This document shows, piece after piece, positions 1-35,894 of a stretch of 35,894 nt of DNA. Source of the stretch: a virus; IMG/VR virus record IMGVR_UViG_3300017757_002288, positions 1 through 35,894 of that record; one strand, given 5' to 3'. The position numbers were made by a program, and so were the translations under genes. Numbering within the stretch: position 1 is the first letter of the stretch; every line of letters begins with the position of its first letter. The notes under the pieces were generated by a model. It searched no databases and was not told the origin of the DNA. It worked only from the letters and a program-made list of their open reading frames with translations.

Positions 1-1602
1 AATCCCAATACCCACGTTAATGGGTGGAAGATTAAGCGGTTTGAGTTCTTCATTGAGTTCCTTGGTAGCAATTAGTATTTCTTCTGCAGACTTGACTGCC
101 ATCTCGGCATGGTCGGGACAATCTAAAGGTGCATTCCAAAAACTCATAATACAGTCGCCCATATATTTGTCGATAGTTCCATTATTATTTAGTATTATTT
201 TTGTTTGCATGTCAAGAAATCTGTTGATAAGTTCTACTAATCCTTCGGGGTCGTCCTGTTTCATATAGTGTTCGCTTATGGGGGTGAATCCACATATGTC
301 CATGAACATGAATGTAAGTTCTTTTCTGTCCCCTCCTAATTTCAATAATTCGGGGTTTTCTGCAAGTTGGTCAACCATGTCGGGAGATAAATACTTTTGG
401 AACTGCTTCTTAATTTCTTCTTTGAGTTTGTATGTTGTATAGTATTGATTGAAAGAGGCATGACCAAAAACAATCATGGAGGCAATCGATGAAAAGAAGG
501 TATCGAAAAGAACGAGTTCTGAAGTCCAAATATAATAGCTCCCACCCACCTGAAGTCCTACAAATCCTAGACTCAATACCCCCGAAAGAATTGTGGGAAG
601 TTTGTAAACCATCACCAATATCAATACAAGAACTAACAGAAGAAGAACAATCTCGAGTTGTTCAAGATAGTAGGATTGTTGTATTTGAACTCCTGACAAG
701 GCGGTTTGGATATGGTTTGCTTGAACTTCGTGGGGATACATTGTACCCACTGGAGTTGAAACTGGATTATTCAATCCCTCAGCAGTTAACCCCCAAACAA
801 GAATCTTATTATTAAGATTTAACTTAGGTAAGTCTACTGCAGAGACCCGTTGGAATTCGTTCCAATAGGTTACCATTACATCACTCGTTGGAGTGGTGGT
901 AATAGGTTTGTCCCTACCCATTCGTAACCATTCAACACCTATCTCTGTAATTCTAGTTTGATATGAAGGTTGGTCTGATAATGCACGTAATGTCTCTAGT
1001 GCAAGAGAAGGATACACTTGGTCGTTTGCAGTGACGATTAGTGGTATTGACCTTGTTGTCCCGTCAAAGTTTGCAGTACCCGAAACACTAGGTGTTGCAA
1101 CTGTAACTCCAACTCCATAAGTATTGTCCTGAAGAATCCTGATAGGACTTGATATTCCCGAAAAGTTCCATAACCAATCTTTTGCTTCACCTCCACCGAA
1201 TGTGGAGTTACCTACGAATGGTGCAGAACCAGTGTCCTTTTGTATGGTCGGTGCAGCTGATAGAATTGTTAATCTGTTTATCAATCCTTCTGCAAAAATC
1301 TCATCTTCTCCTGATTGTCTATCAGGTTGATTGAACAACATAGTGAAAACATGTGTATTAGTGTAATGAGTGTCAAGGAGTAAATCCCTATAGATACTAC
1401 GTTTTATCGGATACTGTCCGAACACTTCAAGTGATTTTTCGTCTATGTCGACTAAGACGATGTTCTCCGTCTGAACTTTTTCCTTACTCTGATGAAGAAT
1501 ATCAAAGTAAGACCAAGTGATATTTTCTACTAGATAAGGTGACCAAATTTTAAGTCCTACTAATGCACCTATAGTGATTAGGACTGTTTTCCAACTATAC
1601 AT
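1..1602 (-). CDS. CHASE2-domain class III adenylate/guanylate cyclase (3' end outside window)
   Basis: The reading frame is open from the ATG at 1602 to the window edge (534 codons, no stop), so the C-terminus is missing. A short N-terminal hydrophobic segment is followed by a roughly 300-residue extracytoplasmic region of CHASE2 type (early motif IVLVDIDEKSLEVFGQYP), then hydrophobic segments near residues 340-400, then the cyclase domain. Metal-binding aspartates are visible at D435 (FMFMDICGFTPISE) and D483 (DKYMGDCIMSFWNAP). The frame ends in NVGIGI, before the transition-state Asn/Arg motif. CHASE2 cyclases are bacterial membrane sensors that make cAMP or cGMP; substrate choice cannot be told here. 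The start overlaps the stop of the 87-residue gene (TAATG), so it is the last visible member of the curlin/FecR transcription unit. Family assignment is strong; the role in a phage is unknown. Confidence 0.9.
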   Translation of the reverse strand, partial: MYSWKTVLITIGALVGLKIWSPYLVENITWSYFDILHQSKEKVQTENIVLVDIDEKSLEVFGQYPIKRSIYRDLLLDTHYTNTHVFTMLFNQPDRQSGEDEIFAEGLINRLTILSAAPTIQKDTGSAPFVGNSTFGGGEAKDWLWNFSGISSPIRILQDNTYGVGVTVATPSVSGTANFDGTTRSIPLIVTANDQVYPSLALETLRALSDQPSYQTRITEIGVEWLRMGRDKPITTTPTSDVMVTYWNEFQRVSAVDLPKLNLNNKILVWGLTAEGLNNPVSTPVGTMYPHEVQANHIQTALSGVQIQQSYYLEQLEIVLLLLVLVLILVMVYKLPTILSGVLSLGFVGLQVGGSYYIWTSELVLFDTFFSSIASMIVFGHASFNQYYTTYKLKEEIKKQFQKYLSPDMVDQLAENPELLKLGGDRKELTFMFMDICGFTPISEHYMKQDDPEGLVELINRFLDMQTKIILNNNGTIDKYMGDCIMSFWNAPLDCPDHAEMAVKSAEEILIATKELNEELKPLNLPPINVGIGI

Positions 1603-1865
1603 TAACTAAATTTCTTTTGTATTCTTTTGAACATATAGTATATTGATAATCCATATGTTGCAAGAACTGTCATTGTGACTCCGATATAAACTAATTCGAT
1701 AGGTGTTAGGAATAGAACCTGCCATACGAAATTTGCAGCTGCTTCTGCATCACCCATTGATTCAGGCATTATAATATCATTCTCTTCGAAGAGGTCTAAT
1801 ATGTCGTCATACTCTTCTTCAGTGAGACATTCGTAATACTCTTTAGGACATTCTACTTGTGTCAT
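1602..1865 (-). CDS. Small membrane protein between curlin and cyclase genes
   Basis: An 87-residue protein I do not recognise. The first 40 residues are acidic (EEEYDDILDLFEEND), followed by one long or two short hydrophobic segments at about residues 45-78 and a basic end (KRIQKKFS), which suggests an anchored protein with a cytoplasmic basic tail. The ATG overlaps the stop of the upstream curlin gene (ATGA), and its own stop overlaps the cyclase start (TAATG). This coupling suggests co-translation with the cyclase. It could be a partner of the cyclase or of the secretion machinery, but nothing in the sequence decides this. Confidence 0.75.
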   Translation of the reverse strand: MTQVECPKEYYECLTEEEYDDILDLFEENDIIMPESMGDAEAAANFVWQVLFLTPIELVYIGVTMTVLATYGLSIYYMFKRIQKKFS

Positions 1866-2497
1866 TGTTGTGTTACCGATATACTACACCCACTTGTTGT
1901 TGCACAATTTTGTGTAAGTGAATATGATTTGTTTGTACTTCCTGTTTGGGTTAGATTCAATGTTGTTGGATATGCACCCTGTAAAGTGATTTGTGCATTA
2001 TGGTTTCCCGAACCTTGTTGTGTAATTGTTGTATCTGAACCAGTTGCAGTTCCATAGAAATAGGTATGTGCATAGTGTGAACCACTACCCGATTGGTGTA
2101 TTTCGTGGTCTACTGAATGTGAGTGTATGTCTAAGTTATGGGTGTGACTTCCATTTTGATATAGGTCTACTGTATTACTATTACCCCATATGTGTCTACC
2201 ATATGTTGCACCATCGTGTTGTTCAATGTTTTCAGTCTTGTTAGTCCCGTCTACGTCACCACCCCATGATTTTCCAGGCCCCCAATATGAGACCCAAGAA
2301 ACAGAATTTCCGTTTCCGTTTTGTGCAATATTGAACACGTTTCCTCCGTGTGCAAATGAAAACTTGACTTCGTTATCATATCCCTTTTGGACTATGTCAA
2401 GGTCAACGTCTCCACTACCCACCTGCTCAACGTGGACATGGTTGTCCCCAGCCCACGCAAGAGGTGTCAATAAAACTAATAATAAAACTTTATTCAT
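1862..2497 (-). CDS. Secreted curlin-repeat protein, histidine-rich (CsgA/CsgB-like)
   Basis: A 211-residue protein with a Sec signal peptide (basic start, leucine-rich core, AWA cleavage site near residue 16). The mature part has degenerate curlin repeats: short strands with alternating polar and hydrophobic residues ending in Q-x-G-x-x-N turns (DLDIVQKGYDNEV, VFNIAQNGNGNSV, TTITQQGSGNHN). Curlin repeats stack as a beta-solenoid and form extracellular amyloid exported through CsgG. About 14 histidines are clustered in the middle (HTHNLDIHSHSVDHEIH). A Cx5C pair (CATTSGC) precedes the last repeat, as in the second curlin-like protein of this cluster. It starts one base after the 49-residue gene and is overlapped by the next gene. 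Fibre subunit versus nucleator cannot be told apart. Confidence 0.82.
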   Translation of the reverse strand: MNKVLLLVLLTPLAWAGDNHVHVEQVGSGDVDLDIVQKGYDNEVKFSFAHGGNVFNIAQNGNGNSVSWVSYWGPGKSWGGDVDGTNKTENIEQHDGATYGRHIWGNSNTVDLYQNGSHTHNLDIHSHSVDHEIHQSGSGSHYAHTYFYGTATGSDTTITQQGSGNHNAQITLQGAYPTTLNLTQTGSTNKSYSLTQNCATTSGCSISVTQQ

Positions 2498-2498
2498 T

Positions 2499-2648
2499 CT
2501 AGATAATCCATAAAAATAATAATGTAAATATTACTCCCTTACCGAATGATAACCACATCATGTGGTAGTTGTCCAGTAATAATGCTTTTTGAAATCCGTC
2601 AATTTGGATTTCGTGCCAGTCACGGAGTTTCTCTAACATCTTATTCAT
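2499..2648 (-). CDS. Tiny membrane protein, 49 residues
   Basis: This short gene lies between the FecR and curlin genes and begins MNKMLEKLRDWHEIQ. It has a charged N-terminal half and a hydrophobic C-terminal segment (VIFTLLFLWII), so it is probably a single-pass membrane protein. A good ribosome binding site (AGGAGA) lies 8 bases before the ATG. An exact late promoter box lies 34 bases upstream inside the end of the FecR gene, making this the first gene of the distal curlin/cyclase unit. No family is recognised. Confidence 0.7.
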   Translation of the reverse strand: MNKMLEKLRDWHEIQIDGFQKALLLDNYHMMWLSFGKGVIFTLLFLWII

Positions 2649-2658
2649 ATATTTTCTC

Positions 2659-3795
2659 CTAGTTTGTTTGTGTAATGGAAATATTTATAGACGAACCATC
2701 ACCCACCTTAATTAGTGAACCTTTTTCGTCTGTTTCAGTTCTAATCGTTGCTTGTGCATAGATTGGTATTTTAATGGATATGATTCCATTAACTTCCCTG
2801 TAGAACCAAATTTGACCAAGACCCTTATCAACAATTGTATTGTATTGAGTGTCTTTATCAAACCCAAATGCAGTTCCTTCTATTCTTGCAACTGAAAAGG
2901 CGTCTGCCTTTTTCTCTACATCAATACCAACCTTTCGGTCAATCTCTAAAACCACATCTAGTAAATCTTGTAAGAAATCGATATCTAATAAATCTCTATC
3001 GAGTTCTGTATATTCTAGTTCGTCTTCCTCAAAGTAATCCTCTTCTAAGTCATTAAACTCTAGGAAGTCTACGTCAAGAATGTTGCTACTATCATTTTCT
3101 GTTTGTTGTTCCTCTGCAATTTGATTCTCAACTTCATCAGGTGGATTAACAATAAACATATTATCAATCATACCTACAGTAATCCCATTGACTTTCACTG
3201 GTTTAGTCGGTGAATCGTCAAAGGTGGATACCATAGTTGCTTGATAAGCTTCTTCCAATGTAACACTTCCACCAGCATTACTCACTATTATTTTACCCGA
3301 GGGATTTCCCCATTTATCAGGCAAAAGTATAACAAGTGACCTTCCGATTTCATCTATACTTGTAGTGAAATCTGTTCCAACCACAGCAATTTGTGCTGTA
3401 GGTGTTGACACTTTAATATTACTTTTCTTTATCTTACCACCAAAACCCGAGGCAAATCTAGCTGTCCCTTGTGCCATTCGGATTGTCATTTTCGATTTAG
3501 AAGGGTCGGGGTCATAATAGACCTCGTCAATCCAAACCTTGGAGTGTTCAGTTAAGTCCAGTTCTTCTTCACCTATGAACTCAATCTTCATTCTCCCATT
3601 TTGTGTTTGTGCTGTATCATACATCAACACTGAGGGTTCACTATCTGCAAGGACAACGGAATTCTCTCCGTCCCTTTGAAGACCTGCGTATCCCTTGTAT
3701 TCAACTATTTCACCAATCGGTTCACCATAAGCAAGTGAACCAATTAGTAAAACGTTAATCGTTAGAATCTTTCTGAACGATATCAATATTCGCAT
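2659..3795 (-). CDS. FecR-domain secreted protein
   Basis: A 378-residue protein with a probable signal peptide (basic FRK, hydrophobic core, LAYG near residue 24). Residues 27-190 resemble a FecR domain: an IRMAQGTARFASG stretch near 105-117 and the characteristic STPTAQIAVVGTDF at 130-143. An Asp/Glu-rich linker (about 225-285) and a second beta-rich region follow. FecR-domain proteins in bacteria sense or transmit extracytoplasmic signals, and they are often encoded near CHASE2 cyclases, as here. The start codon lies inside the upstream curlin-like gene (41-base overlap) and no later ATG fits the signal peptide. No sigma/anti-sigma partner is visible. It could be a periplasmic scaffold for the fibre or an input to the cyclase. 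Confidence 0.8.
   Translation of the reverse strand: MRILISFRKILTINVLLIGSLAYGEPIGEIVEYKGYAGLQRDGENSVVLADSEPSVLMYDTAQTQNGRMKIEFIGEEELDLTEHSKVWIDEVYYDPDPSKSKMTIRMAQGTARFASGFGGKIKKSNIKVSTPTAQIAVVGTDFTTSIDEIGRSLVILLPDKWGNPSGKIIVSNAGGSVTLEEAYQATMVSTFDDSPTKPVKVNGITVGMIDNMFIVNPPDEVENQIAEEQQTENDSSNILDVDFLEFNDLEEDYFEEDELEYTELDRDLLDIDFLQDLLDVVLEIDRKVGIDVEKKADAFSVARIEGTAFGFDKDTQYNTIVDKGLGQIWFYREVNGIISIKIPIYAQATIRTETDEKGSLIKVGDGSSINISITQTN
2682..2689 (-). promoter_or_regulatory. T4-type late promoter box upstream of the distal curlin unit
   Basis: TATAAATA on the minus strand inside the 3' end of the FecR-domain gene. The predicted start of transcription (5 bases after the box) is near 2676, giving a 28-base leader with an AGGAGA ribosome site before the 49-residue gene. 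It would give independent late expression of the 49-residue, His-rich curlin, 87-residue and cyclase genes. Confidence 0.6.
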
Positions 3796-4483
3796 TAGAA
3801 GTCACGAAAGATACATCAATAATACCACTACATGATTGACCACTTGGACAACCACTATCTGAACCACTCTTTTGAATGATGTCGATATCATTTGTAGAAC
3901 CAGTTAAAACTGCAGTAATACTATTATCAGTTGCGTCTGATTGGTTAGTGTTAACGTCATTTGAAGAACCAGTAATAGTCCAATTCCAAACTGCGTTATC
4001 ACTATCTACTTTTGTAGTGAATACGTTTGAAGACCCATTTAATGTTAAATCCCAGTTAAGATATTCTGCAGAAGCATCGTATCCGACATCAATATCGAAT
4101 GTGTTCGATGAACCTGTAATTGTTCCTAACATGTTTGTGTTATCAGCACTTCCACTATATCCTACGTTCCAATCCATAACATTTGAATCACCAGTAAAAG
4201 TTAAGTTTACTGTTGAACTATCTGCAATGAAAGGCCCGTACAATTTGTTAGAGTCTCCATCTTGTAATAATGTTAAACTGTTGGTTGCACCAGTCAAAAT
4301 CATATCTATAGATGAACCCGAAAAATCGTCTCCACCTAATTTGTTTCCATAACCCTTCTGAGTTATGTTCAACGTTAAATTGTCACCTGACTGTTGAATC
4401 CATACTTCGTTATCGTCTGCACCAGCAAACACGAATCCAGTTAATCCTAATGATAAACATAATAAAAGAAGTTTATTCTTCAT
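3755..4483 (-). CDS. Secreted curlin-like repeat protein, acidic (CsgA/CsgB-like)
   Basis: A 242-residue protein with a clear signal peptide (FVFA near residue 20). The mature N-terminus matches the other curlin protein of this cluster (VWIQQSG..LTLNITQKGYGNKL against VHVEQVG..VDLDIVQKGYDNEV). About seven further turns follow the pattern strand-TG-[SDA]-[ST]-N-strand (MILTGATNSLTLL, WTITGSSNDV, AVLTGSTNDIDII). A Cx5C pair (CPSGQSC) precedes the last repeat. It contains no histidine and many aspartates, unlike its partner. It overlaps the end of csgG by 11 bases and has a GAGG ribosome site. It is probably a CsgG substrate forming beta-solenoid fibres; the repeats are more divergent than enteric CsgA, so amyloid formation is inferred. 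Confidence 0.8.
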   Translation of the reverse strand: MKNKLLLLCLSLGLTGFVFAGADDNEVWIQQSGDNLTLNITQKGYGNKLGGDDFSGSSIDMILTGATNSLTLLQDGDSNKLYGPFIADSSTVNLTFTGDSNVMDWNVGYSGSADNTNMLGTITGSSNTFDIDVGYDASAEYLNWDLTLNGSSNVFTTKVDSDNAVWNWTITGSSNDVNTNQSDATDNSITAVLTGSTNDIDIIQKSGSDSGCPSGQSCSGIIDVSFVTSNANIDIVQKDSND

Positions 4484-5402
4484 TTTCTTTATCCTCTGTA
4501 ACTAAGACGATTTCATTTTCATCTAAAAAGTCCGACACTTCTTGCTCTATTTTTGCATCAGTTATCGGCCAATTTATCTTCCAAAATCCCCTTTTGTCAC
4601 CTTGTTTTATAAGTTCTAAGACTGCAAGTTCAATTGCAGAACGAGTAGCTTTTGATACTCCTTCGTTAGTTGCAACTCCGTCTTCTATTTCCACTAATTG
4701 GGTATCCATATCCATAAATTTGAATACGTCATACCCCCCACCAGTCGATAAAATCGTCTTAGTAGTTTGCACATTAAGTAATATTTCACCCGTAAGTGTA
4801 GAGATTCCTCTCAGACTTACAGTTACAACATCTCTTCTATAAGAGTTCGAAGCACCGATGCCTAATGTTCTTGCACCTCGGCCTCCCGATTCAATGTTGG
4901 TATCATATCCAATTATCCCCCCGTCAAGAAGGATACCAGCAAATAAGAGAGGTTGAATTCCTGTTGGGGAATCTTCATTACCTTCTTGATTTGCAAAGTC
5001 TTCTCTTGCACTTCGTATGATTTGTCTCTCTCTTACGAGTGCATCTAAATTTGTTCGTTCTACAACTCTAAACCAGTTTCCACCACTTGCAGTTTTAAGT
5101 GCATCAATCAAATATGATTCTGCACCTTGGGTTACTGCAGTTGAGAAAGATGCAATTCCGTCTTTACTCTTCCTCTGTCCTGTCTTATCTAAAAACCCAT
5201 ATACTGCAACAATAGGCATTGTTTCAGCAGGTGGTAGGTCTCTTAATTCTAAGTAAGTAGGTATATTTACCACTTCTGCCTCTTCAATACACGTTCCTAC
5301 ACGTTCCATAACTGTAGAAGTGCAACTGTCCTTGACAGAAGGCACACTTGCACACCCACTAGCGAGCAAGACCAATAGACCTAATAAACCTAAATGTTTC
5401 AT
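4473..5402 (-). CDS. csgG: CsgG-like curli secretion channel lipoprotein
   Basis: A 309-residue protein with a lipoprotein signal (LLASGC, lipidated Cys17) and a CsgG-family body: IVAVYGFLDKTGQRK near residues 64-78, a GNWFRVVERTNLDALVRERQIIR stretch near 108-130, LLFAGILLDGGIIGYDTN, and RDVVTVSLRGISTLTGEIL. CsgG forms a nonameric outer-membrane pore that exports curlin subunits. The C-terminus (EEVSDFLDENEIVLVTEDKE-like) is acidic and extends beyond the enteric protein (277 residues). It directly follows csgF (one base past its stop) and overlaps the curlin-like gene, forming a secretion-substrate operon. CsgE, CsgC and CsgD are not visible. The family call is firm; whether it works in the host outer membrane is inferred. 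Confidence 0.92.
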   Translation of the reverse strand: MKHLGLLGLLVLLASGCASVPSVKDSCTSTVMERVGTCIEEAEVVNIPTYLELRDLPPAETMPIVAVYGFLDKTGQRKSKDGIASFSTAVTQGAESYLIDALKTASGGNWFRVVERTNLDALVRERQIIRSAREDFANQEGNEDSPTGIQPLLFAGILLDGGIIGYDTNIESGGRGARTLGIGASNSYRRDVVTVSLRGISTLTGEILLNVQTTKTILSTGGGYDVFKFMDMDTQLVEIEDGVATNEGVSKATRSAIELAVLELIKQGDKRGFWKINWPITDAKIEQEVSDFLDENEIVLVTEDKENEE

Positions 5403-5861
5403 TTAGAAACTTCCCGTTGCAACTGGTATATCTAAAATAGTTTCAGTTCCGTCCTCACTTACAATTGTTAATCTTATGATTTCTTGTCCGTCTTCGAGGA
5501 CTAATTTTTCGTATGTGACTGTATTTCCTTCTATGGAGAATATTCCGAAACTTGCAGCCTCTCCATTAGAGAACATATTCTCTACTAACTGTTTTGCAAT
5601 TTGAGCATAGATTCTAGATTCGACATTTCTTAAAAATTTTGCAAGCGTAGTGTTGTTTGCTTCTCTCTCTGCTTTTGCGATTCTGTCTTCTATGTCTTGT
5701 GCTATCTTATCACGTCTAGATTTCTCTTGGTTCTCGATAGTAAGATAGTGTGAACTTTGTCCAAGACCACTGAAGCTTGGACTTTTGAATTTGTGTACTA
5801 TTTCATCTGCACTTAGTGTAAATGCAAAACAAATACTACTTATTATTATCAGTTTTTTCAT
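5403..5861 (-). CDS. csgF: CsgF-like curli assembly factor
   Basis: A 152-residue protein with a signal peptide (cleavage near LSA, residue 18). It carries the CsgF signature: an N-terminal segment that plugs the CsgG pore (FKSPSFSGLGQSSHYLTIEN), a helical linker rich in charged residues, and a beta-rich C-terminal domain beginning at IYAQIAKQLVENMF. CsgF binds CsgG at the cell surface and couples secretion to fibre nucleation. It is slightly longer than enteric CsgF (138). It overlaps the upstream 94-residue membrane-protein gene by 26 bases and is followed immediately by csgG, as expected for a functional pair. Confidence 0.9.
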   Translation of the reverse strand: MKKLIIISSICFAFTLSADEIVHKFKSPSFSGLGQSSHYLTIENQEKSRRDKIAQDIEDRIAKAEREANNTTLAKFLRNVESRIYAQIAKQLVENMFSNGEAASFGIFSIEGNTVTYEKLVLEDGQEIIRLTIVSEDGTETILDIPVATGSF

Positions 5862-6120
5862 CTGTTATAGCCTTTCCTCTTTTCTTTGCGTTCTCTTTAT
5901 ATTCAAGAACTACGTCCACTTTTTGTTGTAGACGAATCAAGTCTTGGTCTAACATTCGCACTTGGTCAATCACTTTAATCAATGCAAAGTGTTGTTTTTC
6001 GATTTCGGGTTCCAATTTTTCACCCACAAACCACCATATGTAATATACGAAATAACCAAGTCCAACCATCATTACGATTGGAAATCCATAATCAGATATA
6101 AGTTGTGCTACGTTTTCCAC
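5836..6120 (-). CDS. Single-pass membrane protein with coiled coil, paralogue A
   Basis: A 94-residue protein: a hydrophobic segment at about residues 11-33 (FPIVMMVGLGYFVYYIWWFV), then a heptad-like helix (IEKQHFALIKVIDQVRMLDQDLIRLQQKVDVVL) and a charged tail. It resembles its upstream neighbour in layout and sequence (both begin with LIS-x-x-G-x-PI and have G-[YF]-F after the membrane core), so the two look like a tandem duplication. The layout resembles BhlA-like small holins as well as generic phage membrane proteins. The start overlaps the neighbour's stop by one base and its end overlaps csgF, so it belongs to the curli transcript. Confidence 0.75.
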   Translation of the reverse strand: MENVAQLISDYGFPIVMMVGLGYFVYYIWWFVGEKLEPEIEKQHFALIKVIDQVRMLDQDLIRLQQKVDVVLEYKENAKKRGKAITDEKTDNNK

Positions 6121-6413
6121 TAGTCCCTTCTCACATCAAGTTTCCCGTCTTCTATAAAGTTCTCTGCACGTGCAACTCTCTCTATATCGGGTCTGAGTTC
6201 TAAGGCACTTGACACTAACATGTCTATCTTAATCATTTCGTTAGACATTGTTCTTGCACGATTCTCTAAACTCTTACAAAACATGGTTAAGGTCTTGATA
6301 GAATCAACGACACCCTCAAGTATCTGCTTGATTACAGTGAAAATAAAGAACCCCATAACTAAACTTCCAGCAATTGGAGCTCCCACTTCACTTATCAATG
6401 CAAATATATCCAT
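6120..6413 (-). CDS. Single-pass membrane protein with coiled coil, paralogue B
   Basis: A 97-residue protein: hydrophobic segment at about 10-30 (APIAGSLVMGFFIFTVIKQIL) followed by an amphipathic helical region and a charged C-terminus. It is paralogous to the next gene. A late box ends 5 bases before this ATG, which places the predicted mRNA 5' end on the start codon, and only a weak AGGG lies between, so translation may be leaderless. It heads the csgF-csgG-curlin-FecR operon. Function unknown; a small holin-like or secretion-accessory role is possible. Confidence 0.75.
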   Translation of the reverse strand: MDIFALISEVGAPIAGSLVMGFFIFTVIKQILEGVVDSIKTLTMFCKSLENRARTMSNEMIKIDMLVSSALELRPDIERVARAENFIEDGKLDVRRD

Positions 6414-6418
6414 ACCCT

Positions 6419-6426
6419 TATTTATA
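6419..6426 (-). promoter_or_regulatory. T4-type late promoter for the csgF-csgG operon
   Basis: TATAAATA followed by AGGGT and then the ATG at 6413. It lies directly downstream of a terminator, so the curli operon has its own late transcription start. Spacing of 5 bases between box and ATG equals the known distance from a T4 late box to +1. Confidence 0.7.
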
Positions 6427-6427
6427 T

Positions 6428-6454
6428 AAAAAAAGGGGACGAAGTCCCCTTTTT
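6428..6454 (-). terminator. Rho-independent terminator
   Basis: A perfect GGGGAC/GTCCCC stem with a TTC loop on the minus strand, flanked by an A-tract and a T-tract, so it may work in both directions. It sits just after the 77-residue gene (end 6472) and separates the holin-like unit from the curli operon. Confidence 0.88.
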
Positions 6455-6471
6455 GTTAATCACGTTTCAGT

Positions 6472-6705
6472 TTACAACTGGTCTCGTAATTCTGTTATAA
6501 CCGCAGCCTTTGAACCACTCTTTTTGACTTTAAGACTCTTCTTATCTGCCATTTCTATGAGTTGATTCTTGGTAAGTTTCTTTAATTCTGCAACACTTGG
6601 TTTTTTAGGGTTAGGAGTCGGTTTTGCAACTGACTTCTTATCCTCTTTCTTTTGAAAAAAGTAAACTAATCCCACGATTACAATAAGTCCAATTATAATT
6701 TCCAT
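6472..6705 (-). CDS. Membrane-anchored small protein with SAP/Rho-N-like C-terminus
   Basis: A 77-residue protein: an N-terminal membrane anchor (residues 2-17, IIIGLIVIVGLVYFF), a Lys/Pro-rich linker, and a helix-turn-helix-like module at about 37-77 (SVAELKKLTKNQLIEMADKK, VKKSGSKAAVITELRDQL) resembling SAP/HeH or Rho N-terminal domains, which often bind nucleic acid. An AGAGG ribosome site precedes the ATG. It follows the holin-like gene and precedes a terminator. Function unknown. Confidence 0.7.
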   Translation of the reverse strand: MEIIIGLIVIVGLVYFFQKKEDKKSVAKPTPNPKKPSVAELKKLTKNQLIEMADKKSLKVKKSGSKAAVITELRDQL

Positions 6706-6718
6706 AAATTACCTCTAT

Positions 6719-6925
6719 TTATTTTTTTAACAATGGATTTTTATCCTTTGCCTTGCCAATTGCAAGTGCAAGGACTTCTAGGTATGTGTATACCTTCGCC
6801 CATATCTTGTCATCTTTTGGTGTTGGTGTCAATGCGACGATAACACTACAAATTGATATCACGATTGGAATAACCATTAAGATATTCCAAATACCCATAA
6901 TGAATTCTGCTATAGCTGTTAGCAT
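6719..6925 (-). CDS. Holin-like small membrane protein
   Basis: A 68-residue protein with a hydrophobic N-terminal half (about residues 5-32, IMGIWNILMVIPIVISICSVIVAL), then PTPKDDKIWAKVYTYLEVLALAIGKAK and a Lys-rich end. The TPTxxDD...LE.LAL.IGKAK pattern recalls small phage holins; no endolysin gene is adjacent. I chose the ATG at 6925 rather than the upstream ATG at 6937 because GGAGGAA lies properly before 6925, while 6937 would sit only a few bases from the predicted late mRNA start and has no ribosome site. Confidence 0.7.
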   Translation of the reverse strand: MLTAIAEFIMGIWNILMVIPIVISICSVIVALTPTPKDDKIWAKVYTYLEVLALAIGKAKDKNPLLKK

Positions 6926-6946
6926 AAGTTCCTCCATTTAGTTATT

Positions 6947-6954
6947 TATTTATA
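6947..6954 (-). promoter_or_regulatory. T4-type late promoter for the holin-like gene
   Basis: An exact TATAAATA box lies between the regA stop (6965) and the holin-like gene. The predicted start near 6941 gives a leader of about 16 bases that carries the GGAGGA ribosome site. Confidence 0.65.
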
Positions 6955-6964
6955 ACAGATATAT

Positions 6965-7375
6965 TTAGGTATTTGAGGAACCGATTGAGTATTTTGTTGT
7001 TAATTTCCAGTCTGATTTTTCACGAAATGGAATGATTTTGATTTGACTTAGAGGTGCTTTTGGGTCTTCTATTTGGGTCTTTTTGACTACAGATACTAGT
7101 TTCCATTGTTCTAAAAGAGACACTATAGTGTTCCTTCTTGCAATATCTGACTCGTCTAAGTTAGAAGGTTTACCATCTAGTTTGAAAAGTTCTTTGAAAT
7201 GAGTGATATAATACTTACCACGTTTGTGTAAAATATGACATGATTGGAATAGTTCCTTGTCTTTACGTGAGGCGACACCTATACGACTAAGTGTTTCTCT
7301 TATCTTTAAAAAATCGTCTTTTTCGGGGAATGTGACCTCTACTAGGTCTTTTACTACTTCTTCTTGGTTATCCAT
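6965..7375 (-). CDS. regA: RegA translational repressor
   Basis: A 136-residue protein that follows T4 RegA closely along its length: KDDFLKIRETLSRIGVASRKDKELFQSCHILHKRGKYYITHFKELFKLDG, then RRNTIVSLLEQWKLV and the C-terminal WKLTTKYSIG. RegA binds ribosome sites of early phage mRNAs and blocks their translation; in T4 its targets include clamp and clamp-loader messages, and here it follows gp45-gp44-gp62 as in T4. I chose the ATG at 7375 (overlapping the gp62 stop, GGTAGAG upstream) over an upstream GTG at 7387. Confidence 0.95.
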   Translation of the reverse strand: MDNQEEVVKDLVEVTFPEKDDFLKIRETLSRIGVASRKDKELFQSCHILHKRGKYYITHFKELFKLDGKPSNLDESDIARRNTIVSLLEQWKLVSVVKKTQIEDPKAPLSQIKIIPFREKSDWKLTTKYSIGSSNT

Positions 7376-7760
7376 TATCTCTACCACCAGTTAACATTCT
7401 ATTTTTCAATTCACGATATTGTTTATCAGATAGTAGTGTTGCATATTCTTTTGCTTCTCTAGTTGATATCTGATAATAATCTTTGATTATATCGAGTTTT
7501 TTACTAACATAAGGTTTACTCCATTTGGAAAACCTTTGTCTTTTCCTAAGAGTATTTAGGAAAAACACGTATTGAAGACGATTGTCTACTCCGTGTCTGA
7601 CATTCATTTCGTTAGTAAGAAAAACAGAATCTTGGTGATAAGATAGTGCTTTATTTATTAGGAATGGTTGATATGATTTCTCTTCGACCTCATCAACCAT
7701 GAGGTCTTTTTTGTCGTAAGAGACCGACTTTACAAAATCAAAAGGATTTCTTTTAGACAT
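7368..7760 (-). CDS. 62: Clamp loader small subunit, gp62-like
   Basis: A 130-residue protein beginning MSKRNPFDFVKSVSYDKKDLM. It is assigned to gp62 from its position between gp44 and regA and from patterns shared with marine T4-like gp62 (QPFLINKALSYHQDSVFLTNEMN, RFSKWSKP.SKKLDIIKDYYQIS). gp62 joins four gp44 subunits to load the gp45 clamp. It is much shorter than T4 gp62 (187 residues). A longer reading from 7853 exists, but that region overlaps the upstream gene and the ATG at 7760 follows an AGAAG ribosome site. Confidence 0.85.
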   Translation of the reverse strand: MSKRNPFDFVKSVSYDKKDLMVDEVEEKSYQPFLINKALSYHQDSVFLTNEMNVRHGVDNRLQYVFFLNTLRKRQRFSKWSKPYVSKKLDIIKDYYQISTREAKEYATLLSDKQYRELKNRMLTGGRDNG

Positions 7761-8022
7761 TTCTTCTGAATTCGTATACAAGTTCTTCACCTTTGAGTTC
7801 TTCTCCAAAGTAAAGTGTATGTCCGTCATGAGTTTCTCGTTTAATAAGTCCACTGAAGTATTGTGTATCCATTACAGTTTTTCCGTCTTCAGTATCTTGT
7901 GGTCTTGTATCGTACCACATTGAATTAAGTGAATGTGCGTGAACTGATTTAATAGTTTTTGCCCACTCTTCAGCTGCTAGTAAGTCTCTTTGATATTCGA
8001 CTCTCTCATCATATTGTGTCAT
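7753..8022 (-). CDS. Hypothetical protein in the clamp-loader operon
   Basis: An 89-residue soluble protein (MTQYDERVEYQRDLLAAEEWAK...) with an N-terminal helix and a beta-rich C-terminal half (MDTQYFSGLIKRETHDGHTLYFGEEL). I do not recognise a family. The ATG overlaps the stop of the 41-residue gene (ATGA) and the 3' end overlaps the gp62 start by 8 bases, so it is translationally coupled within gp44-gp62. Confidence 0.75.
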   Translation of the reverse strand: MTQYDERVEYQRDLLAAEEWAKTIKSVHAHSLNSMWYDTRPQDTEDGKTVMDTQYFSGLIKRETHDGHTLYFGEELKGEELVYEFRRNV

Positions 8023-8144
8023 GTATTATCTCCATCTACAGTTTTAACTTTGTGTTTCATAAACAATTTGTTTGCCTTTCTTTGTAAAGACTGTTCGATT
8101 TGTTTATCGACCCACGACCTAAACCATTGTCTGAGTTTACCCAT
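8019..8144 (-). CDS. Tiny basic protein between gp44 and the 89-residue gene
   Basis: A 41-residue basic, probably helical peptide (MGKLRQWFRSWVDKQIEQSL followed by QRKANKLFMKHKVK). Its ATG lies inside the last codons of gp44 and its stop overlaps the next start (ATGA), an arrangement typical of real small phage genes. No family is recognised. Confidence 0.6.
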   Translation of the reverse strand: MGKLRQWFRSWVDKQIEQSLQRKANKLFMKHKVKTVDGDNT

Positions 8145-9084
8145 TTTTGAATTTACACTCCGACATAATTTCTGTTAGACATGCAACGAAATTGATTTCA
8201 CTATCCATTGCAAATGCAGATTTGTATTGATAATCTGCAATAATCAAAACACTTGCTGGAATACTAGAAGATTCTAGTCTTTGTTCAAGTGTATTGAAAA
8301 CCTTTCTGAACAAGGAATCGAAATCATTGTCTGAGTTTTGTGCAACCCATTTTCTCATTCCAGTCCAGTTCTTATCTCTCATCATATCAATGAGAGGTGT
8401 TAGTTTCTCTTCAGCGAGTGTTGCAATAAGACCAGTGTCTATTACACCACTAACACCATAACGTTGTACCTCATTGATACACCTTCTGAAATCGGGGAAG
8501 AACTTAAGTATAAGTTCAACAAGTACCTTCTCGTCAAATTGTATGTTCTCTGTTTCACATATCTCTTTAAGTCTTTGAAGGAAGACACCAGCAAGTTGTT
8601 GTTTATCACTTGGTGTCATTTTGAAATCTATAACAGTGGTTCGTGAATGTAGTGGTTTTATAATCCTATTCTTGTAATTACAAGTAAAGATAAACCTACA
8701 GTTGGAAGAGAACTCCTCTATGAAGTTTCTCAAGGCAGGTTGAACACTATCTGCACTTATGTAGTCTGCTTCGTCTAGAATGACTACCTTTGCACCACCA
8801 CTGAGTGATACTGTAGATGCAAAGTTTTTGATTTTAGTTCTGAGGGTATCAATCAATCGACCTTCATCTGACCCATTGATTACAATAAAGTCTGCATTCA
8901 TTTCATTACAAAGTGCTTTTGCAATAGTTGTTTTACCAACACCAGCACTTCCACATAACATGAGATTAGGAATCTCACCCTGTTTAACGAACTCTCTGAA
9001 TGTATTTTTGATACCTTCGGGTAGTATCGTGTCCTCAATTGTTTGAGGACGATACTTTTCTACAAATAAAAATTCTGTATTCAT
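8137..9084 (-). CDS. 44: Clamp loader large subunit (AAA+ ATPase)
   Basis: A 315-residue protein. Walker A is GSAGVGKT at residues 45-52, Walker B VVILDEAD at 100-107, sensor 1 FIFTCN near 131-136, and LHSRTT near 145-150 corresponds to the SRC arginine-finger region. Length matches T4 gp44 (319). With gp62 it uses ATP to open and place the gp45 clamp on DNA for the polymerase and, in T4, for late transcription. The order gp45-gp44-gp62-regA is that of T4. Confidence 0.96.
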   Translation of the reverse strand: MNTEFLFVEKYRPQTIEDTILPEGIKNTFREFVKQGEIPNLMLCGSAGVGKTTIAKALCNEMNADFIVINGSDEGRLIDTLRTKIKNFASTVSLSGGAKVVILDEADYISADSVQPALRNFIEEFSSNCRFIFTCNYKNRIIKPLHSRTTVIDFKMTPSDKQQLAGVFLQRLKEICETENIQFDEKVLVELILKFFPDFRRCINEVQRYGVSGVIDTGLIATLAEEKLTPLIDMMRDKNWTGMRKWVAQNSDNDFDSLFRKVFNTLEQRLESSSIPASVLIIADYQYKSAFAMDSEINFVACLTEIMSECKFKNG

Positions 9085-9202
9085 ATTAAGAAGTTAAAAC
9101 CCCTCCGAATTAACTGTCATAAGAACCCTTGAAGATTGATGAGAAGTCTTATGTCCCGTATGCATTGTAGAGACTAGCACAATACCTACACTATTATATA
9201 GG
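9085..9202 (-). other. Gap between gp45 and gp44 with possible promoter and 23-codon frame
   Basis: This 118-base gap contains a -10-like TATAAT near 9195 without a clear -35, and a tiny open frame (MHTGHKTSHQSSRVLMTVNS plus three residues) that ends inside a GGAGGGG ribosome-like site about 15 bases before gp44. It may be an early/middle promoter and a leader peptide or RegA-controlled leader; none of this is certain. Confidence 0.3.
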
Positions 9203-9868
9203 TTAAACATTGTATTTAGAATCAGGCTCCAATGCAATAAAATACTCTAAATCCACATCTTTGTTTTTAAAGTGTGAGATTCCTTTTGACGAAACTAATA
9301 CTTCGTAGTTTCCATCTAGGACTTTAAGGTTCTCAATCTTAAAGTTCATAGTGTATGAAACACCATTTCCTTCACCCACGATTCTTGAGAATGTGTTTGA
9401 AGTTGAATTCTTTTTGTCTGTCACTTGCAATGTGATAGTAGTTCCATCACTTGAAAGAACCAAATCACCTACACCTAGAACACTAGCAGCTTTCTGCAAC
9501 TCGTTTAGAAGTGTAGAGGAAATATCAATTCCAATCTCTGCGTCAGGCATTGTTATCATTTTCTCGGGTGAAGTCACCATACCTTCACTTGCATAGAAAT
9601 ATGCAAGACTTGAATTGTTGTCTGCAACTGTTAAACTTGCATCACCAAATTGAAAGTCGGGGTCTTCCAGTAAACTGGTTGCACCTAAGAATTCAGGCAG
9701 ATTGTAGATACTGAAATCTTGAGGAAAGTCCTCAGATACAGTTGCAACTGCAAGAATGTTTTTCATATTAGAGATTGTCTGAAGTGTATTACCACTTGAA
9801 ACCTTAATCCCTTGGTTTATTGTTGAGAAATTTTTGAAGATATCTCTCGTATCATTACTAATTTTCAT
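9203..9868 (-). CDS. 45: Sliding clamp
   Basis: A 221-residue protein of T4 gp45 length (228) with a clamp-like alternation of strands and helices (TRDIFKNFSTINQGIKV, NLPEFLGATSLLEDPDFQFG, MPDAEIGIDISSTLLNELQKAA). gp45 trimers act as the DNA polymerase processivity clamp and as the mobile activator of late transcription with gp55 and gp33. The ATG at 9868 overlaps the upstream stop (TGATG); a GTG three bases earlier is less likely. About 120 bases separate it from gp44. Confidence 0.93.
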   Translation of the reverse strand: MKISNDTRDIFKNFSTINQGIKVSSGNTLQTISNMKNILAVATVSEDFPQDFSIYNLPEFLGATSLLEDPDFQFGDASLTVADNNSSLAYFYASEGMVTSPEKMITMPDAEIGIDISSTLLNELQKAASVLGVGDLVLSSDGTTITLQVTDKKNSTSNTFSRIVGEGNGVSYTMNFKIENLKVLDGNYEVLVSSKGISHFKNKDVDLEYFIALEPDSKYNV

Positions 9869-10176
9869 CACTTGTTAGCCTCCTTTGTCGCTTTGTCGTG
9901 AACATGTAACATGAATAGACCATAATGTAATACCTTTAAGATATCTGCTCTATTCTTCCCACCTTTTTTTCCGTATCGTTGTGCATATTTCATAATGTTC
10001 CCGATACAAAAACCCTCACCATGACCACTGTCAATAATAAATTCAGTGGACTGGTATTTGTTTAAACTATAATGTTGTTTATAGGTGTTGTCGATATACT
10101 GGGAAAACTCATTTAAGAGTTCTCCCTCGTTATATCTGTAATCAATTTTGTTCTTTTTACCAAACATACTAATCAT
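9868..10176 (-). CDS. DUF3310-like small protein
   Basis: A 102-residue protein from the ATG at 10176; a second ATG at 10167 is also possible and lies just after the upstream stop. The conserved core is TEFIIDSGHGEGFCIGNIMKYAQRYGKKGG followed by ADILKVLHYGLFMLHVHD, which has the C-x-G-N-x-x-K-Y-x-x-R-x-G-K-K...D-x-x-K-x-x-x-Y pattern of DUF3310-type phage proteins (sometimes annotated as nucleotide-kinase-like). The biochemical role is not established. It is coupled to gp45 by a TGATG overlap. Confidence 0.75.
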   Translation of the reverse strand: MISMFGKKNKIDYRYNEGELLNEFSQYIDNTYKQHYSLNKYQSTEFIIDSGHGEGFCIGNIMKYAQRYGKKGGKNRADILKVLHYGLFMLHVHDKATKEANK

Positions 10177-11419
10177 TATACTCTGAAGACTCAGTTTCGT
10201 CAACTGGGTTTTCTGCATTCAAGTCTACTCCAGCATCAATTTTGGAGTAGAGGTCGAGGATACTATTTCTAGTCTCTTCGTCAAACCTTGAAATACACAT
10301 GGTTATTGACTTGAGTTTGTCATTGAACATTCTGAATGCATTGACAATGTGAACCAATCTTCTAGTGGTAATGACATCATCAATCGCACCTTCATAGTAG
10401 GTTTTTCTGATTATGTCTGCCCAATCTACTAGTTTGATACAGAACTCTTCGTCAACATCACCAGTAAGTGCCATTTCTTTTTTAAGAATACTTCTCTCAG
10501 TAGTAACTGGTGGGTATTCTTGTTGCATTGTGATTGCAAACCTTTCCAACATGGCTTCATTCATGATTTGAGTTCCTATGAACTTTCCATCATCAGACCC
10601 TTGTCCTTTAGTGTTTGCAGTTGCAAGAATTGTGAAACCTTCTTTAGGTGAAACCCACTCACCAGTTTTCTTGATTAGGTATCCTTTACCTTCAAGAACT
10701 GATTGTAGACACATAAGTTTGTTAGAACCCAAGTCAACTTCGTCAAGAAGAAGGACAGCACCTTTTCTCATTGCTTTGATAACAGGGCCTTCTCTGAAGA
10801 CAACATTACCATTGACCAAAGTATGACCACCCATTAGGTCGTCTTCATCAGTCTCGATTGTAATGTTAACTCTGAAAAGTTCTCTCTTCAATTGAGCACA
10901 TGTTTGTTCAATCATAAGAGTTTTACCATTTCCACTTAGTCCAGTAATGAATACTGGGAAAAAGATTTTGGACTTGATAATTCCTTTAACGTCTTTGAAA
11001 TGTCCAAAAGGAACATAGTTAGACATCTTCTCGGGAATGATTTTAATATTGTCATTCAAGTTAACAGACTCAGTCGCAGCGGCAACTGGCATGTTTTGTG
11101 GAGCAACTGGTGGTGCAACTGCAACCACTTGAGGTGCTGGATTTACAGGAGGAACAACTGCAGATTCAGAATATCCACCATTGTATCCACCGATAATTTG
11201 GGTAAGATTAAAGACACCATTGTCTCTAAAATTGTACCTAGAAGATTTTACCCAATATGGGAACGTCCCAGTATTGTCAATTTCTTCTTTAGTAAAAACC
11301 GATTGATTCGGATACTTAGATACCAGTGTATCTAAAAATTCCTTCCTATCGGGTGTGTAGTGAAACGGCTTTCCCATCACGTCAATCGATTCACTTCTGT
11401 CATAACTTCTTTTATCCAT
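10169..11419 (-). CDS. cobS: CobS-like / MoxR-type AAA+ ATPase
   Basis: A 416-residue protein. The N-terminal region (1-75) is followed by a Pro/Val/Ala-rich linker (88-115) and an AAA+ domain with Walker A GLSGNGKT (160-167), DEDDLMGGHTLVNGNVVFREGPVIKAMRKG, Walker B LLLDEVD (223-229) and a TILATANTKGQG sensor. In marine T4-like phages this family is commonly annotated as cobaltochelatase subunit CobS. It pairs here with a VWA-domain protein, the usual MoxR/VWA arrangement, so a chaperone role in protein remodelling is at least as likely as a cobalamin role. An AGGAGA ribosome site and a promoter about 50 bases upstream are visible. Confidence 0.85.
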   Translation of the reverse strand: MDKRSYDRSESIDVMGKPFHYTPDRKEFLDTLVSKYPNQSVFTKEEIDNTGTFPYWVKSSRYNFRDNGVFNLTQIIGGYNGGYSESAVVPPVNPAPQVVAVAPPVAPQNMPVAAATESVNLNDNIKIIPEKMSNYVPFGHFKDVKGIIKSKIFFPVFITGLSGNGKTLMIEQTCAQLKRELFRVNITIETDEDDLMGGHTLVNGNVVFREGPVIKAMRKGAVLLLDEVDLGSNKLMCLQSVLEGKGYLIKKTGEWVSPKEGFTILATANTKGQGSDDGKFIGTQIMNEAMLERFAITMQQEYPPVTTERSILKKEMALTGDVDEEFCIKLVDWADIIRKTYYEGAIDDVITTRRLVHIVNAFRMFNDKLKSITMCISRFDEETRNSILDLYSKIDAGVDLNAENPVDETESSEYND

Positions 11420-11466
11420 ATAGTCTCCTTTTTAAGTTGTTATTAGTTATTTTTCTCATCTTGTAT

Positions 11467-11496
11467 AGTATACTAAAAAGTGGCACCTATAGTCAA
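11467..11496 (-). promoter_or_regulatory. Sigma70-like early/middle promoter for the CobS-like gene
   Basis: -35 TTGACT (11491-11496), 18-base spacer, -10 TATACT (11467-11472). The predicted leader is about 40 bases and carries the AGGAGA ribosome site of the CobS-like gene. The spacer contains CCACTTTTTAG, shared with the 14.36 kb promoter and nearly with the 14.8 kb promoter. Confidence 0.75.
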
Positions 11497-11504
11497 GCAT
11501 ATTT

Positions 11505-11750
11505 TTATTTAATTTGCTCAAATCTTGTTCCCATTTTTAGTTGTTGTTTTTCGTTTAGTTCACCACCATTGTTGACCCAAATTCTAAATGCAAAACATTC
11601 CTTCTCTTCAGTTTTACATTCATTGAACATAGGACAATCATATCTGACGCAAGGTGCAGGCCCCACGTCCATAACTGCGTCTGCAAATTTACTGTAGTCA
11701 TTTTGTGTTGAAATATAATATGCTGGGTCTACTCTTAAAGGGTCTCTCAT
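11505..11750 (-). CDS. Small cysteine-containing protein
   Basis: An 81-residue protein I do not recognise. Four cysteines are clustered in the middle (CVRYDCPMFNECKTEEKECF, spacing C-x4-C-x5-C-x7-C), suggesting a small zinc or iron-sulphur site. It is coupled to the preceding 73-residue gene (ATGA overlap) and ends just before the promoter of the CobS-like gene. Confidence 0.72.
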   Translation of the reverse strand: MRDPLRVDPAYYISTQNDYSKFADAVMDVGPAPCVRYDCPMFNECKTEEKECFAFRIWVNNGGELNEKQQLKMGTRFEQIK

Positions 11751-11968
11751 GATGTTATCCTATCTAATTCTTCCATTGTTTTACTGTTATCCAGTAGTAT
11801 CACTTCGTAAGTGTCTAATACTGTATCATATTCTACGATATGAGGAATGTCGACACCCTTAGAAGAGGCAATATCCACCTTTTCTGTAAATGTCCTAAAG
11901 TCATCTTTCGATAAGACTGCAGTTATATTCGTCATATTTTCATACTTCACTTCATAGTTTTTCATCAT
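11747..11968 (-). CDS. Hypothetical protein downstream of the CobT-like gene
   Basis: A 73-residue protein (MMKNYEVKYENMTNITAVLS...) with a mixed alpha/beta pattern and no recognisable motif. The start overlaps the stop of the CobT-like gene and has a GGAGATAGC ribosome site; a second ATG three bases later is equally possible. It appears to belong to the same transcript as the CobT-like gene. Confidence 0.72.
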   Translation of the reverse strand: MMKNYEVKYENMTNITAVLSKDDFRTFTEKVDIASSKGVDIPHIVEYDTVLDTYEVILLDNSKTMEELDRITS

Positions 11969-14349
11969 GCTATCTCCTTGATAAATTCGTTAGTCAAAAA
12001 TCTTGAAGTTGTTTTAGATTTTTGATTTCTTTTGAAGGCAGCCATTACCCTCACTTTTTTTGCATCAACATACTCTTCTCCAAGTTCATCAGAACCATCA
12101 GTTTGCATGTTGTTTGCATGGGTAATAAACAGTTTGTTATACCCATGACACTTGAACACTTTACCTTCTTTTCTGATTTCTCTCCATGCAGAATCATAGT
12201 CATAAAAGTTTTCTCCTTTGACAAAAGGCATAATGTTGTAAAGGTCTGCTTTTCTACCTAGAACAAAGTATCCAGTGATAACCACATCACAAGTTTCTGA
12301 TATCCAGTGTAGAAGGTTCTGAGTAGTTTCAAAACTACTTCTATAACCATAACCACTTTCGGGTTTGTTAAGAGTGAACACTTTGTTTAGATAAGGGTCA
12401 ATTAAGTCTCTTCCTTTTCTACATCTCCAAGAGTCTTCACCGATAGTTTTTTCTTGTTCTGCAATGTCTCTTCTCTCATCACCAGTGATTTGAAGGAAGT
12501 CTGCACTATGTGAGAATCCATCAGTGATTACAGTCAAGATTGATTTTTCGACATTGTATTTTGCATTGAACTCAGGCAATAATTTTCTAAGTGCAACAAG
12601 TGTTTGGTCAAGTGGAGTTCCACCTAGTCTGTAATTCTGAGGTCTGAAGTTTGTTTCAACGTCCCAGTATCTTCCATCATCTGAAAGTGCTTCGAACTCA
12701 CCAAAGAACTCATTGTATTTTGCAATTGACTTCTGATAGTTTCTCCAACCAATCTTTTGACTGAAGTAGTTTGCATACATGCAACCCAAGTAAGTCATCA
12801 TTTCTTTATGTTGTCTATTGTTCATTTCGTTAGAAAGTATTTCAATAAGTTTTCCACCATTGTCTCTATAACCATAATCATCTTCTTTTTCTCTTCCAGT
12901 ATAATATGCGTCTGAGAATAGATACACTCTGTAAGGAATGTTTGTTTTTCTACAGAACTCTGCAAGAATCATTGATTGTTCTAGAAGGTCTGTAACTTCA
13001 TCACAAATTGAACCACTCCAATCAACAAGAACATTCAACCCGTGGTTCTGACCCTCGGGAAGGTAAATTGCTCTTTTGAAAATGTCATCAACAATTTGAT
13101 ATTTTGCAAGTCTATTCATATCAAGTTTACCAGTTTTACCAGTAAATGCTTTCTTAGAAACTTTTGCAGTTTGTTTCATCTCAAATTCTTTTGCCATGTG
13201 AGCAACAATCTTTTTGTTTTTTTGTTCCAATCTCTTCGCAGCAAAACAACCTCTAGAATATTCTTTGAATCTTCTCTCTTCACTATAGTAAGAATCGTTA
13301 TCAGTAATATATTTTTTCCAATCACTAATAACTGTCTTGAAAGGAATAACAACATCTTTCATATCGTTGTTTTTGAAAGTATCTTTTAGATTGATTGAAG
13401 ACATGATTATGTTTTCGTCTGAAAGAAATTGTTCTTCATTGTTATGTGCAAAGTGTTCAGTGATTGATTCCCTTGCACCATCTTCGTCATCGTGGAAACC
13501 TTGGTCTTTACCACCTTCTTTACCACCAGTAGACTTGACTTGATTATCTGCCTCTTCTTCAGTTTCAGTTTCTTCGTCAACTTCGTCTTCCTCTGAATCA
13601 CCTTGGTCGACATTATCACCAATCTCGGGAAGAGAATCTTCTTCTTCGTCTTCCTCTGAATCACCATACTCATCTTCATAATCTTCATTAGAAGACTCAA
13701 ATTCTTCTTCTTGTTCTTCTTCGTCTCCTTCTTCTTCATCACCAACGTCAAACATTTGAGGAACTAACATTTCGTCATCTTCAGTTCTAGTCTCATTCTC
13801 TTTAGAATACTCATAGATTGCAGTTGCACATTCAACAACGTCTTCCCAAGTCTTACATGCTTCTGCCATATCTAAGAAACCTTGTTCAACTGTATTGAAT
13901 TTAAGACCAAGTCTTGAACCGACTTTAGTTTGTAAATTGATTTTGTCAATCAATGAAAGTTCTGCAAGATTTCTTTTCTTAAGTTGGAAGAAATCCATTT
14001 CCATCAATTCATTGTATGCAGTAAAGAAAGACTTCCTCAATCCTTGGAATTTGTTTTTGATTGCTTTCTCAATCCTAACGTCTTCAACAACGTTAAGATA
14101 TCCTTTAAGTGTTCTGTTTAGTTCTAATGCAGAATGAAGACCCTCGTAAGGTGTATTCAATGCATGTCCAACTTCATGACCCATGAATAGGTCATAGAGT
14201 TCATCACTGATATCTTCTTTAAAGATAGGACAAGCAAGTATCCTATTCTTTACGTCAAAATATGCAGTTGGTATTTTCTTATGAACAACAGTAATATTCT
14301 CTGTTGCCATTAGTTTTGCAAGGGTGTCTTTTTGATTTCTTTTTGTCAT
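11965..14349 (-). CDS. CobT-like VWA-domain protein with HExxH metallopeptidase motif
   Basis: A 794-residue protein. The N-terminal domain has a zinc-peptidase motif HEVGH (58-62, in LFMGHEVGHALNTPYEG) and RIEKAIKNKFQGLRKSF. A highly acidic stretch (about 205-275, runs of Glu/Asp) follows, then a von Willebrand A domain with a metal-ion site (LNVLVDWSGSICDEV, DxSxS). This is the usual partner of the CobS-like AAA+ ATPase in marine T4-like phages. In bacteria CobT and MoxR-associated VWA proteins form an ATPase/VWA complex. Cobalt chelation would need CobN, which is not present here. The start is directly fixed by its promoter: the -10 ends 6 bases before the ATG. Confidence 0.85.
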   Translation of the reverse strand: MTKRNQKDTLAKLMATENITVVHKKIPTAYFDVKNRILACPIFKEDISDELYDLFMGHEVGHALNTPYEGLHSALELNRTLKGYLNVVEDVRIEKAIKNKFQGLRKSFFTAYNELMEMDFFQLKKRNLAELSLIDKINLQTKVGSRLGLKFNTVEQGFLDMAEACKTWEDVVECATAIYEYSKENETRTEDDEMLVPQMFDVGDEEEGDEEEQEEEFESSNEDYEDEYGDSEEDEEEDSLPEIGDNVDQGDSEEDEVDEETETEEEADNQVKSTGGKEGGKDQGFHDDEDGARESITEHFAHNNEEQFLSDENIIMSSINLKDTFKNNDMKDVVIPFKTVISDWKKYITDNDSYYSEERRFKEYSRGCFAAKRLEQKNKKIVAHMAKEFEMKQTAKVSKKAFTGKTGKLDMNRLAKYQIVDDIFKRAIYLPEGQNHGLNVLVDWSGSICDEVTDLLEQSMILAEFCRKTNIPYRVYLFSDAYYTGREKEDDYGYRDNGGKLIEILSNEMNNRQHKEMMTYLGCMYANYFSQKIGWRNYQKSIAKYNEFFGEFEALSDDGRYWDVETNFRPQNYRLGGTPLDQTLVALRKLLPEFNAKYNVEKSILTVITDGFSHSADFLQITGDERRDIAEQEKTIGEDSWRCRKGRDLIDPYLNKVFTLNKPESGYGYRSSFETTQNLLHWISETCDVVITGYFVLGRKADLYNIMPFVKGENFYDYDSAWREIRKEGKVFKCHGYNKLFITHANNMQTDGSDELGEEYVDAKKVRVMAAFKRNQKSKTTSRFLTNEFIKEIA

Positions 14350-14355
14350 GATTCT

Positions 14356-14385
14356 ATTGTACTAAAAAGTGGCGGTTATTGTCAA
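14356..14385 (-). promoter_or_regulatory. Sigma70-like promoter giving a leaderless CobT-like mRNA
   Basis: -35 TTGACA (14380-14385), 18-base spacer with CCACTTTTTAG, -10 TACAAT (14356-14361), then AGAATC and the ATG. The expected +1, seven bases after the -10, is the A of the start codon, and there is no ribosome site upstream. Confidence 0.78.
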
Positions 14386-14398
14386 GCTTTAGTTTCAA

Positions 14399-14776
14399 TT
14401 AAATTGTACTTAAATCAATCTGTTTTGCGACCTCACATGTGAATTTTATGTGCATCTTTCTGAAATCCATAACCTCTTCGTAGTTCCTTATAACAGGGTC
14501 AAACTTAGGTTTCTCAAGACCAAGGTAATCGTCCTTAGTTTGATATTCGTCATAGTTTGCATATGGATAGATTGCAAAGGTATCTGCATACTTTTTTATG
14601 CAATGATGAGCTGCTCTCTTATAAAAGCCTGGTTTTGATTTGCCTCTGTATCTTACAGTGAACAACCTAGTCTTCATTATTTCTTGAACTTTAGGGTGAT
14701 TTCTGTACTCCATTGGAATACCTTTATAAAGACCACTCTCGTAGTCGGGACATTGATAGTCAGATAGTGTTAACAT
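14399..14776 (-). CDS. Conserved-looking phage protein of unknown function
   Basis: A 125-residue soluble protein (MLTLSDYQCPDYESGLYKGI...) rich in Tyr, Lys and His with a basic middle (TRLFTVRYRGKSKPGFYKRAAHHC). No family is recognised. It has a strong ribosome site (AAGGAG) and its own sigma70-like promoter, and it ends about 15 bases before the next promoter, so it may be a single early gene. Confidence 0.75.
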   Translation of the reverse strand: MLTLSDYQCPDYESGLYKGIPMEYRNHPKVQEIMKTRLFTVRYRGKSKPGFYKRAAHHCIKKYADTFAIYPYANYDEYQTKDDYLGLEKPKFDPVIRNYEEVMDFRKMHIKFTCEVAKQIDLSTI

Positions 14777-14802
14777 TGTTTCTCCTTTTTTATTACTCTA
14801 TT

Positions 14803-14832
14803 AGTATACAAAAAAGTGAGGGTTATAGTCAA
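14803..14832 (-). promoter_or_regulatory. Sigma70-like promoter for the 14.4 kb gene
   Basis: -35 TTGACT (14827-14832), 18-base spacer containing CACTTTTTTG, -10 TATACT (14803-14808). The leader is about 20-25 bases and contains the AAGGAG ribosome site. It matches the promoters at 11.47 and 14.36 kb in box sequence and spacer core. Confidence 0.77.
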
Positions 14833-14856
14833 GCCCTCATATGAGATATTTTGAAA

Positions 14857-15519
14857 TTAAGACGATTGTCTTAAAGATAGGTGGTTTGCGTGAAGGTCTT
14901 TTGTTCTTTCGTCTGTAATTATACGACTTCTATTACTACTATACCATTGTGATATAGTGTACCTAGAACCTCTTCTGACGGGGTATACGCCGTGTTCTAA
15001 GTCGATTCCTCTGAATGCTATACCTGTACCCCTTACTGGTGTCATTATTTGACCAGTTGGGCCTTCATGTGGGAAGTAAGTTTCACCACCTCTGAATGAT
15101 TCAACGGAATCTTCGTGTCCATTTATATAGAGAATTACAGTCCATTCACGACTTGTTTCGTCCTTAATACCTTCTCTTATATCAACGTCTGAAACTGAGT
15201 CATTATGTGGTTCTTGAACACCACCGATTTTCCACTCATTTATTGCAGACATTTCGGGATATACTCTTAAACCCGAATGTTTATAGATTTCTGAGGTAAC
15301 GTCAAATGCTAATCTATTAAAGATATCACGAACCCATTGGGTATGAATGTGCAATATGTTTATTGCAGTGTAATCTGACCCGTCTCCGACTGTTCTAAGA
15401 TGCTCGTGCGTCTTCAGATACAGAATCAAGTCCTTCGATTCCTGTTCCGTTATCAGATTCGGAAGTATCAGAACTTTCTCGTTCTTGTATAGCTCTTGCG
15501 ATTGCAATTCTTGTTTCAT
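14857..15519 (-). CDS. 2OG-Fe(II) oxygenase (prolyl-4-hydroxylase-like)
   Basis: A 220-residue protein with the Fe(II)/2-oxoglutarate site H105-x-D107 (EPHNDS), H176 (DLEHGVYPV) and the 2OG-binding Arg186 (RRGSRYTIS), preceded by the typical INEWKIGG and followed by a WTVILYING / FRGGETYFP jelly-roll core. Such enzymes hydroxylate protein or small-molecule substrates and are common in marine T4-like phages; the substrate is unknown. The ATG at 15519 lies 125 bases inside the deformylase gene in another frame; the conserved start (VLILPNLITEQESKDLI) falls within that overlap, so it appears real. TAAGAGAA serves as a weak ribosome site. Confidence 0.88.
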   Translation of the reverse strand: MKQELQSQELYKNEKVLILPNLITEQESKDLILYLKTHEHLRTVGDGSDYTAINILHIHTQWVRDIFNRLAFDVTSEIYKHSGLRVYPEMSAINEWKIGGVQEPHNDSVSDVDIREGIKDETSREWTVILYINGHEDSVESFRGGETYFPHEGPTGQIMTPVRGTGIAFRGIDLEHGVYPVRRGSRYTISQWYSSNRSRIITDERTKDLHANHLSLRQSS

Positions 15520-16021
15520 AATCAATTCTCTTACGTCTCTCTTTTGGACGTGATTTTAATGCACGTTCAACTTTGAGTCTAGACGCACGTTGTATGAATA
15601 GTATTCCATTTAAATGGTCACATTCATGTTGGACACACCTTGCACCTAACCCTGTAAGGTATATAGTGTGTTCTTCACCCTCTGCGTCTTGGTATTTTAG
15701 TTCTATCTCTTTTGACCTTTTAATCATTAGATAAAGGTCGGGGAAAGATAGACAACCCTCTTTCATTAAATCTGTATCTTGAGAAACTTTAGTTATTTCG
15801 GGATTGAAGAATGCTTTGATACCACTGTCTGCAGTTCTCATTACAAATACTCTGTAATCTAATCCCAACTGATTTGCAGATAATCCAATTCCACCAAATC
15901 GTTCCATTGCACTTGCAAGATTTGTTTCAATCTCTTTTGGGTCTTCGGGTGGGTTCTCGAAATCGAAAACGGGTGGTGGTGTGCGTAAGACTTTTGAAGC
16001 CTCGTCTATCAATTCATACAT
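15395..16021 (-). CDS. def: Peptide deformylase
   Basis: A 208-residue protein with all three deformylase motifs: GGIGLSANQLG (43-53), EGCLSFP (88-94, metal ligand Cys90) and QHECDHLNG (131-139, HExxH with both histidines). The enzyme removes the formyl group from new N-termini and is a well-known auxiliary gene of marine T4-like phages. About 40 residues after the catalytic core are polar and low complexity (ESSDTSESDNGTG) and are encoded where the next gene overlaps. It starts one base after the stop of the upstream late gene. Confidence 0.95.
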   Translation of the reverse strand: MYELIDEASKVLRTPPPVFDFENPPEDPKEIETNLASAMERFGGIGLSANQLGLDYRVFVMRTADSGIKAFFNPEITKVSQDTDLMKEGCLSFPDLYLMIKRSKEIELKYQDAEGEEHTIYLTGLGARCVQHECDHLNGILFIQRASRLKVERALKSRPKERRKRIDYETRIAIARAIQERESSDTSESDNGTGIEGLDSVSEDARAS

Positions 16022-16022
16022 A

Positions 16023-17525
16023 TTATACTAGCGGGTAAACCCCTCCTCCTTTGACTCTTACATCTGAAATTTGAAATCCAAAGAAATACAAGATTGCATT
16101 CCATATTTTTGCACCTTGTTTCTTAATCCAATTGAATGCATTCTGTATTCTCTTAGTAATCTCATTGAGAATCTTCTTAGCGGCATTTGCAACTTTAGAA
16201 GAAAACTCTTTTGACATTTTCATAAGTTTATTTATCAGTTGTGATTCAGTTAGATTTTCTACCTCTTCTGTTAAGAAAAGATTTGAATTTCCACATTCGT
16301 TGTGTATGATATCTGAGAGGGTGTCCATACGTAGATTTTGTTTTGCTTTCTTACTTCTTAAAGAAAGATATGGTGAACTTTTACCACTTGATTTGAATGA
16401 CACATAAAAGTCATTTCCCGAGGCAAGTGCTCCACCATGTTTTAGTGGGTCTCTTAAGTTTTGAACATGTGAGAGACCTCCACCTTCATAGAAGGTTGCA
16501 ATCATTGTTGCAGTTGGCCAAGTGTCTCTACCGAACTTTGCATGACCAGTTGCAGCCTCATAACAAAATAGTTTTTTCAATTCTTCATTACCATTAAAAG
16601 TTTGTTCTAACCTTTGATTGAGTTCTTGTGCATAGTTGTGTCCAATATCTAATTCTGCAAGTTTATCTTCTTCTTCTCTTGATAATTTATCTTTACCTTT
16701 AAGTTGTTCTAAATCACCTACTGCACCTTTATGAGATAACTTAATCATTTTCTCTTCTAGTTCTTTAACTAATTTTTGTGCTTCTTTTTGACCACTTGAA
16801 GAGTTTCCATATTGTCTCATTGCAGCTTCTACTGTAGATATTGCTTCTGCTTTACCAGCAGACATTAACTGAGAACCACCCGATTTTTTAAGTGATACTC
16901 TAATCTTACCACTCTTATCCATAAGGTCGGTTTTAGGTGTAGTGTTTGTTCCTTTCCACTCTTTAGTAAGTCCACCCACTTTCATAGAACCAGTTTGTTT
17001 AAGTTCTGATATACCTAATTTGTTTTTGAAATCTATTGCAGTTTTCATTGCAGACTCTTCCCAATCAGTCCAATACTTATCAAACCTCAACCACTCGGGT
17101 GAGTTATAGTCTATACCTTTTCCTAATTTTTGAAGTCCTACTGCAATACCAGCTTCCCAATCTTCACCAGTTGGATTTGCTTGATTTATGGGTGAGAAAC
17201 CATTACCACCTTTCAGAACATTTCCTAATGTAGTTCCAAACACTTGTTTGAAGTTCTTAGGTGTCCATAGTGTTAAATCTTTTTCGTCTCCAGCAGACTG
17301 TAGTTCACTAGACAATTCACTCCAAAGGTCTTTGTCTTTTATCTTAAGTTCGTTTCCGTCCTTATCGAGTAATACTCCGTCTTCTGCTTTTTGTAAGAAT
17401 CCACTTCTATTCTGTCTTTTGAATAGGTCTCCCTTAGACATTTTAGAACCTTCAGATATAACTTTAGGTAAGTCTAATTTGACCCCTTCGTATGTTGGAC
17501 TAGTGAATTCTGAGAATGATTTCAT
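16023..17525 (-). CDS. Large late protein of unknown function
   Basis: A 500-residue protein from the ATG at 17525 (MKSFSEFTSPTYEGVKL). A longer reading from 17639 would enter gp46 and ignore the promoter. Visible features: TPKTDLMDKSGKIRVSLKKSGGSQLMSAG (about residues 200-230, resembling a nuclease-type D...xK core), a central coiled coil (KEAQKLVKELEEKMIKL), EAATGHAKFGRDTWP, and a C-terminal amphipathic/aromatic region (WIKKQGAKIWNAILYFFGFQI). A late box 5 bases before the ATG makes it a late gene, so a virion or packaging-associated protein is likely. No family is recognised with confidence. Confidence 0.75.
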   Translation of the reverse strand: MKSFSEFTSPTYEGVKLDLPKVISEGSKMSKGDLFKRQNRSGFLQKAEDGVLLDKDGNELKIKDKDLWSELSSELQSAGDEKDLTLWTPKNFKQVFGTTLGNVLKGGNGFSPINQANPTGEDWEAGIAVGLQKLGKGIDYNSPEWLRFDKYWTDWEESAMKTAIDFKNKLGISELKQTGSMKVGGLTKEWKGTNTTPKTDLMDKSGKIRVSLKKSGGSQLMSAGKAEAISTVEAAMRQYGNSSSGQKEAQKLVKELEEKMIKLSHKGAVGDLEQLKGKDKLSREEEDKLAELDIGHNYAQELNQRLEQTFNGNEELKKLFCYEAATGHAKFGRDTWPTATMIATFYEGGGLSHVQNLRDPLKHGGALASGNDFYVSFKSSGKSSPYLSLRSKKAKQNLRMDTLSDIIHNECGNSNLFLTEEVENLTESQLINKLMKMSKEFSSKVANAAKKILNEITKRIQNAFNWIKKQGAKIWNAILYFFGFQISDVRVKGGGVYPLV

Positions 17526-17530
17526 ATTAC

Positions 17531-17538
17531 TATTTATA
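17531..17538 (-). promoter_or_regulatory. T4-type late promoter for the 500-residue gene
   Basis: TATAAATA lies immediately after the gp46 stop codon and is followed by GTAAT and the ATG at 17525. Predicted +1 is the A of the ATG; no ribosome site precedes it. Confidence 0.72.
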
Positions 17539-19254
17539 TTATTCTGCAATTCTCGAGAAGTTTTTGTATTTCTCAAACCTAATAACGTCATTAAATTTAT
17601 CATAAAGTGCCTCTCCTTTATGACTAATAATAAATGCATTCGTCTTTTCTGTCAAGGTGTTTAGTAATTTTAAGAAATCGTCTGTTCCTTGTGAGTCTAA
17701 TGAAGAATCAAAAACTTCGTCTAAAATCAATAGGTTAGTGTTCACTGAGTTCTTCATTCTTGCAACACTTCTCCATGTGAATAGTAGTGCAAGGTCGATT
17801 CTCATTTTCTCCCCTTGTGAGAAGTTATCATATTTGAATACGTCTCTGAATCTAGACTTGATTGTTTCTTCAAACTTTTCATTCAATTCAAAACCAACAT
17901 AGAATTCTAATTGTGCAAGATACTTGTTAATTAGTTTATTCATAATTGGAACATACTGTTTGATAATCTTTTGTCTTACACCTTGGTCTCTGAGTAATAC
18001 TTGTGCAATTTCAAAGTAGTGTTGTTGGTCAACTAATGATTCTTTCTTTGCATGTAGAATATCTAGTTTCTCTTCACTATCATTGATTCGTTCTGCAACG
18101 TCACCATTACCAGTTCCTTCTTTTTTCAGTTCTTCTATTTCTTTCTGAATCTTCTGAACAAACTTTTGGTTAGATACAACTTCTGTTTGTAGAATACCAA
18201 TCTCTTTTTGAATCTGAAGTATAGCGTCTTGGATTCCGTTTATTTCTTGGATTCTGACATTAAGTTCTTCGGTTTGGAGTTCAAGTTTTGCAACCGCCTC
18301 CTTGATTTCTGAGACCTTAACTTCTTTTTCCTGTATGTGTTTCTTCTTGTGTTCATGGTCTAAACCCTGTTTGCATGTGGGACAATCGTCATTGTTCTCG
18401 TAGAATTCAATATCTTTAATTGCTTTTCTTCGAGCGTCCTCAAGTCTAGCTTCCATGTCAACTGTTTGTTTGAGTTTACTTTCTTTAATATCTTTATCTG
18501 TGATGGTGGATTTTTTCTCCACCACATTTTCCGTCTTTTCATCTATGTCCCCTAAAAGTTTGTTAATATTCTCTTGAGTTTCATTAACAGTATTTTCATA
18601 TTTTAGGATTTTCGATTCACGATTTTCACGAAGTGCATTAAGTTGTTCATTTAGTCCGTTAATTCTTTCTTCAAGTAAGTCGATTTCATGATTATTCTCT
18701 CTAACCTCAACAGTATGGTTAGAGATTTTTTTCTTAAGGATATCTCCCATAGTAGAAAAAATTGATATATCCAAAAGGTCTTCTACAAGTTTACGTCTAT
18801 CAGTTGCTTTTAATTGCATGAAAGGTGTAAAGTTTGCCGACCCGAGGATTGCAACTTGAGTAAAGGAACGATAACTCATTTTGAGTATGTTCTTTTCTAA
18901 GTGTTCTTGATAGTCTCTGACTGTTGCGTCTTGATTGACGAATACGTCATTAACATAGAGTTCGAATTTGTTTGGTTTAGCTGCTCTCATGACCCGATAC
19001 TGTTTCTTACCAATAGAGAACTCAACCTCGACTACAAGGTTTCCTCCATTAACAGAATTGATTAGTAGGTCTTTCTTTAGATTTCTGAACCCTTTACCAT
19101 AGAGTCCAAAACAAAGTGCATCGAGTAATGTGGATTTACCAGCACCATTATCACCTAAGATAAGTGTTGTTTGGTGTTTGTCTAATTGTATTTCAGTAAA
19201 TTTATTACCACTCGATAGTAAGTTTTTATATCTTACTTTCTTAAAATTTATCAT
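17539..19254 (-). CDS. 46: Recombination nuclease subunit gp46 (Rad50/SbcC-like)
   Basis: A 571-residue protein of T4 gp46 length (560). Walker A is GDNGAGKST (34-42), a long coiled coil is interrupted by a zinc hook C291-P-T-C294, and the C-terminal ATPase half has the signature FSQGEKMRIDLALLF and Walker B LLILDEVFDSSLD. With gp47 it resects DNA ends for recombination-dependent replication and host DNA breakdown. Its ATG overlaps the gp47 stop (ATGA). Confidence 0.96.
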   Translation of the reverse strand: MINFKKVRYKNLLSSGNKFTEIQLDKHQTTLILGDNGAGKSTLLDALCFGLYGKGFRNLKKDLLINSVNGGNLVVEVEFSIGKKQYRVMRAAKPNKFELYVNDVFVNQDATVRDYQEHLEKNILKMSYRSFTQVAILGSANFTPFMQLKATDRRKLVEDLLDISIFSTMGDILKKKISNHTVEVRENNHEIDLLEERINGLNEQLNALRENRESKILKYENTVNETQENINKLLGDIDEKTENVVEKKSTITDKDIKESKLKQTVDMEARLEDARRKAIKDIEFYENNDDCPTCKQGLDHEHKKKHIQEKEVKVSEIKEAVAKLELQTEELNVRIQEINGIQDAILQIQKEIGILQTEVVSNQKFVQKIQKEIEELKKEGTGNGDVAERINDSEEKLDILHAKKESLVDQQHYFEIAQVLLRDQGVRQKIIKQYVPIMNKLINKYLAQLEFYVGFELNEKFEETIKSRFRDVFKYDNFSQGEKMRIDLALLFTWRSVARMKNSVNTNLLILDEVFDSSLDSQGTDDFLKLLNTLTEKTNAFIISHKGEALYDKFNDVIRFEKYKNFSRIAE

Positions 19255-20318
19255 AGATAGTTATGTTCGTCCAGTGCCTCATTATATAATGACGACATAA
19301 GTTCTGCAAGAGGTTTTTTCTTCCCTTGTATCTCTAACCCGTCAATATAGTTGTTTAGTATAGTTAAGGTGTCTTCAATATCTTCTATATCATCATCACC
19401 ATAGAAATCCATATGTTTGTTATCGTCTACAACTGCAACATGTAATGGATTTGCAGAATGTAATTTATCTAAGAATGTATCAAACCAGTAAGGATTGTCC
19501 TTGTTTACTACTATTACTTTTACAAATTTGTTTGTAAATTTAGAATAGTCCATGTTTGATATTGTTTCAAAAGTTTCTTTTGTATCGTCATAGAATGATT
19601 TCTCAAACATAGTGATTGGATTTAAAACTGGGGTAAGTTCTTGAGTCTCAGTATCAAATATATGGAAGTATTTGTTATCTCCATAATCTGACCAAGTAAA
19701 TTGCATTTGAGACCCAAGATATCTGATGTTTGCAAACTCAGATTTTTGGTGGAAATGACCACTCAAAACTGTCTCAAATCTACTTACGTAAGAATGGTCA
19801 AATCCATGTTGACACGTCATGCCTGGCATCATTAGAGCACCTTCAAATTCGAAATGACCCATACACCAACTTGCCTCTGCAGTTCTTAAAAAGTCTACTG
19901 CGTCTGCATAGTTTTCGGGGTTAATCCAAGGAACAAGTGCAATATTGAATCCGTCATATTCTTTTACTTCACATTCTTGAATGACATTTACATTCTCCTC
20001 TTTGTATAATAACAACTCGGGTGAATTAACTTCATTTGTATTCTTGTAATAAGTATCATGATTACCTAAAATCAAATCCATAGTAATACCACGTTCAGTC
20101 ATTGGGTCAATGAAATGTTTGATATTTGCTTTCATAGAAGCAAAGTTTATATACTTTCTCCTATCAAAGTAATCTCCTAAGTGGATTATGTGATTTATTT
20201 TGTGTTCGTCCAAGTATGGAAAGAACACTTCATTGTAGAATCTTCCTTGGTAATTTGACATTTCTATCATATCACCTCGGACACCACAATGGGTATCATT
20301 TAATAAGGCTATTTTCAT
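19251..20318 (-). CDS. 47: Recombination nuclease subunit gp47 (Mre11/SbcD-like)
   Basis: A 355-residue metallophosphoesterase of T4 gp47 length (339). Motifs: NDTHCG (D8, H10), HLGDYFDRR, LILGNHDTYY, and later WCMGHFEF and LSGHFHQK, which together form the two-metal nuclease site. It is the nuclease of the gp46/gp47 complex. Its start overlaps the gp55 stop by 4 bases, and gp46 follows with an ATGA overlap, so gp55-gp47-gp46 form one operon as in T4. Confidence 0.96.
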   Translation of the reverse strand: MKIALLNDTHCGVRGDMIEMSNYQGRFYNEVFFPYLDEHKINHIIHLGDYFDRRKYINFASMKANIKHFIDPMTERGITMDLILGNHDTYYKNTNEVNSPELLLYKEENVNVIQECEVKEYDGFNIALVPWINPENYADAVDFLRTAEASWCMGHFEFEGALMMPGMTCQHGFDHSYVSRFETVLSGHFHQKSEFANIRYLGSQMQFTWSDYGDNKYFHIFDTETQELTPVLNPITMFEKSFYDDTKETFETISNMDYSKFTNKFVKVIVVNKDNPYWFDTFLDKLHSANPLHVAVVDDNKHMDFYGDDDIEDIEDTLTILNNYIDGLEIQGKKKPLAELMSSLYNEALDEHNYL

Positions 20319-20872
20319 TCAGTAAATTTTTCTAGATTAGTTGTTTTTTTAACTTTTTTTGTTCGGGATTTACGAGGTTCGTATTCAACACGATTCATAT
20401 TTTCTTGCATCCATTCAACATTAGTATTGATTAGAGTTGGGTCGTGTTGTCCGTCAATTGTATCGAATGCACTTGTTATCATTCCAGCAGCGTCCGTGGC
20501 CTGTTGTTTAATGAAGACCTGTTTTTTCTCCTTTTGGATTCTTCTGAGGAATGCATAATAACAAATTTGTGTTATGTATGCAAATGCGTTACTTGATTTT
20601 TCGGGGTTGAAATTACCGATATACTGAATACAATTTTCAATTGCATCACATATCATTTCATCTCTGTATGTGTAGTTGATAAAATTAGGACGAGTCGATA
20701 ATCGAGTCGCAATCTTATAGATACATTCACCAATGTATTCTGTCATTTGAGGTTTGACTTTACCTTTTTCTTCTGCAAGTTTACATGAAATGTTAAACTC
20801 GGAGACTGCCGCAGTGAACTCTTTGTTATTAACGTAGTGTTCGGCCTTTTTAGGGTCTTTTTTAGTAGTCAT
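20315..20872 (-). CDS. 55: Late-transcription sigma factor gp55
   Basis: A 185-residue protein (MTTKKDPKKAEHYVNNKEF...) matching T4 gp55 in length (185). The middle (MICDAIENCIQYIGNFNPEKSSNAFAYITQICYYAFLRRIQKEKKQ) is the reduced sigma region 2 that contacts core polymerase and melts late promoters. The C-terminus is basic and ends with NLEKFTE, a candidate clamp-contact tail. It directs host polymerase to the TATAAATA boxes seen across this window. I chose the ATG at 20872 over the GTG at 20887 because the -10 TATAAT overlaps the latter and would put +1 on the ATG. Confidence 0.93.
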   Translation of the reverse strand: MTTKKDPKKAEHYVNNKEFTAAVSEFNISCKLAEEKGKVKPQMTEYIGECIYKIATRLSTRPNFINYTYRDEMICDAIENCIQYIGNFNPEKSSNAFAYITQICYYAFLRRIQKEKKQVFIKQQATDAAGMITSAFDTIDGQHDPTLINTNVEWMQENMNRVEYEPRKSRTKKVKKTTNLEKFTE

Positions 20873-20878
20873 GAATCT

Positions 20879-20906
20879 ATTATACACTAAATCTCTTATT
20901 TTGTAA
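20879..20906 (-). promoter_or_regulatory. Sigma70-like promoter giving a leaderless gp55 mRNA
   Basis: -10 TATAAT (20879-20884) followed by AGATTC and the ATG. A -35-like TTACAA (20901-20906) lies 16 bases upstream. The last six bases before the ATG nearly match those of the CobT-like gene (AGAATC). Confidence 0.65.
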
Positions 20907-21006
20907 GAGGGTTTTTAAGTATTTATTTTTTTGAATTATTTGAAGAAACCCACTAGACATATGGGAAATCTATGATAAAATAAATATGTTGCCGCGTTGG
21001 AATATA

Positions 21007-21144
21007 CTAATAAGAGATAGTATCTTTAACTCTACTCTTCATAAACGATTGTATCTCCACTGCACGACTCATTCTATCTATCTCACCAACGGCAAGATAA
21101 AACATACATAAACCTACAGTTGTACCTATTATATAGTGTTTCAT
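21007..21144 (-). CDS. Tiny membrane protein at the end of the cytochrome cassette
   Basis: A 45-residue protein (MKHYIIGTTVGLCMFYLAVG...) with a hydrophobic N-terminal segment (residues 4-19) and a polar, partly helical tail (EIDRMSRAVEIQSFMKSRVKD). Its ATG overlaps the stop of the CxxC protein gene (ATGA). No family is recognised. The following ~120 bases before gp55 hold no gene, only a short inverted repeat. Confidence 0.6.
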   Translation of the reverse strand: MKHYIIGTTVGLCMFYLAVGEIDRMSRAVEIQSFMKSRVKDTISY

Positions 21145-21293
21145 TTTATCTTCCCTAATTTCTCGTCACAATGTGGACATTTGAGGGGGATATCTAATAG
21201 TTTTGTGATTGCAACATGTTTATCCCAATCCTCTCTTTCTTTCGGAGGTGAGTTAAACATTTCACTCGGTAATGGGAATCCTACGTGTTTCAC
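21141..21293 (-). CDS. Small CxxC protein, GTG start
   Basis: A 50-residue soluble protein starting at a GTG that overlaps the stop of the 60-residue membrane gene (GTGA). It has FPLPSEMFNSPPKEREDWDKH and a C-terminal C-P-H-C motif (LKCPHCDEKLGKIK), a half zinc-ribbon or thiol site. Overlap at both ends supports it as a real gene of the cytochrome cassette. Role unknown; metal or heme handling is possible but only suggested by the context. Confidence 0.6.
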   Translation of the reverse strand: MKHVGFPLPSEMFNSPPKEREDWDKHVAITKLLDIPLKCPHCDEKLGKIK

Positions 21294-21472
21294 TTACCCA
21301 ATCCTATATTGATTAACCAAAATGCAAGTAACATAAATCCAAATACTACTACTTGAACTACTGACATTACTGCAACTTGTTTCATGGGGTGAACTTCAAC
21401 AATTTTCTCAATCCAAGATTCATCAGGTGATAAGTTAACGACTTGTAATACTTTCTCTTCAGTCGTCTTCAC
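21290..21472 (-). CDS. Small single-pass membrane protein next to cytochrome c
   Basis: A 60-residue protein with a charged N-terminal half (MKTTEEKVLQVVNLSPDESW) and one membrane segment at about 33-56 (VAVMSVVQVVVFGFMLLAFWLI). Its start overlaps the cytochrome gene stop by 4 bases. Size and layout resemble accessory subunits of respiratory complexes, but no sequence motif confirms this. Confidence 0.7.
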   Translation of the reverse strand: MKTTEEKVLQVVNLSPDESWIEKIVEVHPMKQVAVMSVVQVVVFGFMLLAFWLINIGLGK

Positions 21473-21912
21473 TTTAGTTCTACCTCTATAAACTTACCAA
21501 TCATATTGATATCTGCATCACTCAACATTCCTGCTTGAGCCCACATAGTAGAAGACATTGCACCGACTGTTTCTCTGTTCTTGTATGCATTAAGTCTACC
21601 TACAATATAATCTGCAGTTTGACCTTTAAGTGCTGGGAATACTGCCATTCCTTCACCATTCTGACCATGACAAGCGGCACAACCCGCCCATAGACTTCTG
21701 ATATCACTGAACTCATCTAAGTTTGCAAGTGCCTGTTTTCTCTGTTCTATTTCAGCAGGTGTTCCGAATTGTTCAACATAGTCAACATAACACTGACCCG
21801 TGCAACTATGTCCTCCAGTTCCACCTGTATATTCTAAATTTGGATATATCTTAAATCCAAAAAACACACCTATTGCAAGTGTGCATAGTAATGCTTGTCC
21901 TAGTTCTCTCAT
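21469..21912 (-). CDS. Membrane-anchored class I cytochrome c
   Basis: A 147-residue protein: an N-terminal membrane anchor or uncleaved signal (residues 5-20, GQALLCTLAIGVFFGF), an intermediate region with a second cysteine pair (HSCTGQC, 35-41), and a cytochrome c domain with heme motif C78-A-A-C81-H82 followed by GQNGEGMAVFPALKGQ. The axial methionine is probably M119 or M123 (GAMSSTMW). It would carry electrons in the periplasm, with host Ccm machinery needed for heme attachment. It lies among five tiny genes (four membrane proteins and a CxxC protein) in one overlapping operon. A phage-borne cytochrome c is unusual; assembly error is unlikely because all junctions overlap and phage genes flank both sides. 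Confidence 0.9.
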   Translation of the reverse strand: MRELGQALLCTLAIGVFFGFKIYPNLEYTGGTGGHSCTGQCYVDYVEQFGTPAEIEQRKQALANLDEFSDIRSLWAGCAACHGQNGEGMAVFPALKGQTADYIVGRLNAYKNRETVGAMSSTMWAQAGMLSDADINMIGKFIEVELK

Positions 21913-21913
21913 A

Positions 21914-22000
21914 TTATATTCCTGTTATTGATATTACAGACACTAAGAAGACAGCCACAAGTGTGGTTATCTCCAAAGTATCTCTGAGTTTATGTTTCAT
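21914..22000 (-). CDS. Very small membrane peptide, 28 residues
   Basis: The frame encodes MKHKLRDTLEITTLVAVFLV and eight more residues, essentially one membrane helix with a basic N-terminus. Its ATG overlaps the stop of the 59-residue gene (TAATG) and it ends one base before the cytochrome ATG, while its last codons (GGAATA) supply the cytochrome ribosome site. It could be a real subunit or a coupling peptide. Confidence 0.5.
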   Translation of the reverse strand: MKHKLRDTLEITTLVAVFLVSVISITGI

Positions 22001-22179
22001 TATATCATTCTCATAGATGATGCGTAAAACATTATGATGAATGGTAGTAAGAAAGGAAGAGTCATTAGCACTAGAAATTCGATAGTGTCAACTAACTTTC
22101 GTTTCTGAGGACGAAGGTCGTGGTTGACTTCTCTAGCTTTTCGCACCATGCTCTTCGCAAATAAAGTTGCTGTGGTCAT
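22000..22179 (-). CDS. Small membrane protein heading the cytochrome cassette
   Basis: A 59-residue protein: a basic N-terminal half (MTTATLFAKSMVRKAREVNH, RPQKRKL) and a hydrophobic helix (about 33-53, TIEFLVLMTLPFLLPFIIMFY). An AGGA ribosome site precedes the ATG at 22179. It is the first gene after a sigma70-like promoter and is coupled to the next by TAATG. No family is recognised. Confidence 0.62.
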   Translation of the reverse strand: MTTATLFAKSMVRKAREVNHDLRPQKRKLVDTIEFLVLMTLPFLLPFIIMFYASSMRMI

Positions 22180-22232
22180 GGTTTTCCTAAAAGTTAGTTA
22201 TAAATATTTTGTATAAGTATATATAAGTCTAA

Positions 22233-22261
22233 ATTATACGCACTTATTTAGAAAAAAACAA
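22233..22261 (-). promoter_or_regulatory. Sigma70-like promoter for the cytochrome cassette
   Basis: -35 TTGTTT (22256-22261), 17-base spacer, -10 TATAAT (22233-22238), just after the stop of the Sm-like gene. It lacks the CACTTTTT spacer core of the other early promoters. The leader would be about 47 bases. Confidence 0.6.
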
Positions 22262-22264
22262 ATC

Positions 22265-22753
22265 CTAATGAAGTTTTGTTTTGTCCTTGGGTGGGATTGC
22301 AGTTTCAAATTCACTCTCACCAAGTTCTTCATAAAATTCATCAAATAAATCTTCGTCTCTTACATTTTCTAAAATGGAATCAACTGCTTTTTTCATGTAC
22401 TCTTTCGAAATACTTTTTAAATCATTAGTTAGTGGTATGGATTTATCCTCTACCATTCTTAACCAGTTAGAAGAGGCTTCGTCATAGAACGGAATGAACT
22501 GTTGATTCATGCTACTTCTATGTAAGACTTGGTCAAAAGGAATCTTGACAATAGGGTCTTCACTCATTGGTGCATACGGATAAAACGTTGCAAGAGTTGA
22601 ATTGATTGGTTGTTGAACTGATAAATGACAAATCATAGGTAGAGTAACTTCGAGACCTTCATTTGAGTCTCTAACCATTCCTACAAACTCTGCACCAGTT
22701 TTAAGTTTGATAACTTCGTATTTTTGAGGTATTAAATCTTTTGGAGTTGCCAT
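22265..22753 (-). CDS. Sm-like-fold candidate protein downstream of UvsW
   Basis: A 162-residue protein. The N-terminal 30 residues (YEVIKLKTGAEFVGMVRDSNEGLEVTLPM) look like the first strands of an LSm/Sm fold (KLKTG-x-E-x-x-G-x-V), and the C-terminal half is helical and acidic. Similar small proteins accompany UvsW in marine T4-like phages as far as I recall, without known function. The start overlaps the UvsW stop by one base. RNA binding is only a structural guess. Confidence 0.72.
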   Translation of the reverse strand: MATPKDLIPQKYEVIKLKTGAEFVGMVRDSNEGLEVTLPMICHLSVQQPINSTLATFYPYAPMSEDPIVKIPFDQVLHRSSMNQQFIPFYDEASSNWLRMVEDKSIPLTNDLKSISKEYMKKAVDSILENVRDEDLFDEFYEELGESEFETAIPPKDKTKLH

Positions 22754-24171
22754 TACTTTAAATCAAATTGTTGTATTTCGTAAGAAAAATTCTCTTCGTT
22801 GTAAATATTTATACGTTCTTTTAGGTGACCAAGGGTGTAATTATCACATTGTAAGTCGTCTGCAATATCAAACAATCTCATTTCAGTTTTACCTTTTGTC
22901 TTTCTTAAACCTCTACCAATAGACTGAAGGTTGCGTATTCTTGATTTAGAAGGACTTGCAAAAACCACATTATCAATTTTCTTTATGTTTACACCAGTAG
23001 AGAAAGTTCCGTATGATGCAAGTATGACATTATTTTTCTTTTTTGCATTTTCAACTATCGTTCTGACTGCCTCTCTATCTTCTGTATCAGTTGCACCATG
23101 TACGTAATGTAATGTTCCTTTTTGTCTACTGACCATAGGATTAAACATTTCCCATAAAGGTTGTCCGTGTTTCTCTATGTATTGGAATAACACCAGTGTA
23201 TTACCCTTTAGGGAACCCACCAAATTAGTTATAAATTGGTTTCTACTATCACAACTTACGAGGTAATCCATTTCTTCTTGATAGGTCATTTTCTTCTGTT
23301 TGGTATGACGAAGTATGACACAATCTATTTTTAAATTTGCAATTGTTCCCGAATCCATGAGTTCTTTTGAAGTTATGACCTTTTTGACTGGGCCGAATAA
23401 TCCTTCAAGTTGTAGTCTATGAACTTCAGTTCCGTCCAGTGTACCAGTAGTACCAAAACGAATTGCAGTGTCTTTCATTTTTTCTAATATACCTTTTAGT
23501 GTTTGTGCTTTGAATAAATGTGCCTCGTCTCCGATAACCATATCAAAAGACTGTAAAACATTTTTAGGTGCTTTACTAAAACTCTGCCATGTTGTAATTG
23601 TTATAGGTGAATCGAATACTTCTTGACCATGATATATTTTACAGATTGGGTCTTTGTATCCATAGTCTTGGAAATCCTTTGTCATTTGTTCTACCAGTGA
23701 AGTAGTAGGAACTATGATAACAGTTTTCTTGTTGTAGTATCTTGTAAGTAAATATATGATAAGGGATTTACCACTTGCAGTAGGTGAAAGTAAAAGTTGT
23801 CTTCCGTATTGAATTGCAGTATTAAATGCATCTATTTGATAATCTCTAGGTTCAAAAGGAAGGTTTAAATCTGCTAACCATGACTGACTAACTTTCTCTC
23901 TTTCCTTTTCTCCTATAACGTCTTGTATACCAGTAAAGTCATATCCACGTTCTCTACAGAAATCGTCCACGTATGGAAGTAAACCAATATAAATCTTATG
24001 TGTCTTTAAAGAAAACAGTCGAACTTTTCCGTCCCAAAATTTATTCTTATATGAAGGCATGAACTTTGCATTTGGAACTGTATATGAAAAGAAATCATAT
24101 AGGTCTCTTGCAAGTCCGTCATCACAATGAACCTTCATAAAGACTTCGTCTATTTTTTCTACTCTAACCAT
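22753..24171 (-). CDS. uvsW: UvsW-like SF2 helicase
   Basis: A 472-residue protein. An N-terminal DNA-binding domain (KNKFWDGKVRLF near 42-53) is followed by SF2 motifs: Q-like PRDYQIDAF, Walker A SPTASGKS (129-136), DEAH (MVIGDEAHLF), FGTTGTLDG, and motif VI LQSIGRGLRKTKGK. UvsW unwinds R-loops and branched DNA, switching T4 from origin- to recombination-dependent replication; T4 UvsW is of similar size (503). I chose the ATG at 24171, which overlaps the upstream gene by 8 bases, over a longer reading from 24213. Confidence 0.95.
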   Translation of the reverse strand: MVRVEKIDEVFMKVHCDDGLARDLYDFFSYTVPNAKFMPSYKNKFWDGKVRLFSLKTHKIYIGLLPYVDDFCRERGYDFTGIQDVIGEKEREKVSQSWLADLNLPFEPRDYQIDAFNTAIQYGRQLLLSPTASGKSLIIYLLTRYYNKKTVIIVPTTSLVEQMTKDFQDYGYKDPICKIYHGQEVFDSPITITTWQSFSKAPKNVLQSFDMVIGDEAHLFKAQTLKGILEKMKDTAIRFGTTGTLDGTEVHRLQLEGLFGPVKKVITSKELMDSGTIANLKIDCVILRHTKQKKMTYQEEMDYLVSCDSRNQFITNLVGSLKGNTLVLFQYIEKHGQPLWEMFNPMVSRQKGTLHYVHGATDTEDREAVRTIVENAKKKNNVILASYGTFSTGVNIKKIDNVVFASPSKSRIRNLQSIGRGLRKTKGKTEMRLFDIADDLQCDNYTLGHLKERINIYNEENFSYEIQQFDLK

Positions 24172-24763
24172 GTGAAGCAAATTTCCAATTACAAGATATA
24201 GAATACCTCTCACTATTTCCTAAAACTGGAGAAGTGTAGTGTATTAGTGTTGAAGGAAATACAAACATATCTCCCTCTTCGGGTTCCACCACAACTCGTG
24301 CAGTTCCGAACCCATTTAACCCAACCTCACCATATGTAAGGTGGAGTTGACCCTGTTGTTCTGTATTACTATTGTTCTTATATGATTCTGCATTCTCGTC
24401 TATATGTATAGAAGGAAATATAACACATACTATATCACATATTGGATAATGACAATGTGGTGGATTATACTCTAGTGCAATTTGTTTATTATACCATGCA
24501 GAATCCATTACGATATCAGAATCCTTATCAAAGTATCCACTATCGACTTCTTTGATATATGATTGTATATTTGATTTTAGAGTATTGAATACTTCAGTTC
24601 GTCTTAAAGAATCACCGATAAACTTTTCTTCTTTGATATAACCAACAAGAGTTTCAGTTGCGTCCATTTGCATAGGATTACAGATTTCTAATAGAGATTT
24701 AGATTCTGATTCAGACAATTTATACTTCGCAACTCTAGGCCCGAATGCACGTAATAGTTCCAT
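24164..24763 (-). CDS. 2OG-Fe(II) oxygenase-like protein with H-x-H site
   Basis: A 199-residue protein of the type annotated as putative 2OG-Fe(II) oxygenase in marine phages. A helical N-terminal half is followed by SAWYNKQIALEYNPPHCHYP (first iron ligands at H103/H105), a beta core, FPSTLIHYTSPV (distal His175) and ERYSISCNWKF (Arg186 for 2-oxoglutarate). The usual H-x-D is replaced by H-x-H unless D110 takes that role, so activity is uncertain. It is sandwiched between another 2OG oxygenase and UvsW with one-base gaps or overlaps. Confidence 0.75.
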   Translation of the reverse strand: MELLRAFGPRVAKYKLSESESKSLLEICNPMQMDATETLVGYIKEEKFIGDSLRRTEVFNTLKSNIQSYIKEVDSGYFDKDSDIVMDSAWYNKQIALEYNPPHCHYPICDIVCVIFPSIHIDENAESYKNNSNTEQQGQLHLTYGEVGLNGFGTARVVVEPEEGDMFVFPSTLIHYTSPVLGNSERYSISCNWKFASHG

Positions 24764-24764
24764 T

Positions 24765-25448
24765 TTATTTGAAAGGATTACCTACTAACCACCCTACTAG
24801 TGATGTTCGAGTTCCTCGTGTGACTGGTGTGACTTGGTGGTGAACGTCTGAAGGGAATATGATAATACTACCTCTTGTCTTTGCACTGAATGGTGCAGTC
24901 TTTTTCATATTATCTAAAAGAATATTGTTCTGACCTAATTGTAACTTATCAAAAGTTCCAGTAGGTTCTAACCATTCAAAATGACCACCTTCATATTCAT
25001 CGGGGTCTGATAATTGAATAGTGCAACTTAACTTACGAACCTTTCCGTCTGTTCCATGTTCTTGTCCAACTGGGCCTGAATCTGTATGCCATGTATAGAA
25101 ATCACCTTTCTTTTTGTTAGGTTGTTCTGCATATTTGGTGAATTGAAAGTTTTCAAAGTAATCTAAATCCCAGTTCCAAAGATTATCTCCTCTTGCATAC
25201 TCAACTGCACTTGCAAGTTTTTCATGGAATGGTTGTGGTAATTCTTCATGTTGTAACCATTTTACTTCTGACCTTCTAATTTCGTCTCTTTCACTTCCGT
25301 CTATTGTTTCTATTCCATCAGGGTCAAAACCTGCGAATCCGACTCTTCCACCTTCCCACTCTTTTCTATTTGCACATGCAATTATAGTATCAACTTCTGT
25401 TGGGGTGAAATATCCTTCTGCAATCCAAACATAGTTTTGATATATCAT
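24765..25448 (-). CDS. 2OG-Fe(II) oxygenase (prolyl hydroxylase type)
   Basis: A 227-residue protein from the ATG at 25448 (TAATG overlap with UvsY; a longer reading from 25475 is unlikely). Iron ligands H121-x-D123 (YTWHTDSGP) and H204 (DVHHQVTPV), 2OG-binding Arg214 (GTRTSLVGW); the core is KLSCTIQLSDPDEYEGGHFEW. This closely resembles PiuC/prolyl-hydroxylase-like phage oxygenases. The substrate is unknown; protein or nucleic-acid modification is possible. Confidence 0.9.
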   Translation of the reverse strand: MIYQNYVWIAEGYFTPTEVDTIIACANRKEWEGGRVGFAGFDPDGIETIDGSERDEIRRSEVKWLQHEELPQPFHEKLASAVEYARGDNLWNWDLDYFENFQFTKYAEQPNKKKGDFYTWHTDSGPVGQEHGTDGKVRKLSCTIQLSDPDEYEGGHFEWLEPTGTFDKLQLGQNNILLDNMKKTAPFSAKTRGSIIIFPSDVHHQVTPVTRGTRTSLVGWLVGNPFK

Positions 25449-25891
25449 TATGAACCTGCCATGAACTTTCTCCAATCGATTGTATTCTTAATCGTTTGGT
25501 GTCTCCAAGTGATATTTTGCATACACTCTTTAAGATATTCTATTGTTACTTTTAAGTATTCGATTTTTGCATTCAGTTCTTGAATGTCTTTGTCTGAGTT
25601 ATAGAACAGTTGTAAGTCGTTTTTCATAATTTTTAATCCGTCCAATGGGTCGTCTGACCAACCTAACTCTTGAATTTGTTCTTGAGACATTTTTCCGTTA
25701 TACCATAACCACTTGTTCTTTAGAAGTGTATCATATTTGTATTGATACTGTTTCATAACAAGTATCTTACTGGATAACAAGTCTTGGTATTTTGCGTGGA
25801 GTTTAGGGATTTCTAAAGAAGACTTATCTAGTTCGATATCGTCAATTTCACAATCCTTTTCCCACTCTAGTTTAATTTCATCTAAAGTCAT
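25448..25891 (-). CDS. uvsY: UvsY recombination mediator
   Basis: A 147-residue, largely helical protein of T4 UvsY length (137), with the N-terminal pattern DEIKLEWEKDCEIDDIELDKSSLE, a central LLKNKWLWYNGKMSQEQ and the C-terminal AIKNT-like TIKNTIDWRKFMAG. UvsY loads UvsX recombinase onto gp32-coated DNA. A TATAAT 8 bases before the ATG and a 7-base inverted repeat overlapping it suggest its own promoter. Confidence 0.9.
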   Translation of the reverse strand: MTLDEIKLEWEKDCEIDDIELDKSSLEIPKLHAKYQDLLSSKILVMKQYQYKYDTLLKNKWLWYNGKMSQEQIQELGWSDDPLDGLKIMKNDLQLFYNSDKDIQELNAKIEYLKVTIEYLKECMQNITWRHQTIKNTIDWRKFMAGS

Positions 25892-25899
25892 AATATACT

Positions 25900-25920
25900 A
25901 TTATACCATATTTATGGTAT
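25900..25920 (-). promoter_or_regulatory. -10 element with overlapping palindrome before uvsY
   Basis: TATAAT (25900-25905) lies 8 bases before the uvsY ATG; no good -35 is present. A perfect inverted repeat ATACCAT-ATTT-ATGGTAT (25903-25920) overlaps it and follows the stop of the tail-tube-like gene. It could be an operator, a weak hairpin or an mRNA-stability element. Confidence 0.4.
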
Positions 25921-25921
25921 T

Positions 25922-26458
25922 TTAGGAAGTGGATTCTATGTCGTAATATGTAAATCTGAATTCAACTGTTGCAACAACAGCGTCGGTTTCTGAACCACTT
26001 TGCAATTCTATACCACTGAGAGATATAGGGAATGCATCATGAAATCTGAAAAATTTATTTGGTATGTTTTTATTAGTGTTGACCACTATTGTAATGTCTG
26101 AATATTGTGCAAGGTCGTTAGTAACGTCACTGTAATTACCAGTTGCAGTCTTTTCCGTACCAGTAAAGTTTGCAAAGGCAGTTGGGTCTGAAACTGGAAC
26201 GATTGCATTCATCCAATCATACATTTCTTTGAAGTTTGCAAGGTCTTCGTCTACTAAGAATGATACACTTAAGGATTCAAATGACACTTTATCGCCTGGG
26301 AAAAATGCATCTAATCCTACACCCGCTGCACTTACTGTCTCTGTAAATGATAAGCCTGGGATATTAACTGATTGAACATAGTATTCCACTGCTGGAACTT
26401 TGTCAATTAGTAATCTAAAATTATTCTTATTAAGAATTGATTTGTTAATTTCAGTCAA
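25922..26458 (-). CDS. Tail-tube-like structural protein
   Basis: A 178-residue protein whose layout matches gp19-type tail tube proteins: NNFRLLIDKVPAVEYYVQSVNIPGLSFTE, a GLDAFFPGDKVSFESLSVSFLVDEDLANFKEMYDWMNA core and a beta-rich C-terminus ending FRFTYYDIEST. The true gp19 lies at 32.5 kb; both share N-x-F-x-x-x-I, the NIP turn, and a strand pattern. It may be a second tube-like protein or a tail terminator/initiator. It follows the 71-residue gene under a late box. Confidence 0.7.
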   Translation of the reverse strand: MTEINKSILNKNNFRLLIDKVPAVEYYVQSVNIPGLSFTETVSAAGVGLDAFFPGDKVSFESLSVSFLVDEDLANFKEMYDWMNAIVPVSDPTAFANFTGTEKTATGNYSDVTNDLAQYSDITIVVNTNKNIPNKFFRFHDAFPISLSGIELQSGSETDAVVATVEFRFTYYDIESTS

Positions 26459-26666
26459 GTTTTATAATCCTTTTTGACGTTGTGGTATCTTGATAATCAT
26501 CACCACGATATTCTCTTTGAACTACCTCTTCACAAAGGTATCCTTCTTTAATGTATCGTGTAGATATGGTTCTACTGATAACGTCTGTTGTTTCTATACC
26601 ATTTGGGAATGCACTTTTCTCCCAAGGGCCTTCTAACACTTTCACTGTTTTTGCATATTCTGACAT
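26451..26666 (-). CDS. Small late protein
   Basis: A 71-residue soluble protein (MSEYAKTVKVLEGPWEKSAF...), mostly beta-like with a charged C-terminus (KRIIKLD). No family is recognised. A late box 46 bases upstream and an 8-base overlap with the tail-tube-like gene suggest a structural or assembly role. Confidence 0.72.
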   Translation of the reverse strand: MSEYAKTVKVLEGPWEKSAFPNGIETTDVISRTISTRYIKEGYLCEEVVQREYRGDDYQDTTTSKRIIKLD

Positions 26667-26711
26667 AATTTATTCCTTCTAAAGGGGGTGAATAATTCCA
26701 CCCCACAATAC

Positions 26712-26719
26712 TATTTATA
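26712..26719 (-). promoter_or_regulatory. T4-type late promoter for the 26 kb structural genes
   Basis: TATAAATA just after the stop of the 26.7 kb gene. Predicted +1 near 26706 leaves a 40-base leader with an AGAAGGAA ribosome site before the ATG at 26666. Confidence 0.68.
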
Positions 26720-26720
26720 G

Positions 26721-26936
26721 TTATTTCTCATTAACAAACTCATTCAATTCAGATGCAACAGCAATAATATCCTGAGCATTGATTGAAGTAGTTATTAAAG
26801 GTTTCTTATCATCAGGGTGATTATCGTTGTGGGTATAAACCGCATCGTTTTTCCTAGATAAGTTTTCTATTAGTATAGACTGAGCCATACTTAGTAAGTC
26901 GGCTCGTATTTCATAACCTGATTTTCCATTTGACAT
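26721..26936 (-). CDS. Small phage protein downstream of gp23
   Basis: A 71-residue soluble protein beginning MSNGKSGYEIRADLLSMAQS, with a helical start and end. The GYEIRADLL-x-MA start is a pattern I associate with small conserved proteins of marine T4-like phages, without known function. A strong AAGGAGG ribosome site precedes it, and it follows the gp23 terminator, so it needs read-through or its own promoter. Confidence 0.72.
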   Translation of the reverse strand: MSNGKSGYEIRADLLSMAQSILIENLSRKNDAVYTHNDNHPDDKKPLITTSINAQDIIAVASELNEFVNEK

Positions 26937-26997
26937 AATTTCCTCCTTGTGTGTGTGTTTATGTCTGTATCATTATTGATACCTTATATTTAGTGCC

Positions 26998-27026
26998 AAA
27001 AAAAGGGTCTCGAAAGACCCTTTTTA
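26998..27026 (-). terminator. Rho-independent terminator after the major capsid gene
   Basis: A 6-bp GGGTCT/AGACCC stem with a TTCG loop on the minus strand, flanked by A- and T-tracts (seven Ts downstream). It lies 18 bases after the gp23 stop and matches the expectation that the capsid message is ended strongly. Confidence 0.9.
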
Positions 27027-27043
27027 AAAGTTCTAAACTTTTT

Positions 27044-28339
27044 TTACAGAATGTTTGATACTGCAAATTTTCTGTAGTATTGGTTAGTTCCTGCTGAAGC
27101 AAGTCCGTCTGAAGGTGTTGAACCAACAAAAGGATTAGATACCATTCCGTATCTTGTTTTGAAACCAATTTTTGGTTGGAAAGTATTCTCACCAACTGCA
27201 CGAACCATTTGTAATGGAACGTAAGGGCAATAGAATAATCCAGCGTCATAAGGATTTGAACCTCTGTAACCAACTGTTAAGTAGTCTGAAGACGCATATG
27301 GGTCTATGTAGACTTTAACTCTTCCGTTTAATACACCAGCAAAAGTATTACCAGTATCGTCAACGTTAAGATTAGTTGATAAAGCAGGAGCGTAATCTAA
27401 TACACCTGCCATTGAAAGAGCAGAAGCTACGTCTGAAGAACAAAGGATAAAGTTACCTTTTCCTCTTCTTGTTTCTTTAGCAATAACATTTGATTCTCTT
27501 TCGATTTGGAACAATAGTCCTTTGAACTTTTCTACAGACCATCTACCATTTGCATCAACGTCCAAGTTGAAAGTACCTGCTGAAGCTGTAGCAGCTGCAC
27601 CAGTTTTCGCTTGGTTGTTAACACTTCTTACAACTTCCCTGTTTATTTCAGCAAGGATTTCTGATGATAGAATGTTTGCAAGTTCTGATTCTGCATCAAG
27701 GCCGTGGATTGCTTTAAGGTCTTGTGCAAGTTCTAATGAATATTCCGCTTTAAGTGCTCTTGACTTTGCTGTCACTGTAGCTTTCTCAATTGAGAATGCC
27801 ATTTCAGCAAAATGGTTTCCAGCAGCGTCACCTAATGCTTCTGCACTAGCTGTTGACATACCGCCTGAAGTTTGTGACGCATAAGAACCATTGAATGGGT
27901 CTCCTGAGTGGTCACTTCCAACTGTTGTTGATGTTGTTTGAGCAGATGCTGAGTAATCAGTTCTAGCTTCGTTATGTAAAGCTTCTGATGTATTCAGTCT
28001 ATCAGCGTCAACGTCATCGTTATATCTTGCTTTCATAGCAAAGATAAGACCAGTTGGGCCTGTCATTGGTTGAACACCGCAAATGTCGTATGCAACGAGA
28101 TTTGGCATGGCACGTCTTACTAATGAAATCAAGATTGGATCCCAGTTAGAAATACCTGTACCTGTGGAATTTAAAGGTGCTGCTTCTGCAAGAGTAGCTC
28201 TGTCTTCGTTAAGAGCGTTCTCTTGGTTTTCAAGGATAACAGCTGTGACTGCACGTTTGTAGCTATCTTCGATTTTTGGTAAATCGGAGTGTTCTAGAAT
28301 CGGCTCCCACTTCTCCTGTAAGTTTTCTGATAAAAACAT
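27044..28339 (-). CDS. 23: Major capsid protein precursor
   Basis: A 431-residue protein with the gp23 N-terminus and body (SNWDPILISLVRRAMPNLVAYDICGVQPMTGPTGLIFAMKARY). The prohead protease site L50-A-E52 is followed by APLNSTG, giving removal of about 52 residues as in T4 (cut after E65). It forms the hexagonal lattice of the head. It is shorter than T4 gp23 (521), as is usual for marine relatives. AAGGAA serves as ribosome site; no late box lies directly upstream, so it probably depends on the gp22 promoter or one inside gp22. Confidence 0.97.
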   Translation of the reverse strand: MFLSENLQEKWEPILEHSDLPKIEDSYKRAVTAVILENQENALNEDRATLAEAAPLNSTGTGISNWDPILISLVRRAMPNLVAYDICGVQPMTGPTGLIFAMKARYNDDVDADRLNTSEALHNEARTDYSASAQTTSTTVGSDHSGDPFNGSYASQTSGGMSTASAEALGDAAGNHFAEMAFSIEKATVTAKSRALKAEYSLELAQDLKAIHGLDAESELANILSSEILAEINREVVRSVNNQAKTGAAATASAGTFNLDVDANGRWSVEKFKGLLFQIERESNVIAKETRRGKGNFILCSSDVASALSMAGVLDYAPALSTNLNVDDTGNTFAGVLNGRVKVYIDPYASSDYLTVGYRGSNPYDAGLFYCPYVPLQMVRAVGENTFQPKIGFKTRYGMVSNPFVGSTPSDGLASAGTNQYYRKFAVSNIL

Positions 28340-28356
28340 TTTAATATTCCTTTAAA

Positions 28357-29709
28357 TTAACCTAATGGTTTAAGTTTTGATAATGCCTCTGAATATCTAG
28401 CAATTGAAGGGTCTAGGACTTTATCTTCGTTAGAAGCAAATTCTCCTGTTCCTTCTTCAACAACTGTATCTTCAGAGATGGTTTCACCTTCAATTGGGAA
28501 ATAAGCTTCTTTGATTTCTGTTACTTTCTCTTGAAAGTCTTCGATATCTTTGAAGTCTACACCATTTGAAAGAGATTCCATTTTCTCTTTTTGTGATTCA
28601 GACAAGTCTTCACAGGCTTCTCTTATCACGTTACTTCTCTTGAGAGAGTCGTTCTCCTCAACAATTTCCATGTTTTTAGACACTTCGTTATCAAGTTTCT
28701 CTTCCATCTCATCGAGACGATTTGCGAGTTCGTCAATGACGTTGTACTTATCTTCAGGAACATCAACGTAGTGTTCTACGAATAATGTTTTTAACCCTTC
28801 GATAAAGTTTTCAGTCATTTCAGACCTCAAACCTCTTTCGATTGCAAGTTCATTTTCTTTCGTCCATTCATCTGCACAATAAGTAAGATATTTGTCAACT
28901 GCTTCCGCAAGGTCACCTTTGACTTTATCTACTGAGGTTTTTAATTCTTCTGAGTATTGAGACTCTAGTTCTTCTTTAATTTCTGCAACTTTAGATGTTA
29001 CAGCAGCTTTGAAGATTGTTTTTGCTTTTTCTTGATTCTCTTCTGAAAGTTCAAGAGCTTCTGAGATTGCAGATAGGTCGTCTTCTACTTCTATCTCGAC
29101 TAATGAAGATTCAAGTTCAGCAGAAGTTTCTTCGTCAACAGATTCCTCTTTGACTTCTTCTTCCTTTTCTTCTTCTTCTTCGTCTTCATACTTTTCACGA
29201 ATCTTAGCAACTTCTTCGTTGTCAAGTTTCTTTAGTGTTTCAACGATTTTTCTAGCGACTTCTGCTTTTGTCAAGGTCTCGTCAACTTCGTCTTCTGATA
29301 TAGCACCAAAAGTTTTTTGAAGTTCTTCTTTAGTCATTTCCTTCATAGTGTTGACGATAGCTTTAATGTTTTCCATTTTAGATGTTTCAACAACATCTTT
29401 TTTAGAATCTTCTTCACCTTCTTTGATTTTTTCCATCTTTTCAGGTTTGTCTGCACCTTTCTTCTGAGCGTCACCTTCGTTTGAAGGAGCTTTCTCAGCA
29501 GCTTTTACTGATGCAACAGCTTTGTCAACAGGATTTTCTTCAGGTTTGACGACATCTCCCTTTCCGCTTTCGATTTTCTCAGCGTCGGAAGACCCTTGTT
29601 TTACTGGCTTCTTGTCACCATCTTCAGCTTTAGCGTTAGGTTGTTGACCTTCCTCTATAGCTTCAACAGTCTCTTCGACTGTATCTAGGTTATTTTCTAA
29701 CTCTGCCAT
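28357..29709 (-). CDS. 22: Prohead core scaffold protein gp22
   Basis: A 450-residue, extremely Glu/Lys-rich helical protein with a long charged N-terminal half (runs of Glu near residues 180-205) and a coiled-coil C-terminal half. Identification rests on its place between gp21 and gp23 and on composition typical of gp22, the major internal scaffold that is degraded by gp21. It is longer than T4 gp22 (269) because of the low-complexity N-terminal extension. CAGGAG ribosome site; late box 29 bases upstream. Confidence 0.85.
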   Translation of the reverse strand: MAELENNLDTVEETVEAIEEGQQPNAKAEDGDKKPVKQGSSDAEKIESGKGDVVKPEENPVDKAVASVKAAEKAPSNEGDAQKKGADKPEKMEKIKEGEEDSKKDVVETSKMENIKAIVNTMKEMTKEELQKTFGAISEDEVDETLTKAEVARKIVETLKKLDNEEVAKIREKYEDEEEEEKEEEVKEESVDEETSAELESSLVEIEVEDDLSAISEALELSEENQEKAKTIFKAAVTSKVAEIKEELESQYSEELKTSVDKVKGDLAEAVDKYLTYCADEWTKENELAIERGLRSEMTENFIEGLKTLFVEHYVDVPEDKYNVIDELANRLDEMEEKLDNEVSKNMEIVEENDSLKRSNVIREACEDLSESQKEKMESLSNGVDFKDIEDFQEKVTEIKEAYFPIEGETISEDTVVEEGTGEFASNEDKVLDPSIARYSEALSKLKPLG

Positions 29710-29737
29710 GTTTTTCTCCTGTTTGAGTTTACTTTTT

Positions 29738-29745
29738 TATTTATA
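29738..29745 (-). promoter_or_regulatory. T4-type late promoter for gp22-gp23
   Basis: TATAAATA between gp21 and gp22; the predicted leader is about 23 bases and contains CAGGAG. It probably drives both scaffold and capsid genes up to the terminator at 27.0 kb. Confidence 0.72.
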
Positions 29746-29747
29746 TG

Positions 29748-30401
29748 TTAAAGACTCTCAACGAACCTTTTCCACTGTTTAATTGTAACTTCTTCCAAAT
29801 TATTCGACTTAGCAGACCTAATTTCAGTCTGCATTTCGTCAAATTGTCTTGCAGTAAGTAATCCGTTCTCATATACCCACTCTGTACCTTCCATAATTCC
29901 GTTAACGAAAGCTTCAGGTGCAGAAGGGTCTGCAACGATATCACCTGCTGTTGCAAGTTGAAAGTCATCTTTTACGTATTGAGCACCACCTTTTTGTTCT
30001 AGGGAACCTAGTCCACGAGATGAAACTCCTAATTTAGCACCATCATCAATCAAATTTCTTACGATTTGACCATTGGGGGTACTTAAAATCTTTGCACGTC
30101 CCACGTAATTGTTACCATCTTCTTCTAATTTGGTAATCATGTGAGACACTTTGTCTAAATTGATAGTTGGCCCTTCGGGGTGTCCTAACTCACCGAATGC
30201 TCTATCCTTTTCAACGAATTCTTTGACGTAACGTCCTACTTCTTTCTGCATAACCTCTTTAGGATATACTCTTCCGTTACGATTCTTAATTTCGGATTGC
30301 ATAAAAATACCTTCGATAAAGTATTCTTTTTGTCCTTTTTCGTTCTCCTCTACTATGATTGGAGAAACACTGTAATCATTAAACTCTGATATTAACTTCA
30401 T
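29748..30401 (-). CDS. 21: Prohead protease gp21
   Basis: A 217-residue serine protease of T4 gp21 length (212). Catalytic residues are recognisable: His74 in AFGELGHPEGP and Ser127/Ser128 in LGVSSRGLG; an N-terminal KNRNGRVYPKEVM is also typical. It cleaves scaffold and capsid proteins during head maturation. It overlaps the upstream 101-residue gene by 23 bases. Confidence 0.95.
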   Translation of the reverse strand: MKLISEFNDYSVSPIIVEENEKGQKEYFIEGIFMQSEIKNRNGRVYPKEVMQKEVGRYVKEFVEKDRAFGELGHPEGPTINLDKVSHMITKLEEDGNNYVGRAKILSTPNGQIVRNLIDDGAKLGVSSRGLGSLEQKGGAQYVKDDFQLATAGDIVADPSAPEAFVNGIMEGTEWVYENGLLTARQFDEMQTEIRSAKSNNLEEVTIKQWKRFVESL

Positions 30402-30684
30402 TGAAAATTTCCTCTATATCTATATTTTCTTCCTCAGACATTTGTTTTATGACACTCTTCATGGATTTCATTTCTTTCTCTGCAGTTTTCATATCCTTGT
30501 ACGTTGCACCTCCGAAGTCTTGTCCATTTACGTATACATGAACCTTACCTCTATATTCAGTGTAAGTGATTACTATCTCCTTACCACCTACTTTAACAAC
30601 GTCTCTCTTGAGTTCTTTATGTCCACGAGGAAGTTTAAACTTTGCCTCTTTTAACTCAACAGAAATTTCTGCAAATGATTTCAT
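30379..30684 (-). CDS. Small protein in the gp68 position
   Basis: A 101-residue basic protein with a helical start (MKSFAEISVELKEAKFKL), a beta middle (KEIVITYTEYRGKVHVYVNGQDFGG) and a helical acidic end (MSEEENIDIEEIF). In T4 the genes between portal and protease are 67 and 68, prohead core proteins. Position suggests a gp68 counterpart, but sequence similarity cannot be judged by eye. Confidence 0.7.
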   Translation of the reverse strand: MKSFAEISVELKEAKFKLPRGHKELKRDVVKVGGKEIVITYTEYRGKVHVYVNGQDFGGATYKDMKTAEKEMKSMKSVIKQMSEEENIDIEEIFNEVNIRV

Positions 30685-30869
30685 TACTCTTCAGCTTCAC
30701 CAGTAGGTTCAGGTTGTTTATCCATCCAGTCTACTTGCATTTCAACACGTTTCATGTCGATTGCTTCTGCAGACTTCTGTTTGATTCCGTCAAAAACTTG
30801 TGCTTTTGCAGTATCCAACTTACCTTGTTCTATTGAATCTACTATTTCTTTTGCTATTTCACTACTCAT
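30684..30869 (-). CDS. Prohead core protein candidate in the gp67 position
   Basis: A 61-residue helical protein (MSSEIAKEIVDSIEQGKLDT...) with an acidic end (EPTGEAEE). Size, composition and place directly after gp20 fit gp67, a small acidic scaffold component processed by gp21. Its stop overlaps the next start by one base. Confidence 0.7.
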   Translation of the reverse strand: MSSEIAKEIVDSIEQGKLDTAKAQVFDGIKQKSAEAIDMKRVEMQVDWMDKQPEPTGEAEE

Positions 30870-30872
30870 TTA

Positions 30873-32408
30873 TTAAAATCCTCCGAAGTCATCTTCGCCT
30901 TTTTCATCTGATTCACCCTCTCCTTCTTTGGAGATTTGTTTATCTATCTTTTTAATGTCTTCTTCCGTCTGCATTAGAATGTATTTTCTAACATATTCTT
31001 TAGAATAATACTGTCCAACATAGTCGGATACTTGAGAAAGAGTATCTATTCTCTCTCTCATTATTTCTGCATCCTTCAACTCTGTAAAATGATTGTCGGT
31101 TGCAAAATCGTACTGTAAGAAGTCTTTGATTAAATCAAACTCTTCTCCAGTTGTGATTTCCTTAAGAACTAATTGTGTCTTAAGAATATCAGTAAAAACT
31201 CTTGCAAACTTCTTCTGAAGTCTGTTTGTGAACTTATTAAATTTAAGTTCGTCTCTAGAAATTTCAGACGCACGACCCATATTGAATCCATTGTCTGCTT
31301 CCATTCTAGAGGCAGGAACGTTTAGTGATTGATATAGTTTCTTCTTAAAGTATTCTATATCTGCAATATCATCTAAATTCTGTCCGCCTGGAAGTGTAGT
31401 AATCTCTGTTCCTCTACCACCTTCTCTTCTTGGTAACCAAAAATCTTCCAACATACTCATATGTTTTCTATCGTCTTTGATTTCCCCTGTATCTGCATTG
31501 TAGACTAACTTGTTCTTGTAACGATTCATAACGTCTGCAAGATACTGTTCTGCCTTTGCTTTAGGAAGGTTACCTACGTCTATGTAGAAAATCCTTCTTT
31601 CAGGAGCTCTTGATATCCTATAGATAACAAGTGCATCTTCTAACATTGATAACTGATTTGCAGTCTTCAATGCTTTATGCAAATACCCGATTACAACATT
31701 CTTAGTGTAATCTAATAGACCCGAAGTAGTGTATGTCACTGCCTCAGGTGCAATTTTTACTGTAACCCCTTCGGTTGCAGTCGATTTATCGAATCCTTTG
31801 TCGTTAAACATATAGAATTCTTCAATCTTTTTAATTCTATCTATCTTAGTCCTAGGGTCTTTTTCCTTTTCAATGTTTCTGACCTTCTTAATCTTAATTG
31901 GGTCAACATTTCTTAGGTCAACGATACCTAACTTAGGTCGTTTACTATCAACAACCTTATGGAAGTATATTCTTCCATCTACGTACCATTTTCTGAATAA
32001 TTCATGAGAGTTCTGATTGAACTTCATTAGAGATAAGATGTGATTAAACTCTTCTTGTATCTTTGTTTTGATACTGTCAGAGAGTTTTACATCTCTGAGG
32101 TCAAGGGTCACTATCTTATCTGATGTGTCAGAAGTGATACACTCATTGACTATATCTTCGATTGCCGAATCACACTCGGGAACCAAAGAGGTTTCTCGGT
32201 ATCTACGAATGAGTTCTGCCTCACTCTTGACACCACCTTCCATATCGACATACGACCCGTAGGCTGCACCCGATACGAAACCACTCTGTTGCTCAATGAC
32301 GGGAGTTCCATCATCGTCAACGGGTGGGACAAAGGACTTTTGATTTTTGTCCTCTATCGTTCTTAAATCGTCTTTCTTACGATTTATTTCAAACCCTAAA
32401 ATTTCCAT
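30873..32408 (-). CDS. 20: Portal vertex protein gp20
   Basis: A 511-residue protein of T4 gp20 length (524). Recognisable blocks: ELIRRYRETSLVPECDSAIEDIVNECI, RIYFHKVVD, LEDALVIYRISRAPERRIFYIDVGNLPKAKAEQYL, and LPGGQNLDDIADIEYF. It forms the dodecameric DNA entry ring and starts head assembly. A late box lies 5 bases before the ATG with no ribosome site, so the predicted late mRNA is leaderless. Confidence 0.97.
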   Translation of the reverse strand: MEILGFEINRKKDDLRTIEDKNQKSFVPPVDDDGTPVIEQQSGFVSGAAYGSYVDMEGGVKSEAELIRRYRETSLVPECDSAIEDIVNECITSDTSDKIVTLDLRDVKLSDSIKTKIQEEFNHILSLMKFNQNSHELFRKWYVDGRIYFHKVVDSKRPKLGIVDLRNVDPIKIKKVRNIEKEKDPRTKIDRIKKIEEFYMFNDKGFDKSTATEGVTVKIAPEAVTYTTSGLLDYTKNVVIGYLHKALKTANQLSMLEDALVIYRISRAPERRIFYIDVGNLPKAKAEQYLADVMNRYKNKLVYNADTGEIKDDRKHMSMLEDFWLPRREGGRGTEITTLPGGQNLDDIADIEYFKKKLYQSLNVPASRMEADNGFNMGRASEISRDELKFNKFTNRLQKKFARVFTDILKTQLVLKEITTGEEFDLIKDFLQYDFATDNHFTELKDAEIMRERIDTLSQVSDYVGQYYSKEYVRKYILMQTEEDIKKIDKQISKEGEGESDEKGEDDFGGF

Positions 32409-32413
32409 ACTAA

Positions 32414-32421
32414 TATTTATA
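32414..32421 (-). promoter_or_regulatory. T4-type late promoter for gp20
   Basis: TATAAATA followed by TTAGT and the ATG at 32408. Just upstream is a short ACCAC/GTGGT inverted repeat (32422-32437 region), too weak to call a terminator. Confidence 0.7.
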
Positions 32422-32454
32422 CCACATTATAGTGGTCACTTTTCACTGTAAAAG

Positions 32455-32952
32455 TTATTGAACTCTTTCCCAGTGAGAGAAAGTAAAGTCAACTGTAAAT
32501 TCCTCAAGTGCATCTACTGTATCATATGATAAAGCAATTTCACCTATGTTTTTTGGGAACATGTTGAAAAACTCGTATCTCGCAAGGACTGAGTCATCTT
32601 TGTTAAGCTGTTCTACGAATGCTCTAGAAATAAGATAGTCTGTAGTTGTTGAACCTTCTCCACTATCTAATGCTTGAATCTCTTCTTGCCATGCTTCTAG
32701 ACCACTTCTTACTGAGAACTCAACATCATTGATAACTGTAATCTGCCAGTCAGCAAATGTTCTCTCTCCAGCAAGTTTAAGATTGTGTCCTCTGAAAGGA
32801 ACCACAACTTCTCCCAACGTAGCCGCAGGGATATTAGCAGCTTTACATAAGAATTCAATCTTATTACCAGCTCTTGGTATGAAAACTTTAAATCGGTTAG
32901 CTCTTGGGCCTCCTCCGATAAGTTGTGCTTTAAATTGGTCTATAGTTGCCAT
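32455..32952 (-). CDS. 19: Tail tube protein gp19
   Basis: A 165-residue protein of T4 gp19 length (163), with NRFKVFIPRAGNKIEFLCKAANIPAATLG, the FRGHNLKLAGERTFADWQITVINDVEF block and the C-terminal DFTFSHWERV. It polymerises as hexamer rings to form the inner tail tube. It follows the sheath gene by 10 bases with a good ribosome site. Confidence 0.96.
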   Translation of the reverse strand: MATIDQFKAQLIGGGPRANRFKVFIPRAGNKIEFLCKAANIPAATLGEVVVPFRGHNLKLAGERTFADWQITVINDVEFSVRSGLEAWQEEIQALDSGEGSTTTDYLISRAFVEQLNKDDSVLARYEFFNMFPKNIGEIALSYDTVDALEEFTVDFTFSHWERVQ

Positions 32953-32962
32953 TTATTTCTCC

Positions 32963-34951
32963 TTAAACTGCACTGTAAATTTCTTCAAAATCGACACCAC
33001 TTCTAGCAGCAACGAAATTCAAAGTTATAAAGTTAATACTTCTAGCAGGTTTCACAAAGATAGAACATACAAATTCGTTTCTATCTATAACTGTATCAGT
33101 GTTGTTAGTTTCATCACATAATACTGAGAAGTCTACTAGACCTCGTCTGTTCTTAACGTCTCTTAGGAAAGGTTCTACAGCAGCTCTAAACTGAGCTCTT
33201 GTGAATGCATCGTTGAATTCAAAGAGTTGTGATTTAGCTGCAACTGCAATTGCTTTCTCTAATACTATGAATAACCTTCTTACGTTGATTCTATCGAATG
33301 CAGAAGGTGAAGTTAGTGCTGTTTTATCTCCGAATAATACTGTTCCTTGGCCTGGGAAGGTAACAATTGGGTTAATTCTTGCACGATATAAGTCATCTCT
33401 TGATGATTGTGAAGGATTAAAAGCAAGTTTAGTAATACCTAAGTATTGACCTCTTGAGAAACCAGCAGGTGAGAACCATGGGTCTCTTAATAAGTCTGAC
33501 CTTGCCATAATACCCGCTGTATGTCCATTAGAGGGCACGTAGCAGTATTTGTCGTTATATCTGTCATATGAGTATACCCAACCACTGTCTAACACTGCAT
33601 ATGAGGAAGAAGTGACTGATGAATAATCAGCAATAACGTTTGTTGATTGTGTTGATTCACTTGATACACCAACAACACTTGCACGTCTTGGTGAACATAT
33701 AACCATGCAGTCTTTTCTGTCTTCTGCAATTTGTATAATTTGGTTACATATTGTGTTGTGGTCTGCAAGTAAATCTTGTTCGTTACCTGAACCATCGTCT
33801 GTTCTTGTTGAACCTACGATTAAGAATGACACGTCTACTGTTTCTGCATCACCGAAATGTGTTTGGTATGCACCATATTTCTCACCAGCAGTAGGAGCTC
33901 TTCCGTTAACTCCACCCTGTAATGAGTGAGAGATAACACCTGAAGGTCTTCCAAATGCTGTTGTAGCAGATTGTAAGTGTGTTCTTGTTTCGTTTGCACT
34001 TGCAAGTAGGTCTGTTGAATGACCTGACCAGTAAATATAGTCTGATTTTTGTGCAATTACGTTTTTGTAATAGTTTGACTCACCTTGAGAACCTTTTGAG
34101 TCTGACGCAAGTGATAAGAAACCATATGTTTCTAGGATTGTGTCTTTAACTCCAGTTAACTCTCCGTCTTCGTCTGAAACTACTACGTGAATTTCGTCAT
34201 CTGAACCACCAGCGGCAGTTGCAGTACCCGACTTGCCAGGTGCTTTATCGAAAGAACTATAGAACTCCCAATATCTATCTACGTTAGCACCTGAGGCAAC
34301 TAATGCAGTTAGACCTGTTCCAGCAGGTTGTCCGATTGCTTCAACTACTATTGAAGTTGAATCGGGGATTGAAGTCACTCTATACTCTGTATTGTGACCT
34401 GCGAATCTAACGATATCTCTAACAAACATTCCTGAAGAAGCAGTAACAGATATTGTTGTCTGTCCTACTGATTCTTGTGCAGAAGTTGTTGTTACTGCGT
34501 CGTTAAAATACGCATCTGATGAACCACAAACGGAAACTTTTAATGAATTACCTAAAGAACCTGCGTATTTTGCAATGTAATTACCTACAGTTCCACTCTG
34601 AGAACCATCTTGGTAAGTGTTGACGTAATCGTCATCGTTCTTTAATAATGCAGTTGCGTTTGAAGCGTTTGCGTTGTTTAGTTGAGATGTGTTGATTCTA
34701 ACCACTCTAAGTGATGAACCATACTTTAAAAATGCTTCCGCTGAATAGAAGTCCTCTGCTCCAGCGTCGGAATTAGCAGGTTGATAGAAATTATCAACTA
34801 AACCCTTTGAATCTGAAACTGTTACTACTTCACCAACAGGGCCCCATTGGAAATGTCCAGCAAATGCACCTGTAGTTGATGATACCGCTGGAACAACATT
34901 TGTAAGGTCTATCTCTGAGACCTGTACGCCTGGTGATACTTGAAATGCCAT
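32963..34951 (-). CDS. 18: Tail sheath protein gp18
   Basis: A 662-residue protein of T4 gp18 length (659). It begins MAFQVSPGVQVSEIDLTNVV and has the conserved C-terminal SRDDLYRARINPIVTFPGQGTVLFGDKTA, RINVRRLFIVLEKAI and the FVAARSGVDFEEI end. It forms the contractile outer tail. CAGGAG ribosome site; late box 40 bases upstream. The central region (residues about 150-250) is the variable surface domain. Confidence 0.97.
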   Translation of the reverse strand: MAFQVSPGVQVSEIDLTNVVPAVSSTTGAFAGHFQWGPVGEVVTVSDSKGLVDNFYQPANSDAGAEDFYSAEAFLKYGSSLRVVRINTSQLNNANASNATALLKNDDDYVNTYQDGSQSGTVGNYIAKYAGSLGNSLKVSVCGSSDAYFNDAVTTTSAQESVGQTTISVTASSGMFVRDIVRFAGHNTEYRVTSIPDSTSIVVEAIGQPAGTGLTALVASGANVDRYWEFYSSFDKAPGKSGTATAAGGSDDEIHVVVSDEDGELTGVKDTILETYGFLSLASDSKGSQGESNYYKNVIAQKSDYIYWSGHSTDLLASANETRTHLQSATTAFGRPSGVISHSLQGGVNGRAPTAGEKYGAYQTHFGDAETVDVSFLIVGSTRTDDGSGNEQDLLADHNTICNQIIQIAEDRKDCMVICSPRRASVVGVSSESTQSTNVIADYSSVTSSSYAVLDSGWVYSYDRYNDKYCYVPSNGHTAGIMARSDLLRDPWFSPAGFSRGQYLGITKLAFNPSQSSRDDLYRARINPIVTFPGQGTVLFGDKTALTSPSAFDRINVRRLFIVLEKAIAVAAKSQLFEFNDAFTRAQFRAAVEPFLRDVKNRRGLVDFSVLCDETNNTDTVIDRNEFVCSIFVKPARSINFITLNFVAARSGVDFEEIYSAV

Positions 34952-34990
34952 ACTTTTACTCCTGTTAATGTAAAAAGTTGTTTACTGTTT

Positions 34991-34998
34991 TATTTATA
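34991..34998 (-). promoter_or_regulatory. T4-type late promoter for gp18-gp19
   Basis: TATAAATA in the 78-base gap between gp17 and gp18; predicted +1 near 34985, leader of about 34 bases with CAGGAG. Confidence 0.72.
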
Positions 34999-35029
34999 AC
35001 TTTAAATAACCCAACAAACCTACTTTGTT

Positions 35030-35893
35030 TTAATTATTCATAGATGATGTGAACCATCTGTCTCCTTCAGTGTCTACAAAGGTATCTTGACCACTTTGTC
35101 CGTCAAAAACACCAGCTGGTAGTAAATCATCTTCTATTAACTTCTGTTGTTCTGCATATAATAAGTCTTTAACTTGTGTATCTGTTAAATGTTCAAAGTA
35201 TGCAGTTGTTACAAACCAACTGAATAACACTAAATTCATGACCATATCGTCATTATATCCTCTATCCGCTTCCCAACTATTTCCCTTATGGACAAAAGTC
35301 ATAAGTTCTGTTATAGTGTGCCTATCGTTGAGGATAAGTCTATTTTCTTCTAATAATTCTTTAAGAGTAGAACAACCGATTCTCTTAATCTTTCTCGACA
35401 TAGTTACACCAATGTCTTCTGCTTTTAATTGACCTTGGACAAAAACATTCGGATATTCTATCTCGTAATGTAATTGTGTTGCAACCATTCCACCCTCTGC
35501 ATTATTTTCTATAATAACGACTGGTTCATTATAATGTTTTACGTATTTATTTATAATATCGGGAAAGAGAAGAGGTGATATCATATTATCCCTATACGTG
35601 CAAACTTGTTTAAATGGACTCGTAGTCACGTCTATAATCGTGAATGTAGAGTAATCCATACCTCTTCCTTTTGATACATCTACAGTGCAAACGTATCTAT
35701 GACCTTCAATTGGTCTTTCATATAGAAACAGATTGTCTTTATTCCAATCGGGGTCTAATGCTCTCATACCAAGTAGTGTATTACTATTGATAAGTGTATT
35801 ACCAGTTCCTAAGAATGAGTTTCCATACTCTTGTTCGAATTGTGCTTCTGAAGTGTTTGCAATTGTTTCTTTCTTCCATTCGTCATCTCTGCC
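35030..35893 (-). CDS. 17: Terminase large subunit gp17, C-terminal part
   Basis: The frame is open to the right edge, so the start lies outside; 287 residues are present. They begin GRDDEWKKETIANTSEAQFE and include FLGTGNTLI, then the RNase-H-like nuclease domain: VCTVDVSKGRGMDYSTFTIID (first metal-binding Asp), VVIIENNAEGG and the C-terminal NDDMVMNLVLFSWFV. This is the packaging motor nuclease that cuts DNA and threads it through gp20. The N-terminal ATPase half is not in the window. Confidence 0.95.
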   Translation of the reverse strand, partial: GRDDEWKKETIANTSEAQFEQEYGNSFLGTGNTLINSNTLLGMRALDPDWNKDNLFLYERPIEGHRYVCTVDVSKGRGMDYSTFTIIDVTTSPFKQVCTYRDNMISPLLFPDIINKYVKHYNEPVVIIENNAEGGMVATQLHYEIEYPNVFVQGQLKAEDIGVTMSRKIKRIGCSTLKELLEENRLILNDRHTITELMTFVHKGNSWEADRGYNDDMVMNLVLFSWFVTTAYFEHLTDTQVKDLLYAEQQKLIEDDLLPAGVFDGQSGQDTFVDTEGDRWFTSSMNN

Positions 35894-35894
35894 A

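Follow-up and report, generated by a model that had tools for sequence, protein, structure and literature searches.

Introduction

Curli genes have been reported in phages of SAR11, which is among the most abundant marine bacteria. PMC7029224 describes csgF and csgG in pelagimyophages together with the idea of 'sibling capture', which agrees with the initial annotation of the present locus, where curli-like clusters had been noted for such phages. For pelagipodophages, PMC9599517 gives the order csgF-csgG-csgA/B-FecR-csgA/B-cyclase, with one or two 'histidine kinases' ahead. A curli operon has also been described in the methylophage Melnitz, where a role in the timing of lysis was proposed, and no clumping was seen in infected Melnitz cultures (PMC9004378). 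Viral curli modules are therefore already published, down to the FecR and cyclase genes. A literature search on FecR, CHASE2 and curli together returned the known pelagiphage paper as the sole one that has curli as a subject, and among the papers listed on adhesins none used the phrase 'FecR domain'.

The window analysed here is a viral record of 35,894 nt from a T4-like marine phage, which carries such a module at positions 1-6413 of its minus strand. The points that are most clearly new concern the late promoters, the reassignment of the FecR and 'histidine kinase' genes, and a bacterial counterpart of the module.

Organisation of the module and its late-type promoters

Profile searches recovered all the genes named in the initial annotation, each in its place on the minus strand, and in the order given in Table 1. 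They had been described as a chain of overlapping genes, and neighbouring genes do overlap or almost abut, with gaps of -41 to +10 nt. The T4-like identity of the phage was confirmed by matches to the markers gp18, gp20, gp23, gp44 and gp55; the window proteins matched comprise portal, major capsid, sheath, clamp loader, UvsW-type helicase and the late sigma gp55, and a gp45-type clamp domain was also found. The sequence gives good support to the assignment as a putative curli secretion module with late expression.

Table 1. Features of the curli module and its upstream boundary in the window
Feature	Position	Strand	Supporting data
Terminator-like hairpin GGGGAC-TTC-GTCCCC, A/T tracts on flanks	6430..6454	-	-14.9 kcal/mol, z -3.9
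Late promoter box TATAAATA ahead of tm97	6419..6426	-	5 nt from ATG of first gene
tm97, small N-terminally anchored membrane protein, coiled-coil-like tail	6120..6413	-	phrog_18771
tm94, tm97 paralogue	5836..6120	-	
CsgF: signal peptide, then FKSPSFSG motif	5403..5861	-	Pfam 1.2e-10
CsgG outer-membrane lipoprotein channel, lipobox Cys17	4473..5402	-	Pfam 1e-47
Curlin A, divergent curlin repeats, C-terminal strand NIDIVQ	3755..4483	-	profile comparison, AF2
FecR-domain protein, C-terminal end INISITQTN	2659..3795	-	FecR domain 2.7e-9
Late promoter box TATAAATA within fecR 3' end, ahead of p49-curlin B-p87-cyclase	2682..2689	-	
p49, 49 aa, single hydrophobic segment, kept in window-type loci	2499..2648	-	
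Curlin B, canonical QxGxxN repeats, C-terminal end SISVTQQ	1862..2497	-	Curlin_rpt 4.8e-6
p87, 87-aa membrane protein, found in part of relatives	1602..1865	-	
CHASE2 class III adenylate cyclase, 3' end lost at contig end	1..1602	-	CHASE2 1.1e-29

Late boxes of the form TATAAATA/NNTAAATA occupy two conserved sites of the module, one before tm97 and the other inside fecR. In the window the exact TATAAATA was observed 11 times, with 10 copies in the coding orientation, where 2.8 copies would be expected; this count was equalled in 0 of 100 shuffles. Among the 56 octamers of equal composition it ranks first in the window, and likewise in 16 relatives, in which it was counted 48 times against a mean of 13 for such octamers. 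Both exact boxes of the initial annotation, before the operon and before its distal half, were found, at 6419-6426 and 2682-2689. Across 80 viral loci 165 late boxes lie on the coding strand and 5 on the opposite one; in this comparison, exact boxes at both module sites are absent in the more distant phages. The terminator proposed ahead of the operon was found as well, as a hairpin that closes the upstream unit, with the late box directly after it.

When 98 distinct sequences upstream of tm97 were compared, 56 had the motif TAAATA exactly 5 nt ahead of the ATG, a spacing that leaves no room for a Shine-Dalgarno sequence. Since the box of T4 late promoters lies at -13 to -6, the tm97 transcript is predicted to start at the ATG, and the mRNA would be leaderless. 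The portal gene has the same box-to-ATG spacing.

The box inside fecR is maintained at the codon level, with TAAATA intact in every one of the 41 distinct window-type genes. Within it the Ile codon is ATA in 32/32 (ATA share elsewhere in those genes, 29%), the Leu codon is CTA or TTA in 9/9 (50% elsewhere) and the Asn codon is AAT in 41/41 (70% elsewhere), counts that are not independent because the 41 genes are related. The Ile codon next after the box varies among the genes. The exchange of Ile for Leu with the DNA motif left intact points to selection on the DNA.

An enriched box that is positioned before late genes, in a window which also encodes gp55, identifies these sites as T4-type late promoters, and the module is predicted to be expressed late. 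Promoters of this type argue for a fibre produced at the stage of assembly and release, and they narrow the range of ideas on its use. One such idea, suggested in PMC9599517, is that a fibre coat stops other phages from adsorbing; the same machinery would be employed, and display on the surface would follow from it. However, late expression would cover just the last part of an infection. Exclusion genes are usually early, which counts further against superinfection exclusion, and we consider it unlikely.

The export channel and its curlin substrates

The curli export parts that had been named at the outset, CsgG, CsgF and curlin-repeat proteins, were all identified by profiles. In addition to its Pfam match, CsgG matches the PDB structure of CsgG at 5.4e-67, and its lipobox Cys is invariant in 20 sequences. 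Inspection of the pore residues, which the initial annotation had treated as decisive, gave a divided answer: the aligned constriction region reads ASFSTAV as against ASNFSTAV in E. coli, so that the Phe is kept, whereas the E. coli Asn and the upstream Tyr are replaced. These three we take to be the residues with roles at the pore constriction. In CsgF, the F, P, F and G of the segment FKSPSFSG are invariant, and this segment aligns with FRNPNFGG, the pore-binding N-terminus of E. coli CsgF, in a profile comparison against PDB whose E-value is weak (0.16) and which is used for the motif only.

The initial annotation had also noted that CsgE is missing, and indeed it was found neither in four phage records carrying the module (141-154 kb) nor in the Hyphomonas genome described below. 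In E. coli the lack of CsgE strongly lowers export. PMC7029224 reports CsgE to be non-essential, with a reduced yield in its absence, and on that account the missing gene is no bar to membership of the type VIII secretion systems. The module has the components of such a (curli) system, namely a CsgG channel, the pore-binding segment of CsgF and curlin substrates with signal-peptide-like starts.

Both curlins begin with such an N-terminal sequence. Curlin B exceeds the Curlin_rpt cut-off (Table 1). Curlin A, taken alone, falls under it (0.059); it matches curlin B at 8.6e-7 when profiles are compared, its predicted structure is a beta ladder (AF2 pLDDT 81, pTM 0.76), and its fold search returned no PDB match below 1e-3. 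A C-terminal strand of the pattern phi-x-phi-x-Q was observed in 166 of 169 curlins.

Small membrane proteins and the cyclase

In the window, the proteins encoded by tm97 and tm94 have lengths of 94-97 aa, a hydrophobic segment at the N-terminus and a single membrane span. Judging from position and number, they are very probably the 'histidine kinases' of the published descriptions. For these products of the genes before csgF that label does not hold, since the proteins are of 94-97 aa and no kinase domain (HisKA, HATPase) was found in 30 members. In a separate scan that started from the tm proteins, csgF/G was located downstream in 63 of 63 loci, counting loci with at least 1.5 kb of downstream sequence. 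This indicates that the phage module invariably includes the tm pair.

These proteins bear on the proposal made for Melnitz (PMC9004378), in which CsgG-CsgF would be a gated pore that times lysis in the manner of a pinholin or secretin, the fibre being secondary or absent. The late boxes would suit such a pore, as would the holin similarity of the tm pair, which is weak (8 of 30 members match phrog_4898, the best at 7e-5 over 20 residues, and the best YvrJ match is 0.11). However, a generic holin need not accompany csgF, yet tm97 occurs with csgF/G in all 63 of these loci. CsgG, moreover, sits in the outer membrane and is no holin, and the conserved genes include those for two curlins and the FecR protein, all with export features; Melnitz too encodes curlin-repeat proteins. 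A lysis-timing pore is in our view distinctly improbable, and less likely than the secretion of an anchored fibre.

The CHASE2 cyclase is complete in a near-identical contig (L003:7571-9409, 612 aa), where its CHASE2 and cyclase domains score 1.6e-29 and 9e-16 respectively. It aligns with solved adenylate cyclases across the catalytic Asp/Lys/Asn/Arg region. The CHASE2 domain, together with the metal-binding Asp, the substrate Lys and the Asn/Arg read from this alignment, places it among the class III adenylate cyclases.

The FecR-domain protein

This protein comprises a signal-peptide-like start, a FecR fold (28-205), an acidic disordered linker of roughly 90 residues (about 212-301) that is predicted with low confidence, and a C-terminal domain of six strands. 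A FecIR-type iron regulator was considered for it and is disfavoured. PF04773 is the sole domain found in the protein, which has no anti-sigma N-terminus; its one hydrophobic segment (residues 3-21) leaves it without an inner-membrane span; and neither an ECF sigma nor a TonB receptor was found among the module proteins. It is unlikely that the protein is an iron regulator.

The same features weigh on the idea that the channel brings in nutrients, such as cofactors or siderophores, for the infected cell. In its favour, CsgG without CsgE may remain open, and FecR was interpreted as iron-related in PMC9599517. Against it, besides the missing anti-sigma part and membrane span, stand the adhesin-type bacterial relatives of the FecR protein, and two curlins and CsgF would be left unexplained. 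We regard nutrient import as very unlikely.

The best match of the FecR fold by E-value is the cell-surface signalling domain of PupR (6ovk, 3.5e-4), and for this reason the fold alone does not decide the function. The cell-surface anchoring domain of the MpAFP antifreeze adhesin (5ix9) is matched with a Foldseek probability of 1.00 and a TM of 0.68 (to target; E 0.056), and is also the sole, weak sequence match of the domain (E 0.11). The best relatives in 385 alphaproteobacterial genomes mostly occur close to the N-terminal end of long open frames, of up to about 6,900 aa. Two were examined, of which one carries RTX and the other Calx-beta with a weak LapA match. CHASE2 proteins are encoded divergently, adjoining several bacterial FecR proteins (loci L242, L245 and L379).

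The phi-x-phi-x-Q strand ends 82 of 83 distinct phage FecR sequences, and elsewhere in the module it was seen in 0/106 CsgG, 5/102 CsgF, 1/58 cyclase and 0/181 tm proteins. A curlin-type strand common to FecR and the curlins suggests that the FecR protein joins the fibre or takes part in its anchoring, and it may be a periplasmic fibre anchor. As a more specific and tentative possibility, it would act as both stopper and anchor: the FecR domain would stay in the periplasm below the CsgG-CsgF pore, the linker would lie in the channel, and the C-terminal strand would nucleate or cap the fibre outside. Such a LapA-like retention plug would take the place of CsgB/CsgE functions, and the CHASE2 cyclase would sense that the pore is plugged. 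If this were true, the module would be a hybrid of curli and adhesin retention that phages, and perhaps certain marine bacteria, carry. With FecR read as an anchor and the 'histidine kinases' as small membrane proteins, the readings of iron regulation and two-component signalling fall away, and the recast genes offer a mechanism that can be tested.

Conservation of the module and a bacterial counterpart

Relatives were collected by two CsgG scans, to which the isolates HTVC008M and Melnitz were added. CsgG relatives in viral contigs extend down to about 56% identity, and whole-protein identity is 47% for HTVC008M and 41% for Melnitz. Every locus that is long enough has the order tm97-tm94-csgF-csgG-curlin-FecR-(p49)-curlin-(p87)-cyclase, at CsgG identities of 41-100%; the profile search and synteny map recommended by the initial annotation thus show the order to recur across viral loci, both isolates included.

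A 705-kb contig of Hyphomonas sp. TMED17 (L091), with ordinary bacterial neighbours, carries csgF-csgG-curlin-FecR-CHASE2 cyclase in the same order as the phages, and the tm97/tm94 pair was not found at this operon. The arrangement is rare: in the family of this bacterium, 20 further csgG loci had neither FecR nor cyclase genes beside csgG. In the CsgG tree the viruses and TMED17 form one group versus all other bacteria (support 99/94), in which TMED17 has a long branch and falls among the phages; the AU test does not reject a topology with all viruses in one clade (p 0.056). FecR and cyclase hence accompany curli in a bacterium too, and the published statement that they are not within bacterial T8SS operons needs qualifying.

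The occurrence of the same operon in one bacterial genome could be taken to mean that bacterial cargo was captured and has no selected role. However, the order and dense packing have been conserved across numerous divergent phages, and the module has phage late promoters built into it; both argue for selection. The conservation largely refutes the cargo reading, and we hold it to be extremely unlikely.

Proposed role of the module

The observed gene content, gene order, late-type promoters, export signals and fold similarities are best explained by a late-expressed type VIII secretion module that would place a surface fibre on the intact infected cell as a sticky coat, and on the sequence evidence we consider this reasonably probable. 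CsgG-CsgF would form a channel in the outer membrane by which both curlins leave the periplasm late in infection, and the exported curlins would assemble into a beta-solenoid/amyloid fibre while the cell is still intact. The FecR-fold protein would probably serve as the periplasmic anchor and the CHASE2 cyclase as an envelope sensor, with tm97/tm94 as a dedicated phage addition to the curli module. The most likely benefit of a late sticky coat would be to keep neighbouring cells or debris close to the progeny. Counted against this explanation are the lack of clumping in Melnitz cultures, the absence of CsgE and the divergence of curlin A. As purposes, lysis timing, sticking and exclusion are not discriminated by sequence.

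Comparison with known systems

The HTVC008M module, as given in PMC7029224 and PMC9599517, is alike in having csgF-csgG-curlin-FecR-curlin-adenylate cyclase with two small genes ahead, and its CsgG is 52% identical to that of the window phage over the matched part. The window phage differs in its extra p49 and p87 and in the site of the module, which lies after the gp44 region. The Melnitz operon shares the order, two curlins, FecR and the cyclase; its paper reads a pore without fibre genes (PMC9004378), whereas the Melnitz record and HMM show two curlin-repeat proteins. Hyphomonas TMED17, unlike the phages, has a single curlin of 504 aa and a FecR protein without the terminal IxIxQ strand.

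With the curli system of E. coli (csgBAC/csgDEFG) the phage module has CsgG, CsgF and curlin-repeat substrates in common. It departs from that system in that no CsgE was found, FecR and the cyclase are added, and the constriction residues are partly changed. LapA/RTX-type adhesins resemble the phage FecR protein in carrying a FecR-like domain near the N-terminus, and the fold of MpAFP 5ix9 is shared with the phage FecR domain. The phage FecR protein differs from these adhesins in its short length, its Sec-type signal peptide and its pairing with CsgG rather than with a TolC-type exporter.

Distribution of phage curli modules

Phage curli modules were observed inside bacterial MAG bins assigned to Sphingobacteriales, Saprospirales, Flavobacteriales, Synechococcus, Pelagibacter and Rhodobacteraceae (genome contigs L085-L090 and L092-L095). 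In most of these the phage type was identified from the tm pair, the two small membrane proteins encoded directly before csgF, together with the csg gene order, and the contigs are probably misbinned phage sequences. A csgF-csgG-curlin set was also present on L109, a 6.9-kb contig of a Pirellulales MAG, and no tm pair accompanied it on that contig. The adjoining ORFs resemble ClpS, Hsp20-type chaperone, heme-oxygenase-like and IMP/GMP-reductase-like proteins, and L109 perhaps represents another phage type carrying curli.

A CsgG with 40% identity to that of the window was found in OR851715.1 (L084; 1,499 bases). This short wastewater contig is UNVERIFIED, lacks annotation and was deposited as 'Salmonella phage S.Kent 1-2-1'. 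Its Salmonella host label is doubtful.

Other features of the window

At 32408-32421 the late promoter box TATAAATA lies exactly 5 nt 5' of the ATG of the portal gene gp20, a spacing shared with tm97, the first gene of the curli module. Judged from sequence, this common spacing may reflect a class of leaderless late mRNAs in these phages. The window also encodes a cytochrome c (Cytochrom_C, 1.1e-7), followed on the same strand by the gene for a 60-aa membrane protein. Since the PHROG search returned no match for this cytochrome, it is unusual in phages.

Additional genes of the window
Feature	Position	Strand	Evidence
Cytochrome c	21469-21912	minus	Pfam, CAACH motif
60-aa membrane protein	21290-21472	minus	
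2OG-Fe(II) oxygenase	14857-15525		
2OG-Fe(II) oxygenase	24765-25475		
Peptide deformylase	15395-16021		
CobS/CobT-like	10169-11419		
CobS/CobT-like	11965-14349		

Comparison with Melnitz

The text describing methylophage Melnitz states that csgA/csgB are absent (PMC9004378), whereas in its record (MZ577097.1) the annotation at 9731-10450 and 10428-12525 comprises a FecR protein together with two proteins labelled as curlin-associated repeat proteins.

Follow-up and report, generated by a model that had tools for sequence, protein, structure and literature searches.

What might a marine phage gain from carrying a c-type cytochrome, and does this protein act together with the very small genes among which it is encoded? 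The locus that raises the question lies in the window, meaning here the whole stretch of 35,894 nt analysed (positions 1 to 35,894 of IMG/VR virus record IMGVR_UViG_3300017757_002288). The source is a T4-like marine phage, with a portal protein 56% identical to those of Pelagibacter phage Mosig and Methylophilales phage Melnitz. Six tightly coupled genes are found on the minus strand between up162 and a gp55-like gene; with their flanks, and in the direction of transcription, the features are:

22265-22753, minus strand: up162, the 162-residue upstream neighbour and a fixed flank (58 relatives; weak PHROG matches only)
22180-22264, minus strand: intergenic sequence 5' of m59, likely to be the operon promoter, with CTAAATAAG-TGCG-TATAAT at about 22251-22233 (aligned in 40 distinct intergenic sequences; putative function)
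22000-22179, minus strand: m59, a 59-residue membrane protein (in 58 of 61 distinct intervals; dN/dS 0.35; KD 2.33)
21914-22000, minus strand: m28, a 28-residue membrane peptide (in 40 of 61 distinct intervals; dN/dS 0.29; KD 2.07)
21469-21912, minus strand: the c-type cytochrome, 147 aa (PF00034; invariant columns in 56 sequences; AlphaFold model; Foldseek and VIA matches)
21290-21472, minus strand: m60, a 60-residue membrane protein with a GTG start (in 50 of 61 intervals; 37-sequence alignment; dN/dS 0.19; KD 2.53)
21141-21293, minus strand: the CPHC protein, 50 aa, soluble, with a GTG start (in 3 of 61 intervals; 23 viral relatives)
21007-21144, minus strand: m45, a 45-residue probable membrane protein (in 47 of 61 intervals; KD 1.57, borderline)
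20315-20887, minus strand: gp55-like late sigma factor, the downstream neighbour and a fixed flank (phrog_234, E 1.4e-57)

The original prediction of a cytochrome with a CAACH heme site beside genes of 59, 28, 60, 50 and 45 codons was borne out, the cytochrome matching Pfam PF00034 at 33.5 bits (gathering cut-off 21.3). The genes were also said to be all joined by overlaps, which holds for four of the five junctions (1, 4, 4 and 4 nt), m28 and the cytochrome being separated by a 1 nt gap. Four membrane helices had been proposed; by hydropathy (KD, 19-residue window), m59, m28 and m60 have one each, m45 is borderline and the CPHC protein has none. Median dN/dS values for the cassette genes range from 0.14 to 0.35, as calculated by the pairwise Nei-Gojobori method on ungapped sequences, the figure for m45 coming from 14 pairs. 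The suggested search of marine viral contigs returned 250 relatives of the cytochrome, 131 of m59, 103 of m60 and 23 of the CPHC protein. A BFVD search produced no match at E<=0.001, and Rfam and tRNA scans of the window found nothing. None of the six proteins matches a known defence family in PADLOC, and an anti-phage defence role was rejected on this basis. Elsewhere in the window, a peptide deformylase gene (PF01327) is found at 15395-16021 on the minus strand.

The cytochrome is very probably a real c-type cytochrome, for which covalent heme attachment is predicted, and its assignment as a mono-heme class I protein with the c554/c552/c4 fold is well supported. It consists of an N-terminal anchor (about residues 4-22), a linker containing C37xxxC41, the heme site C78-A-A-C81-H82 and a probable axial ligand, Met123, which aligns with the corresponding c554 region in phmmer, ligation being predicted from sequence. 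Residues C37, C41, C78, C81, H82 and M123 are invariant in 56 aligned cytochromes. Across 87 distinct family members, all have the CxxCH motif (CAACH in 86, CAGCH in one), 86 have the Cys-x3-Cys pair (the exception, L142, starts past that site) and 80 have an [ST]MW motif. The AlphaFold model (pLDDT 85.0, pTM 0.60) matches cytochromes c546/556 (Z 14.7), c554 (Z 12.8) and c552 (Z 12.8), as well as the cytochrome c4 chain of the Pseudomonas bc1-cbb3 supercomplex (Z 12.1), over approximately residues 66-147; the anchor and linker have no matched fold in the structure comparison. The median pairwise dN/dS of 0.22 indicates purifying selection.

The description of the protein as membrane-anchored is correct for the window copy, but does not extend to the family as a whole: an M-x-x-L-G anchor was scored in 70 of the 87, the other 17 including the truncated L142 and also L039, whose anchor starts differently. 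In L200, L211, L355, L375 and others, the anchor is replaced by a different leader, in some cases apparently cleavable, with the Cys-x3-Cys and heme parts unchanged.

The nearest cellular matches are confined to the heme domain. The proteobacterial class I cytochromes c554, c552 and c4 (PDB 2zzs, 8yts, 1cno and 1etp) share the heme domain, fold, CxxCH and distal Met motif (phmmer E 7.5e-14 to 2zzs), to which the phage family adds the anchor and the Cys-x3-Cys linker; c4-type proteins have two heme domains to its one. The heme domain of CcoP/FixP from cbb3 oxidase is similar too (3mk7_C, E 1.8e-05), yet the phage protein has one heme rather than two and scores 17.4 bits against the NCBIfam ccoP cut-off of 179.95. 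CcoP, c4 and other diheme identities were rejected, there being one CxxCH in the 147 aa protein. Membrane-anchored cytochromes c of the cy and CycM type consist of an N-terminal anchor, a linker and one heme domain, an architecture like that seen here; the CcoH/cy chain 6xkw gave a weak structural match (E 0.76). That the Cys-x3-Cys linker is specific to the phage family, and absent from the cellular relatives checked, is well supported.

Relatives of the gene are concentrated in viral sequence. In IMG/VR, 250 of 256 pattern-matching stretches proved to be cytochrome relatives, of which the best 80 were fetched. None of the 50,697 INPHARED records matches either the window cytochrome or a relative with another leader; hence no isolate there carries the gene. 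A collection representing each species by a single genome yielded 109 candidate stretches, of which 19 could be confirmed; only two are close (75% and 60%), and both of these lie in phage-like nrdA/nrdB surroundings. The whole protein matches 21 of 398 Pseudomonadota genomes at E<=1e-9, the best at 54% identity and in the heme domain only, while its first 72 residues match none of the 398; as a control, the 72-residue query recovered five of six viral or MAG records, the sixth (G013) lacking the cytochrome. The neighbours on viral contigs include late sigma factor, uvsW-like helicase and gp47-like genes. These phage neighbours, together with the 250 viral relatives, led us to reject a stray host gene or contamination, in agreement with the original prediction: the gene is conserved, under purifying selection and carried on contigs that also encode phage replication and structural proteins. 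Its position among phage genes on viral contigs, its conserved active site and the purifying selection are the marks of an auxiliary gene, and on sequence evidence it is best explained as an auxiliary metabolic gene that is mobile in T4-like marine phages.

The window locus allows gain and loss of the gene to be followed between fixed flanks. Spans from up162 to gp55 were found in 138 loci, giving 61 intervals that are distinct by their letters, rather than independent lineages, and that come partly from scans seeded with the cytochrome and m60; m59 is present in 58 of these, m60 in 50, m45 in 47, m28 in 40, the cytochrome in 26 and the CPHC gene in 3. The scan seeded with up162 alone gave 29 distinct intervals, with m59 in 26, m60 and m45 in 19 each, m28 in 14, the cytochrome in 11 and the CPHC gene in one. 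When mapped onto a tree of four flanking proteins for the 61 intervals, presence of the cytochrome requires 12 gains or losses, at least 10 of which are forced by well-supported branches. Nearly identical phages can differ in whether they have it (L176 and L178 versus L177; L021 and L054 versus L106; L009 versus L181; L020 versus L095). In the last of these pairs, a single clean 443 nt block accounts for the difference: it comprises the entire cytochrome gene and is bordered at either end by a TAATG stop/start junction, the sequences beyond it being 98-99% identical. Messier replacement, in which neighbouring small genes change too, is seen in other pairs. The cytochrome slot is occupied in seven of the 61 intervals by another gene, F72, never found with the cytochrome in the 26 intervals that have one, although this is a weak association as the sequences are related.

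Other slots are used as well. A location found in many phages is the gap between nrdB and glutaredoxin, where the cytochrome is in some cases accompanied by m60 or different tiny membrane genes; the identity of the nrdA, nrdB, glutaredoxin and ferritin neighbours was confirmed by Pfam (for nrdB-glutaredoxin, in one set). Six distinct copies follow a nucleotidyltransferase gene, with a ferritin gene next in five, and this arrangement, context C, lacks all of the small genes. At L030 (10457-10894) and related context C loci, a ferritin-like gene directly follows both the cytochrome and a fusion of cytidylyltransferase and mannose-phosphate isomerase. The slots are thus m28/m60 in the window locus (context A), nrdB/glutaredoxin, and beside the ferritin gene. 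Away from the window locus, m59, m28 and m45 do not accompany the cytochrome. Among the 34 distinct copies that belong to neither context A nor context C (L211 having been moved to the window context, as m59 is present), m60 is within 600 nt in 15 and glutaredoxin within 600 nt in 32, the exceptions being L025 and L037; glutaredoxin is upstream of the cytochrome in L023, L053 and L303, and downstream in the other copies. In context A, no glutaredoxin was found within 3 kb of the cytochrome. A cytochrome tree of 59 sequences, which left out rows shorter than 135 aa from the 68 distinct, requires at least 14 changes of context against a least possible four. Hence repeated movement of the cytochrome between fixed slots, keeping the operon's tight stop/start spacing, is well supported.

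To what extent, then, are the six genes a unit? It had been proposed that they look like one miniature respiratory or electron-shunt module, which would mean that the cytochrome and small membrane proteins form a single complex on a host oxidase. As this would lead one to expect, 22 of the 26 cytochrome-bearing intervals carry m59, m28, m60 and m45 together (the remaining four have m59 and F86, a divergent m60-like protein), and m60 adjoins the cytochrome in the nrdB slot too. However, the co-occurrence is not obligate: 35 of the 61 intervals have no cytochrome and most of these keep m59, m60 and m45, the CPHC gene is rare (3 of 61), and the cytochromes of context C do without any small gene. 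The nrdB slot provides a further comparison, made with a query blind to the cytochrome, which gave 80 loci; after merging identical gaps and dropping two loci without glutaredoxin, 61 distinct nrdB-glutaredoxin gaps remained. Of these, 21 contain the cytochrome, which should not be read as a population rate since the query came from a cytochrome-bearing locus and took the best 80 of at least 600 matches; 20 contain m60, six both and 26 neither. The two genes therefore look independent in this slot, and m60 was rejected as an obligate partner. It also lies beside curli genes, even fused to CsgF. A single complex is accordingly improbable. Loss of the tiny ORFs from relatives keeping the cytochrome had been named as the observation that would count against a module; inside the window locus the reverse is seen, the tiny genes staying while the cytochrome goes. 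The best explanation is that the cytochrome slot is hosted by a set of tiny membrane genes that is older and more constant; these may act on the same membrane but have no need of the cytochrome.

A gene so often missing, and moving so much, might instead be a non-functional passenger or an assembly artefact. Yet the heme site is intact in 87 of 87 copies, dN/dS is 0.22 and the gene is found on many independent contigs, which in the main refutes this idea and makes it scarcely credible.

The tiny proteins themselves offer few similarities. In 37 sequences of m60, residues L9, Q10, N13, P16, H28, P29, M30, Q32, Q40, F44 and M47 are invariant, with H28-P29-M30 just before the helix, and the model is a long helix only (pTM 0.43). 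It has no Pfam family and no significant PDB match, and its PHROG matches are weak only (three families, best E 0.034). Sixteen of the 37 members weakly resemble the membrane segment of DesA fatty acid desaturases (best E 3.4e-4), a stretch that a bacterial ORF of 401 residues also weakly resembles; the ORF has weak similarity to m60 as well. Three of the gaps scored as having neither gene (L373, L374 and L396) contain an m60-like helix below the search threshold with a different N-terminal part, and the m60 group may belong to a wider superfamily with F86. No relatives of m59 or m28 were found in Pfam or PHROGs. The best Pfam match of the CPHC protein, at 13.8 bits, is below the cut-off; it is possibly half of a zinc ribbon.

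Genes for m60 adjoin the cytochrome or curli genes, or occupy nrdB gaps. Two contigs, L118 and L120, encode at about 9983-10552 an m60-type membrane segment fused in frame to CsgF, which would fit a helix with its C terminus outside the cytoplasm. The window has curli genes of its own: a protein with curlin repeats, which passes the PF07012 cut-off at 26.8 bits, is encoded at 1862-2497 on the minus strand beside FecR-like, CsgG and CsgF genes. CsgA and CsgB are missing in pelagimyophages, according to the available parts of PMC7029224; hence the curlin-repeat protein may be a missing fibre subunit.

Expression of the cassette from one promoter, as originally proposed, is plausible. Some 55-73 nt upstream of m59 is the element CTAAATAAG-TGCG-TATAAT, which is kept in most of the 40 distinct intergenic sequences, with or without the cytochrome; a generic sigma-70 scan found sites no more numerous than in shuffled sequences. 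A different, late-promoter-like motif, TATAAATA, occurs 11 times in the window against 2.8 expected, 10 of the 11 being on the coding (minus) strand and several just upstream of structural genes; the cassette has none. As the cassette element differs from TATAAATA and is kept without the cytochrome, it is likely that the operon is expressed on a schedule of its own, from a promoter that appears to belong to the small genes, not the cytochrome.

These patterns bear on whether the cassette acts in lysis or superinfection, the small membrane proteins depolarising or sealing the membrane and the cytochrome tuning the proton motive force as a lysis timer. The tiny proteins, four with one helix each in this account, would suit such a role, and m60 relatives in other contigs adjoin endolysin-like, holin-like and curli genes. 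However, the lack of the TATAAATA motif separates the cassette from the structural genes, occurrence in the nrdB slot points to expression at the stage of DNA metabolism, and the PADLOC result gives no match to a defence family. We regard this role as highly doubtful.

The explanation we favour, with a probability of about 0.55, is that the cytochrome is an electron carrier in respiration: the mobile auxiliary gene would supply infected cells with a periplasmic mono-heme carrier and so allow respiration to continue. Of the two roles originally suggested, sustaining or diverting electron flow, this corresponds to the first. The protein would reach the periplasm by its N-terminal signal-anchor, or by the other leader in some relatives, and host Ccm enzymes would attach the heme. 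Tethered to the membrane, the carrier could then pass electrons from the host bc1 complex, or another periplasmic donor, to a terminal oxidase. The simplest benefit would be to sustain the proton motive force and ATP supply during phage DNA synthesis. Plastocyanin is a phage gene in cyanophages, for which plastocyanin-type carriers are thought to do likewise. Counting against this explanation, 35 of the 61 versions of the locus do without the cytochrome. The main facts that oppose it are the glutaredoxin neighbourhood (32 of the 34 copies outside contexts A and C), which a purely respiratory role does not explain, and the invariant Cys-x3-Cys, which has no place in a plain electron carrier.

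Since respiration leaves both the redox-gene neighbourhood and the cysteine pair unexplained, a part in redox poise deserves consideration, although it is rather unlikely. The cytochrome would here drain electrons elsewhere, or handle periplasmic peroxide, iron or heme, so shielding phage enzymes that depend on iron, class I ribonucleotide reductase among them. Its recurrent neighbours are indeed redox and iron genes (nrdA, nrdB and glutaredoxin; ferritin), and glutaredoxin is close by in those 32 of 34 copies. However, ribonucleotide reductase and glutaredoxin are cytoplasmic whereas c-type cytochromes are periplasmic, making direct contact impossible, and context A lacks a nearby glutaredoxin. 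The genes nrdA, nrdB and glutaredoxin form an ordinary T4-like operon, so that adjacency may reflect only a shared insertion site. A more speculative idea, which we consider improbable, is that this is a virus-specific class of cytochrome c, unlike the cellular carriers, in which the Cys-x3-Cys linker and heme form a periplasmic thiol- or metal-linked redox device, swapped via a few set slots with small membrane proteins, and bringing the respiration and redox balance of the host under phage control as DNA is replicated.

A carrier that sustains respiration would have a parallel in cyanophages, which carry photosynthetic electron-transport genes including PTOX (PMC5082946, from the parts available). 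These likewise are phage-borne carriers or oxidases that may keep electron flow going; however, the cyanophage proteins use copper or diiron and serve photosynthesis, whereas here a heme protein would serve respiration, in phages with cultured relatives infecting heterotrophs. Pelagimyophages (PMC7029224) and Melnitz-like methylophages (PMC9004378) are also T4-like, with curli genes and the 56% identical portal, and the word "cytochrome" is absent from the main texts of both papers as available. In the literature searched, which was not exhaustive and was available in part (including PMC7029224, PMC9004378, PMC3474794, PMC8115048, PMC11480375, PMC8190135, PMC3877843 and PMC5082946), we found no description of a comparable c-type cytochrome from a phage. 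Closest among the same partial texts are PMC3474794, which reports virus-fraction reads for subunit I of a cbb3-type oxidase, and PMC8190135, which reports a phage SoxD that has cytochrome motifs; PMC8115048 saw no cytochromes in its phages. Respiratory genes in viromes are open to the objection of cellular contamination, as set out in the available part of PMC3877843. In the present case, the gene is located within phage operons and is gained and lost cleanly. The swap of this single gene between nearly identical phages also constitutes a natural experiment on the role of the cytochrome. Cyanophage genes that prop up photosynthesis are well known; if the respiratory explanation is true, phages of ocean heterotrophs would do for respiration, by means of a heme protein, what cyanophages do for photosynthesis.
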